Assembly (NCBI RefSeq): GCF_964204645.1
Contig: NC_134032.1
Span: 3,188,916 to 3,252,915, forward strand
Length of the DNA stretch: 64,000 nt
DNA from: Tubulanus polymorphus
Lineage: Eukaryota; Nemertea; Palaeonemertea; Tubulaniformes; Tubulanidae
Direction: 5' to 3'
A program made the translations under genes and the position numbers. The stretch's first letter is position 1. Each line of letters begins with the position of its first letter. Positions 1 through 64,000 of the stretch are shown here, piece by piece. The notes beneath the pieces were generated by a model. That model was not told where the DNA came from. It saw only the letters and a list, made by a program, of their open reading frames with translations, and did no database searches.

Positions 1-29
1 TTCATACACATTCAATCCATTTTTTTCAG

Positions 30-566
30 CCTACGGATTTTCAACATTGAGTTTAGGATCTGTTTGGAAAGGAAGTGACAGAATGCTGTGTTATACATTG
101 GTGTTTTATGAAGTGAAATTCCCGTCGAACGGATTCATAACAGGATTCGATTACTACAGACAAGTTGGTAATTGGAGAACTGATGAATTGGGCGTGTTTA
201 GAAAATCTGAAACCGGGCGGAACAGCTACACTCTGATTCACAGAATCGCGATTCCTACCGGACCTACGGGGGTTGTACAAATAAGGTTTAACCAGTCGCG
301 ATGGATGACCGTTCAAGAGAATGACGTACTTGGTTTTCAATGCGTCGATGGAAGAAATGGAGGGTCAGCGGCGTTGTTCAACCGGTCTTCTCGATTCGTG
401 GCTCCTTATAGAAGATATGCTGGTAAACGGAAATCATGGACCGCCGGAGAAACTGCTGATTTCCCCGATCCTAGCCCATCATTTGTATCATTGCCGTACA
501 AGATATTCTACATTACCAGTGAAGACACCTTCATGATCAATGATAATCTCGTCACGAACGTGCGAG
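30..566 (+). CDS. internal exon of an unrecognised, probably extracellular protein
   Basis: An open frame of about 179 codons lies between a good acceptor (T-tract then CAG ending at 29) and a donor (GCGAG|GTATGA at 566/567). The peptide runs from YGFSTLSLGSVWKG to DNLVTNVR. It is rich in aromatic and beta-prone residues and has one N-x-S sequon (FNRSS), few lysines and no hydrophobic membrane span, which fits a secreted or ectodomain beta-sandwich module. I do not recognise the family. Neighbouring exons are not visible: the sequence to the left is cut by the window edge, and to the right I see only repeats up to the 7TM gene at 2952. Exon status is inferred from the length of the frame and the splice sites. 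Confidence 0.55.
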
Positions 567-599
567 GTATGATTTTTGTTTTTCGCTTTCAGTGATTTG

Positions 600-830
600 T
601 GTCTAAAACCATCCTCGCTTGCCAGGGCTTGATTGCGACCCAACGAAGCTCACAAACCCTTGCCGCAAACCCTTCGTTGGTCTATTATTACATTGCCCAA
701 GACTTTTTGTGCGGACAGGTTACCGCTAAGCGGCAACCAGTCTATATATTTAACCAATCAGTTGCGTTGTACTGATCGAGCGAATCTGCAGGCAAAAACA
801 ACGCACCTGATTAACAACGCATAGACTAGA
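600..830. repeat. fragment of an interspersed MITE-like repeat
   Basis: The stretch beginning CATCCTCGCTTGCCAGGG and containing CGCAAACCCTTCGTTGGTCTATT matches, with changes and partly inverted, the complete inverted-repeat element at 36494-36940. A weaker relative sits near 5265-5340. It is a degraded copy with no coding capacity. Confidence 0.5.
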
Positions 831-867
831 TAGAACGATGACCACACTCAAACGTGGTGAACGGATA

Positions 868-1030
868 ATAAGATAAAATCCCACTATTTACAGATTAAAA
901 GAATTTAAAAACAAGAATTTATTTATTAAATCTAAAATATTTAAAAGACACGACGTTTCGATCTCACCCTAGAGATCATCGTCAGGTGTGACACCTGACG
1001 ATGATCTCTAGGGTGAGATCGAAACGTCGT
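868..1030. repeat. fold-back repeat ending in a perfect 40-bp palindrome
   Basis: A left part (GATAATAAGATAAAATCCCA onward, 868-945) leads into a perfect inverted repeat, with arms 950-989 and 991-1030 around one central base. Each arm contains CCTGACGATGATCTC, a short loop, GAGATCGAAACGTCG. The same modules recur at 48780-48975, so this is an interspersed non-coding family, probably a retroelement terminal sequence. Confidence 0.7.
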
Positions 1031-1289
1031 TTATGGCTGGATAACAGTTCATAAGAAATCCAGTTGTTTTGTCGTCAATTGGCTTTGAACTTTCTTCCTC
1101 GATGCGAATACGAACATACTTCTAGTTTCTGTCCAATATTATTATAAATTAGGAAATTCAGGCTATAAATTGACACCTTATTTTATTAGAATATGCAATA
1201 AAATTGTCCTGGTCGCTGATGAGAAACAAGGTATCATTTTTAGCCTTGAATTTGAATAATCCACTTGTAACGTCCAATATGCATTCATG

Positions 1290-1430
1290 TCTCCTTTTCA
1301 ATTCAATTTAATTCAATTCAATATATTTATTTGCATAAAATATAATATGTAAACATATATACAATCTACACAGGCCAAACAAAGCCAGAAAGGCCGCTTA
1401 ACGCTAGCACCTATACAAAAAACAAAACAA
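1290..1430 (-). mobile_element. retroposon tail, (TTGAAT)n type
   Basis: On the minus strand a GGCC..TTTGTTTGGCC segment leads into an AATATATTGAATTGAATT tail. A related piece occurs in the plus orientation near 30160-30250 (TTAAATTGAATTGAATATATTTTGGCC). A short simple-repeat 3' tail is typical of LINE or SINE copies. The parent element cannot be identified here. Confidence 0.45.
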
Positions 1431-2950
1431 AGTACCGTAGCAAAAATATACATAAAGTATACACATATAATTAACAATATGACTCAGCAGAATGTGGATG
1501 GGTAATTATTATGTGACTGATTATTAATTATACAGTTTGGGCATCCTTTATAGTCAAACATTTGGCAATGTCGCCAGTCGCCATTTTCTTCTAGTCAAAA
1601 ACCATATTCACCTTACTAAAAACTTGGGATTCACAATTTAGATTTTGAACGTTGCCAAAGTATGAAAAAAATGGTTTAATATAATCGAACGCGCATCAAA
1701 GATAATTAAAAAACGAAAAAGACAAAAGTGCCCGAACGAAATGGCGGCTAGCTACTGTAAAATGGTTATTCACATATGGATTTCAAGTGCAACGGACAGA
1801 AAAACACAACTGCTGAATAAGGTAAGTTATATATTTGCCTACCGATGTGAAGCCTACCACGAATTTTGTTGCTGTGGCCACCAAAAGTAATACAACTTCA
1901 GGTAACAGTATTCAAGTCCGAGTTCTCGAATCGCAGTCTTATCTGGCTAATAGACTTTAGCCGAAACTGCAAATATATATACTCTTCTATTCAATTTTCT
2001 CGTTTTGGCTAAATTTATTGTCGGATTTCTCGCATTTATTCATCATACACGGACATCTACAACTACAACTATCTTTATTGATAAAAAGCGGTGTGGAGTT
2101 TGTAGTCCGTGATTCGTGTATTCTAGAAATATATTTTTTTCTGTAATTCTGTCCATTCATATAGTTAATATACAGTGTCCTTGTAATTTCTAATTGATTT
2201 CTGTTCAGACGAAATCAACTATTTACCTATATGATCAGCTTTCTAGAAAACAATCGGTCGAAATTAGGAATTTCTTGATGATTTCCGCATTCATCGGAAT
2301 GTAATCCCGGCGTTCATCAACAATTCAAAACTGGAGGTTTTATTCACAGGAACCGTCAGGAACATATAAAATCTGTGATTTATAAAATGTATTAATTGCG
2401 GAACGTACTAAAAATCAATGCAATGATATCGTAACAATCTTAATTATCAACCGGTTTTCGAAATTTTTTCACCGAGGTGTGGATTTCATAAGCGCAATCA
2501 TTGGGGTGCCAATTACGCATGCGTCAGTTGGCTACATCATCTTAAAAAAACTACCTCAACGGATTGCTTTTAGAATCAACGCGCAGCGCTGCTATATCCA
2601 GCCCTTCCTGTTGAGATAATTGCTCGTAGAACTTACACACGACCAGTATCTTTCATTTGGTACCAAAAACTTGGTAATCCAAAGCGCACAGACCGCGCCA
2701 ACCCGTGACAAAGTTTCGCCGTTACTCTTATAGATATCTAGACACGTGCATACCGGTACATCATTAATTAGTGGTATAGAATAGTTAATGTTCAGCCGTT
2801 ACGAAAAATCTCAAGTCAGGTCACAAAATAACGTATTATGGTTTTTATGATTCGCGATACTGATATGGACAGCGTTAATTAGGGTTTGGTCGACACTAGA
2901 CACAATATTTTTCTACGTCGCGTAGATCGAACCGCGGCATCATCCGCTCC
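1431..2950. other. intergenic, no gene seen
   Basis: There is no open frame with coding character and no splice-bounded exon that I can support. A stretch at 1741-1790 (ATGGCGGCTAGCTACTGTAAAATGG) resembles 37261-37300, so at least part is repeat-derived. The final few hundred bases should contain the promoter and 5' UTR of the 7TM gene that starts at 2952. Confidence 0.4.
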
Positions 2951-2951
2951 T

Positions 2952-4016
2952 ATGGACGGTAACTCAACGACTCCGCCCGATGTCTCATCGGAACATAAAT
3001 GTAAGGTCAGAACGTTCCACATTACATTCGAGGTATCTACGCGAATCGCGTCCCTCGCCGTCATGATACTCGGCATTCTGTTGAACATTTTGGTCGTCGT
3101 TACTTTAAAGATATTGAGTTCGACTCACATTTCTTATCATCTTCTACGCTGTTTGGCTGTTATGGACATTGTGTTTTTAATATGGCGCGGGATACAAGGA
3201 CCGATACGCATTATAATAGCGCTGATTATACAAGGAGAATATGTACTCGCAAATTACAGTAAGATAGGGACTATTCCGTGGATCTTTCTGATATCGCGTA
3301 TTCCGCGCACTGCATCCCAAATGACACGTAACTGGATAACTGTCGGTGTCGTCGTACAACGAACTCTATCGATTATATTTCCATTTTTCGCGAAACGAAC
3401 TATTACACAATTTCGAATCAAAGTCCTGATAGTTGTAGGCTTCGTATTCTTCGGACTGATCGAAGCGCCTTATTTCGCTACAATCGACGGAGTTCATCAT
3501 TTTTGGGACGACTGCTCGGACCGTATTCAAATGTACATCCGCGAAAACAAAGGAACATTATCGAAAACTATACAAAATATGATTTCGGCTGTTTACGGAC
3601 CGATTATCAAAGAATATCTACCGGTTATATTACTAATCATTTCCAATACAATCATGATAGTAAAACTGCGACAAATTCAGGCTAAACGTACAGAGGATTT
3701 CACCTCACACGGAGGTGAGAATAGCAATAGAAATATTGATATCAAGGCTACGAAAATGGCGATATCGGTTGTTTTGTTGTTCATCGTTTTTGAGACACCC
3801 GGATCTTTCTCTTCGATATATCATTACATACGATGGGGTTTCCCGTCTTTACCCCCTTTGCCAAATGATTATTGGTATTTCGGTCGAGTTGTCAGCGCTT
3901 TCTTTCCTATGTTGAATTCTGCGTCCAATTTTTTCCTGTACTGTATCGTAAACGGTACGTTTAGGAAAACAGCTCTGAAACTTATGCGAGACCGATGTCG
4001 ACAAAACGCGACATGA
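2952..4016 (+). CDS. rhodopsin-like (class A) 7TM receptor, probably peptide receptor-like
   Basis: This is a single-exon gene of 354 residues. The frame is open slightly further upstream, but the first ATG (MDGNSTTPPDVSS) is at 2952, so that start is chosen. It opens with an N-glycosylation sequon and seven hydrophobic spans follow. TM1 is around IASLAVMILGILLNILVVV and TM3 ends VGVVVQRTLSIIFPF, where QRT stands in place of the usual DRY. TM6 is ISVVLLFIVFETPGSF, and TM7 is PMLNSASNFFLYCIVNGTF, an NxxxNFxxY variant of NPxxY. The layout resembles lophotrochozoan FMRFamide-receptor-like orphan receptors; the ligand is unknown. A basic tail (FRKTALKLMRDRCRQNAT) suits a cytoplasmic helix 8. A decayed partial copy follows at once, showing tandem duplication of the locus. 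Confidence 0.85.
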   Translation: MDGNSTTPPDVSSEHKCKVRTFHITFEVSTRIASLAVMILGILLNILVVVTLKILSSTHISYHLLRCLAVMDIVFLIWRGIQGPIRIIIALIIQGEYVLANYSKIGTIPWIFLISRIPRTASQMTRNWITVGVVVQRTLSIIFPFFAKRTITQFRIKVLIVVGFVFFGLIEAPYFATIDGVHHFWDDCSDRIQMYIRENKGTLSKTIQNMISAVYGPIIKEYLPVILLIISNTIMIVKLRQIQAKRTEDFTSHGGENSNRNIDIKATKMAISVVLLFIVFETPGSFSSIYHYIRWGFPSLPPLPNDYWYFGRVVSAFFPMLNSASNFFLYCIVNGTFRKTALKLMRDRCRQNAT

Positions 4017-4222
4017 TCAAATGAACGTTGAACTTGCTATTGCTAATTCGTATTTGAACAGTTCGAACATAATTTACTAATTGTATGTTGTGATTAATGA
4101 CGACTAACAACTACGTAGTTTGATGGTAGTAATTTCTGCAGCAATTTACACAGTCCGTATCTCGCTACTGCTAGACTTGTTCTTTTTGGGATGTCTGCAC
4201 AAATACTCTTCAAATGGAATCC

Positions 4223-4228
4223 AATAAA
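4223..4228 (+). promoter_or_regulatory. polyadenylation signal AATAAA of the 7TM gene
   Basis: An AATAAA hexamer lies about 207 bases after the stop codon of the receptor and before the decayed duplicate begins, a usual distance for a short 3' UTR. Confidence 0.4.
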
Positions 4229-4282
4229 AGTGATTCAGAGAATATTGAGGACTTTATTTTCGTCGACTTTTTAGGTTTACGC

Positions 4283-4640
4283 TTTTAAAGAGCATTTACC
4301 GATCGTGTTGTTTATTATTTTCAATACAGTTATGATAATAAAACTGCAACAAATTCAGGCTAAACGTAAAGAAGATAAAGAAGATACGTAAAGAAGGAAT
4401 ACGTAAAAAAGAAATATTGATATTAACGCTACAACAGTTTATACGGGAAATAGCAATATCAGTTATTTTGGATTTTATCATTTTTGAAGCACCCGGCTCT
4501 ATATAGTAAAACACGGTCTCGTTTCACGTCTTACCCCCTATAACCACGCAGTTATTGGTATTTCGAAACCCCGAACTTTGCTCTTTTTCCGCCATCTAAT
4601 TTTTCCCTATACTGTATTGTAAATACATGCAGTCTACCAC
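4283..4640 (+). pseudogene. truncated tandem copy of the 7TM receptor
   Basis: This stretch aligns with 3600-3960 of the neighbouring receptor: the segments corresponding to the end of TM5, the third intracellular loop (AAACTGCRACAAATTCAGGC in both), TM6 (..GAAGCACCCGGCTC) and TM7 (..TTTTTCCCTATACTGTATTG). Frames are broken by many stops and indels, and an insertion in loop 3 carries AAGAAGATA-like slippage. Only the 3' third is recognisable. It is a dead tandem duplicate. Confidence 0.8.
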
Positions 4641-4720
4641 CGATATACTGCCCTCCAATTAACCGCCATCCCCGCCTACCGCCAGGTTTTCTCGATGTAC
4701 ACTTCTATAGAAATATGTAG

Positions 4721-4782
4721 TAAAACCCCTCGATATACCGCCAAAATCGTTCAGCACCGATGTGGGTGGTATATCGGGGTTT
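4721..4782. repeat. short inverted repeat, pogo/Tigger-like ends
   Basis: AAAACCCCTCGATATACCGCC on the left pairs with GGTGGTATATCGGGGTTTGAC on the right around a roughly 20-base centre. The ACCCCTCGATATACCG pattern resembles terminal sequences of pogo-type (Tc1/mariner superfamily) elements. This would be a MITE remnant. Confidence 0.5.
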
Positions 4783-4789
4783 GACAGTA

Positions 4790-5930
4790 TAAAGTGTCTT
4801 TATTGTATTTGTCATAATTTGAGCGTCTCAACTACGAAAATTCAATGTGAATTTCATCGTAACTAACTTTAGCTTCGTTCTCTGAGCCCGCCGCACACGG
4901 CAAAAAGTTTGTTTGTTCAAGTGATAGTACCGTTTGGGATTATCATTTCATGATAGTTATTGGACGTCAATTTCATATGTGAATTGAAGTTCCCATCTCG
5001 TGACTCGCATGGCAGACATGTCACTCCTAGGTCTTCCCCCCTGCAACGCTATAACTAGTTCGGATTGGTTATTTCACCGAGATGCCATTTCGAATCCGTC
5101 GATTCCCAACAGCGCCTTGGCTGATTTTGTACGCTTATCCAACCTGGAATTCTGTTCTCACTCGATGTAATATATACAAATAGAATACATGTAGATTCAA
5201 ATATGATAGCCGATATATGCTATTATTGTTAAATTTCTTTAACTTGAGTACACTGATTCAAAGCATCCTTGCTTGTAGGGCCCGGGGTTAAATTGCCTCC
5301 TGCCGAAGCTCAAACCAACACAAACCCTACCCGATGACCCTTATTAAGAAATTAACAAAAATAGCATGTTTTGGCCATCATTTTTTAATCAACAAAGGAG
5401 CATCCTGGTTTGAAAAAAAAATCTTTCCGATTCCCGGATATAAGCCGTTGTAATTCGACACAGATTTAAGATGGCTCCTCCACAAATGGGCGCCACCAAA
5501 CGATAGCTTCGCAAACGTTCGTAAGCTGCCCCGCTGGCTTTAGTTTATTTTTCTTTTTTTGAATTCCATTCTCTCACGAGATTTGTCAAAATTGAGACAA
5601 TTTGTTGAGTCTAAAATTCCCGTAATCATTCGATCAAAAATCTCAATGAGCGACTGATTTTCTTATGAAAAAAGAATAAAAGTTTTCTTGAGCTAACTCA
5701 AGATCTAATAGATATTTCTGATTTAGAATGTGCGGTCGTACAATATTTCTGATTGGTGCAGTGATATGTGATACAATCAAAACATCAATAGGTATTAGAT
5801 CTGAATTAGTTTGTATATAAATAGTCCCACGTTTCACAATCTGACTTTTAGGCGACGAGCCAAAACATGCTAACTTTACAATTTCCGTTTGGCCACCAAC
5901 TTAAGTATTTCAGCCAACGACTCAGTGAGG
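4790..5930. other. intergenic with repeat fragments
   Basis: No gene is supported. 5265-5340 is a degraded relative of the MITE at 36494-36940. 5455-5535 is an inverted match to 41165-41260 (in front of the propeller-caspase gene). 5640-5840 (-) has a 64-codon frame containing IDVLI, which might be the decayed continuation of the BEL/Pao protease region next door, but that is weak. Confidence 0.4.
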
Positions 5931-5935
5931 AAACT

Positions 5936-7336
5936 TCATTGAGCACCGCAATCAACAAGTGCGTTCGCGGTAGTTGACAGAAGTGAATCACTCGACTGAC
6001 GAACTGTAACGACGGCGGTCTCTAACAAAACGACTGAAAAGGAACCGATATAGAGCCCCCCAATCTCAGTTGGAAGATTGTCGTCACTAGTAGATTTCGT
6101 TTCGGATGATTGAACTTCAGTTATGGCTGTTGTTGGACGATTCGATCCATGGCTCGATTGCGTCAAATTTTGCAGTGTCGGATTAGCTGACGTTTAATTA
6201 ACAGCTGTAGACGACGTAGCCGAATTTCGTATTTGTCGATCACAAATACTCGTATGATGCTTTGAACCGCATTTCTTACAACGTGTTTGCGATCTACAAC
6301 CATCGGCCCAATGATTGGGTCTGAGGCAATTCAAATACAACCTTTTAGATTTTATAACATCGAAACGCCCTTTGACGGTTTTGAATTTCGCACATAGATT
6401 CGACGCATGAAATTTATCACAATAGGCACAATTACGCTTCGAGTGATTGCATTTGCCGTCATGTGCGACAAACGTACACACCTCACTTGTTGAGCGCGAA
6501 AAATCGTCGGAATTTGAATATCGTGAATGCTGCTAACATGATTCTAATATGTCTAACTCATGAGAAAGACATTCTAATAAAACACGAAAATTCCACACAA
6601 CGGAATCTCGGTTGCGTGTTATATTATGAATTACATTTTTCGGCAATTTTTCCAACAAAACCGGAACGAGAAAATCGCCGTACTGATCAGTAGATTTTCC
6701 AAGCGATTCGAGAGAGCGCACAGAGCTTATTACACTATCATAAAATGATTGTAACGATTGCAAATCTTCCCCTGGTTTTTTCATGGTCAGCAGCGCTATC
6801 ATGTGCGCATTGATTTGGAATTCCGATCGATCAAATCTTTTCTGCAGAATCTCAATAGCTGCCAGATAAGTGCTATTTGACGGAGATAGCCATGAAATCG
6901 CAGATAGTGCGGCACCGCCTAAATTTGCCTCTAAATACGTAAACTCATTCACTGCTGGCAAATCGGGATTATCATGAATAGCAGTACGAAACGGTTCCCA
7001 AAAATCTGCCCACTTTAACATATCGCCATCAAACTTTATCAAGGTTAATTTCGGTAATTGAGCATTCATTGATCTGGACGCATTTGGACGGATGGAGACT
7101 GCGGAAAGACCTTTCAGATAGACCGAGGTGTCCCACCTGACAGAATCTACATTTCTTTCGTATTCGTCATGCTCGTTAATCGATTTCTCTATCTCGCTTG
7201 GATCCGTGTAGAACTTGATAAGCTCCTCGTGATTTATTGATAGAATTTCAAATTTAGACCTCAACTTATCGTTGAGATCGCTCAACTGATGCGCGTTTTC
7301 GGAATTTTCGTCTAATGATTTGCGAAGGTCGTTCAC
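5936..7336 (-). mobile_element. BEL/Pao LTR retrotransposon remnant (gag to protease)
   Basis: Reading 7336 to 5936 on the minus strand, one frame is broken only by in-frame stops at about 6533 and 6194. The first part is a Pao-type gag (DUF1759-like) with LPKLTLIKFDGDMLKWADFW and a long helical region. The second has zinc-binding Cys/His motifs (CDKFHASNLC, CLRPNHWADGC, CKKCGSKHHTSIC). The third is the retropepsin-like protease start with VLLETAVVTVR and ALVDCGAQ, where the aspartate of the active-site motif is kept. Reverse transcriptase, RNase H, integrase and LTRs are not found, so the copy is truncated and dead. Stops at otherwise well-preserved codons suggest fairly recent inactivation. 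Confidence 0.85.
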
Positions 7337-7339
7337 ATA

Positions 7340-9450
7340 CCTGGTTACGATTTTTCCGCGTCGCTGTTCAGATAGCTTTTAATCGCGGTATTTCTTCTGA
7401 CATTTTCCTCTCGAGGGACCAACTATTCTGTCGGGAATTCCTTGGTGTCCAATTGAACGAGGAACTGACTCAGGTTTCAACGATAAAATATATTTATCTA
7501 CAGCTATATATATACAGGATACGTCGTGACAGCTTGCGTGTCTCTTTCCTACTAACGGTATTTTAAAAACAGTTTCAGCCCTATTCAGCCAACCATGACA
7601 CTCACGTGATCATGTGATCATAGTAATAAACACACCGTGAAGTCGGCGTAAAATGCCGACAGAATTGCTCACCATTTTGTGACTCCCAAAATTACGTCGG
7701 AGGTGCCGAAATTCCCGGAAATTCCCTCAGAAACACAAATATAGGTCAACACAAGTAACTTGTAGAAAGCGAAGAATTTTCGATGATTTTCGCATTTTTC
7801 TCGAAAAATATTAGATTCACTTACTGGCCTGACCTCCGCGCATCAATTCTACTTGCTAGTATAACCACTAAATTTTGTGCCGCGATTTAACATACTCTTG
7901 GCACACTGCCAACCAACAGCCATAACAAAGGTTAACCAAAAATTCGGCTCGTTGCTAAGGGACTGTGCTTTTTGTGGGATTCGAATCCATTCTGAAAATT
8001 ATACAAAATCATTTTGTAATCCTTTATTCACGTATTTAAACTACCCGCGCGACGCGGCCCGCAAGTTTCGACGAATGTGATACCGGCGTTAGTGGTACTG
8101 GGTTTTCGCTTTGCAATTTCCTTCCATAATTCAATTAAATTCGAGCAAACTTTTCCGATACGTAAATCAATTTTTAGTGAAATCAATACCATACACTCCT
8201 TCTGAACAAAATCGCAAGTAGAATACTCCCTCGTACTAAATTCGAGTCGTTTGGAGCTTTTAATCAACCGGACTGACTATACCAGTAAATATAAAATGGA
8301 CTCCGGAGCTTCCTCGGTAACTGATCAGTGCTAATGATTGCTGTTGACTGAACTAACCTGACCAGGATAGTTTAAAATGTCACATATCACAGGGAAAATA
8401 ACTGATTATAACTTATCAATGAAACTTCTGTCAAGAATCGTTTGGGTAGATGTTCGAACGGATTGTTGTTTAGGATAATAAGGTCGGGTTTTGGCGACTG
8501 GAACATCGTTACAGCAAACTTAGATTACTAACGCTGCTCTTAACATGATTGATTTGTGAACGCTGATTTGTGTTTGAGTTCACGTGAGTACGTCTAATCT
8601 AATCGATATTATATTATAATTGCGATGGTTCTAAAATATGTTGGCCAAAAACTATAACAGCAGTCCTCCACTTCATTATTCTACAGTAGATCTTTATTCA
8701 GGAAAAAGGCTTTTGAAACGACAAGTAAATAACGAAAATCCGGATAATATAGACCGTAGCAGCTTGGCTTGAATTTCCATGTATGCACACAAATTAATCC
8801 ACTTTTAGTATATGTTGTTCCCAATTCAGACTACGGACAGAATGACTGAATGTCAAAAGACTTCACCAAAGCTTGTCGGAATCAACGATTACTCTCTTTC
8901 TTCCTCAGTCCTATTCGATTTAGATTTAGCTTAGGCATGGCTTATATCTAATTCCTGTCTCATCCAGCTATAAACCTTTTGTCTGTACACATCTACCTTG
9001 ACGGTTCGACAAACATTCACAATTTTCTCAAAACGCATTCGTCCAGGTGTCGCCACCTCTTGTGGCAGTGCTCCAGACATCATTTTTGAAATGAATTAGG
9101 GCGTCGTGTCTGAACAATCAGTTTTAGACAGACATTCACCATTTTGTGAAAAATGTGCTCGTCTAGACTTTGCCATTCGAAAGGTGATCGTCTGAGGGTT
9201 GTGTCGCTGCAGATTGACAGCTGCATAAAACTAACTTTGTTATAGTCACATTGACATCCGTAAGACAAGTTAAGATTTAAGAACAATCTTTGCATCTAGG
9301 AGCAGCATTGAAAAAATTAGGTCTAAGGAAAATGAGCTATCTTCTTTCTAACGAACGCATAGAAATTCGTATTTCAAATGGGGCTTTTTGAATCCACAAT
9401 TTGAATCGGTTACATGTGAACTTTGTACAAGGAGCTTTCATTTTAGTATT
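7340..9450. other. intergenic, no gene seen
   Basis: Only short scattered frames occur, with no family signature and no exon with good splice sites and coding bias. Part of 7340-7700 may be 5' sequence of the BEL/Pao copy (its LTR would be expected here), but I cannot find a matching partner within the window. Confidence 0.35.
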
Positions 9451-12400
9451 TCATTGTCGACGACGTTTATATTTTGCCTGTATTGATTTCAAATCGATAG
9501 TCAGTATCGTGTAAAGAAGGGGATTCAGGGACGAGTTGATCGGCAAGAAAAGAACCGCCAGCCAAGCCGCCACCTGATTCGGTATGTCCACCCGGAACAC
9601 CGCGCAAAACTGAACGGTTATTATCGGCAGCCAGCAAAATAAATTGGAAAGATTTATCACCAAACTCCTACGCGCTAAAACCAATTCGGTAGGGTCGATT
9701 CTACCGGAGCCGGACCTGCTTCCAGATACGAGTCTGTACATCTGCGCATAAGTCGTCATTATCGTAGCAAGTATTGCCGAGTTAGACACGGCAAAAATCG
9801 CCAGAGAATATTGCCAGGCGTGTACGTCAATGATGAGCAAATTCATAGGTAAACAAACTCCGGTTGTGCCATAGAAATTATGACCGAAGTACGGCAATTG
9901 TGAAAGCGGTGACAAAGAGATTAAAACAAGTATAAGCCAGCATATACAACAAATACCGGTGACGTGTTTTGGGGTTACGAAAAAACTGTCGGAAAATAGA
10001 TCTGTGATATTCGAGTATCGATGACGTGTTAATACGAGCAGGAAAGTCAAAGAGCCTTCACACGAAACGGTTACTAGAATCCCGGCAACACGACACAACG
10101 AACTGCCCGTCCACATTTCAGAATTTAAGAAATAAACGCCTTTGTAGACGTAATCGGCACCCGCGATCAAGAATAAATAAATCGACATCAGGAAATCGCA
10201 AGCTGCGAGATTCATGATGAGGATATCAGAGGAACTGTTGTTTGTTTTGGATGATGATAGTCGAATGCGAAGTAAAATGACAACGCTGTTGGCGAAAGAC
10301 TGAATGCAGCGATGACCCAGATGATCGCTCGGAGAACTGAATTACCCATCAGGTCGGAACAGGAGGAAAATTGATCAGCTTCGGGAAGGCACTGGTCGAC
10401 ATTCGGAGCCATGCAGCAAAATTTGTACGCATCAGATTTTAGGGAGACTAGTGATGTCAGGTTACCGAAAGTATCATTGTCTGTAGAAATGTAATTTGAA
10501 TTGATTGCTAAATCAAGATGCAAAAGTTCGTTTAAACCAGAGAAAGCATGTTTAGATATTAAGTTGATTTTATTGCTGCTGATATTTAATGAAGTCATTG
10601 AGGACAGACCTGAGAATACTTTTGCACCAAGTACCGAAATGTGCAGTCCGTGCAGATCAAACATTGGAAGCGATCTTAAACCGCTGAAGCTTCCTTCTTC
10701 TAAATATCGAATTGGATTTTCTGTTATAAACAGTTCCTCCAGACTACCCAAGCCTAAAAATGATTTCGCGTATAAGGATGTTATGTTATTGTTTGTAAGG
10801 TCTAAGGAGTTTAGATTACGCAGGTTTGAGAACGAGTTTGGCAAAACGTGCGATAAACCATTGAAGGAGATATTGAGCGTACGAAGATAAACGAATGAAA
10901 AAAATGTCGACACATTGAAAATTACTCTGTTATTTGACAGCATTAGAATTCGAGTTGTAATCGCTAGGAGGTCAGTGATATCGGTGAGGCCGACATTTCT
11001 ACAGTGAACAGAATGACCTTGACATTGACAACGGTTAGGGCACGTGACGTTGCAGAAAGCCTCGTCATCGGTCGTATATTTACAATTCATAAAACCATCA
11101 CAAACTTCCGATTGCGGAATGCATCGATTTTCGTGGCCACATTTAAACATTCCTGGACATGAAAATGTCTCGCAATTGTGTTCATCTTCTGAATTGGGAC
11201 AATCTGATTGACCATCACAGACCTGTCTGATCGGTATACAATACGATGTTGGACATTTTACAGTACTAGCTGGGCATTCAAATTCTTCACATCTCAATAC
11301 GTGCTCGAGATTTCTACAAACCGGGTAACCAGATGACATCCTTTCTAGAACACATCTGTGACGTCTAGAATAGCAATGCGGAGAATCGAAAGAACATCTT
11401 TGTTCATCAGATACCTCGCAAAGATTTGTGAAGTTGGTCACACAGTGATTCTCAATATTGCAATGAATCGTGGGATTTACTGTTACATTATTAGTTGATA
11501 TTAATTCATCTTCTTCGAGACTCCCTCTGCAATCCACGACTCCATCCTGATACAACTGGGAACTGATACATTCTCCACTGTTACACATGAACCCCCCACA
11601 TAGTTGAGTGGTGCAGTCAATTTCATCGGAGCCGTCTCGACAATTCATTACTCCGTCACATCTGTTAGACCTACTGACACATTGACCACTTTTACATCGG
11701 TATTGGCCGGGCGAACATGGAATATGGAAGCACGAGTTCTCATCGGAACCATCCGGACAATCCTGTATGAAATCACAGAACCCACTTATCGATATGACCC
11801 GTCCATCGTTACAGCTGAACTGACTGTCTAGATGTATATCCGTACAGTTAAGTTCATCCTCACCGCGTTGACAGTCGTGTCTGGTATCACATACGCGATG
11901 GTCGCTGATACATCTTCCGTCGTTACATCGAAACTGCCACGATTTACAACCGCTTATAGAAGCTAACTCTTCATCAGTTACATTGTAGGAACACAAAACA
12001 GAATGTACAACGCCTATTTCTGTTGCGTTATCAATGGTTGGAGCAGACCAAACCAGTGAATAAATATACGTGATTTCATCCCTGGTTAGTGTTGGCCTTA
12101 TCGCTCTGAATCTGTTCCATCCATCAGTTACTAACACAGCGCCATATTGGTGTTGATAGTTAAACGTAGTGATAACGTTATTCACTTTATTGTCCGTTAA
12201 AGAAGTGAACGTGCCTATTTCACCACGAATAGCGCGACACATCTCCGTCGCTGTTTCGATATCTAAACCTCGTTGTTTGTTCCAGTCTGTCAGTATTTGG
12301 TAGCACCGTCCGGCTATACCTAGCCAATTTCGGGTACAGGTTGAGTTTAAAGTGATAGTGTTTAGCGTCATATTGTCACTAATGGCTACTTCTGTTTCAT

Positions 12401-14103
12401 TTGCAATCGTTGTTAGAATGTCCCCTTGCTTGTTATCATATCGATCTGATTCGCAAACAAAACTAGTGTGAACCTCCTCGATTTGACACGGGAATCGAAC
12501 CCAGTTCGCCGATCCTCGCGGATTATTCAGTATCATCGCCGTACACGGCATATTGACGTCATTTATCGGTTGTTTTCGAGGAGGAGATATCAATCCATGA
12601 ATAACTTCTGGTATCGTTTCGTTACTAGTAGGTTTATACCACTCCGTGTAGCTCAATGGTTTGCCATCAGTCCACGCGTAATGCCCATCAGTATTCGGCT
12701 GTAAAATACACAGTTAGTTTGTATGCCTCCTTTAGCAATTGAGTTTCCCTTTATGTTCATGATTTCTAGAATCGTGTATCAATAATCGGTAAATTTTGCC
12801 TATTTACTATATGATCGGGGCCGTTCAAATAAGTTACAATTCGCTTAAAATGCCCCTGAATAAAAAAGAAATTCTAGAATGGAATTTACCTGCAATTTCA
12901 ATCCAATCATTATTACGAGCGCTTTCTGCGAATATGCCTCGTCCAGAAGTTTTGTCGCGAATAATCTTTTTATAGCCATCATTTCCTGTTCTGAGTTGAT
13001 ACTGAGTAGATGTCCCGCGTACTCATATCTACAGTGCGATTCAGCCTTCTCCCAATTCTGACGTTCGTGTCTGATGTATTTCACGCAAGAAAGATATCCA
13101 GACTCGATGAATCCAGATTTACAGCGATTACCTTCGCTTTCGGCTGCTTCTTTTAATATAGTATATTGTATTTGGAACGTCGGCACTCGGTCTTTAAGCA
13201 GGAAAGAGACTCCATTGGCGATTAAACTGTGAAATACACTACCGAGTAATGAAAATTCAAGCGTACAGATTTTCGAGTCAAGTGATTGGCGCCGCGTGCT
13301 GCCAATCAACTGAGTGAACAAAATCGCATCTTTATCTCTTGGAGACGTTTTTGAGCACGGCGTTCTTTCTATGTGTTTGATAACGAATCTGTAATACCCC
13401 TGTTCATGTCTAGTTCTTGCTTCCATATCAATAAAGTCGAAGCGATAGATTTGAGAGCTTGTTAAGAAGCCCGCGAACCCCCGGATAGTTCGGCGACTGC
13501 ATGATTCCGCATTTGTCTTTAAACCGTTCGAAAATTGTTCCAGCCCCGAATGTCCTAACCTTTTTCAAACCTAGCTGCTGCACGGTAGTTTCTGATCACT
13601 AGGAAAACATCGATCGATCTGATATTCGTGTTCTGATAGTATATGAATGTTCTTCAAGTGAAGGCGTCGGTTTTCAGGCGTAATTACGACGCAGTGTGAC
13701 GTAATATCGATCTGGCGTTCTCCTTCCTGAAGCATGTATCCCGTACAGTCCGTCGGTTGAAATCCTATATCTTGGTAATATCCGTCTTCCAACAACTGTC
13801 CGTCCCAGTTGTAAGCGTATGCTACTATAGTAACCGGGCCCCCTGATGTAATCAGACTGACGACGTAACGGTCGTACCTGGTCGAAGTGGGAAAATACGG
13901 ACCGTAGCGTCGGGCCGTTAAGTTACCCCCGTCGTATATGTAAAATCCGGCTCGTTCGCAGTCCTCCGATAAAATCAACATGCGTAATTCATCGTCGTTG
14001 ATGTCGACCTCGGATGTGAACATTATTCTATCGACGCGATAAGAAATCGTCGGCTCGTTTCTCGCTCGGAACGTTGTAAAAAGTGGTAAATGATTCAAAG
14101 GCT
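9451..14103 (-). CDS. CUB / C-type lectin / LDLa / LRR / 7TM receptor (GRL101-like), frameshifted
   Basis: This is a very large receptor on the minus strand. Exon A (14103-12890) has an acceptor CGCAG before 14103 and a donor CAG|GTAAAT. It encodes two CUB-like domains (FYIYDGGNLTARRYGPY; CGIMQSPNYPG) and the start of a C-type lectin domain (NWEKAESHCRYEYAGHLL). A 191-base intron (12889-12699) follows. The next exon completes the lectin domain (HYAWTDGKPLSYTEW), then a weaker second one. Roughly six or seven LDLa-type modules follow (such as CDGVMNCRDGSDEIDC), then an LRR N-cap (CPNRCQCQGHSVHC), about seven LRRs, and a rhodopsin-like 7TM region with NLAACDFLM in TM2 and NSSLNPLLYTI in TM7. 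The LDLa-LRR-7TM core matches molluscan GRL101 and relaxin-receptor relatives. The frame shifts by one base near 13590-13605, at the G5 run near 13475 and near 10295 in TM1, with homology continuing across each. It may be a pseudogene or contain assembly errors. No 5' signal-peptide exon is visible. Confidence 0.8.
12699..12889 (-). other. 191-bp phase-0 intron inside the lectin domain
   Basis: On the minus strand the exon ends TTGAAATTGCAG|GTAAAT and the next begins TGTATTTTACAG|CCGAATACTGAT. Joining them gives GLKLQ-PNTDGHYAWTDG, a continuous C-type lectin fold sequence, which supports both splice sites. Confidence 0.8.
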
Positions 14104-14193
14104 GCGGAGAAATATATTAAAAGTCGTTGGAAATGCATATTTTGGCGTTTCATGATATTTCGAAGAAAATAAAAATAAACTGTAGATCGTATT

Positions 14194-14697
14194 ACAGTGG
14201 AACCTCGTTAGTACGATTTGTGCGATGAAAAAAAAACGTGAGAGTCGCAGAGGCCGTAATGGTTAAAGCCGCCAGTCATTGGTCTCGTCAATCCAGGGTT
14301 TATGGGTTCGAACCCTGGTGGCGACAGCGTTTCTTGGTCGAAGGTTCTTCTCTGGTCTCTCCCCCATTGGAAAAAGAAACATCGAACCCGCTCATAATGA
14401 CCGTACTAACCGAATTTCGTAGTAACCCTCGTAAAACAAATCCTCAATTACCTCAATATTTCATCTTTAGCTTAAAACGCCGTATCATACTCCTGCTATT
14501 TGTTTTCACTGTCAATTTAAAAAAGGGAACTCAAGTGGACGATAGTACTAATAGTCTTTATTTACTATAGAAATGAATAGGAGATCGTGAAATTTTACAT
14601 CGTATTACCGGGAATTTCGTATTAACGTGATTGCGACTAAGCCAACATTTACCGGTATACAAATTTTTTCGCTGCACGCCGAATCGTACTAACCAGG

Positions 14698-14699
<2 letters not shown>
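14194..14699. mobile_element. MITE with pogo/Tigger-like termini, flanking a tRNA-like segment
   Basis: The left end reads CAGTGGAACCTCGTTAGTACG and the right end, just before the TA tract, reads ATCGTACTAACCAGGTTA. Both carry the same terminal pattern in opposite orientation, and CAGTGGAACCTCGTTA is typical of pogo/Tigger elements. There is no transposase. The tRNA-like segment at 14248-14332 lies inside. Confidence 0.5.
14248..14332 (+). tRNA. tRNA-like sequence (degenerate serine-type tRNA or SINE head)
   Basis: The segment starts GTCGCAG and ends TGGCGAC; these can form five of seven acceptor-stem pairs. GGTTCGAACCC supplies a B box and T-loop, and AATGGTTAAAGCC resembles a D-arm. The spacing allows a long variable arm. 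The T-stem depends on wobble pairs and the anticodon stem is not clear, so a pseudo-tRNA or SINE head is at least as likely as a working gene. Confidence 0.35.

Positions 14700-14788
<89 letters not shown>
14698..14788. repeat. (TA)n microsatellite, about 90 bp
   Basis: An uninterrupted TA dinucleotide run. It creates open frames of alternating Tyr-Ile on both strands that are not genes. Confidence 0.98.
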
Positions 14789-14795
<7 letters not shown>

Positions 14796-15299
14796 CGCCT
14801 GGTTTATGCGATATTCGTCCTATGCATGGGTTACGGGGTTTTTAAGAAGGGCAGTGTTTTGTCAGGTATTCTGGAATAGATTTAGGTTTCCGTGGAAAAT
14901 ATAAAACAAATTTTGAAAATTTCACAAAAAAATAACTATATAAATTTTACAATATGCGATACTGTATATATGTGCATTATGCGACTGTACGACAATGTGT
15001 CGGGAATATACGATACTATCCCTGTAATAATGCATGCAAAGTCCAAACGGAGGCAGTAAAAACGTTAATGGATAACTTCACACAAGGGTAGACGAATATA
15101 GATAACGCACTAAAATGTGAATATAATGATAACAATTGAATATATACGAATGTAACACTGTGGTACCAGATCAGAGTAAATGCATATAGGGCGAATTTTT
15201 TCTTTTTCTTCATAATTAGATTGGGTATATATGCAGCCTCTCATATTCTACTTCTGCACTATGTATATCGAAAGATATTGTGAGTCTTAATTCCGAATC

Positions 15300-18240
15300 A
15301 AAATTTAACTCGATCTGGATAAACCACCAGGGCAAAGTTTAGGATGGTCTTGCCCTTTCTCGCATAACCCTAGTATTAATAATCAAAAATGGGGATTCGA
15401 CCCTACATACCCATTCAATATTATCCAAAATATCGCAAATCCCATTTATATATAAATCAACAATGAAATGTATGTTCCATGTGTCTTGTAAATTTAGAGA
15501 ACACGGAAGAAAATAGATTGTTTGTTTTTCTGATTTTTTTTCTAATTCAACAAGCATTCGTTATATACTACACTAAGTCTGACACTCGTACGTTTATTTG
15601 GGCGTTGAGCCAAAATTGAATGTATCTAAAGTATTGTTGAATTTTATTCATTGAAACTGAACAACGCGCTCTGTATGATGTTCAGTGGGATTCGAAACTA
15701 TAACAAATTCTTCATTCATCGCATAATCCAATTATATATGTAATCCGCATCATTTTGACACTCATACGTTTGATTGGGCGTTGAGCTAGAATTCGATATA
15801 TCTTAATTATTGTTGAATTCGATTCTTTTAATACCAGAAATTAAGATAATAAGCACGATAAACTGTACCAAATTAAACTTAAGACACATCAACTAAACCA
15901 CCCTACAATTACAATCTCTTCATTCATCGCATAGTCCAATTATATACTGTAATGTGCATCGCAAAACCCAGCTCAAATAATTTACCATAAAAAAATGTGA
16001 ATTTCTATATGACATGATAATGAAGGAAATCTGTAACAAAATACCACCAACCATTCCAGAAGTTCTGCTATTGTATGTTCGTTAAAAAGATACTCTGTCG
16101 AGTAGCGAAAATGGGGATTCGAACTTACATACCTATTCGATTTTATCCAAGAATATCGCACATCCCATTTTATATATTAAATCAACAAAGTCCCCCAACC
16201 TATTTCATATACACCTTTAATAATAATGTCCTAAAAAATAAGACGACCGATGAAACAGCTCACCAACACTACATAATACCAAATTCATTTGACGTGGATT
16301 CAAACCCACAGAACAGCTTACCAACACTACCTAATAACAACATACATACTAACATGAAGAACCCGAATTAAGGGAAATAAAGACCAAAAATTAAGATAAT
16401 AAGCTCGATAAACTGTACCAAATTAAACTTAAGACACATCAACTAAACCTGAAAGAATATTATTGAACAACGCACTCGGTACAATGCTTAGTGGGATTCG
16501 AACCTACAACAATCTCTTCTTCATCGCATAATCAAATTATATATAATCCGCATCGCATAACCCATTTCATATATATATCACATGTTTTCCCATAGCAATA
16601 TGAATTTATATTTTATAGATATTTGGTAGAGTAGCGAAAATGTGGATTCGAACCTACAACCATTCAATATTATCCAAGAATAAAGCACATCCCACTTATA
16701 TGTTAATCAATAAAATCCCACAATCAATTTCATATATAGCTTTAAACTTATCGTTCAAAATTTTGAGCGCATTGCGTCAAAATGGAATTCATGTTCGATT
16801 TGTCTTAAGAATTTAGAGAGCATCGAAGAAAATGGATTATTCTGAAATATAATTTTTTTTCTAATTCAACATGCTCTCGTTATATACAAGACAAAGTTTG
16901 ACACTCGTGCGTCTGATTGAGCGTTGAGCTAAAATTCGATGTATGTATTTTAACATTCCGTATTCTATTCTGTTTGAATTCTATTTTTTGAAACTGAACA
17001 ACGTACTCTGTATGATGTTTCAGTGGGATTCGAAACTACAACAATCTCTTCATTCATCGCATAATCCAATTATATAATCCGCATCGCACAACCGATTCCA
17101 TATATTAATATATATCACTGTTTCCCCCTTAGCAATATGAATTTACATATAACATGATAATGTAGGAAAGTTTTAACCAAAACAAAAACCACCAACCTTT
17201 CAAGATAAGCTCTGCTTGTATGTTCGTTAAAAATGATACTTTGTAGAGTAGCGAAAATGGCGATTCGAACCTTCATAGCAATTTATTTTATCAAAAAATA
17301 TCGCACATCCCATTTATATGTAAAACCTACGAAGTCTCTCGACCGATTTCATATACAACTTAAATAGTATTTTCCAAAAACAAATTTAACTAAAGCCGCA
17401 TCGACTAAACCTGAAAGAAAATTGTTGCCGGCGGGCAATTTCAATTATCGTTCAAAAGTTTGAGTGCATATTGTGTCAAGATTAAGTTCATGTTCGATGT
17501 GTCTCGAAAATTTAGAGAACACCGAACAAAATGGATTGTTTTTGTTTTGAAATTGATATTGCTAATTCGACATGTTTTCTTCACATACGAGACAAAGTAT
17601 GACACTCGTACGTTTGATTGGGCGTTGAGCTAGAATTCGATGTATCTTAATTATTGTTGAATTCTATTCTTTTAAACTGGACAACGCACTCGATACAATG
17701 TTCAGCGGGATTCGACCCTACAATTACAATCTCTTCATTCATCGCATAATCCAATTATATACTGTAATGTACATCGCAAAACCCAGCTCAAATATATATA
17801 TATATTATATATATATATATATATAATCTCACATATTTGCCATAAAAATGTGAATTTCTATATGACATGATAATGAAGGAAATCTGTAACAAAATACCAC
17901 CAACCATTCCAGAAGTTCTGCTATTGTATGTTCGTTAAAAAGATACTCTGTCGAGTAGCGAAAATGGGGATTCGAACTTACATACCTATTCGATTTTATC
18001 CAAGAATATCGCACATCCCATTTTATATATTAAATCAACAAAGTCCCACAACCCATTTCATATACACCTTTAATATTAATGTCCTAAAAATAAAGAAAAA
18101 TTAGACGCCCCATGAAACAGCTCACCAACACTACATAATACCAAATTCATTTGACGTGGATTCAAACCCACAGAACAACCCACTCGGTAAAATGCTAAGT
18201 GGGATTCGAACCTACAACAATCTCTGGGTACTTCTAAAGT
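15300..18240. repeat. composite tandem array with repeated tRNA-B-box-like motifs
   Basis: About five degenerate copies of a 500-800 bp composite unit lie head to tail. Two alternating modules recur. One contains GTAGCGAAAATGGGGATTCG. The other contains AGTGGGATTCGAACCTACAA followed by TCTTCATTCATCGCATAATC. Together they give ten GGATTCGA-type boxes, near 15395, 15690, 16114, 16493, 16643, 17030, 17262, 17708, 17967 and 18200. A third recurring piece is GACACTCGTACGTTTGATTG (15580, 15757, 16895, 17599). The segment 15975-16300 is nearly identical to 17825-18180, so amplification is recent there. On the minus strand each box reads as a Pol III B box (GGTTCGAATCCC). No protein-coding frame runs through it. 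Confidence 0.8.
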
Positions 18241-18540
18241 ACGAAACTACGAAATTAAGAAATACTATACGAAATGCTAAACTACGAAACGAAATGGTCA
18301 TTTTTTTCGGGTCCTGCTTAAGTATAAAATGTAATACGAAACGAAAATTTTGTAATTTTTTGCGCTACTGATAGCAGCGGATTCGTGGAGCTGGCTTAAA
18401 CATGCGCACCCGGTCTAGTGTGGCAGGGTTCCGTGCCGCGACTGAGTTAAGCGATGCCATCAGGGAGAATGATCTGCGCATGCTCATATACAACTGGAAG
18501 GTAGCGATTAATAAATTACGGGTTAGAGGACGAAGTGTGC
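18241..18540. other. low-complexity ACGAAA-rich stretch, no gene
   Basis: 18238-18350 is rich in TACGAAA repeats (ACTACGAAATTAAG, ATACGAAATGC, CTACGAAACGAAATGG). The rest shows no coding signal. Confidence 0.5.
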
Positions 18541-18560
18541 CTTAAAATATATCCTGCAGT

Positions 18561-18680
18561 GTTTAGGCTAAAAAATTGATACCTCGTTTCTCCTCTGCTG
18601 AGGAGCTTAAAAGTTGACCCGACCGGCCGCTAATCTACCATGTACATTAATTTTTTCTGAGCTAAATGATCTATACTAGA
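18561..18680 (+). repeat. partial copy of the TTAGGCTAA MITE family
   Basis: TAGGCTAAAAAATTGATACCTCGTTTCTCC matches the left end of the complete element at 45898-46123 and the copy at 50527-50718. No right end is seen, so this is a fragment. Confidence 0.6.
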
Positions 18681-19763
18681 CAGGTTCAGATATGTCGGCC
18701 CGTGTCCAACAAAAACGGGATAATCCTATCGCGGTTACGAGCTCGGTGTCGCGCGAAGCGCTTGCCTTTCCTTTCTGCTACATTATATCGGTCGGGCTAG
18801 TGACTAGCACGCTTGAGAGGGGCCGTCCATAAAGTACGTACGCTTTACTTCCTGGTATTTTTAACCCCACCCCTCCCCATGTACGCTCTCTGTACGGGTT
18901 TCCATAACCCACCCTTACGTACATACTTCTATGAATGACCCCCTCCCTGTAGATCCATGGCAAAATTCACCAGCATTCATCAGAGGAGCTCCAACGACGA
19001 TGAACCGTCGTATCGACGAAGTGAAAGACCGAGAGTGGGGAATTCCCAAGAATACTTCTACTCAATGAATACTCCCTCAAAGAAGGGTAAAGAAAAGAAA
19101 ATTATAACATTTATAGGAACTTTTACAAAAAAATCAATTTATTAGAAAAATTTTGCAAAAATACAAAATTACAGTTTTTTAATACAGAACCTGTATGAGC
19201 TGAAGAAAACAAAATTATAAAAAGATATACATGAACACTCTGAGACAAGAAATTATGGTGGAAACAGGAGTGAACTAAGAAAATAAAGTAATTGACACAT
19301 AAAAACATAAAATCTATCCATATTTGGAGACAAGAAGAGAACAACGGTGTATTGAGGAGAGCATCTTGACTAGGTACCTTCAGGAAAATAAAAATAAAAT
19401 TACAGTTTTCAATAATGACAGAACACATAAGAAAAGAGATTTTAGAACAGAGAATCCAAAACTCATCGTTGGAGAGGCGATAGGGAGATATTTCCCAATA
19501 GCAAATATAATACCCGGCCGAAATGAGACAGGAAAATATTTTTAAAACATCCTGATATCCCAGGGCTTCGCTCACATCACATTAGGGTATACATGTAAAT
19601 GCAAAAAGAAATCAATCAACATTTTTCTTTTAGCTTGTATATGACAGAAAAAGTTCACATTTTAAAGGTGACTAATCAAAATACCAAAGGTAGAGTTTAC
19701 AAAGAGCAGCCAAGCTCACGAAGAGTTGATCTGGCCTGCTCTGTTACATGAGGCTCAGCTTCT

Positions 19764-20240
19764 TTAGAAATGGTTAATTCTGCCGGAGTAAAGTTCACGT
19801 ATTTCTTTTTTTAGACACGCAGTCTTAAGGCAGAAATATGTATTCTGTTCTTTGATTTCTGTTTTGCCATTGAGGAAAAACTCCCTCTCGCCAAATTTTC
19901 TGACTACAAAATCGTTTTTTTCTACAAATTTTTGTTGGCAACCATAACATTTTTGAGCCCTTGTTAGAAACAAAAATGTTATCTCGAATGGATGTGGGTC
20001 TCCATTAAGTTGCATCAGCTGTTGAAGCTGGCGAGCACTATCCACAGGAGGAGAATGAGTCCTTCCTCCATATCTAGGTTTAATTGGTTTCTTTTTGCCA
20101 CCTTTAGGCACATTATAGAACAGTAAATTGTTCAAAGGAACAGATTTCTTGCTCTTCAAATTTTCCAACATCTTTAATGATCCTAAATGCCATGCACCGA
20201 GGAGAACATGTGAACATAACATCTTATTGGCTTTAAACAT
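19764..20240 (-). CDS. unrecognised protein fragment, probably transposon-derived
   Basis: A minus-strand frame of about 158 codons begins MFKANKMLCSHVLLGAWHLG. It has a proline/glycine-rich middle (KPRYGGRTHSPP) and a Cys-rich C-terminus (KCYGCQQKF ... YFCLKTACLKK) that could bind one zinc ion. The layout, including VVRKFGEREFFLNGK before the second Cys pair, resembles C-termini of uncharacterised transposon-associated proteins in invertebrates, but I cannot name the family. There is no signal peptide or membrane span. Repeats flank it on both sides. It may be the last exon of a longer decayed gene. Confidence 0.45.
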   Translation of the reverse strand: MFKANKMLCSHVLLGAWHLGSLKMLENLKSKKSVPLNNLLFYNVPKGGKKKPIKPRYGGRTHSPPVDSARQLQQLMQLNGDPHPFEITFLFLTRAQKCYGCQQKFVEKNDFVVRKFGEREFFLNGKTEIKEQNTYFCLKTACLKKEIRELYSGRINHF

Positions 20241-20659
20241 TTGGCAGTCGCAGAATTATTATCATAGAGCCAAGTGACTTGTCAAATTTCACGCGCCAAC
20301 ACTCACCTATCAATAGTGAGTTAAGTGTAAGATTTTGATTGGCACTTTCATCTAGGCGTGTCATAGATTTCCAGGGTATTGTTGTCGGTACGAACTCTGG
20401 TAATAATTATTTTGCCACGGTTCCCTCTGAGAGGGCTGGCCACTTAAAGGTGATATCTGACATCAATGTGTTTCATGTAAACGTAGTACCGGTAACAGTC
20501 TAAATTTGAACGAGAAACACACGTTCGGATTTTAAGATAAATAATAATCCGTTAGTAAAGAAATTAACGTTTAGGCAATATAGAAATTATATGTAATCTA
20601 AAAACTATGCTGATCAGCTGGATGTCGAATTGGTGACGAGTTTAATACAGTTGAATTCA

Positions 20660-20880
20660 TACCACAGAATACGATTTAGACCGGACCTCGTGCCAGTTCC
20701 AACAACAGATTTAGTCCGTTCAAAAATTTGGATTGGACCTGGGTTCGCTCTTTTAGGTCCGTCAAAAACCGGTCTAAAATGGAAAAGGCAAATTCGGAAT
20801 GGAATGTTTGCTCGTGTGAACGCTTGGTCTGGTCAAACTGGACCGGACCAAGTTTAGGCCGGTCTTAACGATGTCGTGTG
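20660..20880. repeat. possible small inverted-repeat element
   Basis: GATTTAGACCGGACC near 20669 and GGACCAAGTTTAGGCCGGTC near 20847 are similar ends in opposed or overlapping orientation, with further GGTCTAAA and GGTCCG pieces between them. It is probably a decayed MITE; the boundaries are uncertain. Confidence 0.3.
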
Positions 20881-21849
20881 AACACCCCTTTAAACTTCAC
20901 TCGGGGTAGACTATCTTACAAGTCTCAACTTTACCGAAGTATAAGACATGTATGGCTCTCATTCGTATGACAATATGTTTGGTTTTGAATTAATTTGTTT
21001 GTAGAACAATTCAAATTACTTTCGGTAATAGCATAATCGTCGAGCAGTGAATAAATATTGAACACAAAGATTCGGTAATTATCGAGAAACGAGGCACTTC
21101 TTAAGTCGATTTTTGTCGGGGATATTTCGCTTCATCTCCTTAACACATACGTCGAGTGTGTCATTTGCAAAGTATGGGCAGTCTGAATAGACCATGAATA
21201 GACCAGGGTTAAATGGACGGGCGGACGTCTCTTAATAAACGCTACGTGGATACTTAAAGGTGTCTTTTTCCGAACCGAATCTGACTTACTGACAGTAATT
21301 AATAAATGGCTCAAGTCTGTTAGGCCACACAGAAATACCCTAGTTTCTCATCAGATTCTCTTCTATGACGAGGGCGGGCGAATTTTACTTTTATTGTTTT
21401 TTTTTAAATACAAAGTTGAAATAAAAAGCTCAACCCGAGACTTATAGAGCAGACGCGGGAGGGAAGTTTTGTTCCCGAATGACAAACAAATACCAGTAAT
21501 ACAAGTAAATAAAGTAAGTTTAAATAAAGCAAGTAATATGCATAAAATATTTTTTTCATGCCTTTAACCGAGTCCACTAGCCGCTCATAATAAAAACCCT
21601 TGCCAGGGACTACGTTTGACTATAAACTCCCGTTGAACTCTATTTTCAGCCAAATAACTAGCAACCTCATTTGACGTAATTATCTCATTCAAGACTTCAT
21701 TGGCCGATGTAAAAGTAGATGCATTGTCGGATATGCATTTTTTAGGAACTGACCGGCGACTAGTGCACCGCTTAAAAGCCAGAATAATCTCGTCAGTATT
21801 TAAATCTCTGACTAACTCTAAATGAACAGCTCAACTATAGTGGCTGATT
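20881..21849. other. intergenic, no gene seen
   Basis: I find no supported coding region, RNA gene or clear repeat here. Confidence 0.4.
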
Positions 21850-23151
21850 CGTGGTAAAAAAAATTTCTGTCCACGAGAACGCGCGAAAACAAATCTTTTG
21901 CGTGCAAAAGCAAATATTGCCGCGTAAAAACAAACTTTTAACGCTCAAAAACGAAATACCCAGTCTTAGTGCGTAAGATTTGTTTCAGCGCGCCCGCAAA
22001 ATCAAACTTTAAGATCAAAACGGAATATTTCGTTTTTGCGCGCTAAAACTTTGTTTTTAGTGCTCGGCAAGTAACGTGAAAAAAAAAATAAGTTAGATAA
22101 TTTACGCGCGCTACTATGATGTCACGCTGTCGCCATCTATTAGATTAAACGGTAACTTATGAAATGATTAATCTATGTAGTTGTATTAATTGATTTCAAA
22201 GAAAAACTAACTTGATTCAAGTTTACGACCCCTTGATGAATAAATATATGCGTATATCGTTTGTTATTGTCTTCGATTGATCACAATACAATGAAGTTTT
22301 ATTGTTGAAATTACCGATAGTTGAATATGATTGACCGGCAACCAGTCTAGCCCCATTATATAGTGATGACCTAGGCACACCAGCCAACACACAACCATAT
22401 TAATAACGCGTGGTAGTTATTAATGTATGTTAACATATCGTATCGGTTTTTACGGTGTCATAAAACCTTTCAAAATACTAAGAAAAATATCGGCATAACT
22501 TTCTGCTAGTTTTCTACCTTAAATACAGATATTTATCTTCATTTCTGAAAGATTCATTTTCTGAGAGACATTTCTAGCAGAACATTGAATTAGAATCTGC
22601 AGCACTTGGTACGAACGTGTTAGATATAAATACCGTGCACGTTATATTAAAGTAAAAAAAAGACAATTCCCATATTAGACCATGCGTTAGATTTGTAGAT
22701 ACAGAATTAATAAAAATAAATGAAATTTGACGTTGTTCGTTTGTTTACATTGCTTTACGTCGTTTAGATCTCTATTTGTCCTATGACTAACCCTATTGAA
22801 CATTTTGCAATGTTTCACCAGTTGGGTTAAATAGTAGGGTTAGATTGAAAAAGCTATTTTCAGATTGTTCTACCAGTTCCAATTTATATTCAAATCGTAT
22901 GTTAATTAGGGGTGGGACTAGGTAGATCTAACAAGTTATCACATAGAAATTGTTTGATCTAATAGATGGCGACAGCATACCTGCAGGCGTAATATTTTTT
23001 AAGTTCACGACCGCTGGCGATTAAAAAAAAATATTCGGATTATTTCGTTTTTGCGCGTTTTAAGTTTGTTTTTGCGCAGTAATATTTGTTTTTGCGCGGT
23101 CAGATTTGTTTTTGCGCGTTTTCGTGGAGGACGAAAAAAAATTTTACATGT
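21850..23151. mobile_element. 1.3-kb fold-back element with sub-repeated terminal arms
   Basis: Long imperfect inverted arms face each other. The left arm carries CCACGAGAACGCGCGAAAAC, then AAGCAAATATTGCCGCG and AACGCTCAAAAACGAAAT. The right arm carries the reverse complement: ATTTCGTTTTTGCGCG, then GTTTGTTTTTGCGCAGTAAT and GCGCGTTTTCGTGGAGGAC. Each arm is itself built of about 25-base sub-repeats of the form GCGCAAAAACAAAT. Further in, GCTGTCGCCATCTATTAGAT (22130) pairs with ATCTAATAGATGGCGACAGC (22957), so the arms extend about 200-300 bases. No transposase is encoded. It resembles FB-type non-autonomous DNA transposons. Confidence 0.75.
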
Positions 23152-23951
23152 CCCGAAACAGCCACCATAGCTCGACCGATAGGTCGACACATATAAAAAG
23201 CAAGCGTAGCATTTCGATTCACTGTGACCAGACTTTATCACAAGAGGGCCTAAGTAATCTAAATCCGTATAATCGAAATATGGGACCGATACTACTCGAC
23301 TGCTAGAACCGATACTACTCGATTGCTAGGCAAAGGCAGATGTAGTGGAAGGTTGACCCTAAATACACTTGCATTTAAAACATGGCTTTAATTACGTTTT
23401 AACGCGCTGTCTGAGATCTGGAATTCAATAACGAGTTCGTACATCGGCGATGGTAGCATTTACACGTAGATGAAAATTCAAGAATGTGATCTCGAAATCA
23501 CCGAATCCACAAATTTTTGATACTTTGGCAACGAAATAGGATAGGTCTCTTTGCCAAATCAGAAATGTCAGCATCGTCGATTCTGCCGTTTGAATGTATT
23601 ATTCCATCGTCACCGATACATAACAGTAAGTTTTCAATCAATCTTTCAGTAACTGGAGCTCAATTATGTAAGGAAACTATTATATCAATATCCGAGTAAA
23701 AGATCGAAAGTATTTGTATTTGATGATGCTGTGATAATATATGGATTCGGGAGTCAAAAAATCCAGTTCAAAGTTCAGTGAAAATGAACTAATTTTGACA
23801 ACGGATGACCTACTGCTCTTCACGCCATCTGGCGGGATAGCTGGTTTTGCTGGTTGTTAGATATTTGTATTAGGGGAAACCTGCTATGTATGCTGATGCT
23901 AGTTTTTAGAAGTAGGCATTGCATAATCGGAAGTCAAAGTATTCGCATCTC
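23152..23951. other. intergenic, no gene seen
   Basis: Only short scattered frames without family signatures. It contains the 3' flank of the minus-strand 7TM gene that ends at 23952. Confidence 0.4.
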
Positions 23952-25158
23952 CTATTGAATTTTATTACATGGATCAGTATTGTAGTAGAACAGTTTTATA
24001 AATTGTCTTCTAAAAACATGTAACGTACCGAAATATATGAAAAAGTTTACGCAGAACAAGACGTTTCGAAATCCGTAGAATATTCCTTCTAATTCACTCC
24101 ACAAAACTATTAGGTAAAACGTTCTAGTAGGGGATCCATAAAAATTAATACGATGGTTTATCCAGATCACATACATGAGAAATTCGTTGAAGTTATGCGT
24201 GAATTTAGTGACAGTGTTGGGTAGAACACATATTATATAGACTAAAATGACAACTAGAAGTGTTTTACTAGTCGATGACCGAAAGCGTTCTGCTCCTGTT
24301 CTATTCAACATGCTAGATTTCTGAGAACGTGATAAACCAGTTAGAATTGATGCTATGATGATCGCAATGGCCGGAAATATCTCCTGAAAGAATACTCTTG
24401 CCATTTTTATAATGACATAAAGAAATTGGTTCATCCTATAAGACTGCTTGCAACTGAATTGAGTGAAGGTTTCGTTATATCTACTAACCGCATTGAGATA
24501 AATGTAGATGCTTTTACTCGGAAGAATCGAGGTTTATGATTGAGGAAAACACGATGACCCCACATACTATGATTACACGCCGTTTGTAGGTGAAATATCT
24601 CATATGAAAGAATGGAAAACGTATAGAAACAAATCTTTCAACAGCAATTGCTAAGACTATGTAGTGTGATACTGCTATTGCTTGGTTGTAAGATATGTTA
24701 ACCAACAAACATTTTGGATTTAATTTGTTAGGAATGTACTGAAAATAATGATAGAAATGGTACAATGATGATGAACACAGTTTGCCATGTTTTGACAATG
24801 TCATATAGTTATCTCCACATACTTTCGGGTAAAATTGGAATTTTACCAGGATGTATTTCAAATAACATGGAAAGTTGCTCAGCTTGATAAATAAAACGAT
24901 TTGTTCTGAAAACGCGAGAGTTATGAGATAGGGGAACGTGTAACGAACAGTCTGGTGTCTGCGACATTTAATCAGTAGAATTATTGTCAGAAAGTTGAAC
25001 ACACTTCCGAGTGGAAACACTAACAAAGTAAATGTGTAGAAGTTGAGAAGATAAGCGCGTCTAGTGAAACTTCTAAAGGCTGTAATAAAAGCCGGTGTCC
25101 TAGCAGCGTATGACAGTCGCTGGGTTGTATTAACGGCGATGATAGTGACATTATTCAT
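23952..25158 (-). CDS. rhodopsin-like 7TM receptor with one frameshift
   Basis: The gene starts at the ATG at 25158 (MNNVTIIAVNTT), which has two N-glycosylation sequons in the extracellular N-terminus. TM1 is LLVFPLGSVFNFLTIILLI and TM2 is YTFPYLITLAFSEQIVLFI. TM3 ends AIAVERFVSIRFPF, so ERF stands for DRY. TM4 is VIIVCGVIVFSSII. A one-base shift near 24517-24540 moves the frame; the second extracellular loop then continues with a sequon and a cysteine (YNETFTQFSCKQ), followed by TM5, TM6 (TLLVVILVYIICVLPNTV) and TM7 (FRNVLFCVNFFIYFGTLHVF). Both halves are well preserved, so the shift is either a recent lesion or a sequence error. The large loop between TM2 and TM3 is unusual. It is probably peptide-receptor-like; the ligand is unknown. 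Confidence 0.75.
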
Positions 25159-25730
25159 TGATGATACCAGCCGTTTAGAATCCGAATGCTACTCGGTGAA
25201 CTGCGCAGAAACGCACACGATGCTCCCGTCTCTCAACTGTTATCATTTCTCAACAATCGATATGAAATTACAGTTGAAATGCTCGACATCAAACTGACCG
25301 TAGATAATTATGGAGATACAACGGTACTTCTAATATTACTCATTCTGATCGCTCTGTCGATCTCATACAAAGGTTTCAGTCCTCATAATAAACTCCTTCT
25401 AAAATTTGTCAGTACGCTAGGACCCAAAACCTAACTATGCGCAGTGATTCGTGTTATATTTTATATCAATGTATATTTATTTATATTATATGTGTATTCA
25501 TTTGACGTATATAACATTTTAGACAGAACCACCAAAAATATTTCTAGTATTTTATATTAACTTTTTACTCTTTTTACTCTCAACTATTGTGGGATTTTAC
25601 ATTTATTGTTTCCTTTCCAGTTATCCATGGTTTCAAGTAAGCCTAATTGACTGTTTGTTGAGCTTCGTTGTATAAAACCGTGTTGACCGTTGAACAGGAT
25701 TCTATTTAATTCCCTTCATTTTCTTAAGCA
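25159..25730. other. upstream region of the 7TM gene, no gene seen
   Basis: It should contain the promoter and 5' UTR of the receptor starting at 25158 on the minus strand. Plus-strand frames here have no family resemblance. Confidence 0.35.
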
Positions 25731-25734
25731 TGGT

Positions 25735-25930
25735 GTAGCTGCTTCGGCATACATGCGATCGTGGTCGACACAGTATCCAGACAAGATCAAGAAGTTTTCT
25801 CCGATCGAAAACAGGTGGCCGAAATTAACGGAACTGTCTCATCTTGGAAATAAGTTGATCTAACTAGTGGAGTCACGCAAGGTAGTATCCTCAGTCGTCT
25901 TCTCTTCACTGTCCTGAGAGGCAGAGTAAT
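25735..25930 (+). mobile_element. non-LTR reverse transcriptase fragment
   Basis: The plus strand encodes a remnant reading VDLTSGVTQGSILS with LLFTVL after it. This is the conserved SGVPQGSxLxPLLF motif of LINE reverse transcriptases, preceded by EINGTVSSW and an in-frame stop. Only about 60 codons survive. Confidence 0.7.
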
Positions 25931-26089
25931 CGCAAAGGTACAGGACCGAGTAAATTTCCAAAACGACCTTATCAAGTTGTGTCCCGTACATGGTCAGAAA
26001 CACGTATGATAAGCATCATCCTGAAAAGGCATAATATGGATATCGGATACAAAGAAAATCCAGGTTCGTATTATACCTATTGTGTTCGG

Positions 26090-26570
26090 GTGTGAAGATT
26101 ACTTTGTTCGAAAAAAGTTTACTCCGTAATGAAAAGACTATTTAGTTCCACGAAAATCTTTTTCTTTGGAATGAAAAACTTTCAATGGATCAATATACTT
26201 GTTTGAACGAAAAACTTAATGTTCCGACAAGAATATTTTGTTCGAATGAAAACAATTTTGCTCAATCGAACAATATACTTTCTATACAAATGAAAAGTTG
26301 TTCGAATAAAAAGCTATGTTATTGTTTGGACGAAAAATTGTTTGTCCCGACAACAACAAAAATTGGTGAACGAAAACAATTTTGTTCGAATAATAGTTTG
26401 AATAAAAAGAATTCTGTTCGATCGAACATTTTCGAATTTTTATTTAAAGTTTTGTTCGAACGAAATCAATTTTGTTCGATCGAAAAAAACATTTTCGGTT
26501 CGAACAAAATCATTTTGTTCTGACAAAAAAATTATTTTAAACGAAAAGATTTTCAGACGAAAAAAAGATC
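26090..26570. repeat. degenerate satellite of TTTTGTTCGAACGAAAA-type units
   Basis: Short variants of TTTTGTTCGAACGAAA and ATGAAAACAATTTTGTTCG follow one another about every 20-35 bases, for example near 26227, 26381, 26410, 26451 and 26470. Because the unit is nearly palindromic, both strands look alike. It is non-coding. Confidence 0.65.
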
Positions 26571-27209
26571 TTATCATCCGGGGCTCCGTAGTAACTCATC
26601 GGGAATTAATAAAATACAAGTTTCATTAATGATGAAAAACTCAAATGAAACCCATGTTTATAAAGCTGCCTGCTCAGACGAATGCTAACAGCTTATCAAA
26701 AAAATCTTCATATTTGCTGATGCAGGCCTAAGTATATGCACGTAGGTCTAGCTTCCAGACAAATGAGGCTTAGACCGATTACGGTTTAACCCTCGTAAAC
26801 ATCGTATTACTACACCTCTATTTAACAGGGTTAGATTTCATGGTGTATTCCATTTGTAATATCAATTTCATTTTCGGACAAAGAAACAAATCATTTGCGC
26901 TACGTGTCATAGCAATGTTGTCGGATTTTCTATTGCAAATTTTGTTTGAATTTCAATCCATGTGTCCGTAAATAAACACAACAATTATATTGTGTTTGTT
27001 TGAAACAGTAAAGCACGTAGGCCTCAAAGTAGCACAACTCAATAAACACTTCAAGCGGCCAAACGGTCTCAGATCACCAGCGGTATCGGAAATACTGAAT
27101 CCGAATAACAAGCGTGATTTCAGCTTACGGATAATCATGTGTTATATACAGTTATTTATCAAATATCCTGTCGATTTGGTAAAGATCGGTGTATACTGAA
27201 AACGATACA
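26571..27209. other. intergenic, no gene seen
   Basis: No coding or RNA feature that I can support. Confidence 0.35.
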
Positions 27210-27720
27210 TGGTTGAAGCCCGTCGCCGAATCACTGGTAGTAATAAATTCATTTATTTTGGTACCTCGTCAACACTACAGCTTTTCTCTGCTGCATCTTT
27301 CCGGCGTGTTTAGTTTAGGCCTACGACTCGCCGGTACTTTAATGGTACTTAAATGATATATCGTACTAAATATCCGTACCATTTTGTAAAGGAAAATAGA
27401 ATATTGTTAAACTAACTGCCTGAAGCCCGTAGCCAAATCACTGGGAGTAATACATTTATTTGTACTTGATTTGATTTTCATGGCGAGGAGAATTCGCAGC
27501 GGATCCGCGGAACGACGATGTAAAGACACACGTAGATTCATCGATCTTTACAGCTACAGCTCGACAGTGCTTATAATATTTAGAGCAGTAAATATCCCGT
27601 GGATGATGAAGTGTACTGATGAAGAAGATGGGTAATTGTTAAAATCATTCTTTGAAGACCGCGGCTGAGTGTGAAGTCATGCGGCAATAAATTTGTTTAT
27701 CTATACTTGAATTGATAATC
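27210..27720 (+). repeat. three degenerate direct repeats about 210-230 bp apart
   Basis: GAAGCCCGTCGCCGAATCAC (27213), GAAGCCCGTAGCCAAATCAC (27423) and GAAGACCGCGGCTGAGTG (27655) are each followed by a TAATAAATTTATTT-like stretch. They lie just outside the SAP ORF of the transposon and may be its subterminal repeats. Confidence 0.45.
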
Positions 27721-27912
27721 GCAGTGACGAGCAGCCTGTGGTGGATTTCGGGATGACGACTCAGAAAACATGTACAGTTAGATCGAAAGTCATTTTCATT
27801 GCTCGAAAGGCCAATCAATACACACTAACCAGGTGGGGTACGTTTACCTTTTGGCTGCTTACTATAACAGAACCAGAACGAACCATCTAATTGAAGATGC
27901 GCTTTCGGAACA

Positions 27913-28138
27913 TTATATTAGCGTAAGGTTGTAATCATCGATTAGTTTTTTCTCGATTTGGACGTCGCTTATTTTAAATGGAGTTTTATTTTCCCATGCA
28001 CAAAAGCATCTTGCGACCAATTCAGCTTTCGTGCCCGTCGTCCTTAAACCGCGAGCGCATAAATACGATTTTAATTTGTCTACAGTCAATTTGACAAAAT
28101 CATCGTATCCCTGGATCTCAGCCATTCTGAAATGAAAA
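27913..28138 (-). CDS. SAP-domain ORF of the ISL2EU-type transposon (probably truncated)
   Basis: On the minus strand the exon follows an acceptor (TTCATTTCAG|A) and starts at ATG (MAEIQGYDDFVKL). Residues about 10-45 form a SAP DNA-binding helix-extended-helix: LTVDKLKSYLCARGLRTTGT, then KAELVARC. The frame stops after 70 residues. In the THAP/Harbinger-related ISL2EU group a second ORF, often with a YqaJ-type nuclease, accompanies the transposase. No nuclease domain is visible here, so the ORF is probably cut short or its later exons are lost. It is divergent from the transposase, with about 60 bases between the two splice acceptors. Confidence 0.65.
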
Positions 28139-28201
28139 TAAAATCAATTTTTCAAATTAAGAAGCTTTCATAACTAACATGTGTATTACGTTTATTTACA
28201 G

Positions 28202-29521
28202 ATGGGGAAATATGACAATTGCTGTTTTTGTGAAAACGCAAGAAATTATCCGTTCTCAGAGATAAAAAAACCTCATGTAGATGGAAAATTGATATATTAC
28301 GACATTGTTCGACGCAATGATCCAACATTTGTGAATCACTGCAATACCGCACTAGAAAAAATGGGTAAGCAGCTAACAGTGACGTCGAAGGTCTGCTCAA
28401 ATCATTTCATCGATGGGAGGCCGACCGATATCAACCCTTATCCATACGTTACAAACGAGGAACAAAATATGCCAAAGAAGCGAAAAAATAGAGATTGTTC
28501 ACGTTCGGTGATTAGTAAGACGACGACAACGCAGCCGATATATACGGGTGTTGCGGTAGACGGTTCAGGTGATGGGAACACGATGAGCCTGACATCGTGC
28601 GTCGCATTTGATGAGATGACGCGGGATGTTGACGTAAAGTTCTTTACCGGTTTCGATAATCGGGCAACTTTGAAAACTATTTTTAATTTCTTGTCTGAAA
28701 AAGCTGCCTGTATGGTTTATTGGAAAGGTGGTCAAACAAGAGAAACTCTGTCGAACAATAAGATGGGTAGAAGGAAAAAACTAATCCTCGAAGATGAATA
28801 TTTCATGGTTTTGATGCGTTTACGTCTGGGGTTATTGGTTCGTGATTTATCGCACCGCTTCAACGTATCAATTTCTGCCGTTAGCTCGATATTTTCAACG
28901 TGGATACGTCTAATGAGGCTTGAATTATCATGTATCATTATCTGGCCTTCAAAGAATCAAACCAAAGCTCTTCTACCAGCTGCATTTGTTCAGTTTTATC
29001 CGCATACAAGGTGTATCGTGGACTGCACTGAAATTTCTATTGAAACGCCAACAGCGCTCGACCTACAAGCAGCTACTTGGAGCGACTACAAACATTCTAA
29101 TACGATACAGTTTTTGATTGCCATTACTCCAAATGGATTGATATCGTACGTTTCGCCTTGCTACGGAGGTCGTGCTAGTGATAAATATATATTCACTGAT
29201 TGCGGTATTCTCGACTTCATTGAACCACACGACGAAATAATGGCCGACCGAGGTTTCAAAGTTCAGGAAATTTTAATGTCAAGACACGCAACGTTAGCAA
29301 TCCCCCCGAGCGTTTATCATAATGCACAGATGACCAACGATTCAGTGAAAACTACATCCCGAATTGCAAACGTCCGGATATATGTTGAGCAAGCTATAGG
29401 GCGGATGAAGAATTTCAGAATTTTAAAGAATACGCTGGAGGTCAAAACCGTTCCTTTAATGGATGATGTAGTTATTGTTTGCGCGGCAATATCAAATCTC
29501 AAGCGCGCACTTTGCTCTTAA
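28202..29521 (+). CDS. THAP-like + DDE_Tnp_4 transposase (ISL2EU/Harbinger group)
   Basis: The start ATG (MGKYDNCCFC) lies exactly after a splice acceptor (TTTATTTACAG at 28201), so the upstream in-frame codons are probably intronic. The product is 439 residues. Residues 1-85 form a THAP-like zinc finger: CCFC, then VCSNHF and a proline-rich end (DINPYPY). Around 190-240 is a helix-turn-helix (RLRLGLLVRDLSHRFNVS). The DDE_Tnp_4 catalytic core follows, with first acid CIVDCTEIS, second IMADRGF and third VEQAIGRMKNF. All three acidic residues are present and the frame is fully open, so the element may be recently active. Termini and target-site duplication were not identified. Confidence 0.85.
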   Translation: MGKYDNCCFCENARNYPFSEIKKPHVDGKLIYYDIVRRNDPTFVNHCNTALEKMGKQLTVTSKVCSNHFIDGRPTDINPYPYVTNEEQNMPKKRKNRDCSRSVISKTTTTQPIYTGVAVDGSGDGNTMSLTSCVAFDEMTRDVDVKFFTGFDNRATLKTIFNFLSEKAACMVYWKGGQTRETLSNNKMGRRKKLILEDEYFMVLMRLRLGLLVRDLSHRFNVSISAVSSIFSTWIRLMRLELSCIIIWPSKNQTKALLPAAFVQFYPHTRCIVDCTEISIETPTALDLQAATWSDYKHSNTIQFLIAITPNGLISYVSPCYGGRASDKYIFTDCGILDFIEPHDEIMADRGFKVQEILMSRHATLAIPPSVYHNAQMTNDSVKTTSRIANVRIYVEQAIGRMKNFRILKNTLEVKTVPLMDDVVIVCAAISNLKRALCS

Positions 29522-29650
29522 ATTAAGGATCATGTTGTTATTAATTAATTTTTGAAACAATATCTGTTTGTACTAATTCAATAATTACTATGAATAATTT
29601 TATGATAAACTGTGTTAATTTAATTCTACCTAAAAATAGAGTTATTTAAT

Positions 29651-29656
29651 AATAAA
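29651..29656 (+). promoter_or_regulatory. polyadenylation signal AATAAA after the transposase
   Basis: The hexamer is about 130 bases downstream of the transposase stop, in AT-rich sequence. Confidence 0.35.
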
Positions 29657-29659
29657 TAA

Positions 29660-32250
29660 TAACTTTATTTCGAATAGGCTTATTAATTAGGCCTGGCCTA
29701 TTAACTGTTAGGCCCTACTGTAAATATTTATTAGCTGTGAATTGTATATCGAATTATAAATTTTAGCGTTGAAATTGGTTTTCAAAGGATTTGGTTTCCT
29801 TAACCTTAATTAAATAATAAAACATTTTTATTTTCAACACATTTGTTTGGTTTTATGGCCATAAAAAATCCCCTGTTTGATACATGTACCGTACACGTAT
29901 GTCTATCCCGGATCCGGCTCGTATTGCCTTGCTCCAACTATAAGTTCAGATTAATCTAAAATCAGTCATGATTCAAAAGTTCCTAATTCTCTCTCTTGGA
30001 AATGGCTGGTTGAATACCCAGTGACGACATCGTAAAATAGAACTGTGGTACCGGTACCCGGCAGTTAAAACTGACCCCGCTGGGACGTTAGATTTAGCTA
30101 AATGAAATAGACATTCGGGCCAGCGGTGCACTTAGATCACTCATAACACTAAAGTTAAATTGAATTGAATATATTTTGGCCTTTACGGCTTCCCATAGTC
30201 ACTCTCCAAGGAGCGCCACTGCATTTGAACTTTGAACTAAAATGGTTGGCAGCCGCTCGAAATATACGCACATTTCGCGAAACAATAGGATATTTCTCAG
30301 GCCTACGGATGCGATAAGGTAAGTCTATAGCACCCTAAGAATGATAATAACACACTGATTATAAATCAGTTGCTCGATACTTACCTCAAATGATCATTAA
30401 GTCGTAGATGAAGATTCAATCGTCTTTTACTAGGTGATTGTTAAGCGCCATCTAGTGGTCATTGGCAACCCCGAGAAAAATGGCGTTAGAGATAACGAAA
30501 TTCTCTATTATGCTCGTGTATTTTCTAAGTGTAAAACAGGGTGGTCTACTTTTTTGCCCGGGAGGCTGAATCGGTGATGATTTAGTTGGAAATGGGTTCG
30601 TATTGAGAGTTTTCATTTGTTAGTTTTTGGTTCGAAGAATGAGAACCTGAGCTATCGTCAAGTTTCTGTCATGAAGTCACGTGACAAGATTTTTTTTCAG
30701 ATTGAGTGATACGCCATAATGAAATAGGTCCACATATGTAATTCGCTTGTCTAAAGAATATTATAATTATCATGATTGATATATTCAAATACACTTACTC
30801 TGAATAATATCATTTTCTAAAGAGGGTGGCCGAATATTGGTTATACAGCCACCCAGCCATCATTACATCTACTCGCGCATAAATACACCATCAATGGCGA
30901 GCCTGTTAAAAAGCGCCAGTACCCGTACGTTCAGCCATACACACGTTGATGCCGACACCGGCTTCCACTTCAAAAGTTAAGAACAAAAATATTAGAAATA
31001 TTTGTGATCCGATTTACACCAAATAAACCTTTAAAGTAAGGTATTTAGCATCGGATATTGTGCCGAAAATTCTAGATTGATACACTACGTAGTTTTTCAA
31101 GTAAGCGCATTTTTAGTGTAAACCAATTATGTTGATTGACAGGCAGCCTCAGCTGCGCGCCTCATTTTATCGTTGACATCAGATGTAAACAATAACATTG
31201 CAACATTACCACGTGCGCAATGCAACGGAAAACAAATTGAATTTCTCTAATGGAATATCAATTTCTTTTCATATTTTGCCTTTCTTTTATGTGATTTATA
31301 ATTTGTACATCGGACTTTGCTTCTTCGAACCCCAGGACTTTGAAGTCCTCTTGTTTGTGTGAAGGTTTAACTTTCATTTACCTCGTCACTTACCTCATTT
31401 CATTTACAAATCTTATATGGCCGATGGGTAAAACACAAAAATGAGCAAACGTGTTGTAACAAGTGTATAATGTTATAATCCTACAGCTATGTTATAATCC
31501 TTTAGCTACGTACAGGGAGGTTCAATGTGCTCTAAATCTTTATATAGGCTCTTTATCTTTGTATATTTGGTAAAAAGTTGATTAGACATGTTTAGCTCGG
31601 TTATTAGGAATGTGTTTAATTGTGAAATACAAATTTAGAAAATCAATTTGCCAATGACCTTTAATTAAACATGACTGCACGATGGCTGCAGTATCGGGAG
31701 ATGCTGCAGTAATAGAGGGGCAGTATCATGCTACCAGTTCAATGAGGACTCTACGTTCAACTGTGGCAAGGATTCCACTTTTGGCAACCGAAGACCCACC
31801 AGGTTCGCTAGTGCGCATTCAGACAAAATCTCCGGGAATTCTTCTCAGATTCACCTAAAATCTATCCAATTTCTAAAATTTGTCCTAAAAGATGATAGGA
31901 TGACCGTCAAATCAGGTAACCGTAAGTCACTGTCTTGGCGAAAACAGCCAAGTCTGAAAATCTAGGACACTTAGTTTTAGTAACCAATACGTTTTTCAGC
32001 AGCTATTTTCAATGCACTAGATGGCGCTATCTGAGGGGCCATAGGACAAATTAGCTAAATTCATTAAGACCGGCTTAGATGTATATAGATCCCTCCAATA
32101 GTATTTATAGTATTGTAAATAGTCGATCTACATATATTTTCTTACCCTTCATTCTCTAAATTTTAATCACTTCAGCGTTGTTTTGTAAATATTCGTATAC
32201 ACATGTGTAATAGTTTTCCTCAAAATACCATGGAAATGGTTGGAGTGTAA
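29660..32250. other. intergenic with scattered repeat remnants
   Basis: No gene is supported. 30160-30250 carries a retroposon-like TTGAATTGAATATATTTTGGCC segment related to 1290-1430. I see nothing else with confidence. Confidence 0.4.
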
Positions 32251-32255
32251 ATAGA

Positions 32256-32281
32256 ATCGTAATCGTAATCGTAATCGTAGG
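32256..32281. repeat. (AATCGT)n microsatellite
   Basis: Four consecutive AATCGT hexamers. Confidence 0.9.
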
Positions 32282-32348
32282 AACCTTGATATAACCCCTA
32301 TGACGAGGCCAGTTATTGCACTGAGACTAGTTGACCCACAAATCTTCT

Positions 32349-32467
32349 CTTATGTTAAAAACTCAATGGCCGGTTTTATAAATAAGCATTTTCTTTTACC
32401 CGGGAAATTGAAAATAAATAGAGTTACCCCCGGGTAAGAGTTACCTGATACCAGTCTATAAAACCGG
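32349..32467. repeat. short fold-back MITE
   Basis: CCGGTTTTATA at the left end and TATAAAACCGG at the right end are perfect inverted repeats. Inside, TTACCCGGG and CCCGGGTAA are also paired. Total about 119 bases, non-coding. Confidence 0.65.
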
Positions 32468-33195
32468 TATTATGTGTACGAGTAAGCAGGGGACTGCGTA
32501 CATGCTGTTTCCACGCTATGTTTGTGATATTCTAGGCCTGACTTTGGCAAAATATGATCTCTAGAAATCACAAAACCTACGACAACATGTTTAAAGATGC
32601 TGGGTAAAGAGACTTGTGCTCGGTATTTGACACGATGTTTACACCAAAACCAAACTGCACAAACGCTTATTTCAACTACGATCAAATCTCTTGATTTTAT
32701 TTTGACATTGACGCGAATTCAAAATGACACATCACATATATTATTTTGTTTAAAATCTTCATCTTTTATATGTGTGCATGTACAACGCCCTTTTGAAGGG
32801 TCTATCTACTTGAATATATTTAACAGGCAATAACTATGATAACCGTTTTTGAATAGACTATTATTCTTCTAATGTAGGACAACAATTCTATTAAAACAGA
32901 TAATGATAAGTCTGATAGATCTCGTTTTGCATATTTTAGGAATTTGATAGAAGAGTTCAAATAAGTTCATTTTCGATAAAAAAACAGGACGATCACAGTT
33001 TAAATGTATGGTTAAAATGGATGTCTTTGGGGCCAGGCCTTGTGTCCTGGTGAAGTCGGCGATCCATTTTTGTGATAACGGAACGCTTGTCCGGCGTCTA
33101 AGGGTTAAGGCTGGTCTGGCTATGTACGTACACACATTGTATGTGGAAATACGTGGATGTAGTTACGGGTATATTGGACGAGTAATGCGAATAGA

Positions 33196-36026
33196 TTAGC
33201 GGTTAGATCGAAACATATTAGCTGGTTGTATGAACTTTTTCTGTTTACCGATCAGGGTAAGGCGAACCTTTTTCCAAAACGTAGAACGGGCTTTATGGTC
33301 TCGCGGGTATTTCATGTAAACGATATTTGAAATGATCGTCCGCAAGGATTCAGGCATGCGCGATTCGGGTATATGATCGATATCGAGCACGAGTATGATG
33401 TTATTGCCCTCCTCGACGCACCGGGTTGCCGCCATGCTTATCACAAATTCCGTCCATTTTTCCTTGACGAATGATTCGGTCAACAAAAACACAACCCACC
33501 GAGACCCGTAAACGGCATCGGCAATGTTCTGTTGTATGTAGCCACCGAGCGTAAAGTCTCGAAACTCGACGCAGAATCTCGAAGCGAAATGTTTGGATTT
33601 TTCTATTTCCGGTATGAAATCCAAATAGACAAATTGGAGGTCTTCCATGCTATGGCTGAGGAATCCGTCAAATTTCAAATCATCAGAAGGGTTTATTGTC
33701 GTTTGACGTAATCGTTTCGGTAGTATTGGATTAACTTTTACCATCCACCAATAGAACATTGACCATCGGTTTTTGGCGACAATTCGTCCAATAGCCATAA
33801 TGATAACAGCGACGCATAAAGTCGAAAGTGAAATGATTATATCTTTGTGGTTGTCACATTCTATCGAATTTAAATGAAAGTCTGCGACAGGAACTCCCGA
33901 TAGCCGTCTGGGTGAAGCGCATACAAGTTTGAACGTGGTTTTATTGTGTATGGCCGCTGCCCAAAAGTCCAAATGGTAATACCTCTTTATTCCATGACTT
34001 GCTAACTCTATAAGCCAGTTTCGCAATTTCCTTAGTTTACAATCGCATTCAAAGGTATTATCGAGAAGGAAAATTGATCTAAAATCTTTTAAATTCATGA
34101 TTTCAGTACGATCGAAGGTTTTTAGTTGATTCGATGCTAAATCCAAAACGCGTAGGTTTATCAGTGGTTTCAACAAACCTGGTTGAATCATTGTCAGTCT
34201 ATTATACTTCAACCGCAAAAACTTTAAGTCAGGAGTTGCTTCAAACGTGGTTCTATCCAAATGTCTAATTCCATTTCTGGAGAGATCGAGTTCTTCTATC
34301 GAGGGAACTCTGCTTAGGATATGATGGAGTACGTGACTAGGACAGCTGCCAATAATTGTTCCACTAAGATGCAAATTAGCTAGTCGATAAAACGTCCTCT
34401 TCCACATAAGGCTTTTACAAGCGATTTTAAGCAGACGTTTGTCTAAGTAATTAACAAACGGTCCGGCAAGGTTGCGTATTTCGATCATACGTATAGATTC
34501 GGGTAACAAATCGAACGACTTAAGGCATAACAAAATGTAAGGACTTGTTAATCTAATGATCAATACACGCAACTTCCGCAGGTTCGTTATGTCCTTTCTC
34601 AAATAGAAATTTCTGTCTAGATAGCCACGCAGCAAATGCCCGGTACAGGGTGATTCAGCGGAAAACCGGCCAGTAACGTGACATAGGATTCTTAATCCTA
34701 TCAGTCTGTTGTTTGTGGTTGCGAACAATGTGCGACTATCGAAGCACGCTAAACCCGGAGAATTGCCTGATAAAAACAAATATAGTTCAGGGTTGGATAT
34801 CATAAATTCTGTGAGATTCAAATTCTGAATGTTATTTTGTGTCAAATCTACTTTACGAAGATTAACTTGCCCTTTGAATTGATACTTTTTAAAATTCGTT
34901 TCACAATAGTTTAACTCCAAGAGTTTCAACCTTTTGAACCTATGAAAAAAGTCTATATCTATTTCGGGTATTCGATTAAACATTAGACTTAAAACCTTCA
35001 AATTCTGCACAGGTAAATATTTCGATATTGACGCAGTCAACGAGATTGCTTCAAACCGCCACACTGCTCGTAAATATAGATATTCTAAGAAAAGGCAATT
35101 TTGCAAAGAATAAAATAGATTATGAATATCCTCGACAGTGTGCTTTGTAGGACATGCTTTTTTGATGAGTCCCGGTAAGTTATGCTGATATAGCAGGAAA
35201 AAATTGTACGCGAAATATTTCAGATGCTTATTTTCCATGAGAGCCTGTTTGTCAATGGAGTATACTGGATTACACGAAACATCGAGCAATATCAGATTCG
35301 GTAGATAATGAAGTGACTTTCGTCCAACCAAAGAACTCAATGCATTTTCTTGTAGCTTTAGCTCCAATAATCTCGGCAATCGACGGGACGGTTTTATGCT
35401 CTTTATCCTATTCTTCGATAAGTAAAGAATATTTATGTTATTCTTTATACGAGGGAACTTTCCGAGTCTTTTGTGTCTGCAGTTGGCGATACCAAACCTG
35501 AAAAATATGTTCAGGTGCTACCGGTATTCATTTTTTTTTCAAAACTGTATTTTATCTCTTCATAAATTGATAGCTATCAATCAATTTGCATTTGTCATAG
35601 CAATACTGGCCGTAAGTTTGACAGTGATCGCCACTAACCGCAGATGTTGCTTTGTTTCAAGCTTTACTTCACTTTTATTCTTGACCGTACCTTTCAATTC
35701 AATATCTAATTCCGCCCTTACTCGGTAACAAATACCAAAATGGTTTGAACTTACCCGCGTCGATAATAACAGCGACACACTGACGGACAACCGAAGTAAA
35801 AGCGTCTGCTGATGATATCGTCGTGTCTTTTAGGACGCCGTTTATCGTTAACTATTCCAGAATACAGCATCCGACTGTCGTCGAGTGACAGGTATTTCTG
35901 ATAATCGAGTGAGTTACTTTCTGAACTCCACGGCGTCCTTTCTATTCCATCGATGATTTCAGATATGATACCACAGTGGCGCAACAGTATCGCAACCACG
36001 AGAACTAGAAGTTTAGATGCGGCCAT
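33196..36026 (-). CDS. transmembrane Toll-like receptor (LRR-TM-TIR)
   Basis: Two exons on the minus strand, 36026-35755 and 35497-33196, joined across a 257-base intron (donor GCGG|GTAAGT, acceptor TTTTTCAG), give an open product of 857 residues. The start is MAASKLLVLVVAILLRHCG, a clear signal peptide. The LRR N-cap spans the splice (CPSVCRCYYRR then ANC). About 15-20 LRRs follow, including ELDLSRNGIRHLDRTTF. A C-terminal LRR cap carries the Cys cluster (FECDCKLRKLRNWL). A TM helix lies around residues 643-665, and a TIR domain from about 695 to the end has box 1 FDGFLSHS, box 2 RDFTLGG and box 3 FW. There is a single LRR cap next to the membrane, as in vertebrate-type (sccTLR) receptors. 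Box 2 lacks the usual proline. It acts at the cell surface or endosome and signals through TIR adaptors if functional. Confidence 0.92.
35498..35754 (-). other. 257-bp intron in the Toll-like receptor
   Basis: It interrupts a glycine codon (GG|G) between CRCYYRR and FGIANCRH, inside the LRR N-terminal cap. Joining the exons restores the cap's cysteine spacing. Confidence 0.85.
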
Positions 36027-36493
36027 TTTCAGTCGGTCACTAAACGCAGCCAACAGACGACACAATTCCCGTATGTAATAATGCAATAGATTATACAATG
36101 AAATATCGATTCCTCAGTCGGTCACTGATTTCATCGAACAGACGACAAAATTTCCGTGTATAAGGATGCAATAGATTATACAATGAAATATCGATTGGGA
36201 ATGCAAGCAAAGCGTCCTGCCTGTATAGGATTGTTGTCATTTATAGATACGGGTAATCACTTTAATGGGATAATTGAAGTGAGAATTCAAGGGAAGCTCC
36301 CTGCTTGTTTAATGGATTTTTTTTTCATCACACGTTGGCAATGTGTACGTATGTTCCCGCATCGTACGTTTGCGATATATGTTACTCTCGGCGAAGCGAA
36401 AATGTTTTCATAAAATTTGTCAAGTATCTACTTAGGGCAAAGAAACGCTCTGTTAATTCTGCTGTTCACGATGATCTTGGAGAGTTCCTTTTA

Positions 36494-36940
36494 GAAATAT
36501 TCGATGCGAAAGGCACCTAGCCAGCCTATTCCATCTTCGCTTGCCAGGGTTTGATTGGCGCCCGTTCGGACTCGCGCCAACACAATCCCTGGCCGCAAAC
36601 CCAAAAATCATCTATCACCTAACGACACAATCGTACCGAAAATTAGTACAATTACAATGTTTAGATTTTGGTAATATAATGAATATATATCTAGCTAATC
36701 AGATGCCACTGACTGCGTTGTTTTTACCGGCACGTTTGCTCCATAAATACCACGCATATCCGATTTGCTAGATACATAGTCTGGTAGGCGCAGGAACCTG
36801 TCCGCCCAAGAAATTGTGGTCAATGCAATAGACCAATGAAGGGTTTGCGGTCAGGGTTTGTGTCGGCGTAAGCTCCAGCTGGCGGCAAGCGAGGATGGAA
36901 TAGGCTGGCTAGGTGCCATTTGCGTAAAATATTTCCATGT
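36494..36940. mobile_element. MITE with about 55-bp terminal inverted repeats
   Basis: GGCACCTAGCCAGCCTATTC on the left (36512) pairs with GAATAGGCTGGCTAGGTGCC on the right (ending 36917). The pairing continues inward (CGCTTGCC / GGCAAGCG) and outward (GAAATATT..GCGAAA / ..TTTGCGTAAAATATTTC). The interior of about 330 bases has no transposase. Degraded relatives occur at 600-830 and 5265-5340. Confidence 0.8.
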
Positions 36941-38054
36941 ACTAACCGATTATATTTGATAATCTAATTATGCTGATCTCATAAAATAAACTTTGTATCT
37001 TAAGACCATCGGTTCAATTCATGGGGTTCAGGTCGTACATGTATTTGGTTATATATGTCTTGCCGTGTCTAAAAGAAAAAGCAAATGATTAATTTTTATT
37101 ATTTTCATTATTTCACTTGTATATGTACATCATATGATCCACAGTTTGTTTTAAACAAATGCTAAGTAATTAATTCTGTTCACTTTTTGTATTTTGTTTT
37201 TGTATTCGACTTGTTTCAACATTAACCACACGAGCTGTATAATGCAAGGGATTTGAAGTAAAATGGCAGCTAGCAACTGTGAAATGGCTCGTCAGCGTAA
37301 GTAGAAGGCACTCGATACGTAAGTCAATAATTTAGGTTCATTGCTCGCTACATAAAATACGTATTGAAATGTAATATAGAAATTGGTAATTGATTGTGTG
37401 CGGGCCGTTTAAACACATTAAATATTTAAGTGTGAGGTGAAACACCGTACGAATTGAGTTTTCCCAGTCACGCTGCCTATGACCAGAAAACAGCAAACAC
37501 AGCGCAATAAATTAAACTCTTTTGAATAACGGGTTTCAGTTGACAGGTTCTTTCTGAGTTAGATTTGAACAGGAAGTGTTTTGAATACGAAGGAAATATC
37601 TTCATTGTTCATTGAAGAAAATATCTAATTCACCATACTGCATTGTAATATTTATCTTCATCTCTTATGCGTTTCCCAAAGTTTTTGACATCATTAGAAT
37701 TCTGAATGGAGTATTTATATTTTGCGCCAATAAAATGAACCAAATACATCCTTTCAATTTAATTGGATGCGTTTTGCATTTAGTATTTTCCGCCCGATTA
37801 CGATCAAATTGACATTATTCCGCGCGTATAGATGTAAACACGAGTTCAGAAAATGCCAGGCAAATTCAGTTCTAGAAACTTGTAAAATGTTTAATCACGA
37901 GTGACTAAAATAACCTTTTTTAAAGATTCGGTTGTAATAGATACAAAACCTCTAGATTGCTGTTTGGCTATTAAAAGACATACTTTGTAGTCGGTCTCGA
38001 TAAACACTTCAAGGGACACAGCGAACGATCCCTTTCCCCCACAGCGAACGCTTA
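36941..38054. other. intergenic, no gene seen
   Basis: No supported coding region. 37255-37300 resembles 1735-1780, an unassigned interspersed repeat. Confidence 0.4.
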
Positions 38055-38379
38055 CTTCACATGTGTTCAGTGCTTCACCTGAGACATTTTCAATTGAAAA
38101 TTAACTACAAACACCAGATATTAGACATTTTATCAGCACACTTTCAGAAACTGATCGTCCACACTTCACATGTGTTCAGTGCTTCACCTGAGACATTTTC
38201 AATTGAAAATGAACTACAAACACCAGATATTAGACATTTCATCAGCACACTTTCAGAAACTGATCGTCCACACTTCACATGTGTTCAGTGCTTCACCTGA
38301 GACATTTTCAATTGAAAATGAACTACAAACACCAGATATTAGACATTTCATCAGCACACTTTCAAAAACTGATCGTCCA
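38055..38379 (+). repeat. 109-bp tandem repeat, three copies
   Basis: Units start at CTTCACATGTGTTCAGTGC at 38055, 38164 and 38273 and differ at only a few bases. Since 109 is not divisible by three, the frame rotates from copy to copy, so the overlapping open frames are not a repeat protein. Confidence 0.95.
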
Positions 38380-38619
38380 CTCATTGCCGTGTTCCGTGTC
38401 CGGGACTTCACAAACTGAGGTATTATTTTAAGAATTGAATGCTTACTAACGACCACCTTTAAAAGCACAAAAATGCTGAACATTACAGTATTGGAATGCA
38501 GTTACGTTACGATATCGTTTAGCTGGGTTAGCTGCAGGTTACGGATTAGATAACGTCAGTACCCAGTCTATCCCCATCCCCACTCAGGTAGAGATACTCA
38601 TTTCATTGAAATCATGTCT

Positions 38620-39113
38620 ACTGTCTGTCACACATGCTCTTCGTGCGACGTTTTGGTCCGTAATTTCGTTAATAATCGGTTGATCTGTAAATATTATGCA
38701 TCAATTTGTTCAGTAAGGAATTTGCATTCAGAAATAAATCATGAACTGGCATAAATTTGTTTGTGTTTTCTTCTATCAGCGATAGTTTTCCTAGCATACG
38801 CTCGCGTAATGCTGAAAAAACGGCTTTTATGGCCCGTCACGTGGCGCCACCTACTGTATTTTGATATGCTTATGAGCAGGTGATGACGTTTCCGAGCGTT
38901 CGCGGAGCGGATTTTTCAGCATAACGCGAGAGTATGCTGAGTAAACTATCGCTCATAAATGAAAACAAAAACAACTTTAGTAAAAATTGTTGTTTATTTC
39001 TGAATGCAAATTCCGCACTGAACAAATTGATGCGTCATAAAGGTAGATAAACCGATTATTAACGAAATTACGGACCAAAACGTCGCACGGAGAGTAGGTG
39101 TGACAGACAGTAG
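38620..39113. mobile_element. fold-back element with about 220-bp arms
   Basis: CTACTGTCTGTCACACATGC at the left end is mirrored by GTGTGACAGACAGTAG at the right end. The arms stay paired through CGACGTTTTGGTCCGTAATT, AATTTGCATTCAGAAATAAA, AGCGATAGTTT and GCTGAAAAA. The short centre (38830-38930) contains CACGTGGCGCCACCTACTG. There is no coding capacity. Confidence 0.85.
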
Positions 39114-39354
39114 TTACGATCGCAATATACTCTCAATTTCTAGCGCCATCTTACGATACTTTGGATAAACTACACGTATACGGTATGTGACGAGAGAGTT
39201 TGTAGATAAGCCGTGTAGTAGTAACGAGTCGGGAAGCTCAGTCGCCTGAAGCAGAGCCCGTGCCAAGGTTGCTACCCAGATATTTGGGAAAAGTACTCTT
39301 ACAAATACATGACGTAGGCTGTATCGAATAGAACATTCCTTATTCACGATCCAA

Positions 39355-39417
39355 CACCCCCCCCCCCCCTCCCCCACACACATCCCACACCCCCACACCC
39401 CACAGCCCCCCTAAAAA
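39355..39417. repeat. C-rich low-complexity tract
   Basis: A run of about 20 bases that are nearly all C is followed by CACACA and CCCCACACC pieces. Assembly length here is likely to be unreliable. Confidence 0.9.
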
Positions 39418-41164
39418 GTAACTCAAATGCTAGACACGGGCCTATGATGAAGCTATACATTAGCATCACCAGATCGTGTATACTCCGGACAAACCAGTTT
39501 CACCAGATCGTATAACATTCGAATAAACCAGTTACGTTCCAAGTTCGTACGGGTTTAAGGCGAGGTTTTTTACTGTACTGGCAATTCTATTTACTCACAC
39601 GCCATCTATTGATCATCACGGTTACTACGTATTAGAAACGACCGGCAAAATATTTCCAGGGTTCAAGCAAACATCGGACACCGTGAACGGTTCTAAGTGA
39701 ACCTTGATATTTCATTCGCATTTTGGGAGGTATTGATGTTACCTCTAAAAGTACCTCGGAAAAGATGTTTGGCTCTGAATCGATTCAACAACAAAAAAAA
39801 CAGTAAAAAATTCGTTTTTCTAAATATCTTCCGACCAAAGACGAGCTTCGTACGAAGAGTTTTATACTGGCTTGTATCGTCACTGACCACTACTGACCAA
39901 TTCATACTACTCGTATATGATACTTTGGGCGTGACGAAGAGATGGACAATGTCGCCTAATTCGCGACTGGCCTACTGACCTAATAAAGAAGTTTCCAGTT
40001 TCTAGGCGCCAATTTGTGGCGGTTCCTCGAGGTCCCCATTGTTGCGATAATTTGCGCTCATTTTTTAAACATAAGTTTAGATTGAATATAAAAATAGCTC
40101 TGCAGTCCCTTTCTTGATTAACTGAATTCATAGACCATTTTAAAGGTAATGAAATGCAGATATTTGCCGGTGATTCTTGAATTTTTTAAATGCAACAATT
40201 AAGAGCAGTGACGATGTGAAACCAAGGACCAAGATATTTCAACTGCGCGTCAAAAAATTGCGATAATTATTGATTTTAAAATATCTAAGTGGTTATTAAA
40301 GCTAGATTTCCCATTTTTACTGAGGTTAAAGAACGTTATTTGCTTTAAGGGCCTACGTTGACATTTTTTGAATATCTCTCTTGACGACTGATCTCTAACC
40401 GCTAGAGTTTGAGATTACGCGCCAAAGGGGTCTCCCACTGCGCACCGCCATTTCACTGAACATTGAGAGATTTGCGAAAAGCATGGGCGTGTGTCCGATA
40501 GCGATACAGCTGACACTCAGATTCTCTCTGCGCATTTGTTATACTGTATAAACAATTTAATGAATGGGACATGTTATTTAAAAAAAACCACCATCATTTA
40601 GGCTATATGTTTGGCTATATTGATGGAAGTGTTTCATTCTCTGTGATGCATCCTTAACCACAAGTTCTATTAACCACTTCAAATAACGGATACATTTTTA
40701 AAACATGTACAAGGTATGGAATGATCTAAATCTATTTTGGAATAAATATGTGACTAAATTTCAATTATTTTCTATAATTTCCTATTCATTATATACATCT
40801 GGGCCGAGTTTGAAATATGATAGAATTTCCATTCAGTTGCCATGGTAGTTAGTAACCTGTCTGTGGTTTAGTTTCACGATCGGATATTGGTTGGTATAAG
40901 CCCATCCGATTATAAAAAGCTTACCACCAACGATTAGGTAACTAACTATTGCCAAGGAAACGTAAAAATTGGATCCCGATGGAGGCCCGGCTCCCGGCTT
41001 CTAAAATTGATAGTTAGGTTTGTATCAACATCTGTGCCAATTTTCGTGAATTTGTCCACCCGGTAACAATTAAAAGACAAACGCTAAGCCATCCTACTAG
41101 CGGTACCACCGAGAGGATCGACCCGCGATACTTTGGAGAGTTACCGGCGATCCCCGAACCTGGA
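39418..41164. other. intergenic, no gene seen
   Basis: No coding or RNA gene supported. The last part approaches the presumed promoter of the propeller-caspase gene. Confidence 0.4.
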
Positions 41165-41260
41165 CGGAGCGCTCCTGATGTCGGACGTTTGTGAAGCTAT
41201 CGTTTGGTGGCGCCCTCTCTTGTGAAGCGCCATCTTGAGTCTGTGTCGAATTAAAACCGG
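41165..41260. repeat. repeat shared (inverted) with 5455-5535
   Basis: GAAGCTATCGTTTGGTGGCG and GCGCCATCTTGAGTCTGTGT match in reverse complement the stretch around 5455-5535 (CGCCACCAAACGATAGCTTC; ACACAGATTTAAGATGGC). This copy lies about 300 bases before the caspase start codon. Confidence 0.7.
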
Positions 41261-41565
41261 CTCGTCAAACCCGATCAAACACACTCAACGGCAGCCGCTC
41301 TACGATCCAGTACTCGCCCTTGTGCAGCGGTGACACTGACGGTATTTTATCGCGAATTTTAGGAACCAGTTAATCGCAGTGAATACAGCTGAGTGAACTG
41401 TTTGTTAGCCGTTTAATATTGTGATTCCGGAAGAAGATCGTTTTTAATATAACAACCAACGGAGGAGATTTCACCTCGGTCGGTGAGAAGAGAGGAGATC
41501 ACATCAGTCATCATCAGTTAATTGTTTGGTTTGTTTTAAACTTGTGTTGGGGTTAAACTTGTAAC

Positions 41566-44500
41566 ATGGAAGTTAAAAACGATTCATTGACGCTCAATAA
41601 ACGGGTAGATACAGACTTCAGACCCCACCTGATGACGTCAATACCCGATGAACACGAGGGTGAACAGTCACGTGTTATATGTGCGCAGTATCGCTCCACT
41701 GATTATATATATAGTGTGAATGATAATGATATACAGAGATACATAGGAATTATGGTAAGATACGAGGACTCGATACTGATAGTAACGGGTTTCTGTTTGT
41801 GGTCGTGAGGAAAAACAGTGAATTCATCCTGAGAAAATATAAAAATCAGAGAAAACTCTTCGAAGAAAATATCACTGATATCCTGTCTGGAGGCTGTGGA
41901 TCCTTCGTAATCCGTGATCACAATATCTATATACAGTCATTGAGAGACGTTCATGTTTTACGTTAATTAGAAAACCCTACTGTAAACAGTTTGATCTTTA
42001 GAAACCAAGTGAAGGAGTATCAGCTCCCGGATGGAGATTACGAATATATCAACTGTTTCGATGTCGATTCAAAGGGACGTATGTTTCTCTACTGTTCGCA
42101 TACACATAGATTACTGTATCTAACACCAGAAGCAGAACTGATGGGTTTTATCATTATGAAATATTGCGGACTAACATTTGATCCACTTACAGGATCCCTG
42201 TGTGTTATTGATGATGATCATGTATTACTAACGGTATACTCTGATACTAATAACAGAGGATCTGTTATCAGTATCAGATATAATAATGTGGGGTTTATAG
42301 ATCACCGTATAATACTGAACTCTACAGACACTAGGACATGTGACATACATCACGTGTGTAACAGTAACGCTGTAGTTATCCATCACTGGGATAACAGTAA
42401 TAAACAGCGATCACTGAGATTCTACAATATAAACACTGTGGAACCAGCTCCAGATGTCAGAGGGAATGTGTGTGAATCGGGTGGAATAGATCAATACTAT
42501 ATGAATCGTGAACACAGAGGCCTCGCTCTTATTATATCAAATAAGGAATTTGACAACGGTGAAACTAGGATTGGCACCGAGTTTGATGTGGAGTCTTTAC
42601 GCGGGGTGTTTAGTGATTTAGGCTTCGAAGTTGTCGTCTGTAAGAATTTGACTGCGAAGGAAATGAAATCGAAAATACGTGAAGGCAAGTATAAGAGTTT
42701 TATTATTTCAACTTACTAGAGCGGGACCACAATTAGGCTAGATCAGTACCTAGTAGGTCAGACGCGTAGAGTCGGACCCCGGTCGAAAATGGCTCCTAGA
42801 ATGAACGAGAGGTTTCCAATTGGACCCATCAGTTTGTCAACATGAATTGGGGTTTGGCTAATACACAGCACTGCGGTGTATTAGTCCACCCGTATCCACC
42901 CTGACTATTACTCCTCAATCCACCTGTATCCACCCTGACTATTACTCCTCAATCCACCTGTATCCACCCTGACTATTACTCCTCAAGCCACCTGTATCCA
43001 CCCTAACTATAACACCTCAATCCACCTGTATCCACCCTGACTATTACTCCTCAATCCACCTGTATCCACCCTGACTATTACTCCTCAATCCACCAGTATC
43101 CACCCTGACTATTCCTCCTGAATACACCCGTATCCACCCTGACTATTACTCCTCAATCCACCTGTATCCACCCTAACTATAAAACCTCAATCCACCTGTA
43201 TCCACCCTGACTAAAACTCCTCAATCCACCTGTATCCACCCTGACTATTACTCCTCAATCCACCTGTATCCACCCTGACTATTACTCCTCAATCCACCTG
43301 TATCCACCCTGACTATTACTCCTCAATCCACCAGTATCCACCCTGACTATTCCTCCTCAATACACCCGTATCCACCCTGACTATTACTCCTCAATCCACC
43401 TGTATCCTCCCTAACTATAAAACCTCAATCCACCTGTATCCACCCTGACAAACTCTTCAATCCACCTGTATACACCCTGACTATTACTCCTCAAGCCACC
43501 TGTATCCACCCTAACTATAACACCTCAATCCACCTGTATCCACCCTGACTATTACTTCCCAATCCACCTGTATCCACCTTAACTATTTCACCTCAATCCA
43601 CCTGTATCCACCCTGACTATTACTCCTCCAGCCATCTGCTTCCACCCTTACTATAACACCTCAATCTACCTGTATCCACCCTGACTATTACTCCTCCATC
43701 CACCTGTATCCACCCTGACTATTACTCCTCAAGCCATCTGTATCCACCCTAACCATAACACCTCAATCCACCTGTATCCACCCTGACTATTACTCCTCAA
43801 TCCACCTGTATCCACCTTAACTATTACACTTCAATCCACCTGTATCCACCCTGACTATTACTCCTCAATCCACCTGTATCCACCCTGACTATTACTCCTC
43901 AATCCACCTGTATCCACCCTGACTATTACTCCTCAATCCACCTGTATCCACCTTAACTATTACACCTCAATCCACCTGTATCCACCCTGACTATTACTCC
44001 TCCAGCCATCTGCTTCCACCCTTACTAGTATTACTTGGAAGAGTAATGATGGACAGGGTGGATAAAGTGGCTCGTAGTATCCATGAATCGCTAGTTTCAA
44101 AGGATTTATGGATATGATTCTAATGCGAAATTGGAATTAACCGATTTAAACACTGTACAATTTTTCAGCTGCCGCAAATCCTATACATGGTGAATCGGCT
44201 GCCTTTGTTTGTGTAATACTTAGTCATGGAAAAAAGGGTGACAAAGTTATTGGAACTGATGATGAAGCTGTTCGTGTTGAAGAACTAGTCAAACCATTCA
44301 AAGGTGATGCGTGTGAAGCTTTAGCTGGAAAACCAAAACCTACTATTCTTTATTCAGGTAAACAGTATTCAGGAAGTTACGATGGCTCGCTACGATTCCG
44401 TGTGTCCTCGATAACTCCAAAAATGAATTTCAGCTAAATTCCCAAAAGTCCCCGAAAACTTTTTGAATTTTGAGAAATTGACAATTCGAAAATTTTAAGC

Positions 44501-45348
44501 CCACTTGAGACTTAAATCTCAGTTTGTCATTGCAATCACTTAGGGTGCACAGTATTATATTTGCATCGTGTATCTTTTCTTGAGTGTATTTTTGATATTC
44601 ATGAAATGCTATCAAAGGTTGTTTTGTGTAAGTTGTGGAGAAGTCAATAAATATGAACTAATCAATTCTCTCAGGTTCGGGGGATCATATCTTACTCTCC
44701 ACTGTCCCCTTGCGATACCCAAACCTAAATTATTCAAGAGCACCATACTTTGATTTTTGGTAATAGTTTAATTGACAGGCTTGTCGGGGACAGCTTCGAG
44801 AGCAAGGTGTATTATTCACTGATTCTGAGCCAATTGATGCTAATGGAGGTTTGAGAATTCCGAATGAAGCTGATGTCCTGATCGCCTACGCAACTGTTCC
44901 AGGTAAGAGTTATGTATCTGCTTTAGATCGGTAAAAACCTATTGAAACCGCGGGTTAGAAATTTTTATATTAATAGTAAAAATCTTTGGTATCCGGGTCT
45001 ATTTTTTACCACATTGTCAAAGCCTTAAAAAATACCAATAACATCATTTCCAATATGGAAATCTCTAAATAGATTTATGTAGGCCTATACCCTCACCCCC
45101 TATTTCATTTTTGAACCACAATTGTTTCGTTATTTTCCATAGGTTACGTTTCCTGGAGGGATGCAGAGGAAGGATCATGGTTTATACAAACCCTGTGTAA
45201 AGTTTTGAAGGAACATTATCGTTCGTTGGACCTTGTAAGAATGTTGACACGAGTCCAGCGTAAAGTTGCGGATGAATTCAAAACAAAAAAGGAACACAAA
45301 CAAATGCCGTGTTACCACATTAAGGAAAGATTTGTATTTTGCTCGTAA
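41566..45348 (+). CDS. beta-propeller-like / caspase fusion protein (four exons, lesions present)
   Basis: Exons: 41566-42684, 44169-44357, 44779-44902 and 45143-45348. The ATG at 41566 (MEVKNDSLTLNKRV) opens about 300 residues of repeated beta strands of propeller type (IRGLDTDSNGFLFVV, INCFDVDSKGRMFLY, GLTFDPLTGSLCVIDDDH). The caspase domain follows without a break from IDQYYMNREHRGLALIIS. Key parts are TRIGTEFDVESLR (pocket Arg), CVILSHGKKGDK (catalytic His), FFIQ|ACRGQ (catalytic Cys), YVSWRDAEEGSWFIQTLC (S2-S4 pocket) and a p10 end QMPCYHIKERFVFCS. This is a cysteine protease cutting after Asp. The sequence shows a one-base loss near 41735-41750, an in-frame TAA at 41964-41966 and an extra A in the A4 run 44335-44338 just before the active site. 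All catalytic residues survive, so the locus is a young pseudogene or contains sequence errors. Confidence 0.8.
42685..44168 (+). other. probable GC-AG intron of the caspase gene, holding the minisatellite
   Basis: The exon ends GTGAAG|GCAAGT, which is the GC-donor consensus, and the next exon follows TTTTTCAG. Joining gives KIREAAANPIHGESAAFVCVI, a continuous caspase p20 sequence in phase. Reading through the donor instead meets a stop after ten codons. A less likely GT donor lies a few bases upstream (AATAC|GTGAAG). Confidence 0.65.
42885..44026. repeat. 34-bp minisatellite, about 33 copies
   Basis: The unit is TCCACCTGTATCCACCCTGA followed by CTATTACTCCTCAA. Variants (CTAACTATAACACC; AGCCATCTGCTTCC) recur in blocks, giving a partial higher-order pattern. 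It fills most of the caspase first intron. Confidence 0.97.
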
Positions 45349-45349
45349 A

Positions 45350-45890
45350 TCTTAATCGAGATGCTACTTAAATTCAGGATTGAATTGCATTAACAGGCCT
45401 GGTAGTGTTTGGGAATTAATGGGGGTTATGACGAACTACCTCGAGATCCTAAATTTCCGCATTTGAAACTGGATTTGTCGAAAAGGAATACAGTTTTGGG
45501 CTTGCCTTATCCACACCCAACGTTAAGGAAAATGAAGAATGAAACCTTGATTCCTTGAAAATTTCTAAACCAAAAACTTTTTCAAGGTCCTTGAATTTGA
45601 GCAAAATGCCTGAAAGTCATTGAAAACTCCAAAAAACGGCCTCGGCCTCTGACGCACACCATCTTTCGCCAGCTCATTATAGTTAGTATGAATGATACAA
45701 ACTGTGTGCTGGGATTCTGTTGAACCTCTTGGACAAAAGAATCACGTTCTTGGTACTTTCACTTCTTTTTTGGAAAAATTGAAAAATCACCCGTGAAAAT
45801 CTTGGGAATTTTCAACTGATTTAGGCCTAACTGTGGGAACCAAGCAATCAGACTACATTATATTCGACATGATATGAAATGAAAAAGTGA
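45350..45890. other. 3' flank of the caspase gene, no gene seen
   Basis: Presumed 3' UTR and flank. No clear AATAAA occurs within the first few hundred bases. Confidence 0.35.
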
Positions 45891-45897
45891 GTGATAT

Positions 45898-46123
45898 TTA
45901 GGCTAAGAAAAATGGATACCTTGTTTCTCATTTTCTGCTGAGCTTAAAAAGTTGACCCCGCCCTTCCAACTATCTACCCTGTACATTTAATTTAAATTGT
46001 AATCATGTCGATCAAGTTAACAATAAAACAGACTCGGCAATATTGAAATGATCTGATAAAAAATATTGCAGTTTTCAAAAGCGACCCGGCCGATTAGGAG
46101 AAACGAGGTATTGTTTTGCCTAA
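45898..46123. mobile_element. complete MITE of the TTAGGCTAA family
   Basis: TTAGGCTAAGAAAAATGGATACCTTGTTTCTC on the left faces GAGAAACGAGGTATTGTTTTGCCTAA on the right. About 225 bases, non-coding. Relatives are at 18561 and 50527. Confidence 0.75.
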
Positions 46124-46309
46124 GCATATATTTTTTTTTTCTAGTTATTAATATAAGTATTATACTGAAGAGTTATATCTGTACATAAAATATCAAAATA
46201 CGGTGCTACCATGATTTACGGTGCTATACTCACGATTTATTCCGATCAGATAGTGGGTTTTTATCTTATTAACATTATTAAATGTGTAGAATTTAGACGC
46301 CGCTCACGA

Positions 46310-46400
46310 GCAGCAAGACGCGCCCAGGAAAGGGAGCTGGGGAGGATTTGAACCCATTTATCTGACGAAGCTACTATCGACTAGTGCTGCCGCCCTCGTC
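46310..46400 (-). ncRNA. weak tRNA-like (SINE-head) segment
   Basis: The minus strand contains GGGTTCAAATCCTCC, a B-box-like stretch, about 25 bases after GTAGCTTCGTC, which resembles an A box. No complete cloverleaf can be drawn. Confidence 0.25.
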
Positions 46401-46720
46401 ACTTTTCCAAAAAGGACTGATGAGAAACAATGGTATTTCTTTGCGTGGCTTAAAGCTATGATGAAATTGTATGTATATCCGTAGTGTTTATAACCTATTA
46501 AGAGTTTAAAGACATGTTTCTATTTTCGATATTATGATAATCTCGATTTTAATATCTTTATTCGTATCGATAAAACAGATTAAAAGATATAGATAGAATG
46601 AAAGCAAAACACATTTCATTTTCGAGTAATATATGATCATATATATATATTGATTAAACTGTCATATTTAAAACTATATTTGTTTGTTCACTCATTCAAT
46701 GGAAGTATAGTTCAAACCCT

Positions 46721-47030
46721 GTGGACTGGCGGCCCTAATACAATTAACACTGAGGACTGATGACCCGAATACCATCTATAACACTGAGGACTGATGACCC
46801 GAATACCATCTATAACACTGAGGACTGGCGGCCCTAATACAATTAACACTGAGGACTGATGACCCGATTACAATCTATAACACTGAGGACTGGTGACCGG
46901 AATACAATCTATAACACTGAGGACTGGTGACCGGAATACAATCTATAACACTGAGGACTGATGGCCCGAATACAATCTATAACACTGAGGACTGGTGACC
47001 CTAATACAATCTATAACACTGAGGACTGAT
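46721..47030. repeat. second 34-bp minisatellite, about nine copies
   Basis: The unit is CTATAACACTGAGGACTGGT followed by GACCGGAATACAAT, with variants ATGACCCGAATACC and CGGCCCTAATAC. Confidence 0.95.
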
Positions 47031-47199
47031 ATTAATCTTCGTCTTACTATTTGCTGAGCGCAATTTTTCCATGATACAAAATTAGAAATGAAAACCTTTC
47101 TCTAACAGATCACGTTTTAATTCCTTTCGTAGAACTGTAAAGTTTCATTTGTACTCTAATGGTAAAATGCATCATCTATACTTGTTTTTAGGACTAGGC

Positions 47200-47640
47200 A
47201 GATTCTCTCCTCGTTGGTGCAAATACAACTCGAATTCATCGTCTGCAGTTAGTCCGAAACAACGCAGCTCACCTCATCATAAAAACAGAAAAATGTGACG
47301 TTCATGTTACTGCAGCTTTGGTTACGCTTCATTGGCTTCCAATTTCCGCCCGTGTTCATTTCAAAATTCTTCTTATAAGTGTTTGCATGGTTTTACTTTT
47401 GTTTATCTTATGTTATAGCATGCAGTTTATAAGCCTTAATTACGGGCTCTTCGTTCTAGTCAGGATAGCACCCGTCTAATTAATTACCTCCTGTCTCAAA
47501 CCGTTCTTTTGGTGACCGTGATTTTAATATCTGTGTCCCACGCTTGTAAATGCTCTTCCGGCAAACATACAACGAAGGTCCCACGGTTGAATCTTTTAAA
47601 TTTCGTGTTAAAACGTACCATTTTTAGAAATATTAATTTT
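47200..47640 (+). mobile_element. LINE 3' end (C-terminus of reverse transcriptase ORF)
   Basis: The plus strand reads RIHRLQLVRNNAAHLI, then VTLHWLPISARVHFKILL, then near the end TVESFKFRVKTYHF and a stop. This is the conserved C-terminal region of non-LTR retrotransposon polyproteins (QNxAARL ... LHWLPIxxRIxFKIL). Frames are broken. The 5' part is missing, as in typical 5'-truncated insertions. Confidence 0.75.
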
Positions 47641-48745
47641 TTTATTTTTTTATTGTAAAATTTTTAAGTTCACTGCAAATGTTTTTGTAATATAAAGCAT
47701 TTAGAATATGGTTTTAGTTGAGCGCTATATACGAAATTGATAAGAAATGAAATCACCACTCTCGAAACAAAGTCTGAAGTTCCTCATTGTGCTTTAATGT
47801 CAAATTTAACAAATTAATTGAACCTTGTTCTATGGGTCCGATAAATGTCTTAAAAAGGCAGTAAAAAACGGCGGATAACTAACTTCAAACACATTATAAA
47901 CGGACAAGTAGCTACTATCGGTGAGCTTTGATAAACGTACGACATCTAAAACTGCAACTTAACAGTCTGTAGGTCTATTTATCTGATAACGCGCTCAGAT
48001 TTGTTTGACAATACCCTTACAAAATAAAAATATCGGTCAACCGAATAACTAAGAAGCCTGTGAACAGAAAAACCTCTACACGGGGAATCAAAGCCGGTTT
48101 TGGTATTGATTGGGGCCGCAAAACTCAACTCAAATGAGCCCGTTTTTTGTCCTACAAATAACAGAGGGGAACTTACCGCTGTTATCATCGCCCTCTACAG
48201 GCAACAAAACTCGGGTTAACGCGAAATACGTGATACTCGGTCTTACTTAGTGGATCCACTCATGGAAAACCGTGACCTTTGGAAACTTCTGCATAAGCTG
48301 TCGCAAAACATCACCTTCAACCTTCAACTTTCAACATGTCAGGGGACACTAAGGGGTATTAGGGAATGAGATAGTGGACCAACTCGCCTAACTTGGGGCG
48401 TCCTTAAATCTATAAGTTACTTGTCTGTAAGTGCTCAAGTCACTTTTCCCATTTGGTTTTGCCTGCGAATAGTCGTTGCGTCATAGTTGATGTCCTATAC
48501 AGACCTCGTTTAGACTTGTATATAGTGTAAATATCTTAGTCACGAGTTTGGGAATGCTGTTGTTTGTGAGAGGTTTAGACGAAAAGACCCTCCACCAATT
48601 TCTTGCACTTGCTGCATGTATCGGGTCCCCTCAAACTTGCGGCGGTACTGTATGTACTGTATCAGGTAACACCACGAGTTTGTTTGTCGTATAGGCGCTT
48701 AATCTGGCTGACCGGTTCAAAGTTTGTGGCAAGCGAGTATTACGT
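47641..48745. other. intergenic, no gene seen
   Basis: No supported coding region or structured repeat. Confidence 0.35.
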
Positions 48746-48754
48746 TATAGAACG

Positions 48755-48975
48755 ATAACCACACTCAAACGTGGCCCGAACGGATAATAAGATAAAATCC
48801 CACTATTTACAGATTAAAAAGAATTTAAAAACCAGAATTGACTTCACCGTCACCTGACGATGATCTCTAGGGTGAGATCGAAACGTCGTGTCTTTTATAT
48901 ATTTTTGATTGAATAAATAAATTCTGGTTTTTAAATTATTTTAATCTGTAAATAGTGGGATTTTATCTTATTATC
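48755..48975. repeat. fold-back repeat, same family as 868-1030
   Basis: The left arm GGATAATAAGATAAAATCCC is mirrored at the right by GGGATTTTATCTTATTATC, about 60 paired bases in total. The centre carries CACCTGACGATGATCTCTAG then GGTGAGATCGAAACGTCGTG, as in each arm of the palindrome at 950-1030. Confidence 0.75.
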
Positions 48976-50520
48976 TGAGTATTACGTTAGTTCGCGTTTA
49001 CCCCGCTGTCGTTATTTGGAGGGGCAGCACCAGACAGTCAAGATCTGAGGCGGATGTGAGAACGAGTTTCATAGTGAATCACTGTTCACAACATTTAACA
49101 TGAATTCTACCTAGATCAGAGCGAAATTAAATAAAGTGAATTAATTAACACACGAGATCCTGATATTAGAGTTAATTTAAATACATTTGAATGATTGAAT
49201 CGTGGCTCGAAAGTAAGGACCGGCGACCAGTCTAATTCTATAGAGACCGGTAACCAGTCTAGAACTTCATCGGATGGGTCAGGCAACCAGTCGGAAATGG
49301 ATGGCGCCGATTTGTTTTGTTTCTGTGTCGCTGCGCATAAAATCATGATTTTCAGATAAAAACTGCCGACTAAAGACCGCTCGCTTCGGCATGAGACAAG
49401 GAACAAGTCGAAGCAACAGCGACATGTAAAAACATCAGCATTTTCCCCGTCAATTTTGCAAGAAAGACGCTTTTTATCCACTATTTTAATGTCCAGTGTA
49501 GTCTGTGTTCAAATCGCCACGTGTACATATAGACTATTCATAGAACTGTCAGAGCCGCTGACTCCTGTTGAATCCGCTAGGTGTCACTAGTAATATTGCG
49601 TCATCGTTTATATAGTGATGATAAAATAAACGATAGATTTTTATTTTCTAGACTAATTGCTGGTCTCTGTTCTAGCCTCTGTAAAAAATTCAGATAGCTC
49701 CAATCTTACCGAAATAAAACTAGTCAGAACAGGGTGGGCTCGAAAAACGATATGCTTTTCACATTTTTGAATTATCTTCGGTAGTTTTCGAGATATAGCG
49801 ATCTGAAGTTTGAAAATTTCGGCGAAAAGTGTCGACTTCACGTTTCAATACAATGATCTTAAGAAGGCAATATTTCATAGAAACAAACTTCAATATCTCC
49901 TGAACTCGTGGAGATAGATTAAAAATGTAAAGATCATTACACTCGTAGCACTCGCGGGCTAAGTTGAGGTTAGATCGCAAATTGATTTAAATTACGATGA
50001 TAAATATCATTTTATCTGTTATCAATTTCATAAAGAGAATAGCTGAAAATCAAACTTGGCCTCTTAAATTCAAAATAGCATTTTCATGACATTAATCAGT
50101 TTAGAAACATAAACCTGGCAATAATAATAGTACTAATAATAATAACTAAATGAAAATGCATTTGATTTGTTTTAAGCTTAATTTCAACAATAATTTATAC
50201 TCACTTCAAAGTTGCTACTTTTGGAAAGTTCCCCTCGTGAGGCTCACTGTCCCATCACGCGCCTCTAGTTTTGCCTCAATTCATCCCATTAGACGCCTCT
50301 TTCTGCAGCAGCCGTTTTACTGACATTCCCATTGCGGAAAATTACAAAATAAAATCATGCTGTCTTCAGTATTTAGATTTTAAGATCCTAAACCTTCTGA
50401 TTGCCGATATGTGTCTTCCATTAATACAGGGTCTTTAGGTAGTAATTCATCCCGGTCAATTGCCTTTCTTATTAAAACAAGATTCCCCTTACTGTCGAAT
50501 GAAATTACATGAATCGGTTT
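48976..50520. other. intergenic, no gene seen
   Basis: A minus-strand 121-codon frame at 49116-49481 has no family resemblance and no splice context; I do not call it. Confidence 0.35.
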
Positions 50521-50526
50521 TTTTTA

Positions 50527-50718
50527 GATAAGGCTAAACAAAAATGATACCTTGTTTCTCCGCAGCGGCCGGGTCATTTTTGTAAAATTTGTAAACAGTT
50601 CATTTCTATAGCGGCCGGGTCAGTTATAGGTAAAATTGATCACGATTTGAAAAAAAAAATTATCGACAGGGTACTACCAAAACGGAATGTTCTTAGTTTT
50701 GCCGCGCCTAAACTGACT
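50527..50718. repeat. degenerate copy of the TTAGGCTAA MITE
   Basis: AAGGCTAAACAAAAATGATACCTTGTTTCTCC at the left and GCCGCGCCTAAAC at the right match the ends of the element at 45898. The centre shares GCGGCCGGGTCA. Confidence 0.6.
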
Positions 50719-50900
50719 TTTTAAGAAAGATTCGGCGTTTTCTTTTGTTTTAGCGAGCGTTCTGGTGTCCCCATATGCATAGCAGGAATTGTGGAATTGT
50801 ACACGATTGTCCTGATCAGCCACACCGTACAAACCACTAGTACACTGAACGGCATTTATAACATCTCAAACTGACGCGCGGTATATGTTCTTATTTCAGC

Positions 50901-51362
50901 TGATGAAGTCGTGCGACCAAATCTGCGCAAACTTTGTTATTTCTTCGATTTTGAGAAAGTTGATACTGAACGTGGAATCGTATAGGAGAGGGAGCCAATA
51001 TGACGGCGTATGATCATGAAAAAGGGAACAACGTGAAACTCACACTGATCGAAGGTGTTAATAACAGCCAAGCTGTAAACTCGACGATTAAGTATCTGAA
51101 ATTGTATTTTGGAGACAAAAAGAAACCTATCAAGATAAAGAGCTACTCGATTTCCCTATTAGTCGGTGGAATTGGTGCCGGATCGGTTTACATGAGGAAA
51201 TACTTGCTGCTGTATCACAGTGGACGTAAAGTTGAGTGTGGGAAATATCCGGAGAAAAAGATACTAGAGTATCGAATCGATGGTAATTTATTCAGCAAGG
51301 GGAAATGGGTTTCATTGAGATGCACAAACGGCGATTTGTATTGTCAGAGTACTGCCGTATAA
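50901..51362 (+). CDS. unrecognised exon or small protein, possible frameshift
   Basis: The frame starting at ATG 51000 (MTAYDHEKGNNVKL) is open for 120 residues and ends LYCQSTAV. It is rich in Lys, Tyr and Gly, with alternating polar and hydrophobic residues suggesting beta structure (SYSISLLVGGIGAGSVYM, KYLLLYHSGRKVECG). Upstream, after an acceptor (TTATTTCAG at 50900), another frame reads DEVVRPNLRKLCYFFDFEKV and joins this one if a single base is lost near 50970-50985. So the true object may be a terminal exon of about 150 residues. There is no signal peptide or membrane span. I do not recognise the family. Confidence 0.45.
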
Positions 51363-51639
51363 AATATTAATACTAGGTCACTTGACTGCTGTTATTTGAA
51401 AAGAGAACTCATTATGTATTTGTAACGTATTCTGCTCGTTGAGTTGTATGTTGTTCGTTTCGTTCGTTTATCGTTGTGAATCTACGGAATTCGTCTCGAC
51501 ATTTCGTCCCTCGAGCTCAGTATGCAGTGAAGTAAAAATAGATTTCGAGAGTTTGAAAGCGACACGGAAAAAATGCATCGTGGTCAATTCACAAAAAAAG
51601 AGAATCCGCCCAAGAACACCTACGGACGAAATATGCAGT

Positions 51640-52160
51640 GCAAGGTATCTCAGTCTGACAGATGGTTTCTGAAAAAAAAACGAAAATATCGAGCTCAGGT
51701 ATCGATCAATGAGGCAAAACTTGCTCGTCTTCAATGTTCCTGAAACGCCGAATGAAACCTGTCTTGAAGTGGCCCGTAACCTTTTAACTGAGAAAATGAA
51801 AGTTTCTCTCGCTTCAGAAAGCAGTAAACCTGTTTTAGACATAGCACATCGTATCGGATCGGGAAGTAAGCGCACAAATAGTTATCCGCTTCACAACGCG
51901 CAGCGGGAAAATTGAAGCTATGAAGTATAGCAAAAACCTAAAAGGTTCGAATTACTGCGTACGAGACCAACTACCCATGTTAATGCATGATAGAGCAGCC
52001 GCCCAAATCAACGACTTCAAAGCGCTAAAAAGTAATGAACAATATCGTGTGAGAATACCGTGTGAGAATAGTTCGAGATATGCTCATGCTGAATGGAGAA
52101 ATCAAGCGACCGGAGCTTTCTCGCAACCCACTAACGCCCGACATAATGGATTTAGTTGAA
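51640..52160 (+). mobile_element. L1-like ORF1 (Transposase_22-type) remnant
   Basis: The frame from about 51709 reads RQNLLVFNVPETPNE then LDIAHRIGSGSK, the RRM-like core of LINE ORF1 proteins (ENLxIxGxPE ... AHRxG). After a one-base shift near 51875 it continues IRFTTRSGKIEAMKYSKNLKG, followed by RDQLP, which matches the C-terminal domain. It is an RNA-binding chaperone ORF, here broken. Confidence 0.65.
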
Positions 52161-52449
52161 ATTCACGAAACCGTATTAATTCAATCAAAAATAAAATCGA
52201 TCGAAAATTGTGAGATTCGCGTGTGTACAATTCGTACTGAAAAAGTTCACGAAGTCAAAGGTGCCCTTGTGAGAGCGCGCGCAGACCGCAGTGTATTGAT
52301 TAATTCGAGGTTTCCATACGCCTATCGAGCAAAGGGAATTATTTCAAAATGGCGGCGCCGAAGTGTACACGGTATTTTCGTCGCTCCACATATTTGGATA
52401 TTTTCGTTTTTTCCGGGAGGCGAAGTAACCATTTGCAGATATCGTTACG

Positions 52450-53650
52450 TATAATGGAGCTAAAACGCCCTCTTACTGTTGCGTGTGGGGGTGTGATATT
52501 TGTGGAAACGGATGTCATAAAGGCTTTGGGAACTCATTTGGTAAATGTGAAAGCAATTCAGATTGTGAAAACCGGTGAGTGTCGAATAACTTTAAAAGAC
52601 CAAATTTAAAATTGGATAGCAGATGGATTTGACAAATATCACCATAAAAGATGCCCCGGTTGAACTTTCTGATGCGTTTATAGCTGGTCAGCTCTCGCGT
52701 TATGGTGATGTGTTAGGCGGGAGCATTACTAGAGTTAAAACTCAGGGGACTGATATCCTAAATGGACGCAAAACTGAGAAATGTTAAAAACATCGTTCCT
52801 GTAGAAGCTAAATTTGAAAGGTTCGATATGAGGTTATATTGCGGGGCTACTGATCATCCATACTTCAAATACTTACTAAGAACACGTAAGTTGTGTTTTA
52901 AATGCAAGTCAGCGGATCATCTTGCGAATTTGTGCCCGGTGGGGATTGTGTGTTACTATTGTCGTGCATTAGGGCACAAAAGAAATGAATGTCCAAATCT
53001 AATAGCCGTTCAGAGAAAAAAAGTATATGAGAACCCCGAAAAGACTGATCAAATCTGTGATCAGTACTCAGTTGGTCATTCAACTCCACGCCCCGTCTCG
53101 GTGACCGCAGATACACAGAAAACAAATCGAGCGCAAGATATAGTGACTGGCGATTCAAACTGCAATCGACTCATTTTCCATGACCTCGGCGATGTTTATG
53201 TTCACGCTAGATAAGACGCGAAAGCCAGTGACATTAGTGACATGTTGGAATCCCTCAACTCATCAAAAATGTGGAGGAAATTAACAGTGTGATCTGTCAT
53301 CTTGGTACAAACAATGTCACAGAGCTAAAAGATGAACATGAACAAATTATTTTGAACTTAACTAAAGCGATAAACGATGTTAAGAAGAGGCTGAACTCCA
53401 TATCTCAAGTATTTTACCTCGTAGCGGTAAAAGTAAATCTATCATGGCTTCAAACGATACTACGAAAAAAGTCAACAATTTTCTATCGAAACTATGCAAG
53501 GCGGAACCCAGTTTGCACTTTATTGACAATAACTGTAATTTCTGTCCCGATAATAACGTTATCAGATCTTTATTCGACACAAAAGACTCTAGTGGTGTCC
53601 ATATCGGATTAGAGGGCGCGAGGTTCTTACTAATTCGTTTATAACGGCCC
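52450..53650 (+). mobile_element. retroelement ORF1/gag with RRM-like, CCHC and SGNH-like parts, decayed
   Basis: Pieces in three frames follow each other. First is a nucleic-acid-binding N-terminal part (52450-52780, ELKRPLTVACGGVIFVE; ITIKDAPVELSDAFIAGQ). Then come two CCHC knuckles at 52890-53000 (CFKCKSADHLANLC and CYYCRALGHKRNEC). Last is an SGNH-hydrolase-like part: block I TGDSNCNRL, block III CHLGTNNVTE and block V GVHIGLEGARFL. Some LINE ORF1 proteins carry such an esterase. At least three frameshifts or stops inactivate it. It may belong to the same LINE as the EN-RT remnant at 54950-56850, but the AT content differs. Confidence 0.6.
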
Positions 53651-54041
53651 TCGGTCTACATGTGATCACGGACTGTTCGAAAAAAAAGAAACCTCAGTCA
53701 GACATCTACGAACGACAGTAATAGGGAATATCTTGTTTCATACCAAAGGTCGAACGGTCGAGCTCATTAAAAAACAAAACATTAAAAGTAATTAAAAACT
53801 ATAATATATTTTCATAACCGTGTGCATTTTATATTAAAACTAAATATTTATTCTAAGATATCAATAATTTAAAAAGCATATTGTATTAAATCAATTGGTC
53901 GCTCATAAAAAATGAAAAACATGAAAATAACAATAATTTCTACTTGAATTACTCGCGAAACTCATAAAAAATGAAAAATAATTCTCGCACGCTCGAATTT
54001 ATTTTTCATTTTTACTCGCTAGAAAAAAGTGTGAGTAAAGT

Positions 54042-54467
54042 GTGAGTGAAATAATTCATAAATCATTGAATATTTATATTAGTATGCGTTGGATTCATTT
54101 TAATAAAAGTTTTGTTATTAAAATGAAGACAGAAGAAGAAGAACCCAACTTTAAAATCGAAATCAATGAAACCAATAAATCATTTTCACAGTTTTACATT
54201 AAAAATTATATTTCAGCAACAAATTTAGTGTCTGCAAGACATTATAAAATCGATAATATTACTATGATTAATCAAATATTATCAAATGAAACATATTTAA
54301 TTATTGAACTAGTAGATACTTTTGATAATGGCGTTAAAAATCCTAAAATATTCAATACAGTTTTTAATTTTAAAGGAACTTTAGATGAAAACATAATTAA
54401 TATTCTTAAAACCCCTTTCAATGAAAGAAATGATGATATAATACTTCTTGTTAATAATTCTTGTTAA
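54042..54467 (+). CDS. AT-rich ORF of unknown function next to a large palindrome
   Basis: An open frame of about 140 codons ends SC* inside the left arm of the palindrome at 54461. The first good ATG is at 54123 (MKTEEEEPNFKIEINE). The product is acidic, rich in Asn, Ile and Lys, with no Cys-rich, membrane or signal features. Codon use is strongly A/T-ending, unlike the receptor genes in the window, though the neighbouring LINE is AT-rich too. I do not recognise it. It may be a mobile-element gene or a foreign insertion. Confidence 0.4.
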   Translation: MSEIIHKSLNIYISMRWIHFNKSFVIKMKTEEEEPNFKIEINETNKSFSQFYIKNYISATNLVSARHYKIDNITMINQILSNETYLIIELVDTFDNGVKNPKIFNTVFNFKGTLDENIINILKTPFNERNDDIILLVNNSC

Positions 54468-54600
54468 CCAATAGCGCGAATAGAAATTAAAAAGATTTGA
54501 ATAAAAAAACAATAAGTTAAATAAGTTAGTATTAGATAAAGTAACTTATTGTTTTTTTATTCAAATCTTTTTAATTTCTATTCGCGCTATTGGTTAACAA
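54461..54600. repeat. perfect 59-bp inverted repeat with a 22-base loop
   Basis: Arms 54461-54519 and 54542-54600 are exact reverse complements. The outer ends are TTGTTAACCAATAGCGCGAA and TTCGCGCTATTGGTTAACAA, with CAATAAGTTA / TAACTTATTG at the loop. No mismatch occurs over 59 bases. Confidence 0.97.
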
Positions 54601-54949
54601 AAATTGACTAGAATTCAAATAGATTTAACAAGAAATTCAATAACTGTAACTGTTAGTATCACTCTTGTATTATTTCATTGTTTCTCTTATTGAATAAGCC
54701 AACTAACTAATATCACTCTTGTATTATCCTAGTCAAATGTAAAGAATTTACAATATCATACTTGAATGAATTAAAACATAAATTACTTCTTTTACTTCAT
54801 TTTCAGAAATAAAGCATAATATGTATTTAATACCATTAATACGTATTTAATACCATTAATACGTATTTCAAAAAGAGATCGTCTACTTTAGATATCACAT
54901 TCCAGTATTGTATAATGTATATTACCTATAAAACTTATTTCCTTAAATT

Positions 54950-56853
54950 TCATGACAAACAATACAGATATCGATTACTACGATGAGAATGATTTTACGA
55001 TAGATAAAGAGAAATTTTCGTTAATTTCTATGAATATTGAATATCCGTAGTGTAAACAAAAATTTTGATGCTTTTGTAGATTATCTAAATGTATTAGATG
55101 CTAATTTTTCTATTATCGGTTTGGCCGAAACATAGAGAAATGAAGGGAACGATAATGAGAGTATGTACAAAATTAATGGTTATCACAGTATTTTCAAAAG
55201 TAGAAAAAATGATCAACATGGTGGTGGTTTGGCCTTATATTTAAAAAATAATTTGATGTTCAAACTTCGGCCAGAATTATCTGGTAATGATAATACGTTT
55301 GAATCGCTATTTGTTGAAACTATGGAACGAAAAATGTTATCGTGGGTGTATTATATAGACCACCCGGTTTAAACCTGCGTCAATTTCAGGACGAATTTAA
55401 CATTTTGCTAAACAAAATTAATAGAGAAAACAAAATTTGTTATTTTCTAGGCGATTTCAATGTCAACTTACTGATGTCGGGTGCACATCATTCTACTGAC
55501 GAATTTATTAATACTTTATTTGCAAATTCATTTCGTCCTTTAATTGACAACCCAACGAGAGTAACAGCTTTATCAGCAACGCTTATTGATAACATATTCT
55601 GTAATCATTATCATTGTAATTTTTATTCGGTCATAGTATGCACGGATATATCCGATCATTTCCCAATTTTTGCTATAGGTTATGAGTCTGAACCTGTACT
55701 ACCAGAGAAAACGGAAAACAAGCGAAACTTTAGTGAGCGCAATATAAATCATTTCCATAGACTATTGCATACGGTTGACTGGTCATCAGTGTATAACAAT
55801 TTGAACCCCGACTTAGCTTATAAATCCTTTTTGGATACATTTAAGGCACTTTATGATGAATCGTTTCTATTCGTGAATTTTAAAAATCCCACCGTGAATC
55901 AAAATAAACCTTGGCTATCAGCAGGACTTATGAATTCAATTAAGCTGAAAAATCGTCTATATCGTAAATTTTTAAGAAATAATATCGAGGAGAAGAAAGA
56001 GAGATATGTCCATTATAAAAGTTAAATAAGTTTTTAAAACGTGCAGAAAAATATTACTATGCAGAGAGGTAACTGGCAACAGGAAATAGTATGAAACAAT
56101 CTTGGAAAATAATTAAACAATATTCTGGGCAAAACAAAAAAAGATGGACTACCTGATGCATTAAAAATCAACAACAATCGAGCAAAAATAGATGATAAAT
56201 CTTTGATTGCTTATGAATTTAATAAATATTTTGTAAATATAGGATTAAATTTAGCCGAACAAATTCCTGATACAGGAAAAAATTTCAGAGAATTCTTGAA
56301 AAATCCTCCTAGTGAAAACTTTTTCTTCTTTCCAACTACACCCAACGAGTTAATAAATATAGTAAATAAATTCAATGCTAATAAAGGGACGGGTATTGAT
56401 GAAATTAATATGAAAGTAAACAAGAGTGTAATAGATTTAATTAAGGATCCCCTATGTCATATCTTTAATCAAAGCCTACTAACTGGAATTATACCGGATG
56501 ACCTAAAGATGGCAAAAGTCGACCCCTCCACAAAAGCGGTGATACTGAGTTATTTAATAATTATCGTCCAATATCGATCTTTCCTTGTTTTTCAAAAATT
56601 TTTGAAAAAATTGTGCATTACCGAATAATCTCCTTTTTTGATTAATTTTCGATTATAAATCCAAATCAATTTGGGTTCAGAAAAAATCACTCTACTGCTA
56701 TGGCATTAATTAAAATAGTCAATGAAATTCTAGATAATTTGGATAATAAAAAAAACAACAATTGGTGTCTATTTAGACCTATCTAAAGCATTCGACACTG
56801 TAAATCACAGCATTTTATTAGATAAGCTAAATTCCTATGGGATAAAGGGATGG
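54950..56853 (+). mobile_element. truncated LINE (endonuclease and start of reverse transcriptase)
   Basis: In several broken frames on the plus strand the APE-type endonuclease can be read: GGGLALYLKNNL, VLYRPPG, CYFLGDFNVNLL, and TDISDHFPIFA with the catalytic SDH. Linker and fingers follow (NKPWLSAGLMNSIKLKNRLY), then RT motifs NANKGTGIDEINMKV, FNQSLLTGIIPDDLKMAKV, NQFGFRKNHSTAMAL and [20 protein letters not shown]. The element stops there, before the FADD box, and runs directly into 7TM receptor sequence at about 56854. It is inactive and has both frameshifts and a missing 3' half. Confidence 0.85.
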
Positions 56854-57105
56854 GCTACCCGCACGACCATCATGCTGGTCACCGTATCCGTCGTTTTTAC
56901 GGCTACGACTTTCCCGTCGATGTTAATCTGGTTGCTAAACATGCTGGGAGTTCACGCGGTCGTGGACGAGAGAATGGTACAGTTCGCCTCGCGTCTACAA
57001 GCCCTCAACTACTGTATCAATTTTTACGTATATCTCCTACTTGGTAAAGACATGCGCGCGTATTTTTGTCGACATTTCAGTACATGTTCAACAATTCGTC
57101 ACTAA
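56854..57105 (+). pseudogene. 3' third of a 7TM receptor, copy of 62587-63546
   Basis: From GCTACCCGYACGACCRTCATG (56854) the sequence is nearly identical to 63295-63546. It encodes TM6 ([17 protein letters not shown]), TM7 ([17 protein letters not shown]) and the tail to CSTIRH and stop. The first two thirds of the gene are absent, and LINE sequence lies directly upstream. The frame is intact within the fragment, so duplication was recent. Confidence 0.9.
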
Positions 57106-57500
57106 TGTCGTTTACAATCAACATAAGACCGTAAATGCAGGTAGTGCATTCTATGGCCAAAGATACCTTTTTGTCCACGGCCGTTTAGCGCCATTCGTCA
57201 CAATGGATTACACTGCAACTTAAATATCGATAACCCAAAAATTGTCAGTAAGATATAGAAAGCTGCTATAAGACTGTCAGTAAGATATATGCCCCAGAAA
57301 GCTGCTATTAGACTGTGTCAGTAAGATCTTGGAGTAATCATTTGACAAATGATTACTCCAAGGTAAGATATATACCCCAGAAAGCTGTTATAAGACTGTG
57401 TCAGTAAGATATATGCCGCAGAAAGCTGCTATAAGACTGTCAGTAAGATATATACCCCAGAAAGCTGCTATAAGACTGTGTCAGTAAGATATATACCTCA
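57106..57500. repeat. 3' flank and 39-41-bp satellite, first copy
   Basis: The flank (GTAAATGCAGGTAGTGCATT..) matches 63570-63670. From about 57245 a tandem unit CAGTAAGATATATACCCCAG then AAAGCTGCTATAAGACTGTGT repeats about six times. It is interrupted at 57328-57362 by a perfect 17+1+17-base palindrome (CTTGGAGTAATCATTTG and its complement). Confidence 0.9.
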
Positions 57501-58205
57501 GAAAGTGTATCGGACAATGGATAAAATCGATATCCCGCAGACGACGGGAATGCAAATATGTGATAAGTTAATATGAAAAGTTTGATATATTCTATCCAGG
57601 AATTGGACCAAAAGCATTCTCGTGTTTCCCGGCCGGATGGTATATGGTTTGCAAGTAGGGTATTGCATAGTATAGTTCCTTCGCGTATGCTTACTGCGTT
57701 GTTCGGTTTATGTGTATCCAAAAGAAAGTTGTCATGTCGACACATACATATCACCAGCCATTAACATTCCATGTCTCAACGTGTCGACGTATCTACCAAC
57801 CAACAAATTAACTATTAACGATCTATTAACCTCATACACCAAACACACCACGTGACCAAACACATGATGAACCCCATACTTAAAATACAAATTGCATTTC
57901 TATTTTTCTTTAGTCAATTCCAGTTCTCTGATATTAGTTTCAACACGGTTAAGCCTTCAAAATCACAGGAGATTCATTACTTATTTTCAGCACTGTCAAC
58001 GTGAGATGCGCCTCCAAAAAACCAAACGTGGGGACGGTGAAATATGGCATTGTTCGCATTGCTACAGAACGACGTCGATACGTGACGACTCTTTTTTTCA
58101 AAATCAAAAATGAAACTTTCGCAGCTGATGCTTATAGTTTACTATTTCGGTTTAGATTTACTTCTCTTGTTTGTTTGTGTTTTGTGGTCACCCGTCAACC
58201 AGTCA
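57501..58205. other. no gene seen
   Basis: Short frames on both strands without family signature. Confidence 0.35.
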
Positions 58206-58415
58206 AACCACGATCCTTGTACATACATTGGCGACAACATTGCGACGTGACGTCCGTCGACCGTCAACCAGCGGATGATATAGGTATATGCACTCTATCG
58301 TCTCTCATTTTTGTCACCACGATCCTTGTACATAAATTGGCGACAACAATGCATCGTGTCATCCGTCGGCCGTCCACTGTCGACCAGCGGGTGAGATATG
58401 CACTCTATTATCTCT
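58206..58415 (+). repeat. tandem duplication of about 105-110 bp
   Basis: CGATCCTTGTACATACATTGGCGACAAC (58211) and CGATCCTTGTACATAAATTGGCGACAAC (58320) start two similar units that share CGTCGACCGTCAACCAGCGG-like and ATATGCACTCTAT segments. Confidence 0.75.
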
Positions 58416-58961
58416 CCAATGGGCCAACCAACAAATAACCAACAGTAGTCAACTGTCACTAGTCGTCGGTCAACCTGTACATGAACTGTTCCTTTGCCGC
58501 GCACTTATACCCAATTATCAATGTATTCATGCGCTAATGTATTAATGCGCTGATACATTAACCGTACAACTTATTAACTCTACGCAAAGGCACTATACTA
58601 TGCTATATTCGACTTGGGCCATATGGTTTTATAATCTCGCGGAGGAATGGTTTAGGTATGTCAATTTTTGGTATTTAAGCTAACAACGCTTTTATCAAAC
58701 TGCAGCTTGGTACGGAATATTTTTGTTTTTTCAAATGAAGTGCCCCTTCACCTAGATCGCAAACATTCCATTTGATATAACTTCTCGCAACATCGTAGCG
58801 CTTGCATCAAGCTGTTCGATATTATGTTGTCTAGTGTTGTTACCTGATTCGATACATCGCGATCATGGAAATAAAAGTTTGAAGATAATTTTGTCTATTT
58901 TTTATAACTTTTGTCTTGGTTACTTGTCGTTCAATTCATGGCATTGATTTGACATTTCCAG

Positions 58962-59250
58962 CAATGCTGTCCTCCACAAATGGAAACATACTTTCGTCGC
59001 ATACGACAAAGACAACAGCGGATCGTTGGAGAAGGGAGAATTAGAAGGTTTTCTGGCAATCCTCGGTCAGATCGGCGAGCGCGAGCAAGAAATAAGGGAA
59101 AAACTCGCCGAATGCGACACCGACGGAAAGGAGGGAATTTCATTCGAGGAACTCGAGAAATTTGTCAGATCTGAGATCAAAGAAATACTCGACACGAAAA
59201 TGGACGATTTTCTCCAGCAGGCCATCGATGATCATCGCGAAGTCGTGTAA
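58962..59250 (+). CDS. terminal exon of an EF-hand calcium-binding protein
   Basis: An acceptor (GACATTTCCAG at 58961) opens a frame of about 95 codons to a stop at 59250. It reads NAVLHKWKHTFVAYDKDNSG, a canonical EF-hand loop (D-K-D-N-S-G-S-L-E-K-G-E), then a helix, then a second hand (CDTDGKEGISFEELEKFV) with a good Asp/Glu frame, and a helical tail ending DDHREVV. This resembles calbindin-like, or generally two-to-four-hand, calcium sensors of invertebrates. Upstream exons (expected 5' of 58960) are not identified; the intron may extend through the repeats. Confidence 0.7.
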
Positions 59251-61100
59251 ATTCAATCGTCATGAAAACAATCAGCTGATAGTAGATATTTGTTAGTAAA
59301 AGTTGAGATGAATTATACATTTTCTAGCTATGTTTTCTGTTTCGCAGCCGAACCATTCGACTTTCGTCGAGTCGTCGAAAGTAGAGTCGGGAAATCAGAT
59401 AGCCCGTAGGCAAATTCTGCAAGTATGTCGAGATGAAAAATGAAAAAGGCGCTTTAAATGGATGGAAACGGAAAAAATAATGATACCTTTTTCTATTATT
59501 TAATTATTATCCACGGAAAACTCTGACCGCAGACAAACATTTTAATTGAGCGAAAATTGTAGTTTATTATGATGGGAGGTATAGAAAAAAAGAAATTAAG
59601 GTCGACTTTTTCTGCACTTGTAACGGAACGGGGATAAATAAATAACCCCGGCAAAATATTCTTCCTCTGAAGTCCGGTTCCATGTCATTGGTAGCGTTCA
59701 TAAAACCGAATTCAAATTGGCGTCCGCCACTGGGTCCGTCTCGGGTCCTTCCAGTGCCGGAAGGGAACTGGATAAGGGGATGCGTGGTTTAACATCCACC
59801 CCGAGATAAGTAAATAAAAAGAAAGAAAATAACCACTAGAGAATATCCGTCATTATGATTCGACCATCAAGGACCGTCATAAAGGGTAAGTAAATAAAGT
59901 GAGGCCTATCGCCGCCGGCAAACACCTCTTCCACTGTTGTCGCTCACACTTTCCGTGACTCGAGTCACATGGCCAAAGTAACCACCCCCAACCCACTCAG
60001 GATAGAAGTCAGGGGATTTCTCACATCATCGCTCTATCGCGTCCTCAGAGCGGCACAAAATTCCGTCTACCCCCCTGGGCCGAGTCACACAACATTCCAA
60101 GTGCCCACCGCACAAACTCGTCCCTCGCACAGTCTCATGGGATCGGCGAACAACTAGTCTGGACCTCAACCAAATATCTTCGTGCAACGTTGGCGACAAT
60201 CGTCTCCCAAATCTACATACAACTGCGTCATCTAGTTCGAATCCTGTCATTGGGGCTTGCGTGGTGATGCAGATAAGAAAAAGGAATCCAGGATCTCGAT
60301 ACTACGTAAACCAACTCTCGTATAGAATATAGTACGAAAAGGTGCGTGTCCTTATTTACTCGATGGACATCCCGACAACACTAGCAACCGTTATCGATAT
60401 CAATAGGCATACTTGTAATATACACTTGAAAATAAACCTTCGCATACTGATTACTAATACGATACGTTGACTAAAAACGATATAAAAGAAACGTAAGGCG
60501 TTCTCGAGCTCATCCTCAGGCTTCAGATCCGAAAGCTAGAAACTGGCTTGGAGCTTAAAGCTTAAACTGCGGTCCGATGATAAGTTGGTAAGCTTGAACT
60601 GGTAAGCTGGTTGATAAGCTTGCACAGAGTCGATGTTGAAGCTGAAAAACTGGTTCAAGATTCGCAGACACAAGCTTCGGCGAGCTTGTCCCGGAGCTAC
60701 GGCTAAAATCTTCGTTGAATAATTTGGACATCTCGCATTAGCTTGAGGATGAGCTTGAGCAACGAAATCAAATTCCGGGACCCGGAGGTCCGGAGGAGCT
60801 CAGAGAGTAACACACGTACCAATAGTGAGCGGAGAACTGTCGAATCTCCGGCCGCGAGCCGTATTTATAGGCGATGCAGTGACGTCATAATCAGCTTGGG
60901 ATGCTGATTGGACCACTGAGGCAGAGCGCCGCGCGGCTAGAGACACGATCACATACAACGATTTAACAATAATAGAAACAAGTACAATACTAATACACAT
61001 ATATTGAACAAAACACTATACGATTCACCGATTCGTAAAATCGTCTGTAAACCTATTCCAACTTTATCTTGACAGTGCTAACACAAAAAAAAACAAATAA
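59251..61100. other. intergenic with repeat remnants
   Basis: 59630-59830 looks like a retroposon end (GTGCGTGG..CACCCCGAGATAAGTAAATAAA tail; related TAAATAAATAA at 59634). 60530-60740 is rich in AAGCTTG and GAGCTTG pieces. No gene is supported. Confidence 0.4.
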
Positions 61101-61436
61101 TATCTTTACATACACCATTACCATCCGGACGGGACTCGAGCCGTGCTGACTCGTACAGCGGAGCACAGCTCGAGCTAAAAACAATATATACAAACAGCCG
61201 GTATAAAAATAGATCGGATACAAAAAATATTATAGCCTGAGTTATAGCTAAATCCATTTGTCAAAATAATCTAAAATCTATAAAATAAAATGATTGTCAT
61301 GCAATGCTACGGATTAATACTTAATATCGAACACGAGGGATGGTATAGGGAGAAAACCACCATCAGCGCTGACCCAGATTGGTCGACCTGACACGACCGC
61401 AATCGCTTCCCAGCAATTTTCGCCACACAATCATAA

Positions 61437-61520
61437 GAGTCAGATTAAACCCACACAACTGTGGAACTGAATCAAGAATCAAATTAAACCCACACTACTG
61501 TGGAACTGAATCAGCTGTCC
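61437..61520 (+). repeat. two tandem copies of a roughly 42-bp unit
   Basis: AGTCAGATTAAACCCACACA then ACTGTGGAACTGAATCA is followed at once by AATCAAATTAAACCCACACT then ACTGTGGAACTGAATCA. Confidence 0.8.
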
Positions 61521-61624
61521 TAGAACAAGCTATAATTCCACGTAACTCTTTCGTTTTTACGAGTTTTCAAAGGATTTGGAAATCGAATATAAGGAGCAAT
61601 AGTTAATTTTTTCAGGATAAAGTA

Positions 61625-61774
61625 GAGAGAATCCCACAATGATAAGAAAAAGTCCGAAAATGTAACTTCGAGATAGTAGTTTATTTCAACGTTTCAACTA
61701 TATCCTAATTGTCATCTTCAGGAATCGAAGTTACGTTTTCGGACTTTTTCTTTTCTTATCATGTGGGATTCTCT
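61625..61774. repeat. fold-back repeat with about 45-bp arms
   Basis: AGAGAATCCCACAATGATAAG and AAAAAGTCCGAAAATGTAAC at the left face GTTACGTTTTCGGACTTTTT and CTTATCATGTGGGATTCTCT at the right. On the minus strand the centre reads CCTGAAGATGACAATTAGG then ATATAGTTGAAACGTTG. Confidence 0.8.
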
Positions 61775-61910
61775 GTACATCCCGTCAACACGGATATAGT
61801 GTTCTATCAATCGTTTTCAGCATAAAATCGGGTAGATGTTAGATCCTATAACCGACTCGTCGCGCATGACTGTCTGGAATTAGAAAACTCTAGATAAATG
61901 ACTAAAAAAT

Positions 61911-62010
61911 CGGGATTCGAACTGGCAAACACGAGAGTGTAAGCGTTGCTAGCTTCCGGAATCACCAATTTTGTAACTACATGTAGCCTTACACTAAGCT
62001 ACCGACGTAT
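61911..62010 (-). ncRNA. tRNA-like segment (SINE head or pseudo-tRNA)
   Basis: On the minus strand GGTAGCTTAGTGTAAGGC resembles an A box and CAGTTCGAATCCC is a good B box; the distance between them is longer than in a normal tRNA. A cloverleaf cannot be closed. Confidence 0.35.
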
Positions 62011-62147
62011 GTTAAGAAAGAAAAATTTTGAGTCCCAACTGCAAATAACAGTGTAACCCCGAGAAAGTCTTAAGAGAGGGCCCTTTTTATAAGTTTTTAT
62101 GGAGCAGAGTTTAGTTCATGTATGTCTCCAACGACAGCCAACGCCAG

Positions 62148-62222
62148 AGGTGGTTTCGAACTAGGGACCTATTTGTTCCCAGTCCTCCATTCAACAAACT
62201 GAGCTAACTGCACAGGACGATA
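62148..62222 (-). ncRNA. second tRNA-like segment
   Basis: The minus strand reads GTTAGCTCAGTTTGTTGAAT (A box and D-arm), an anticodon-like hairpin GGACTGGGAACAAATAGGTCC, and CTAGTTCGAAACC (B box). The acceptor stem does not pair, so a tRNA-derived SINE or pseudogene is the best reading. Confidence 0.4.
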
Positions 62223-62586
62223 AATGAAGGATATTTCGTACAATTTCACTTTAAGAAGTAGATCATCCATGAATTATTTCATCGAGGCAGGAAGAAGTTA
62301 TTGTCACGGAATTGACCGGTTTAGCTGCTAATAATAGGCCTAATACGTCTCGCGATTAGTTACACAATAGGATGATTCATCTGATATTTCTGTGAGGAAA
62401 AGTTTTCAATTGAAAAAATGAGAATCAAATTACGATTACAATAACTTTAACAAATAGATGAATAAAGACGTCGATAAAGCTAGTTTATGTCACTGTTAAG
62501 ATCGAAGTCAAACCGCTTCGTTTTCATTAGGCGTTCGATTATACTTGCTCACATTGTTCGAGAGAAAAATCTGAATCCGAACGACG

Positions 62587-63546
62587 ATGAATTCTAGCAG
62601 CGATATCTCCGCGATCAGTCGACCTTACAACAGCTATATAATACTGATGTCCACGATGAACGAGACGGGTCGCACGCGTCTGCTTTCGCTGGTATTGTTA
62701 CCGATACTATTCGCGTCGGGTGCGTTCGGGAACACGTGCACTTTGCTGATAGCCGGCAGCCGACAGTTCCGCGCTTTGTCCTATTCGAATTATCTCATAA
62801 TGTTGTCGGTTAGCGATATGCTCGTCTGCGTCGCTTTGGAGGCGATGCCGCTGTTGCATTTCTGGCTACGGGAACTAGGCTTCGGCGGCGTGCTTCTAAA
62901 CAGCGCGGCCGCCTGCGCCGTCTATGAGGTCGTGTTCCTCGCGTCGTACTGTAACAGTTCCTGGCTCGTCGTTGCTATTTCGCTCGAGCGTATGGCGGTC
63001 GTTTCGTTCCCACTGTCGTCGCGCCTAATTTGCACGAGAACCTTCGCGCGAAGCGCCGTGGCTTGCGTCACGGTCGGCTGCTTCGCCGTGTCGTCGGGCT
63101 TCTTCTTCAGCATGCGTTTTAAGGTATCGCTGGGTTGTTACACCGTACCGGGTCGGCACGACGAATACATGACCGCCGTCGGAAGTCTATGCTACTTCGT
63201 GCCGCAGTTCCTGATCGTGGCGGCTAACACGGCCATCGTGGTTCTACTCTTCGCGCGTAAAGGCCCGCGCTCGACCGATAGGAAGTCGGCCACCGCTACC
63301 CGTACGACCGTCATGCTGGTCACCGTATCCGTCGTTTTTACGGCTACGACTTTCCCGTCGATGTTAATCACGTTGCTGAACAAGCTCGGAGTTCATGTAA
63401 TCGCAGACGAGAGAATGGTACAGGTCGCCTCGCGTCTACAAGCCCTGAACTACTGTATCAATTTCTACGTATATCTCCTACTAGGCAAAGACATGCGCGC
63501 GTATTTTTGTCGACATTTCTGTAAATGTTCAACAATTCGTCACTAA
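62587..63546 (+). CDS. rhodopsin-like 7TM receptor, intact single exon
   Basis: It starts at ATG 62587 (MNSSSDISAISRPYNS) with N-glycosylation sequons and is 319 residues long. TM1 is LVLLPILFASGAFGNTCTLL with the conserved GN. TM2 is NYLIMLSVSDMLVCVAL with SD. TM3 ends VVAISLERMAVVSFPL, with ERM for DRY. A Cys before TM3 and one in loop 2 (SLGCYTVP) can form the usual disulphide. TM6 is [17 protein letters not shown] and TM7 is [17 protein letters not shown], with NFY in place of NPxxY. The short tail ends KCSTIRH. It is best described as an orphan, possibly peptide or chemosensory-like receptor. Codon use is GC-richer than its surroundings. Its last third and 3' flank are duplicated at 56854-57500. 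Confidence 0.88.
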   Translation: MNSSSDISAISRPYNSYIILMSTMNETGRTRLLSLVLLPILFASGAFGNTCTLLIAGSRQFRALSYSNYLIMLSVSDMLVCVALEAMPLLHFWLRELGFGGVLLNSAAACAVYEVVFLASYCNSSWLVVAISLERMAVVSFPLSSRLICTRTFARSAVACVTVGCFAVSSGFFFSMRFKVSLGCYTVPGRHDEYMTAVGSLCYFVPQFLIVAANTAIVVLLFARKGPRSTDRKSATATRTTVMLVTVSVVFTATTFPSMLITLLNKLGVHVIADERMVQVASRLQALNYCINFYVYLLLGKDMRAYFCRHFCKCSTIRH

Positions 63547-63679
63547 TGTCGTTTACAATCCACATAAGACCGTAAATGCGGGTAGTGCATCCTATGGCCA
63601 AAAGATGCCTTTTTGTCCACGGTCGTTTAGCGCCATTCGTCACAATAGATTACACTACAACTTTAAAATATCGACAACC

Positions 63680-64000
63680 CAGAAGTTCTCAGTAAGATAT
63701 AAACGCTGTAATGCTGCTATAGGACGGTATAAATAAGATATATACCCCAGAAAGCTGCTATAAGACTGTCAGTAAGATATATACCACAGAAAGTTGCTAT
63801 AAGACTGTGTCAGTAAGATATATACCCCAGAAAGCTGCTATAAGACTGTGTCAGTAAGATATATACCCCAGAAAGCTGATATAAGACTGTGTCAGTAAGA
63901 TATATACCCGGAAAAGCTGCTATAAAACTGTGTCACCCCAGGAAAGCTGCTATAAGACTGTCAGTAAGATATATACCACAGAAAGTTGCTATAAGACTGT
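63680..64000. repeat. 39-41-bp satellite, second copy, running off the window
   Basis: The same tandem unit as at 57245-57500 (CAGTAAGATATATACCCCAG then AAAGCTGCTATAAGACTGTGT), about eight copies up to the end. It begins about 150 bases after the receptor stop, as in the partial duplicate. Confidence 0.95.

What the first reader, a model, noticed from the sequence alone, without database searches (positions are those of the whole stretch)
41566..45348. Beta-propeller-like domain fused to a caspase
Seen: one exon reads from repeated propeller-type strands (LDTDSNGFLFVV, FDVDSKGRMFLY, LTFDPLTGSLCVI) straight into a caspase start (YYMNREHRGLALIIS), and later exons supply SHG, QACRG and SWR..GSWFIQ. 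Known: metazoan caspases usually carry CARD, DED or short prodomains; propellers (WD40) occur in the activator Apaf-1, not in the protease. Inference: a caspase that senses or is scaffolded by its own propeller would be a single-chain variant of a sensor-plus-protease design. I know of no described family with this order.
Basis: partly seen in the sequence, partly recalled or inferred. Interest (0 to 1): 0.87.

Follow-up and report, generated by a model that had tools for sequence, protein, structure and literature searches.

The report
Propeller-caspase fusion family, broken copy here
An animal genome carries a small family of genes that join a ring-shaped recognition domain directly to a cell-death protease; the copy in this window is broken, but sister copies are open from end to end and the predicted recognition face seems to change faster than the opposite face.

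Summary
The fusion is real, but the window copy is not a working gene. Window 41566-45348 holds four caspase exons, the first beginning with about 290 residues of another domain. This copy has four lesions: a 1-bp deletion, a nonsense codon, +4 bp and -5 bp. The genome holds seven more fusion loci. Four of the eight are open from ATG to stop through the same four exons; two of those keep both SHG and QACRG. Sequence profiles name nothing in the N-terminal domain. AlphaFold2 gives a confident 24-strand all-beta domain; Foldseek ranks NHL six-bladed propellers first. The propeller is a cassette shared with a larger family: 46 near-full-length places, 39 not caspase-linked. The caspase part resembles caspase-7/3 end to end, linker Asp kept. 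Amino-acid change is higher in predicted top-face than bottom loops (pN/pS 2.02 against 0.90; p 0.006 for pN). Best reading: a single-chain recognition-caspase, close in design to amphioxus LRR- and TNFR-caspases but with an NHL-like propeller. No expression data; ligand and activity are inferred.

The parts
41566..42684 (+). exon 1 of the fusion gene: propeller, linker and first 61 residues of the caspase; broken in this copy
   Evidence: open in sister loci L009-L013 and L018; blastn of the window to L011 91%, L010 88%, L013 88%, L009 87%, L012 85% (main piece), L018 68%
41578..42439 (+). NHL-like six-bladed propeller cassette
   Evidence: in three sister copies DNA homology to four non-caspase loci covers only codons about 5-294; 84-90% identical to the three on C8, 74-75% to the one on C12; AF2 and Foldseek on sister L010
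41750..41751 (+). lesion 1: 1-bp deletion between these bases, frameshift
   Evidence: blastn against L011 and L010
41964..41966 (+). lesion 2: in-frame TAA
   Evidence: sister copy L011 reads TTA
42440..42500 (+). low-confidence linker (EPAPDVRGNVCESGGIDQYY) between propeller and caspase
   Evidence: pLDDT under 50 for residues 294-319 of the L010 model
42501..42684 (+). caspase start (MNREHRGLALIIS...), Pfam C14 positions 1-57
42685..44168 (+). intron 1, GC-AG type (GAAG|GCAAGTAT ... cag|CTGCC), largely a 34-bp minisatellite at 42885-44027
   Evidence: with the same GC donor four sister loci read through in frame
44169..44357 (+). exon 2 with catalytic-His motif SHG (about 44222-44230); lesion 3 (+4 bp) within about 44338-44346
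44779..44902 (+). exon 3 with catalytic-Cys motif (Q)ACRG and linker Asp-Ser (LFTDS)
45143..45348 (+). exon 4, small-subunit region (SWR..GSWFIQ); lesion 4 (-5 bp near 45311) shifts the C-terminus
39880..45742 (+). segment shared, in blocks, with sister copies (from 39880 in L009, L011, L012, L013; from about 41185 in L010; to about 45740 in L010, L012, L013 and about 47030 in L009)
   Evidence: blastn of window 38001-49000

Best explanation
The window holds a broken copy of a recently amplified gene family in which an NHL-like six-bladed beta-propeller was placed, by capture or exchange of a propeller cassette from a larger propeller family of the same genome, in front of a caspase-7/3-type protease. 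In the intact sister genes the propeller most likely acts as the recognition part: its top face binds a fast-changing partner (a pathogen molecule or a polymorphic host protein). Binding concentrates or positions the attached procaspase dimer, which is then cut after the conserved linker Asp (VVAD|S), by itself or by another caspase, and kills the cell or cuts the bound target. Shown by computation: fusion in one exon, open frames at four loci, predicted fold, shared cassette, kept catalytic motifs in two copies, more amino-acid change in the loops of one predicted face. Inferred: expression, ligand, activation route, cell death.
For: Same order at eight loci (window, L009-L014 on C8, L018 on C11). 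Four spliced frames of 551-608 codons open end to end (L010, L012, L013, L018). L012 and L013 keep SHG and QACRG. L013 caspase matches caspase-7 4jj8_A over residues 1-236, E 1.7e-54, with VVADS/IQADS roughly opposite in the alignment. Propeller: residues 6-293, pLDDT mostly about 90, 24 strands; best fold hits Brat NHL E 3.8e-10 and Thin 2.0e-9, then Lin41, TRIM71, TRIM2/3 within the first 25 rows. Of 119 tblastn rows 46 span at least 240 of 314 residues, 7 in caspase genes and 39 not (counted by hand). Rate: pooled dN/dS of the propeller in five C8 caspase genes 1.47 (bootstrap 1.06-2.22) against 0.83 (0.54-1.36) in the caspase part, where two of the five copies give only 61 codons. Top-face loops pN/pS 2.02, bottom 0.90, strands 1.41; permutation p 0.0058 for the top-bottom pN difference in caspase genes; 1.64, 0.84 and 1.23, p 0.0008, in seven non-caspase copies plus L010. 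BC loops against all other loops p 0.0014. Stop-free after 0.04 neutral substitutions per site: 3-6% of simulations.
Against: Four of eight copies are broken or truncated (window, L009, L011, L014). L010 has SHV for SHG; L018 has KVPYCGRTG where QACRG is expected. Pooled dN/dS of 12 non-caspase propellers is 0.94 (0.73-1.25) and of all 17 C8 propellers together 1.03 (0.83-1.31), so values above one do not hold for every set. Against L018 the pairwise values are 0.63-0.72. Synonymous change is also raised in BC loops (0.258). At 0.02 neutral substitutions per site 18-25% of frames stay stop-free, and L012 and L013 are near copies (propeller dS 0.015), so the open frames are not four independent witnesses. 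Pairs of paralogues are not independent and gene conversion may distort the rates. Executioner caspases are classically activated by other caspases, not by ligand-induced proximity (established knowledge). No RNA or protein data; species not named; no second animal genome could be searched. The AF2 alignment has only 15 rows, all of one genome.
Confidence: 0.5

Rival explanations
1. Targeting, not sensing: the propeller is a substrate- or site-recruiting arm of an executioner caspase that is switched on by ordinary initiator caspases; the fast-changing face follows a substrate (possibly a pathogen protein).
For: Caspase part is caspase-7/3-like with the canonical activation Asp region; NHL propellers of Brat, Thin and TRIM71, the nearest folds, bind RNA or protein partners (established knowledge; RNA-bound entries are among the hits).
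Against: Nothing in the sequence separates targeting from sensing.
Confidence: 0.2
2. Integrated decoy: the propeller copies a domain of an abundant coiled-coil/propeller family that pathogens attack, and the caspase is set off when the decoy is touched, as with integrated domains of plant NLRs (analogy recalled).
For: The cassette is 84-90% identical in DNA to the propeller of three C8 non-caspase genes, while no row of the parent's first exon (44 rows) lies within 10 kb of a fusion gene. The same loops change more in both groups.
Against: No pathogen effector or target is known; the decoy step is pure analogy.
Confidence: 0.12
3. A young, largely non-functional duplication: the fusion arose by chance rearrangement and its copies are decaying under relaxed constraint.
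For: Four of eight copies broken; two more with altered catalytic motifs; dN/dS near 1 in the caspase part with wide intervals; at 0.02 neutral changes per site 18-25% of frames would still be stop-free, and two of the open copies are near copies of each other.
Against: Neutral change of 0.04 per site leaves 3-6% of such frames stop-free, indels not counted; amino-acid change is uneven between predicted faces; the divergent C11 copy L018 (exon 1 48% identical to L010) is still open.
Confidence: 0.2
4. Assembly or sequencing error: the window copy is intact in the animal and the lesions are artefacts.
For: No reads could be checked.
Against: Four different lesions in one copy, while four sister copies in the same assembly are open throughout; one lesion is a substitution.
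Confidence: 0.07

Closest known systems
Amphioxus LRRs-caspase and TNFR-caspase hybrid proteins (PMC2575513, passages read)
   Same: recognition domain joined directly to a caspase with a QACXG active site, proposed there as a direct link from recognition to apoptosis
   Different: LRR or TNFR instead of an NHL-like propeller; a chordate; here several amplified copies with uneven change between propeller faces
Oyster caspases with two dsRNA-binding domains (Cg3C-like A and B, PMC7836458, passages read)
   Same: caspase-3-like protease with a prodomain that is not a death fold
   Different: prodomain type
Bacterial metacaspases with WD40 repeats (PMC3501461, passages read)
   Same: caspase-fold protease and WD40 repeats in one chain (10.9%, 73 sequences)
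   Different: metacaspase, one widespread form with NACHT between; WD40, not NHL-like; prokaryotic
Fungal het-d/het-e family (PMC1805685, abstract and section list read)
   Same: expanded family whose propeller interaction surface is under diversifying selection and sets recognition specificity
   Different: WD repeats exchanged by concerted evolution; no protease (recalled); NACHT-type protein (recalled)
TRIM-NHL proteins (Brat, TRIM2/3/71)
   Same: nearest fold of the propeller; the non-caspase parent genes also end in coiled coil plus propeller
   Different: no Pfam NHL match; no RING or B-box match in the parent exons scanned
Apaf-1
   Same: propeller linked to caspase control (established knowledge)
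   Different: separate chain, CARD-NB-ARC-WD40; none of these matched here
TRADD-N / WD40-propeller expansions of marine invertebrates (PMC8195603, passages read)
   Same: lineage-specific expansions with C-terminal, highly variable propellers
   Different: WD40; the parent family here gives no Pfam match, so kinship is only a lead

Membership tests
metazoan caspase (C14) | p20 and p10 in order, end-to-end homology | tested here: met
   Pfam C14 on four exons; L013 against caspase-7, query residues 1-236 of 238, E 1.7e-54
metazoan caspase (C14) | catalytic His (SHG) and Cys (QACRG) in one open frame | tested here: inconclusive
   met in L012 and L013; SHV in L010; Cys motif altered in L018; both motifs present in the window but the frame is broken
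executioner caspase 3/7 type | inter-subunit Asp cleavage site and short prodomain | tested here: inconclusive
   an Asp-Ser stretch (VVADS) lies opposite caspase-7's IQADS region; the prodomain is not short, it is a propeller of about 290 residues
initiator caspase | CARD or DED prodomain | tested here: not met
   no such match at E up to 10 in the N-terminal part of six sister copies (three unrelated sub-threshold rows); in L009-L013 a stop lies four codons before the ATG; no profile search further upstream was made
NHL-type beta-propeller | six blades of four strands, NHL fold | tested here: met
   24 strands, pLDDT mostly about 90; PDB ranks 1-4 are NHL domains, probability 1.00, TM-score by target 0.60-0.70; a prediction, not a solved structure
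NHL repeat family by sequence (Pfam) | profile match to NHL | tested here: not met
   none at E up to 10 or 5; one sub-threshold row named beta-propeller repeat (SBBP, E 0.13) in L029; no propeller among PDB profile hits
WD40 propeller / Apaf-1 | WD40 profile, NB-ARC | tested here: not met
   no match in the pieces scanned
amphioxus-type receptor-caspase hybrid | receptor domain plus active-site-bearing caspase in one expressed transcript | tested here: inconclusive
   single exon and open frames shown; expression not testable here
diversifying recognition receptor | excess of amino-acid change on the ligand face | tested here: inconclusive
   top 2.02 against bottom 0.90, p 0.0058 for the pN difference; but the ligand face is taken from canonical propeller strand order, no ligand is known, and pooled omega for 12 non-caspase copies is 0.94

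The most novel reading that the evidence does not exclude
An invertebrate germline repertoire of single-chain immune proteases: a diversifying NHL-like propeller whose top face tracks a fast-evolving enemy or partner molecule, joined without adaptor, STAND ATPase or death fold to a caspase-7/3-type executioner, and supplied with new binding faces by exchange with a pool of about 40 non-caspase propeller genes in the same genome.
Probability: 0.35. Interest if true: 0.82.

Novelty: new variant of a known kind. Interest (0 to 1): 0.62.

Why it matters
Animal caspases are usually switched on through death-fold adaptors or by other caspases. A recognition domain that sits on an executioner-type caspase itself, in several copies and with uneven change between its faces, would be an adaptor-free route from recognition to proteolysis, and would make it testable whether an executioner caspase can be gated by its own ligand-binding domain. 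It also suggests that animals, like fungi with WD40 propellers, may use a propeller family as raw material for non-self recognition.

Tried and rejected
Sequence-only recognition of the N-terminal domain: Pfam, PDB profile and self-comparison for repeats (best off-diagonal E 0.028, Prob 1.8) did not name it; only the predicted fold did. One or two fusion events: the careful propeller tree puts L018 apart and L012/L013 apart from L009/L010/L011/window, and none of 200 bootstrap trees had the seven fusion rows as one clade, yet the AU test does not reject one clade (p 0.169; C8 copies alone p 0.379), so left open; gene conversion could give the same picture. First thought that L014 was an ancestral propeller-free caspase whose splice acceptor had been read through; dropped, because its upstream DNA aligns with the end of the L013 propeller and is decayed. 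L017, tandem neighbour of L018, shows no propeller but shares 24 of 28 bases on one side and the linker on the other: empty site or deletion, undecided. Other effector fusions: the 3-kb middle of a 2257-aa propeller ORF on C11 (L060) is repeat sequence by eye, not scanned with Pfam; most other long ORFs were not opened beyond. Viral relatives: none confirmed in one scan of viral contigs with A2 (11 pattern matches, 0 confirmed). Species: a COX1 search of the genome gave nothing, so the species is not identified; that the animal may be a lophotrochozoan is a recalled guess. Parent-family N-terminus as TRADD-N/NCOA6-like: a resemblance from recall only, no Pfam match to the joined exons. An NHL control search of the genome did not complete. 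A fold search of the second model did not complete.
Full report
What is in the window. Pfam's caspase profile matches four successive pieces: 41967-42716, 44150-44434, 44776-44931 and 45115-45345, in order over positions 1-225 of 233. Comparison with sister copies gives the exons 41566-42684, 44169-44357, 44779-44902 and 45143-45348. Intron 1 has a GC donor (GAAG|GCAAGTAT) and contains a 34-bp minisatellite. With this GC donor, loci L010, L012, L013 and L018 give open spliced frames, which supports it.

The window copy is broken. Relative to its nearest sister L011 (91% DNA identity over 1417 columns), exon 1 lacks one base at 41750/41751, which puts the ATG out of frame with the propeller, and reads TAA for TTA at 41964. 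Exon 2 has 4 extra bases against sister loci (200 against 196 aligned bases in L012, L013 and L014), and exon 4 lacks 5 bases against L009.

The family is real. The genome search with the caspase profile gave 44 rows, 46 of 46 candidates scored. Around these, six loci besides the window carry the same N-terminal domain and the caspase start in one open exon: L009-L013 on C8 and the divergent L018 on C11. An eighth, L014, shows a decayed propeller end upstream of its caspase start. State of the eight: L012 and L013 are open with SHG and QACRG; L010 is open with SHV; L018 is open with an altered Cys motif; L009 has lost the start of exon 2 with SHG; L011 has no exons 2-4 in the 5.7 kb fetched beyond exon 1; L014 shows exon 2 but no exons 3-4 in the stretch fetched, and its propeller is decayed; the window copy has four lesions. 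Simulated neutral change of 0.04 per site leaves 3-6% of the four open frames free of stops, 0.02 per site 18-25%, indels not counted; L012 and L013 are near copies and do not count as two witnesses.

The N-terminal domain. It has no Pfam match worth the name in six sister copies (three sub-threshold rows, E 0.021-0.22) and no meaningful PDB profile match. AlphaFold2 on L010's exon-1 product with a 15-row alignment (A3) gives pLDDT mostly about 90 for residues 6-293, 24 strands, mean 80.3, pTM 0.72; residues 294-319 are a low-confidence linker. Foldseek against the PDB ranks NHL six-bladed propellers first: Brat 3.8e-10, Thin 2.0e-9, then Lin41 (rank 7), TRIM71 (15), TRIM3 (21) and TRIM2 (24); DDB1 (rank 5), Drp35 (from rank 9) and WD40 chains such as Vps11 (rank 20) are also there, as expected for propellers. 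TM-scores by query length are about 0.5 at best; the query includes the linker and caspase start. A second model, of a non-caspase gene (L047), shows the same all-beta domain at residues 126-419 (mean pLDDT 73.0); its own fold search did not complete.

Where the propeller comes from. tblastn with the L010 domain gives 119 rows, 118 of 118 candidates scored. I count 46 rows that span at least 240 of 314 residues: 7 are the fusion genes and 39 are elsewhere, on C2, C3, C6, C7, C8, C11, C12 and C40; compared by eye, none of the 44 caspase rows lies within 10 kb of those 39. Of the 24 non-fusion loci opened, 21 have ORFs of 501-667 aa (the others 421, and two of 793-794 cut by the locus end). In the printed ones the usual order is a short conserved piece (VKLEWREAPPGVEIP...), coiled-coil-like repeats and the propeller at the C-terminus; L029 instead shows two propellers around a coil. 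An upstream exon of this parent family has 44 rows in the genome, none within 10 kb of a fusion gene. In three fusion copies tested against four non-caspase loci, DNA homology covers only codons about 5-294, which is the propeller and nothing else. The neighbour L017 on C11 has a caspase without propeller but with matching short flanks. The propeller thus behaves as a cassette gained or lost as a unit. A single origin of the fusion is neither shown nor rejected (0 of 200 bootstrap trees show one clade, AU p 0.169).

The protease. The spliced L013 caspase part aligns end to end with caspase-7 (E 1.7e-54; caspase-7 and caspase-3 fill most of the 60 rows shown of 224), with SHG and QACRG matched and VVADS opposite caspase-7's IQADS region. 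This fits an executioner type; activity is not shown.

Rates of change. Pairwise Nei-Gojobori values in the propeller among the five C8 fusion copies L009-L013 are 1.15-3.41, in pairs with the window piece 0.90-1.41, and against L018 0.63-0.72. Pooled: propeller of five C8 fusion genes 1.47 (bootstrap 1.06-2.22); their caspase part 0.83 (0.54-1.36; two of five copies give only 61 codons); 12 non-caspase genes: propeller 0.94 (0.73-1.25), coiled coil 0.54 (0.36-0.82), N-terminal piece 0.77 (0.59-1.02); all 17 C8 propellers together 1.03 (0.83-1.31). With strands taken from the model, loops on the predicted top face (DA and BC, 67 positions) have pN/pS 2.02, the bottom (AB and CD, 53 positions) 0.90 and strands 1.41 in the five fusion genes, permutation p 0.0058 for the top-bottom pN difference; in seven non-caspase copies plus L010 1.64, 0.84 and 1.23, p 0.0008. 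BC loops alone exceed other loops (p 0.0014, 23 loops), though synonymous change is raised there too. The assignment of DA and BC loops to one face is established propeller topology, not measured here. Sequences are related and pairs are counted many times, so these p-values are guides.

How it most likely works. Shown by computation: one-exon fusion, four open frames, predicted NHL-like propeller, caspase-7/3-like protease with its processing Asp region, a cassette shared with a larger family, uneven change between predicted faces. Inferred: that the top face recognises a fast-changing molecule, and that this gathers or places the protease so that processing at VVAD|S follows. Rivals are targeting of an ordinary executioner, an integrated decoy, decay of a chance fusion, and assembly error of the window copy.

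What is known. The bivalve caspase survey lists CARD, DED, DD and double-DSRM prodomains among 46 caspases, 24 of them short without a named prodomain, and its main text has no occurrence of propeller or WD40 (PMC7836458, passages). Amphioxus has LRRs-caspase and TNFR-caspase hybrids, with cDNA support reported for TNFR-caspase (PMC2575513, passages). Of the bacterial metacaspases surveyed 10.9% (73) carry WD40 (PMC3501461, passages). Fungal het-d/het-e show diversifying selection on the propeller's interaction surface (PMC1805685, abstract and section list). Three further papers were only searched for terms: PMC11121540 has no occurrence of propeller, WD40 or NHL, PMC3196919 none of propeller or WD40, PMC2246300 none of propeller, and WD40 in the four passages shown only in Apaf-1 homologs. 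PMC8195603 describes WD40-propeller expansions with TRADD-N and DED in marine invertebrates (passages; 12 of 34 places shown). In nine searches I saw no animal caspase with a propeller prodomain; the lists were capped, I saw titles and abstract starts, and most subscription journals are not in that library, so this is not proof of absence. I rate it a new variant of a known kind, the animal recognition-domain caspase hybrid.

Noticed in passing
window 33199-35517 (-): Toll-like receptor ORF in one exon: LRR_8 5.9e-28 and a TIR domain (TIR_2 3.1e-7).
   Followed up: partly
window 9454-12713 (-): LDL-receptor-A and LRR repeats (10215-12713) overlapping, in another frame, a 7tm_1 receptor ORF (9454-10341), like a split leucine-rich GPCR of the GRL101 type (name recalled).
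   Followed up: partly
window 28178-29518 (+): DDE_Tnp_4 transposase (1.8e-44) with its helix-turn-helix domain in one 447-aa open frame, possibly a recent element.
   Followed up: no
window 42885-44027 and 46715-47030: Two different minisatellites with 34-bp units; the first fills most of intron 1 of the caspase gene and is shared with sister copies.
   Followed up: partly
C8 about 214-225 kb and 460-762 kb; C12 about 1.3-2.06 Mb and 6.2-6.3 Mb: Clusters of a coiled-coil plus NHL-like-propeller gene family without a convincing Pfam match; coil length varies widely (ERLNRFCTEQQLE repeats, L051 against L047), and L029 holds two propellers in one frame.
   Followed up: partly
L012:3060-4307: In-frame duplication of the propeller-caspase linker (TVEPAPDVRGNVC... 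twice) in one of the two fusion genes that keep both catalytic motifs.
   Followed up: no
L023:2313-4940 (-): 876-aa open frame with immunoglobulin-like text by eye and a C14 match at C4:2606625-2607077, perhaps a paracaspase (MALT1-like, recalled).
   Followed up: no
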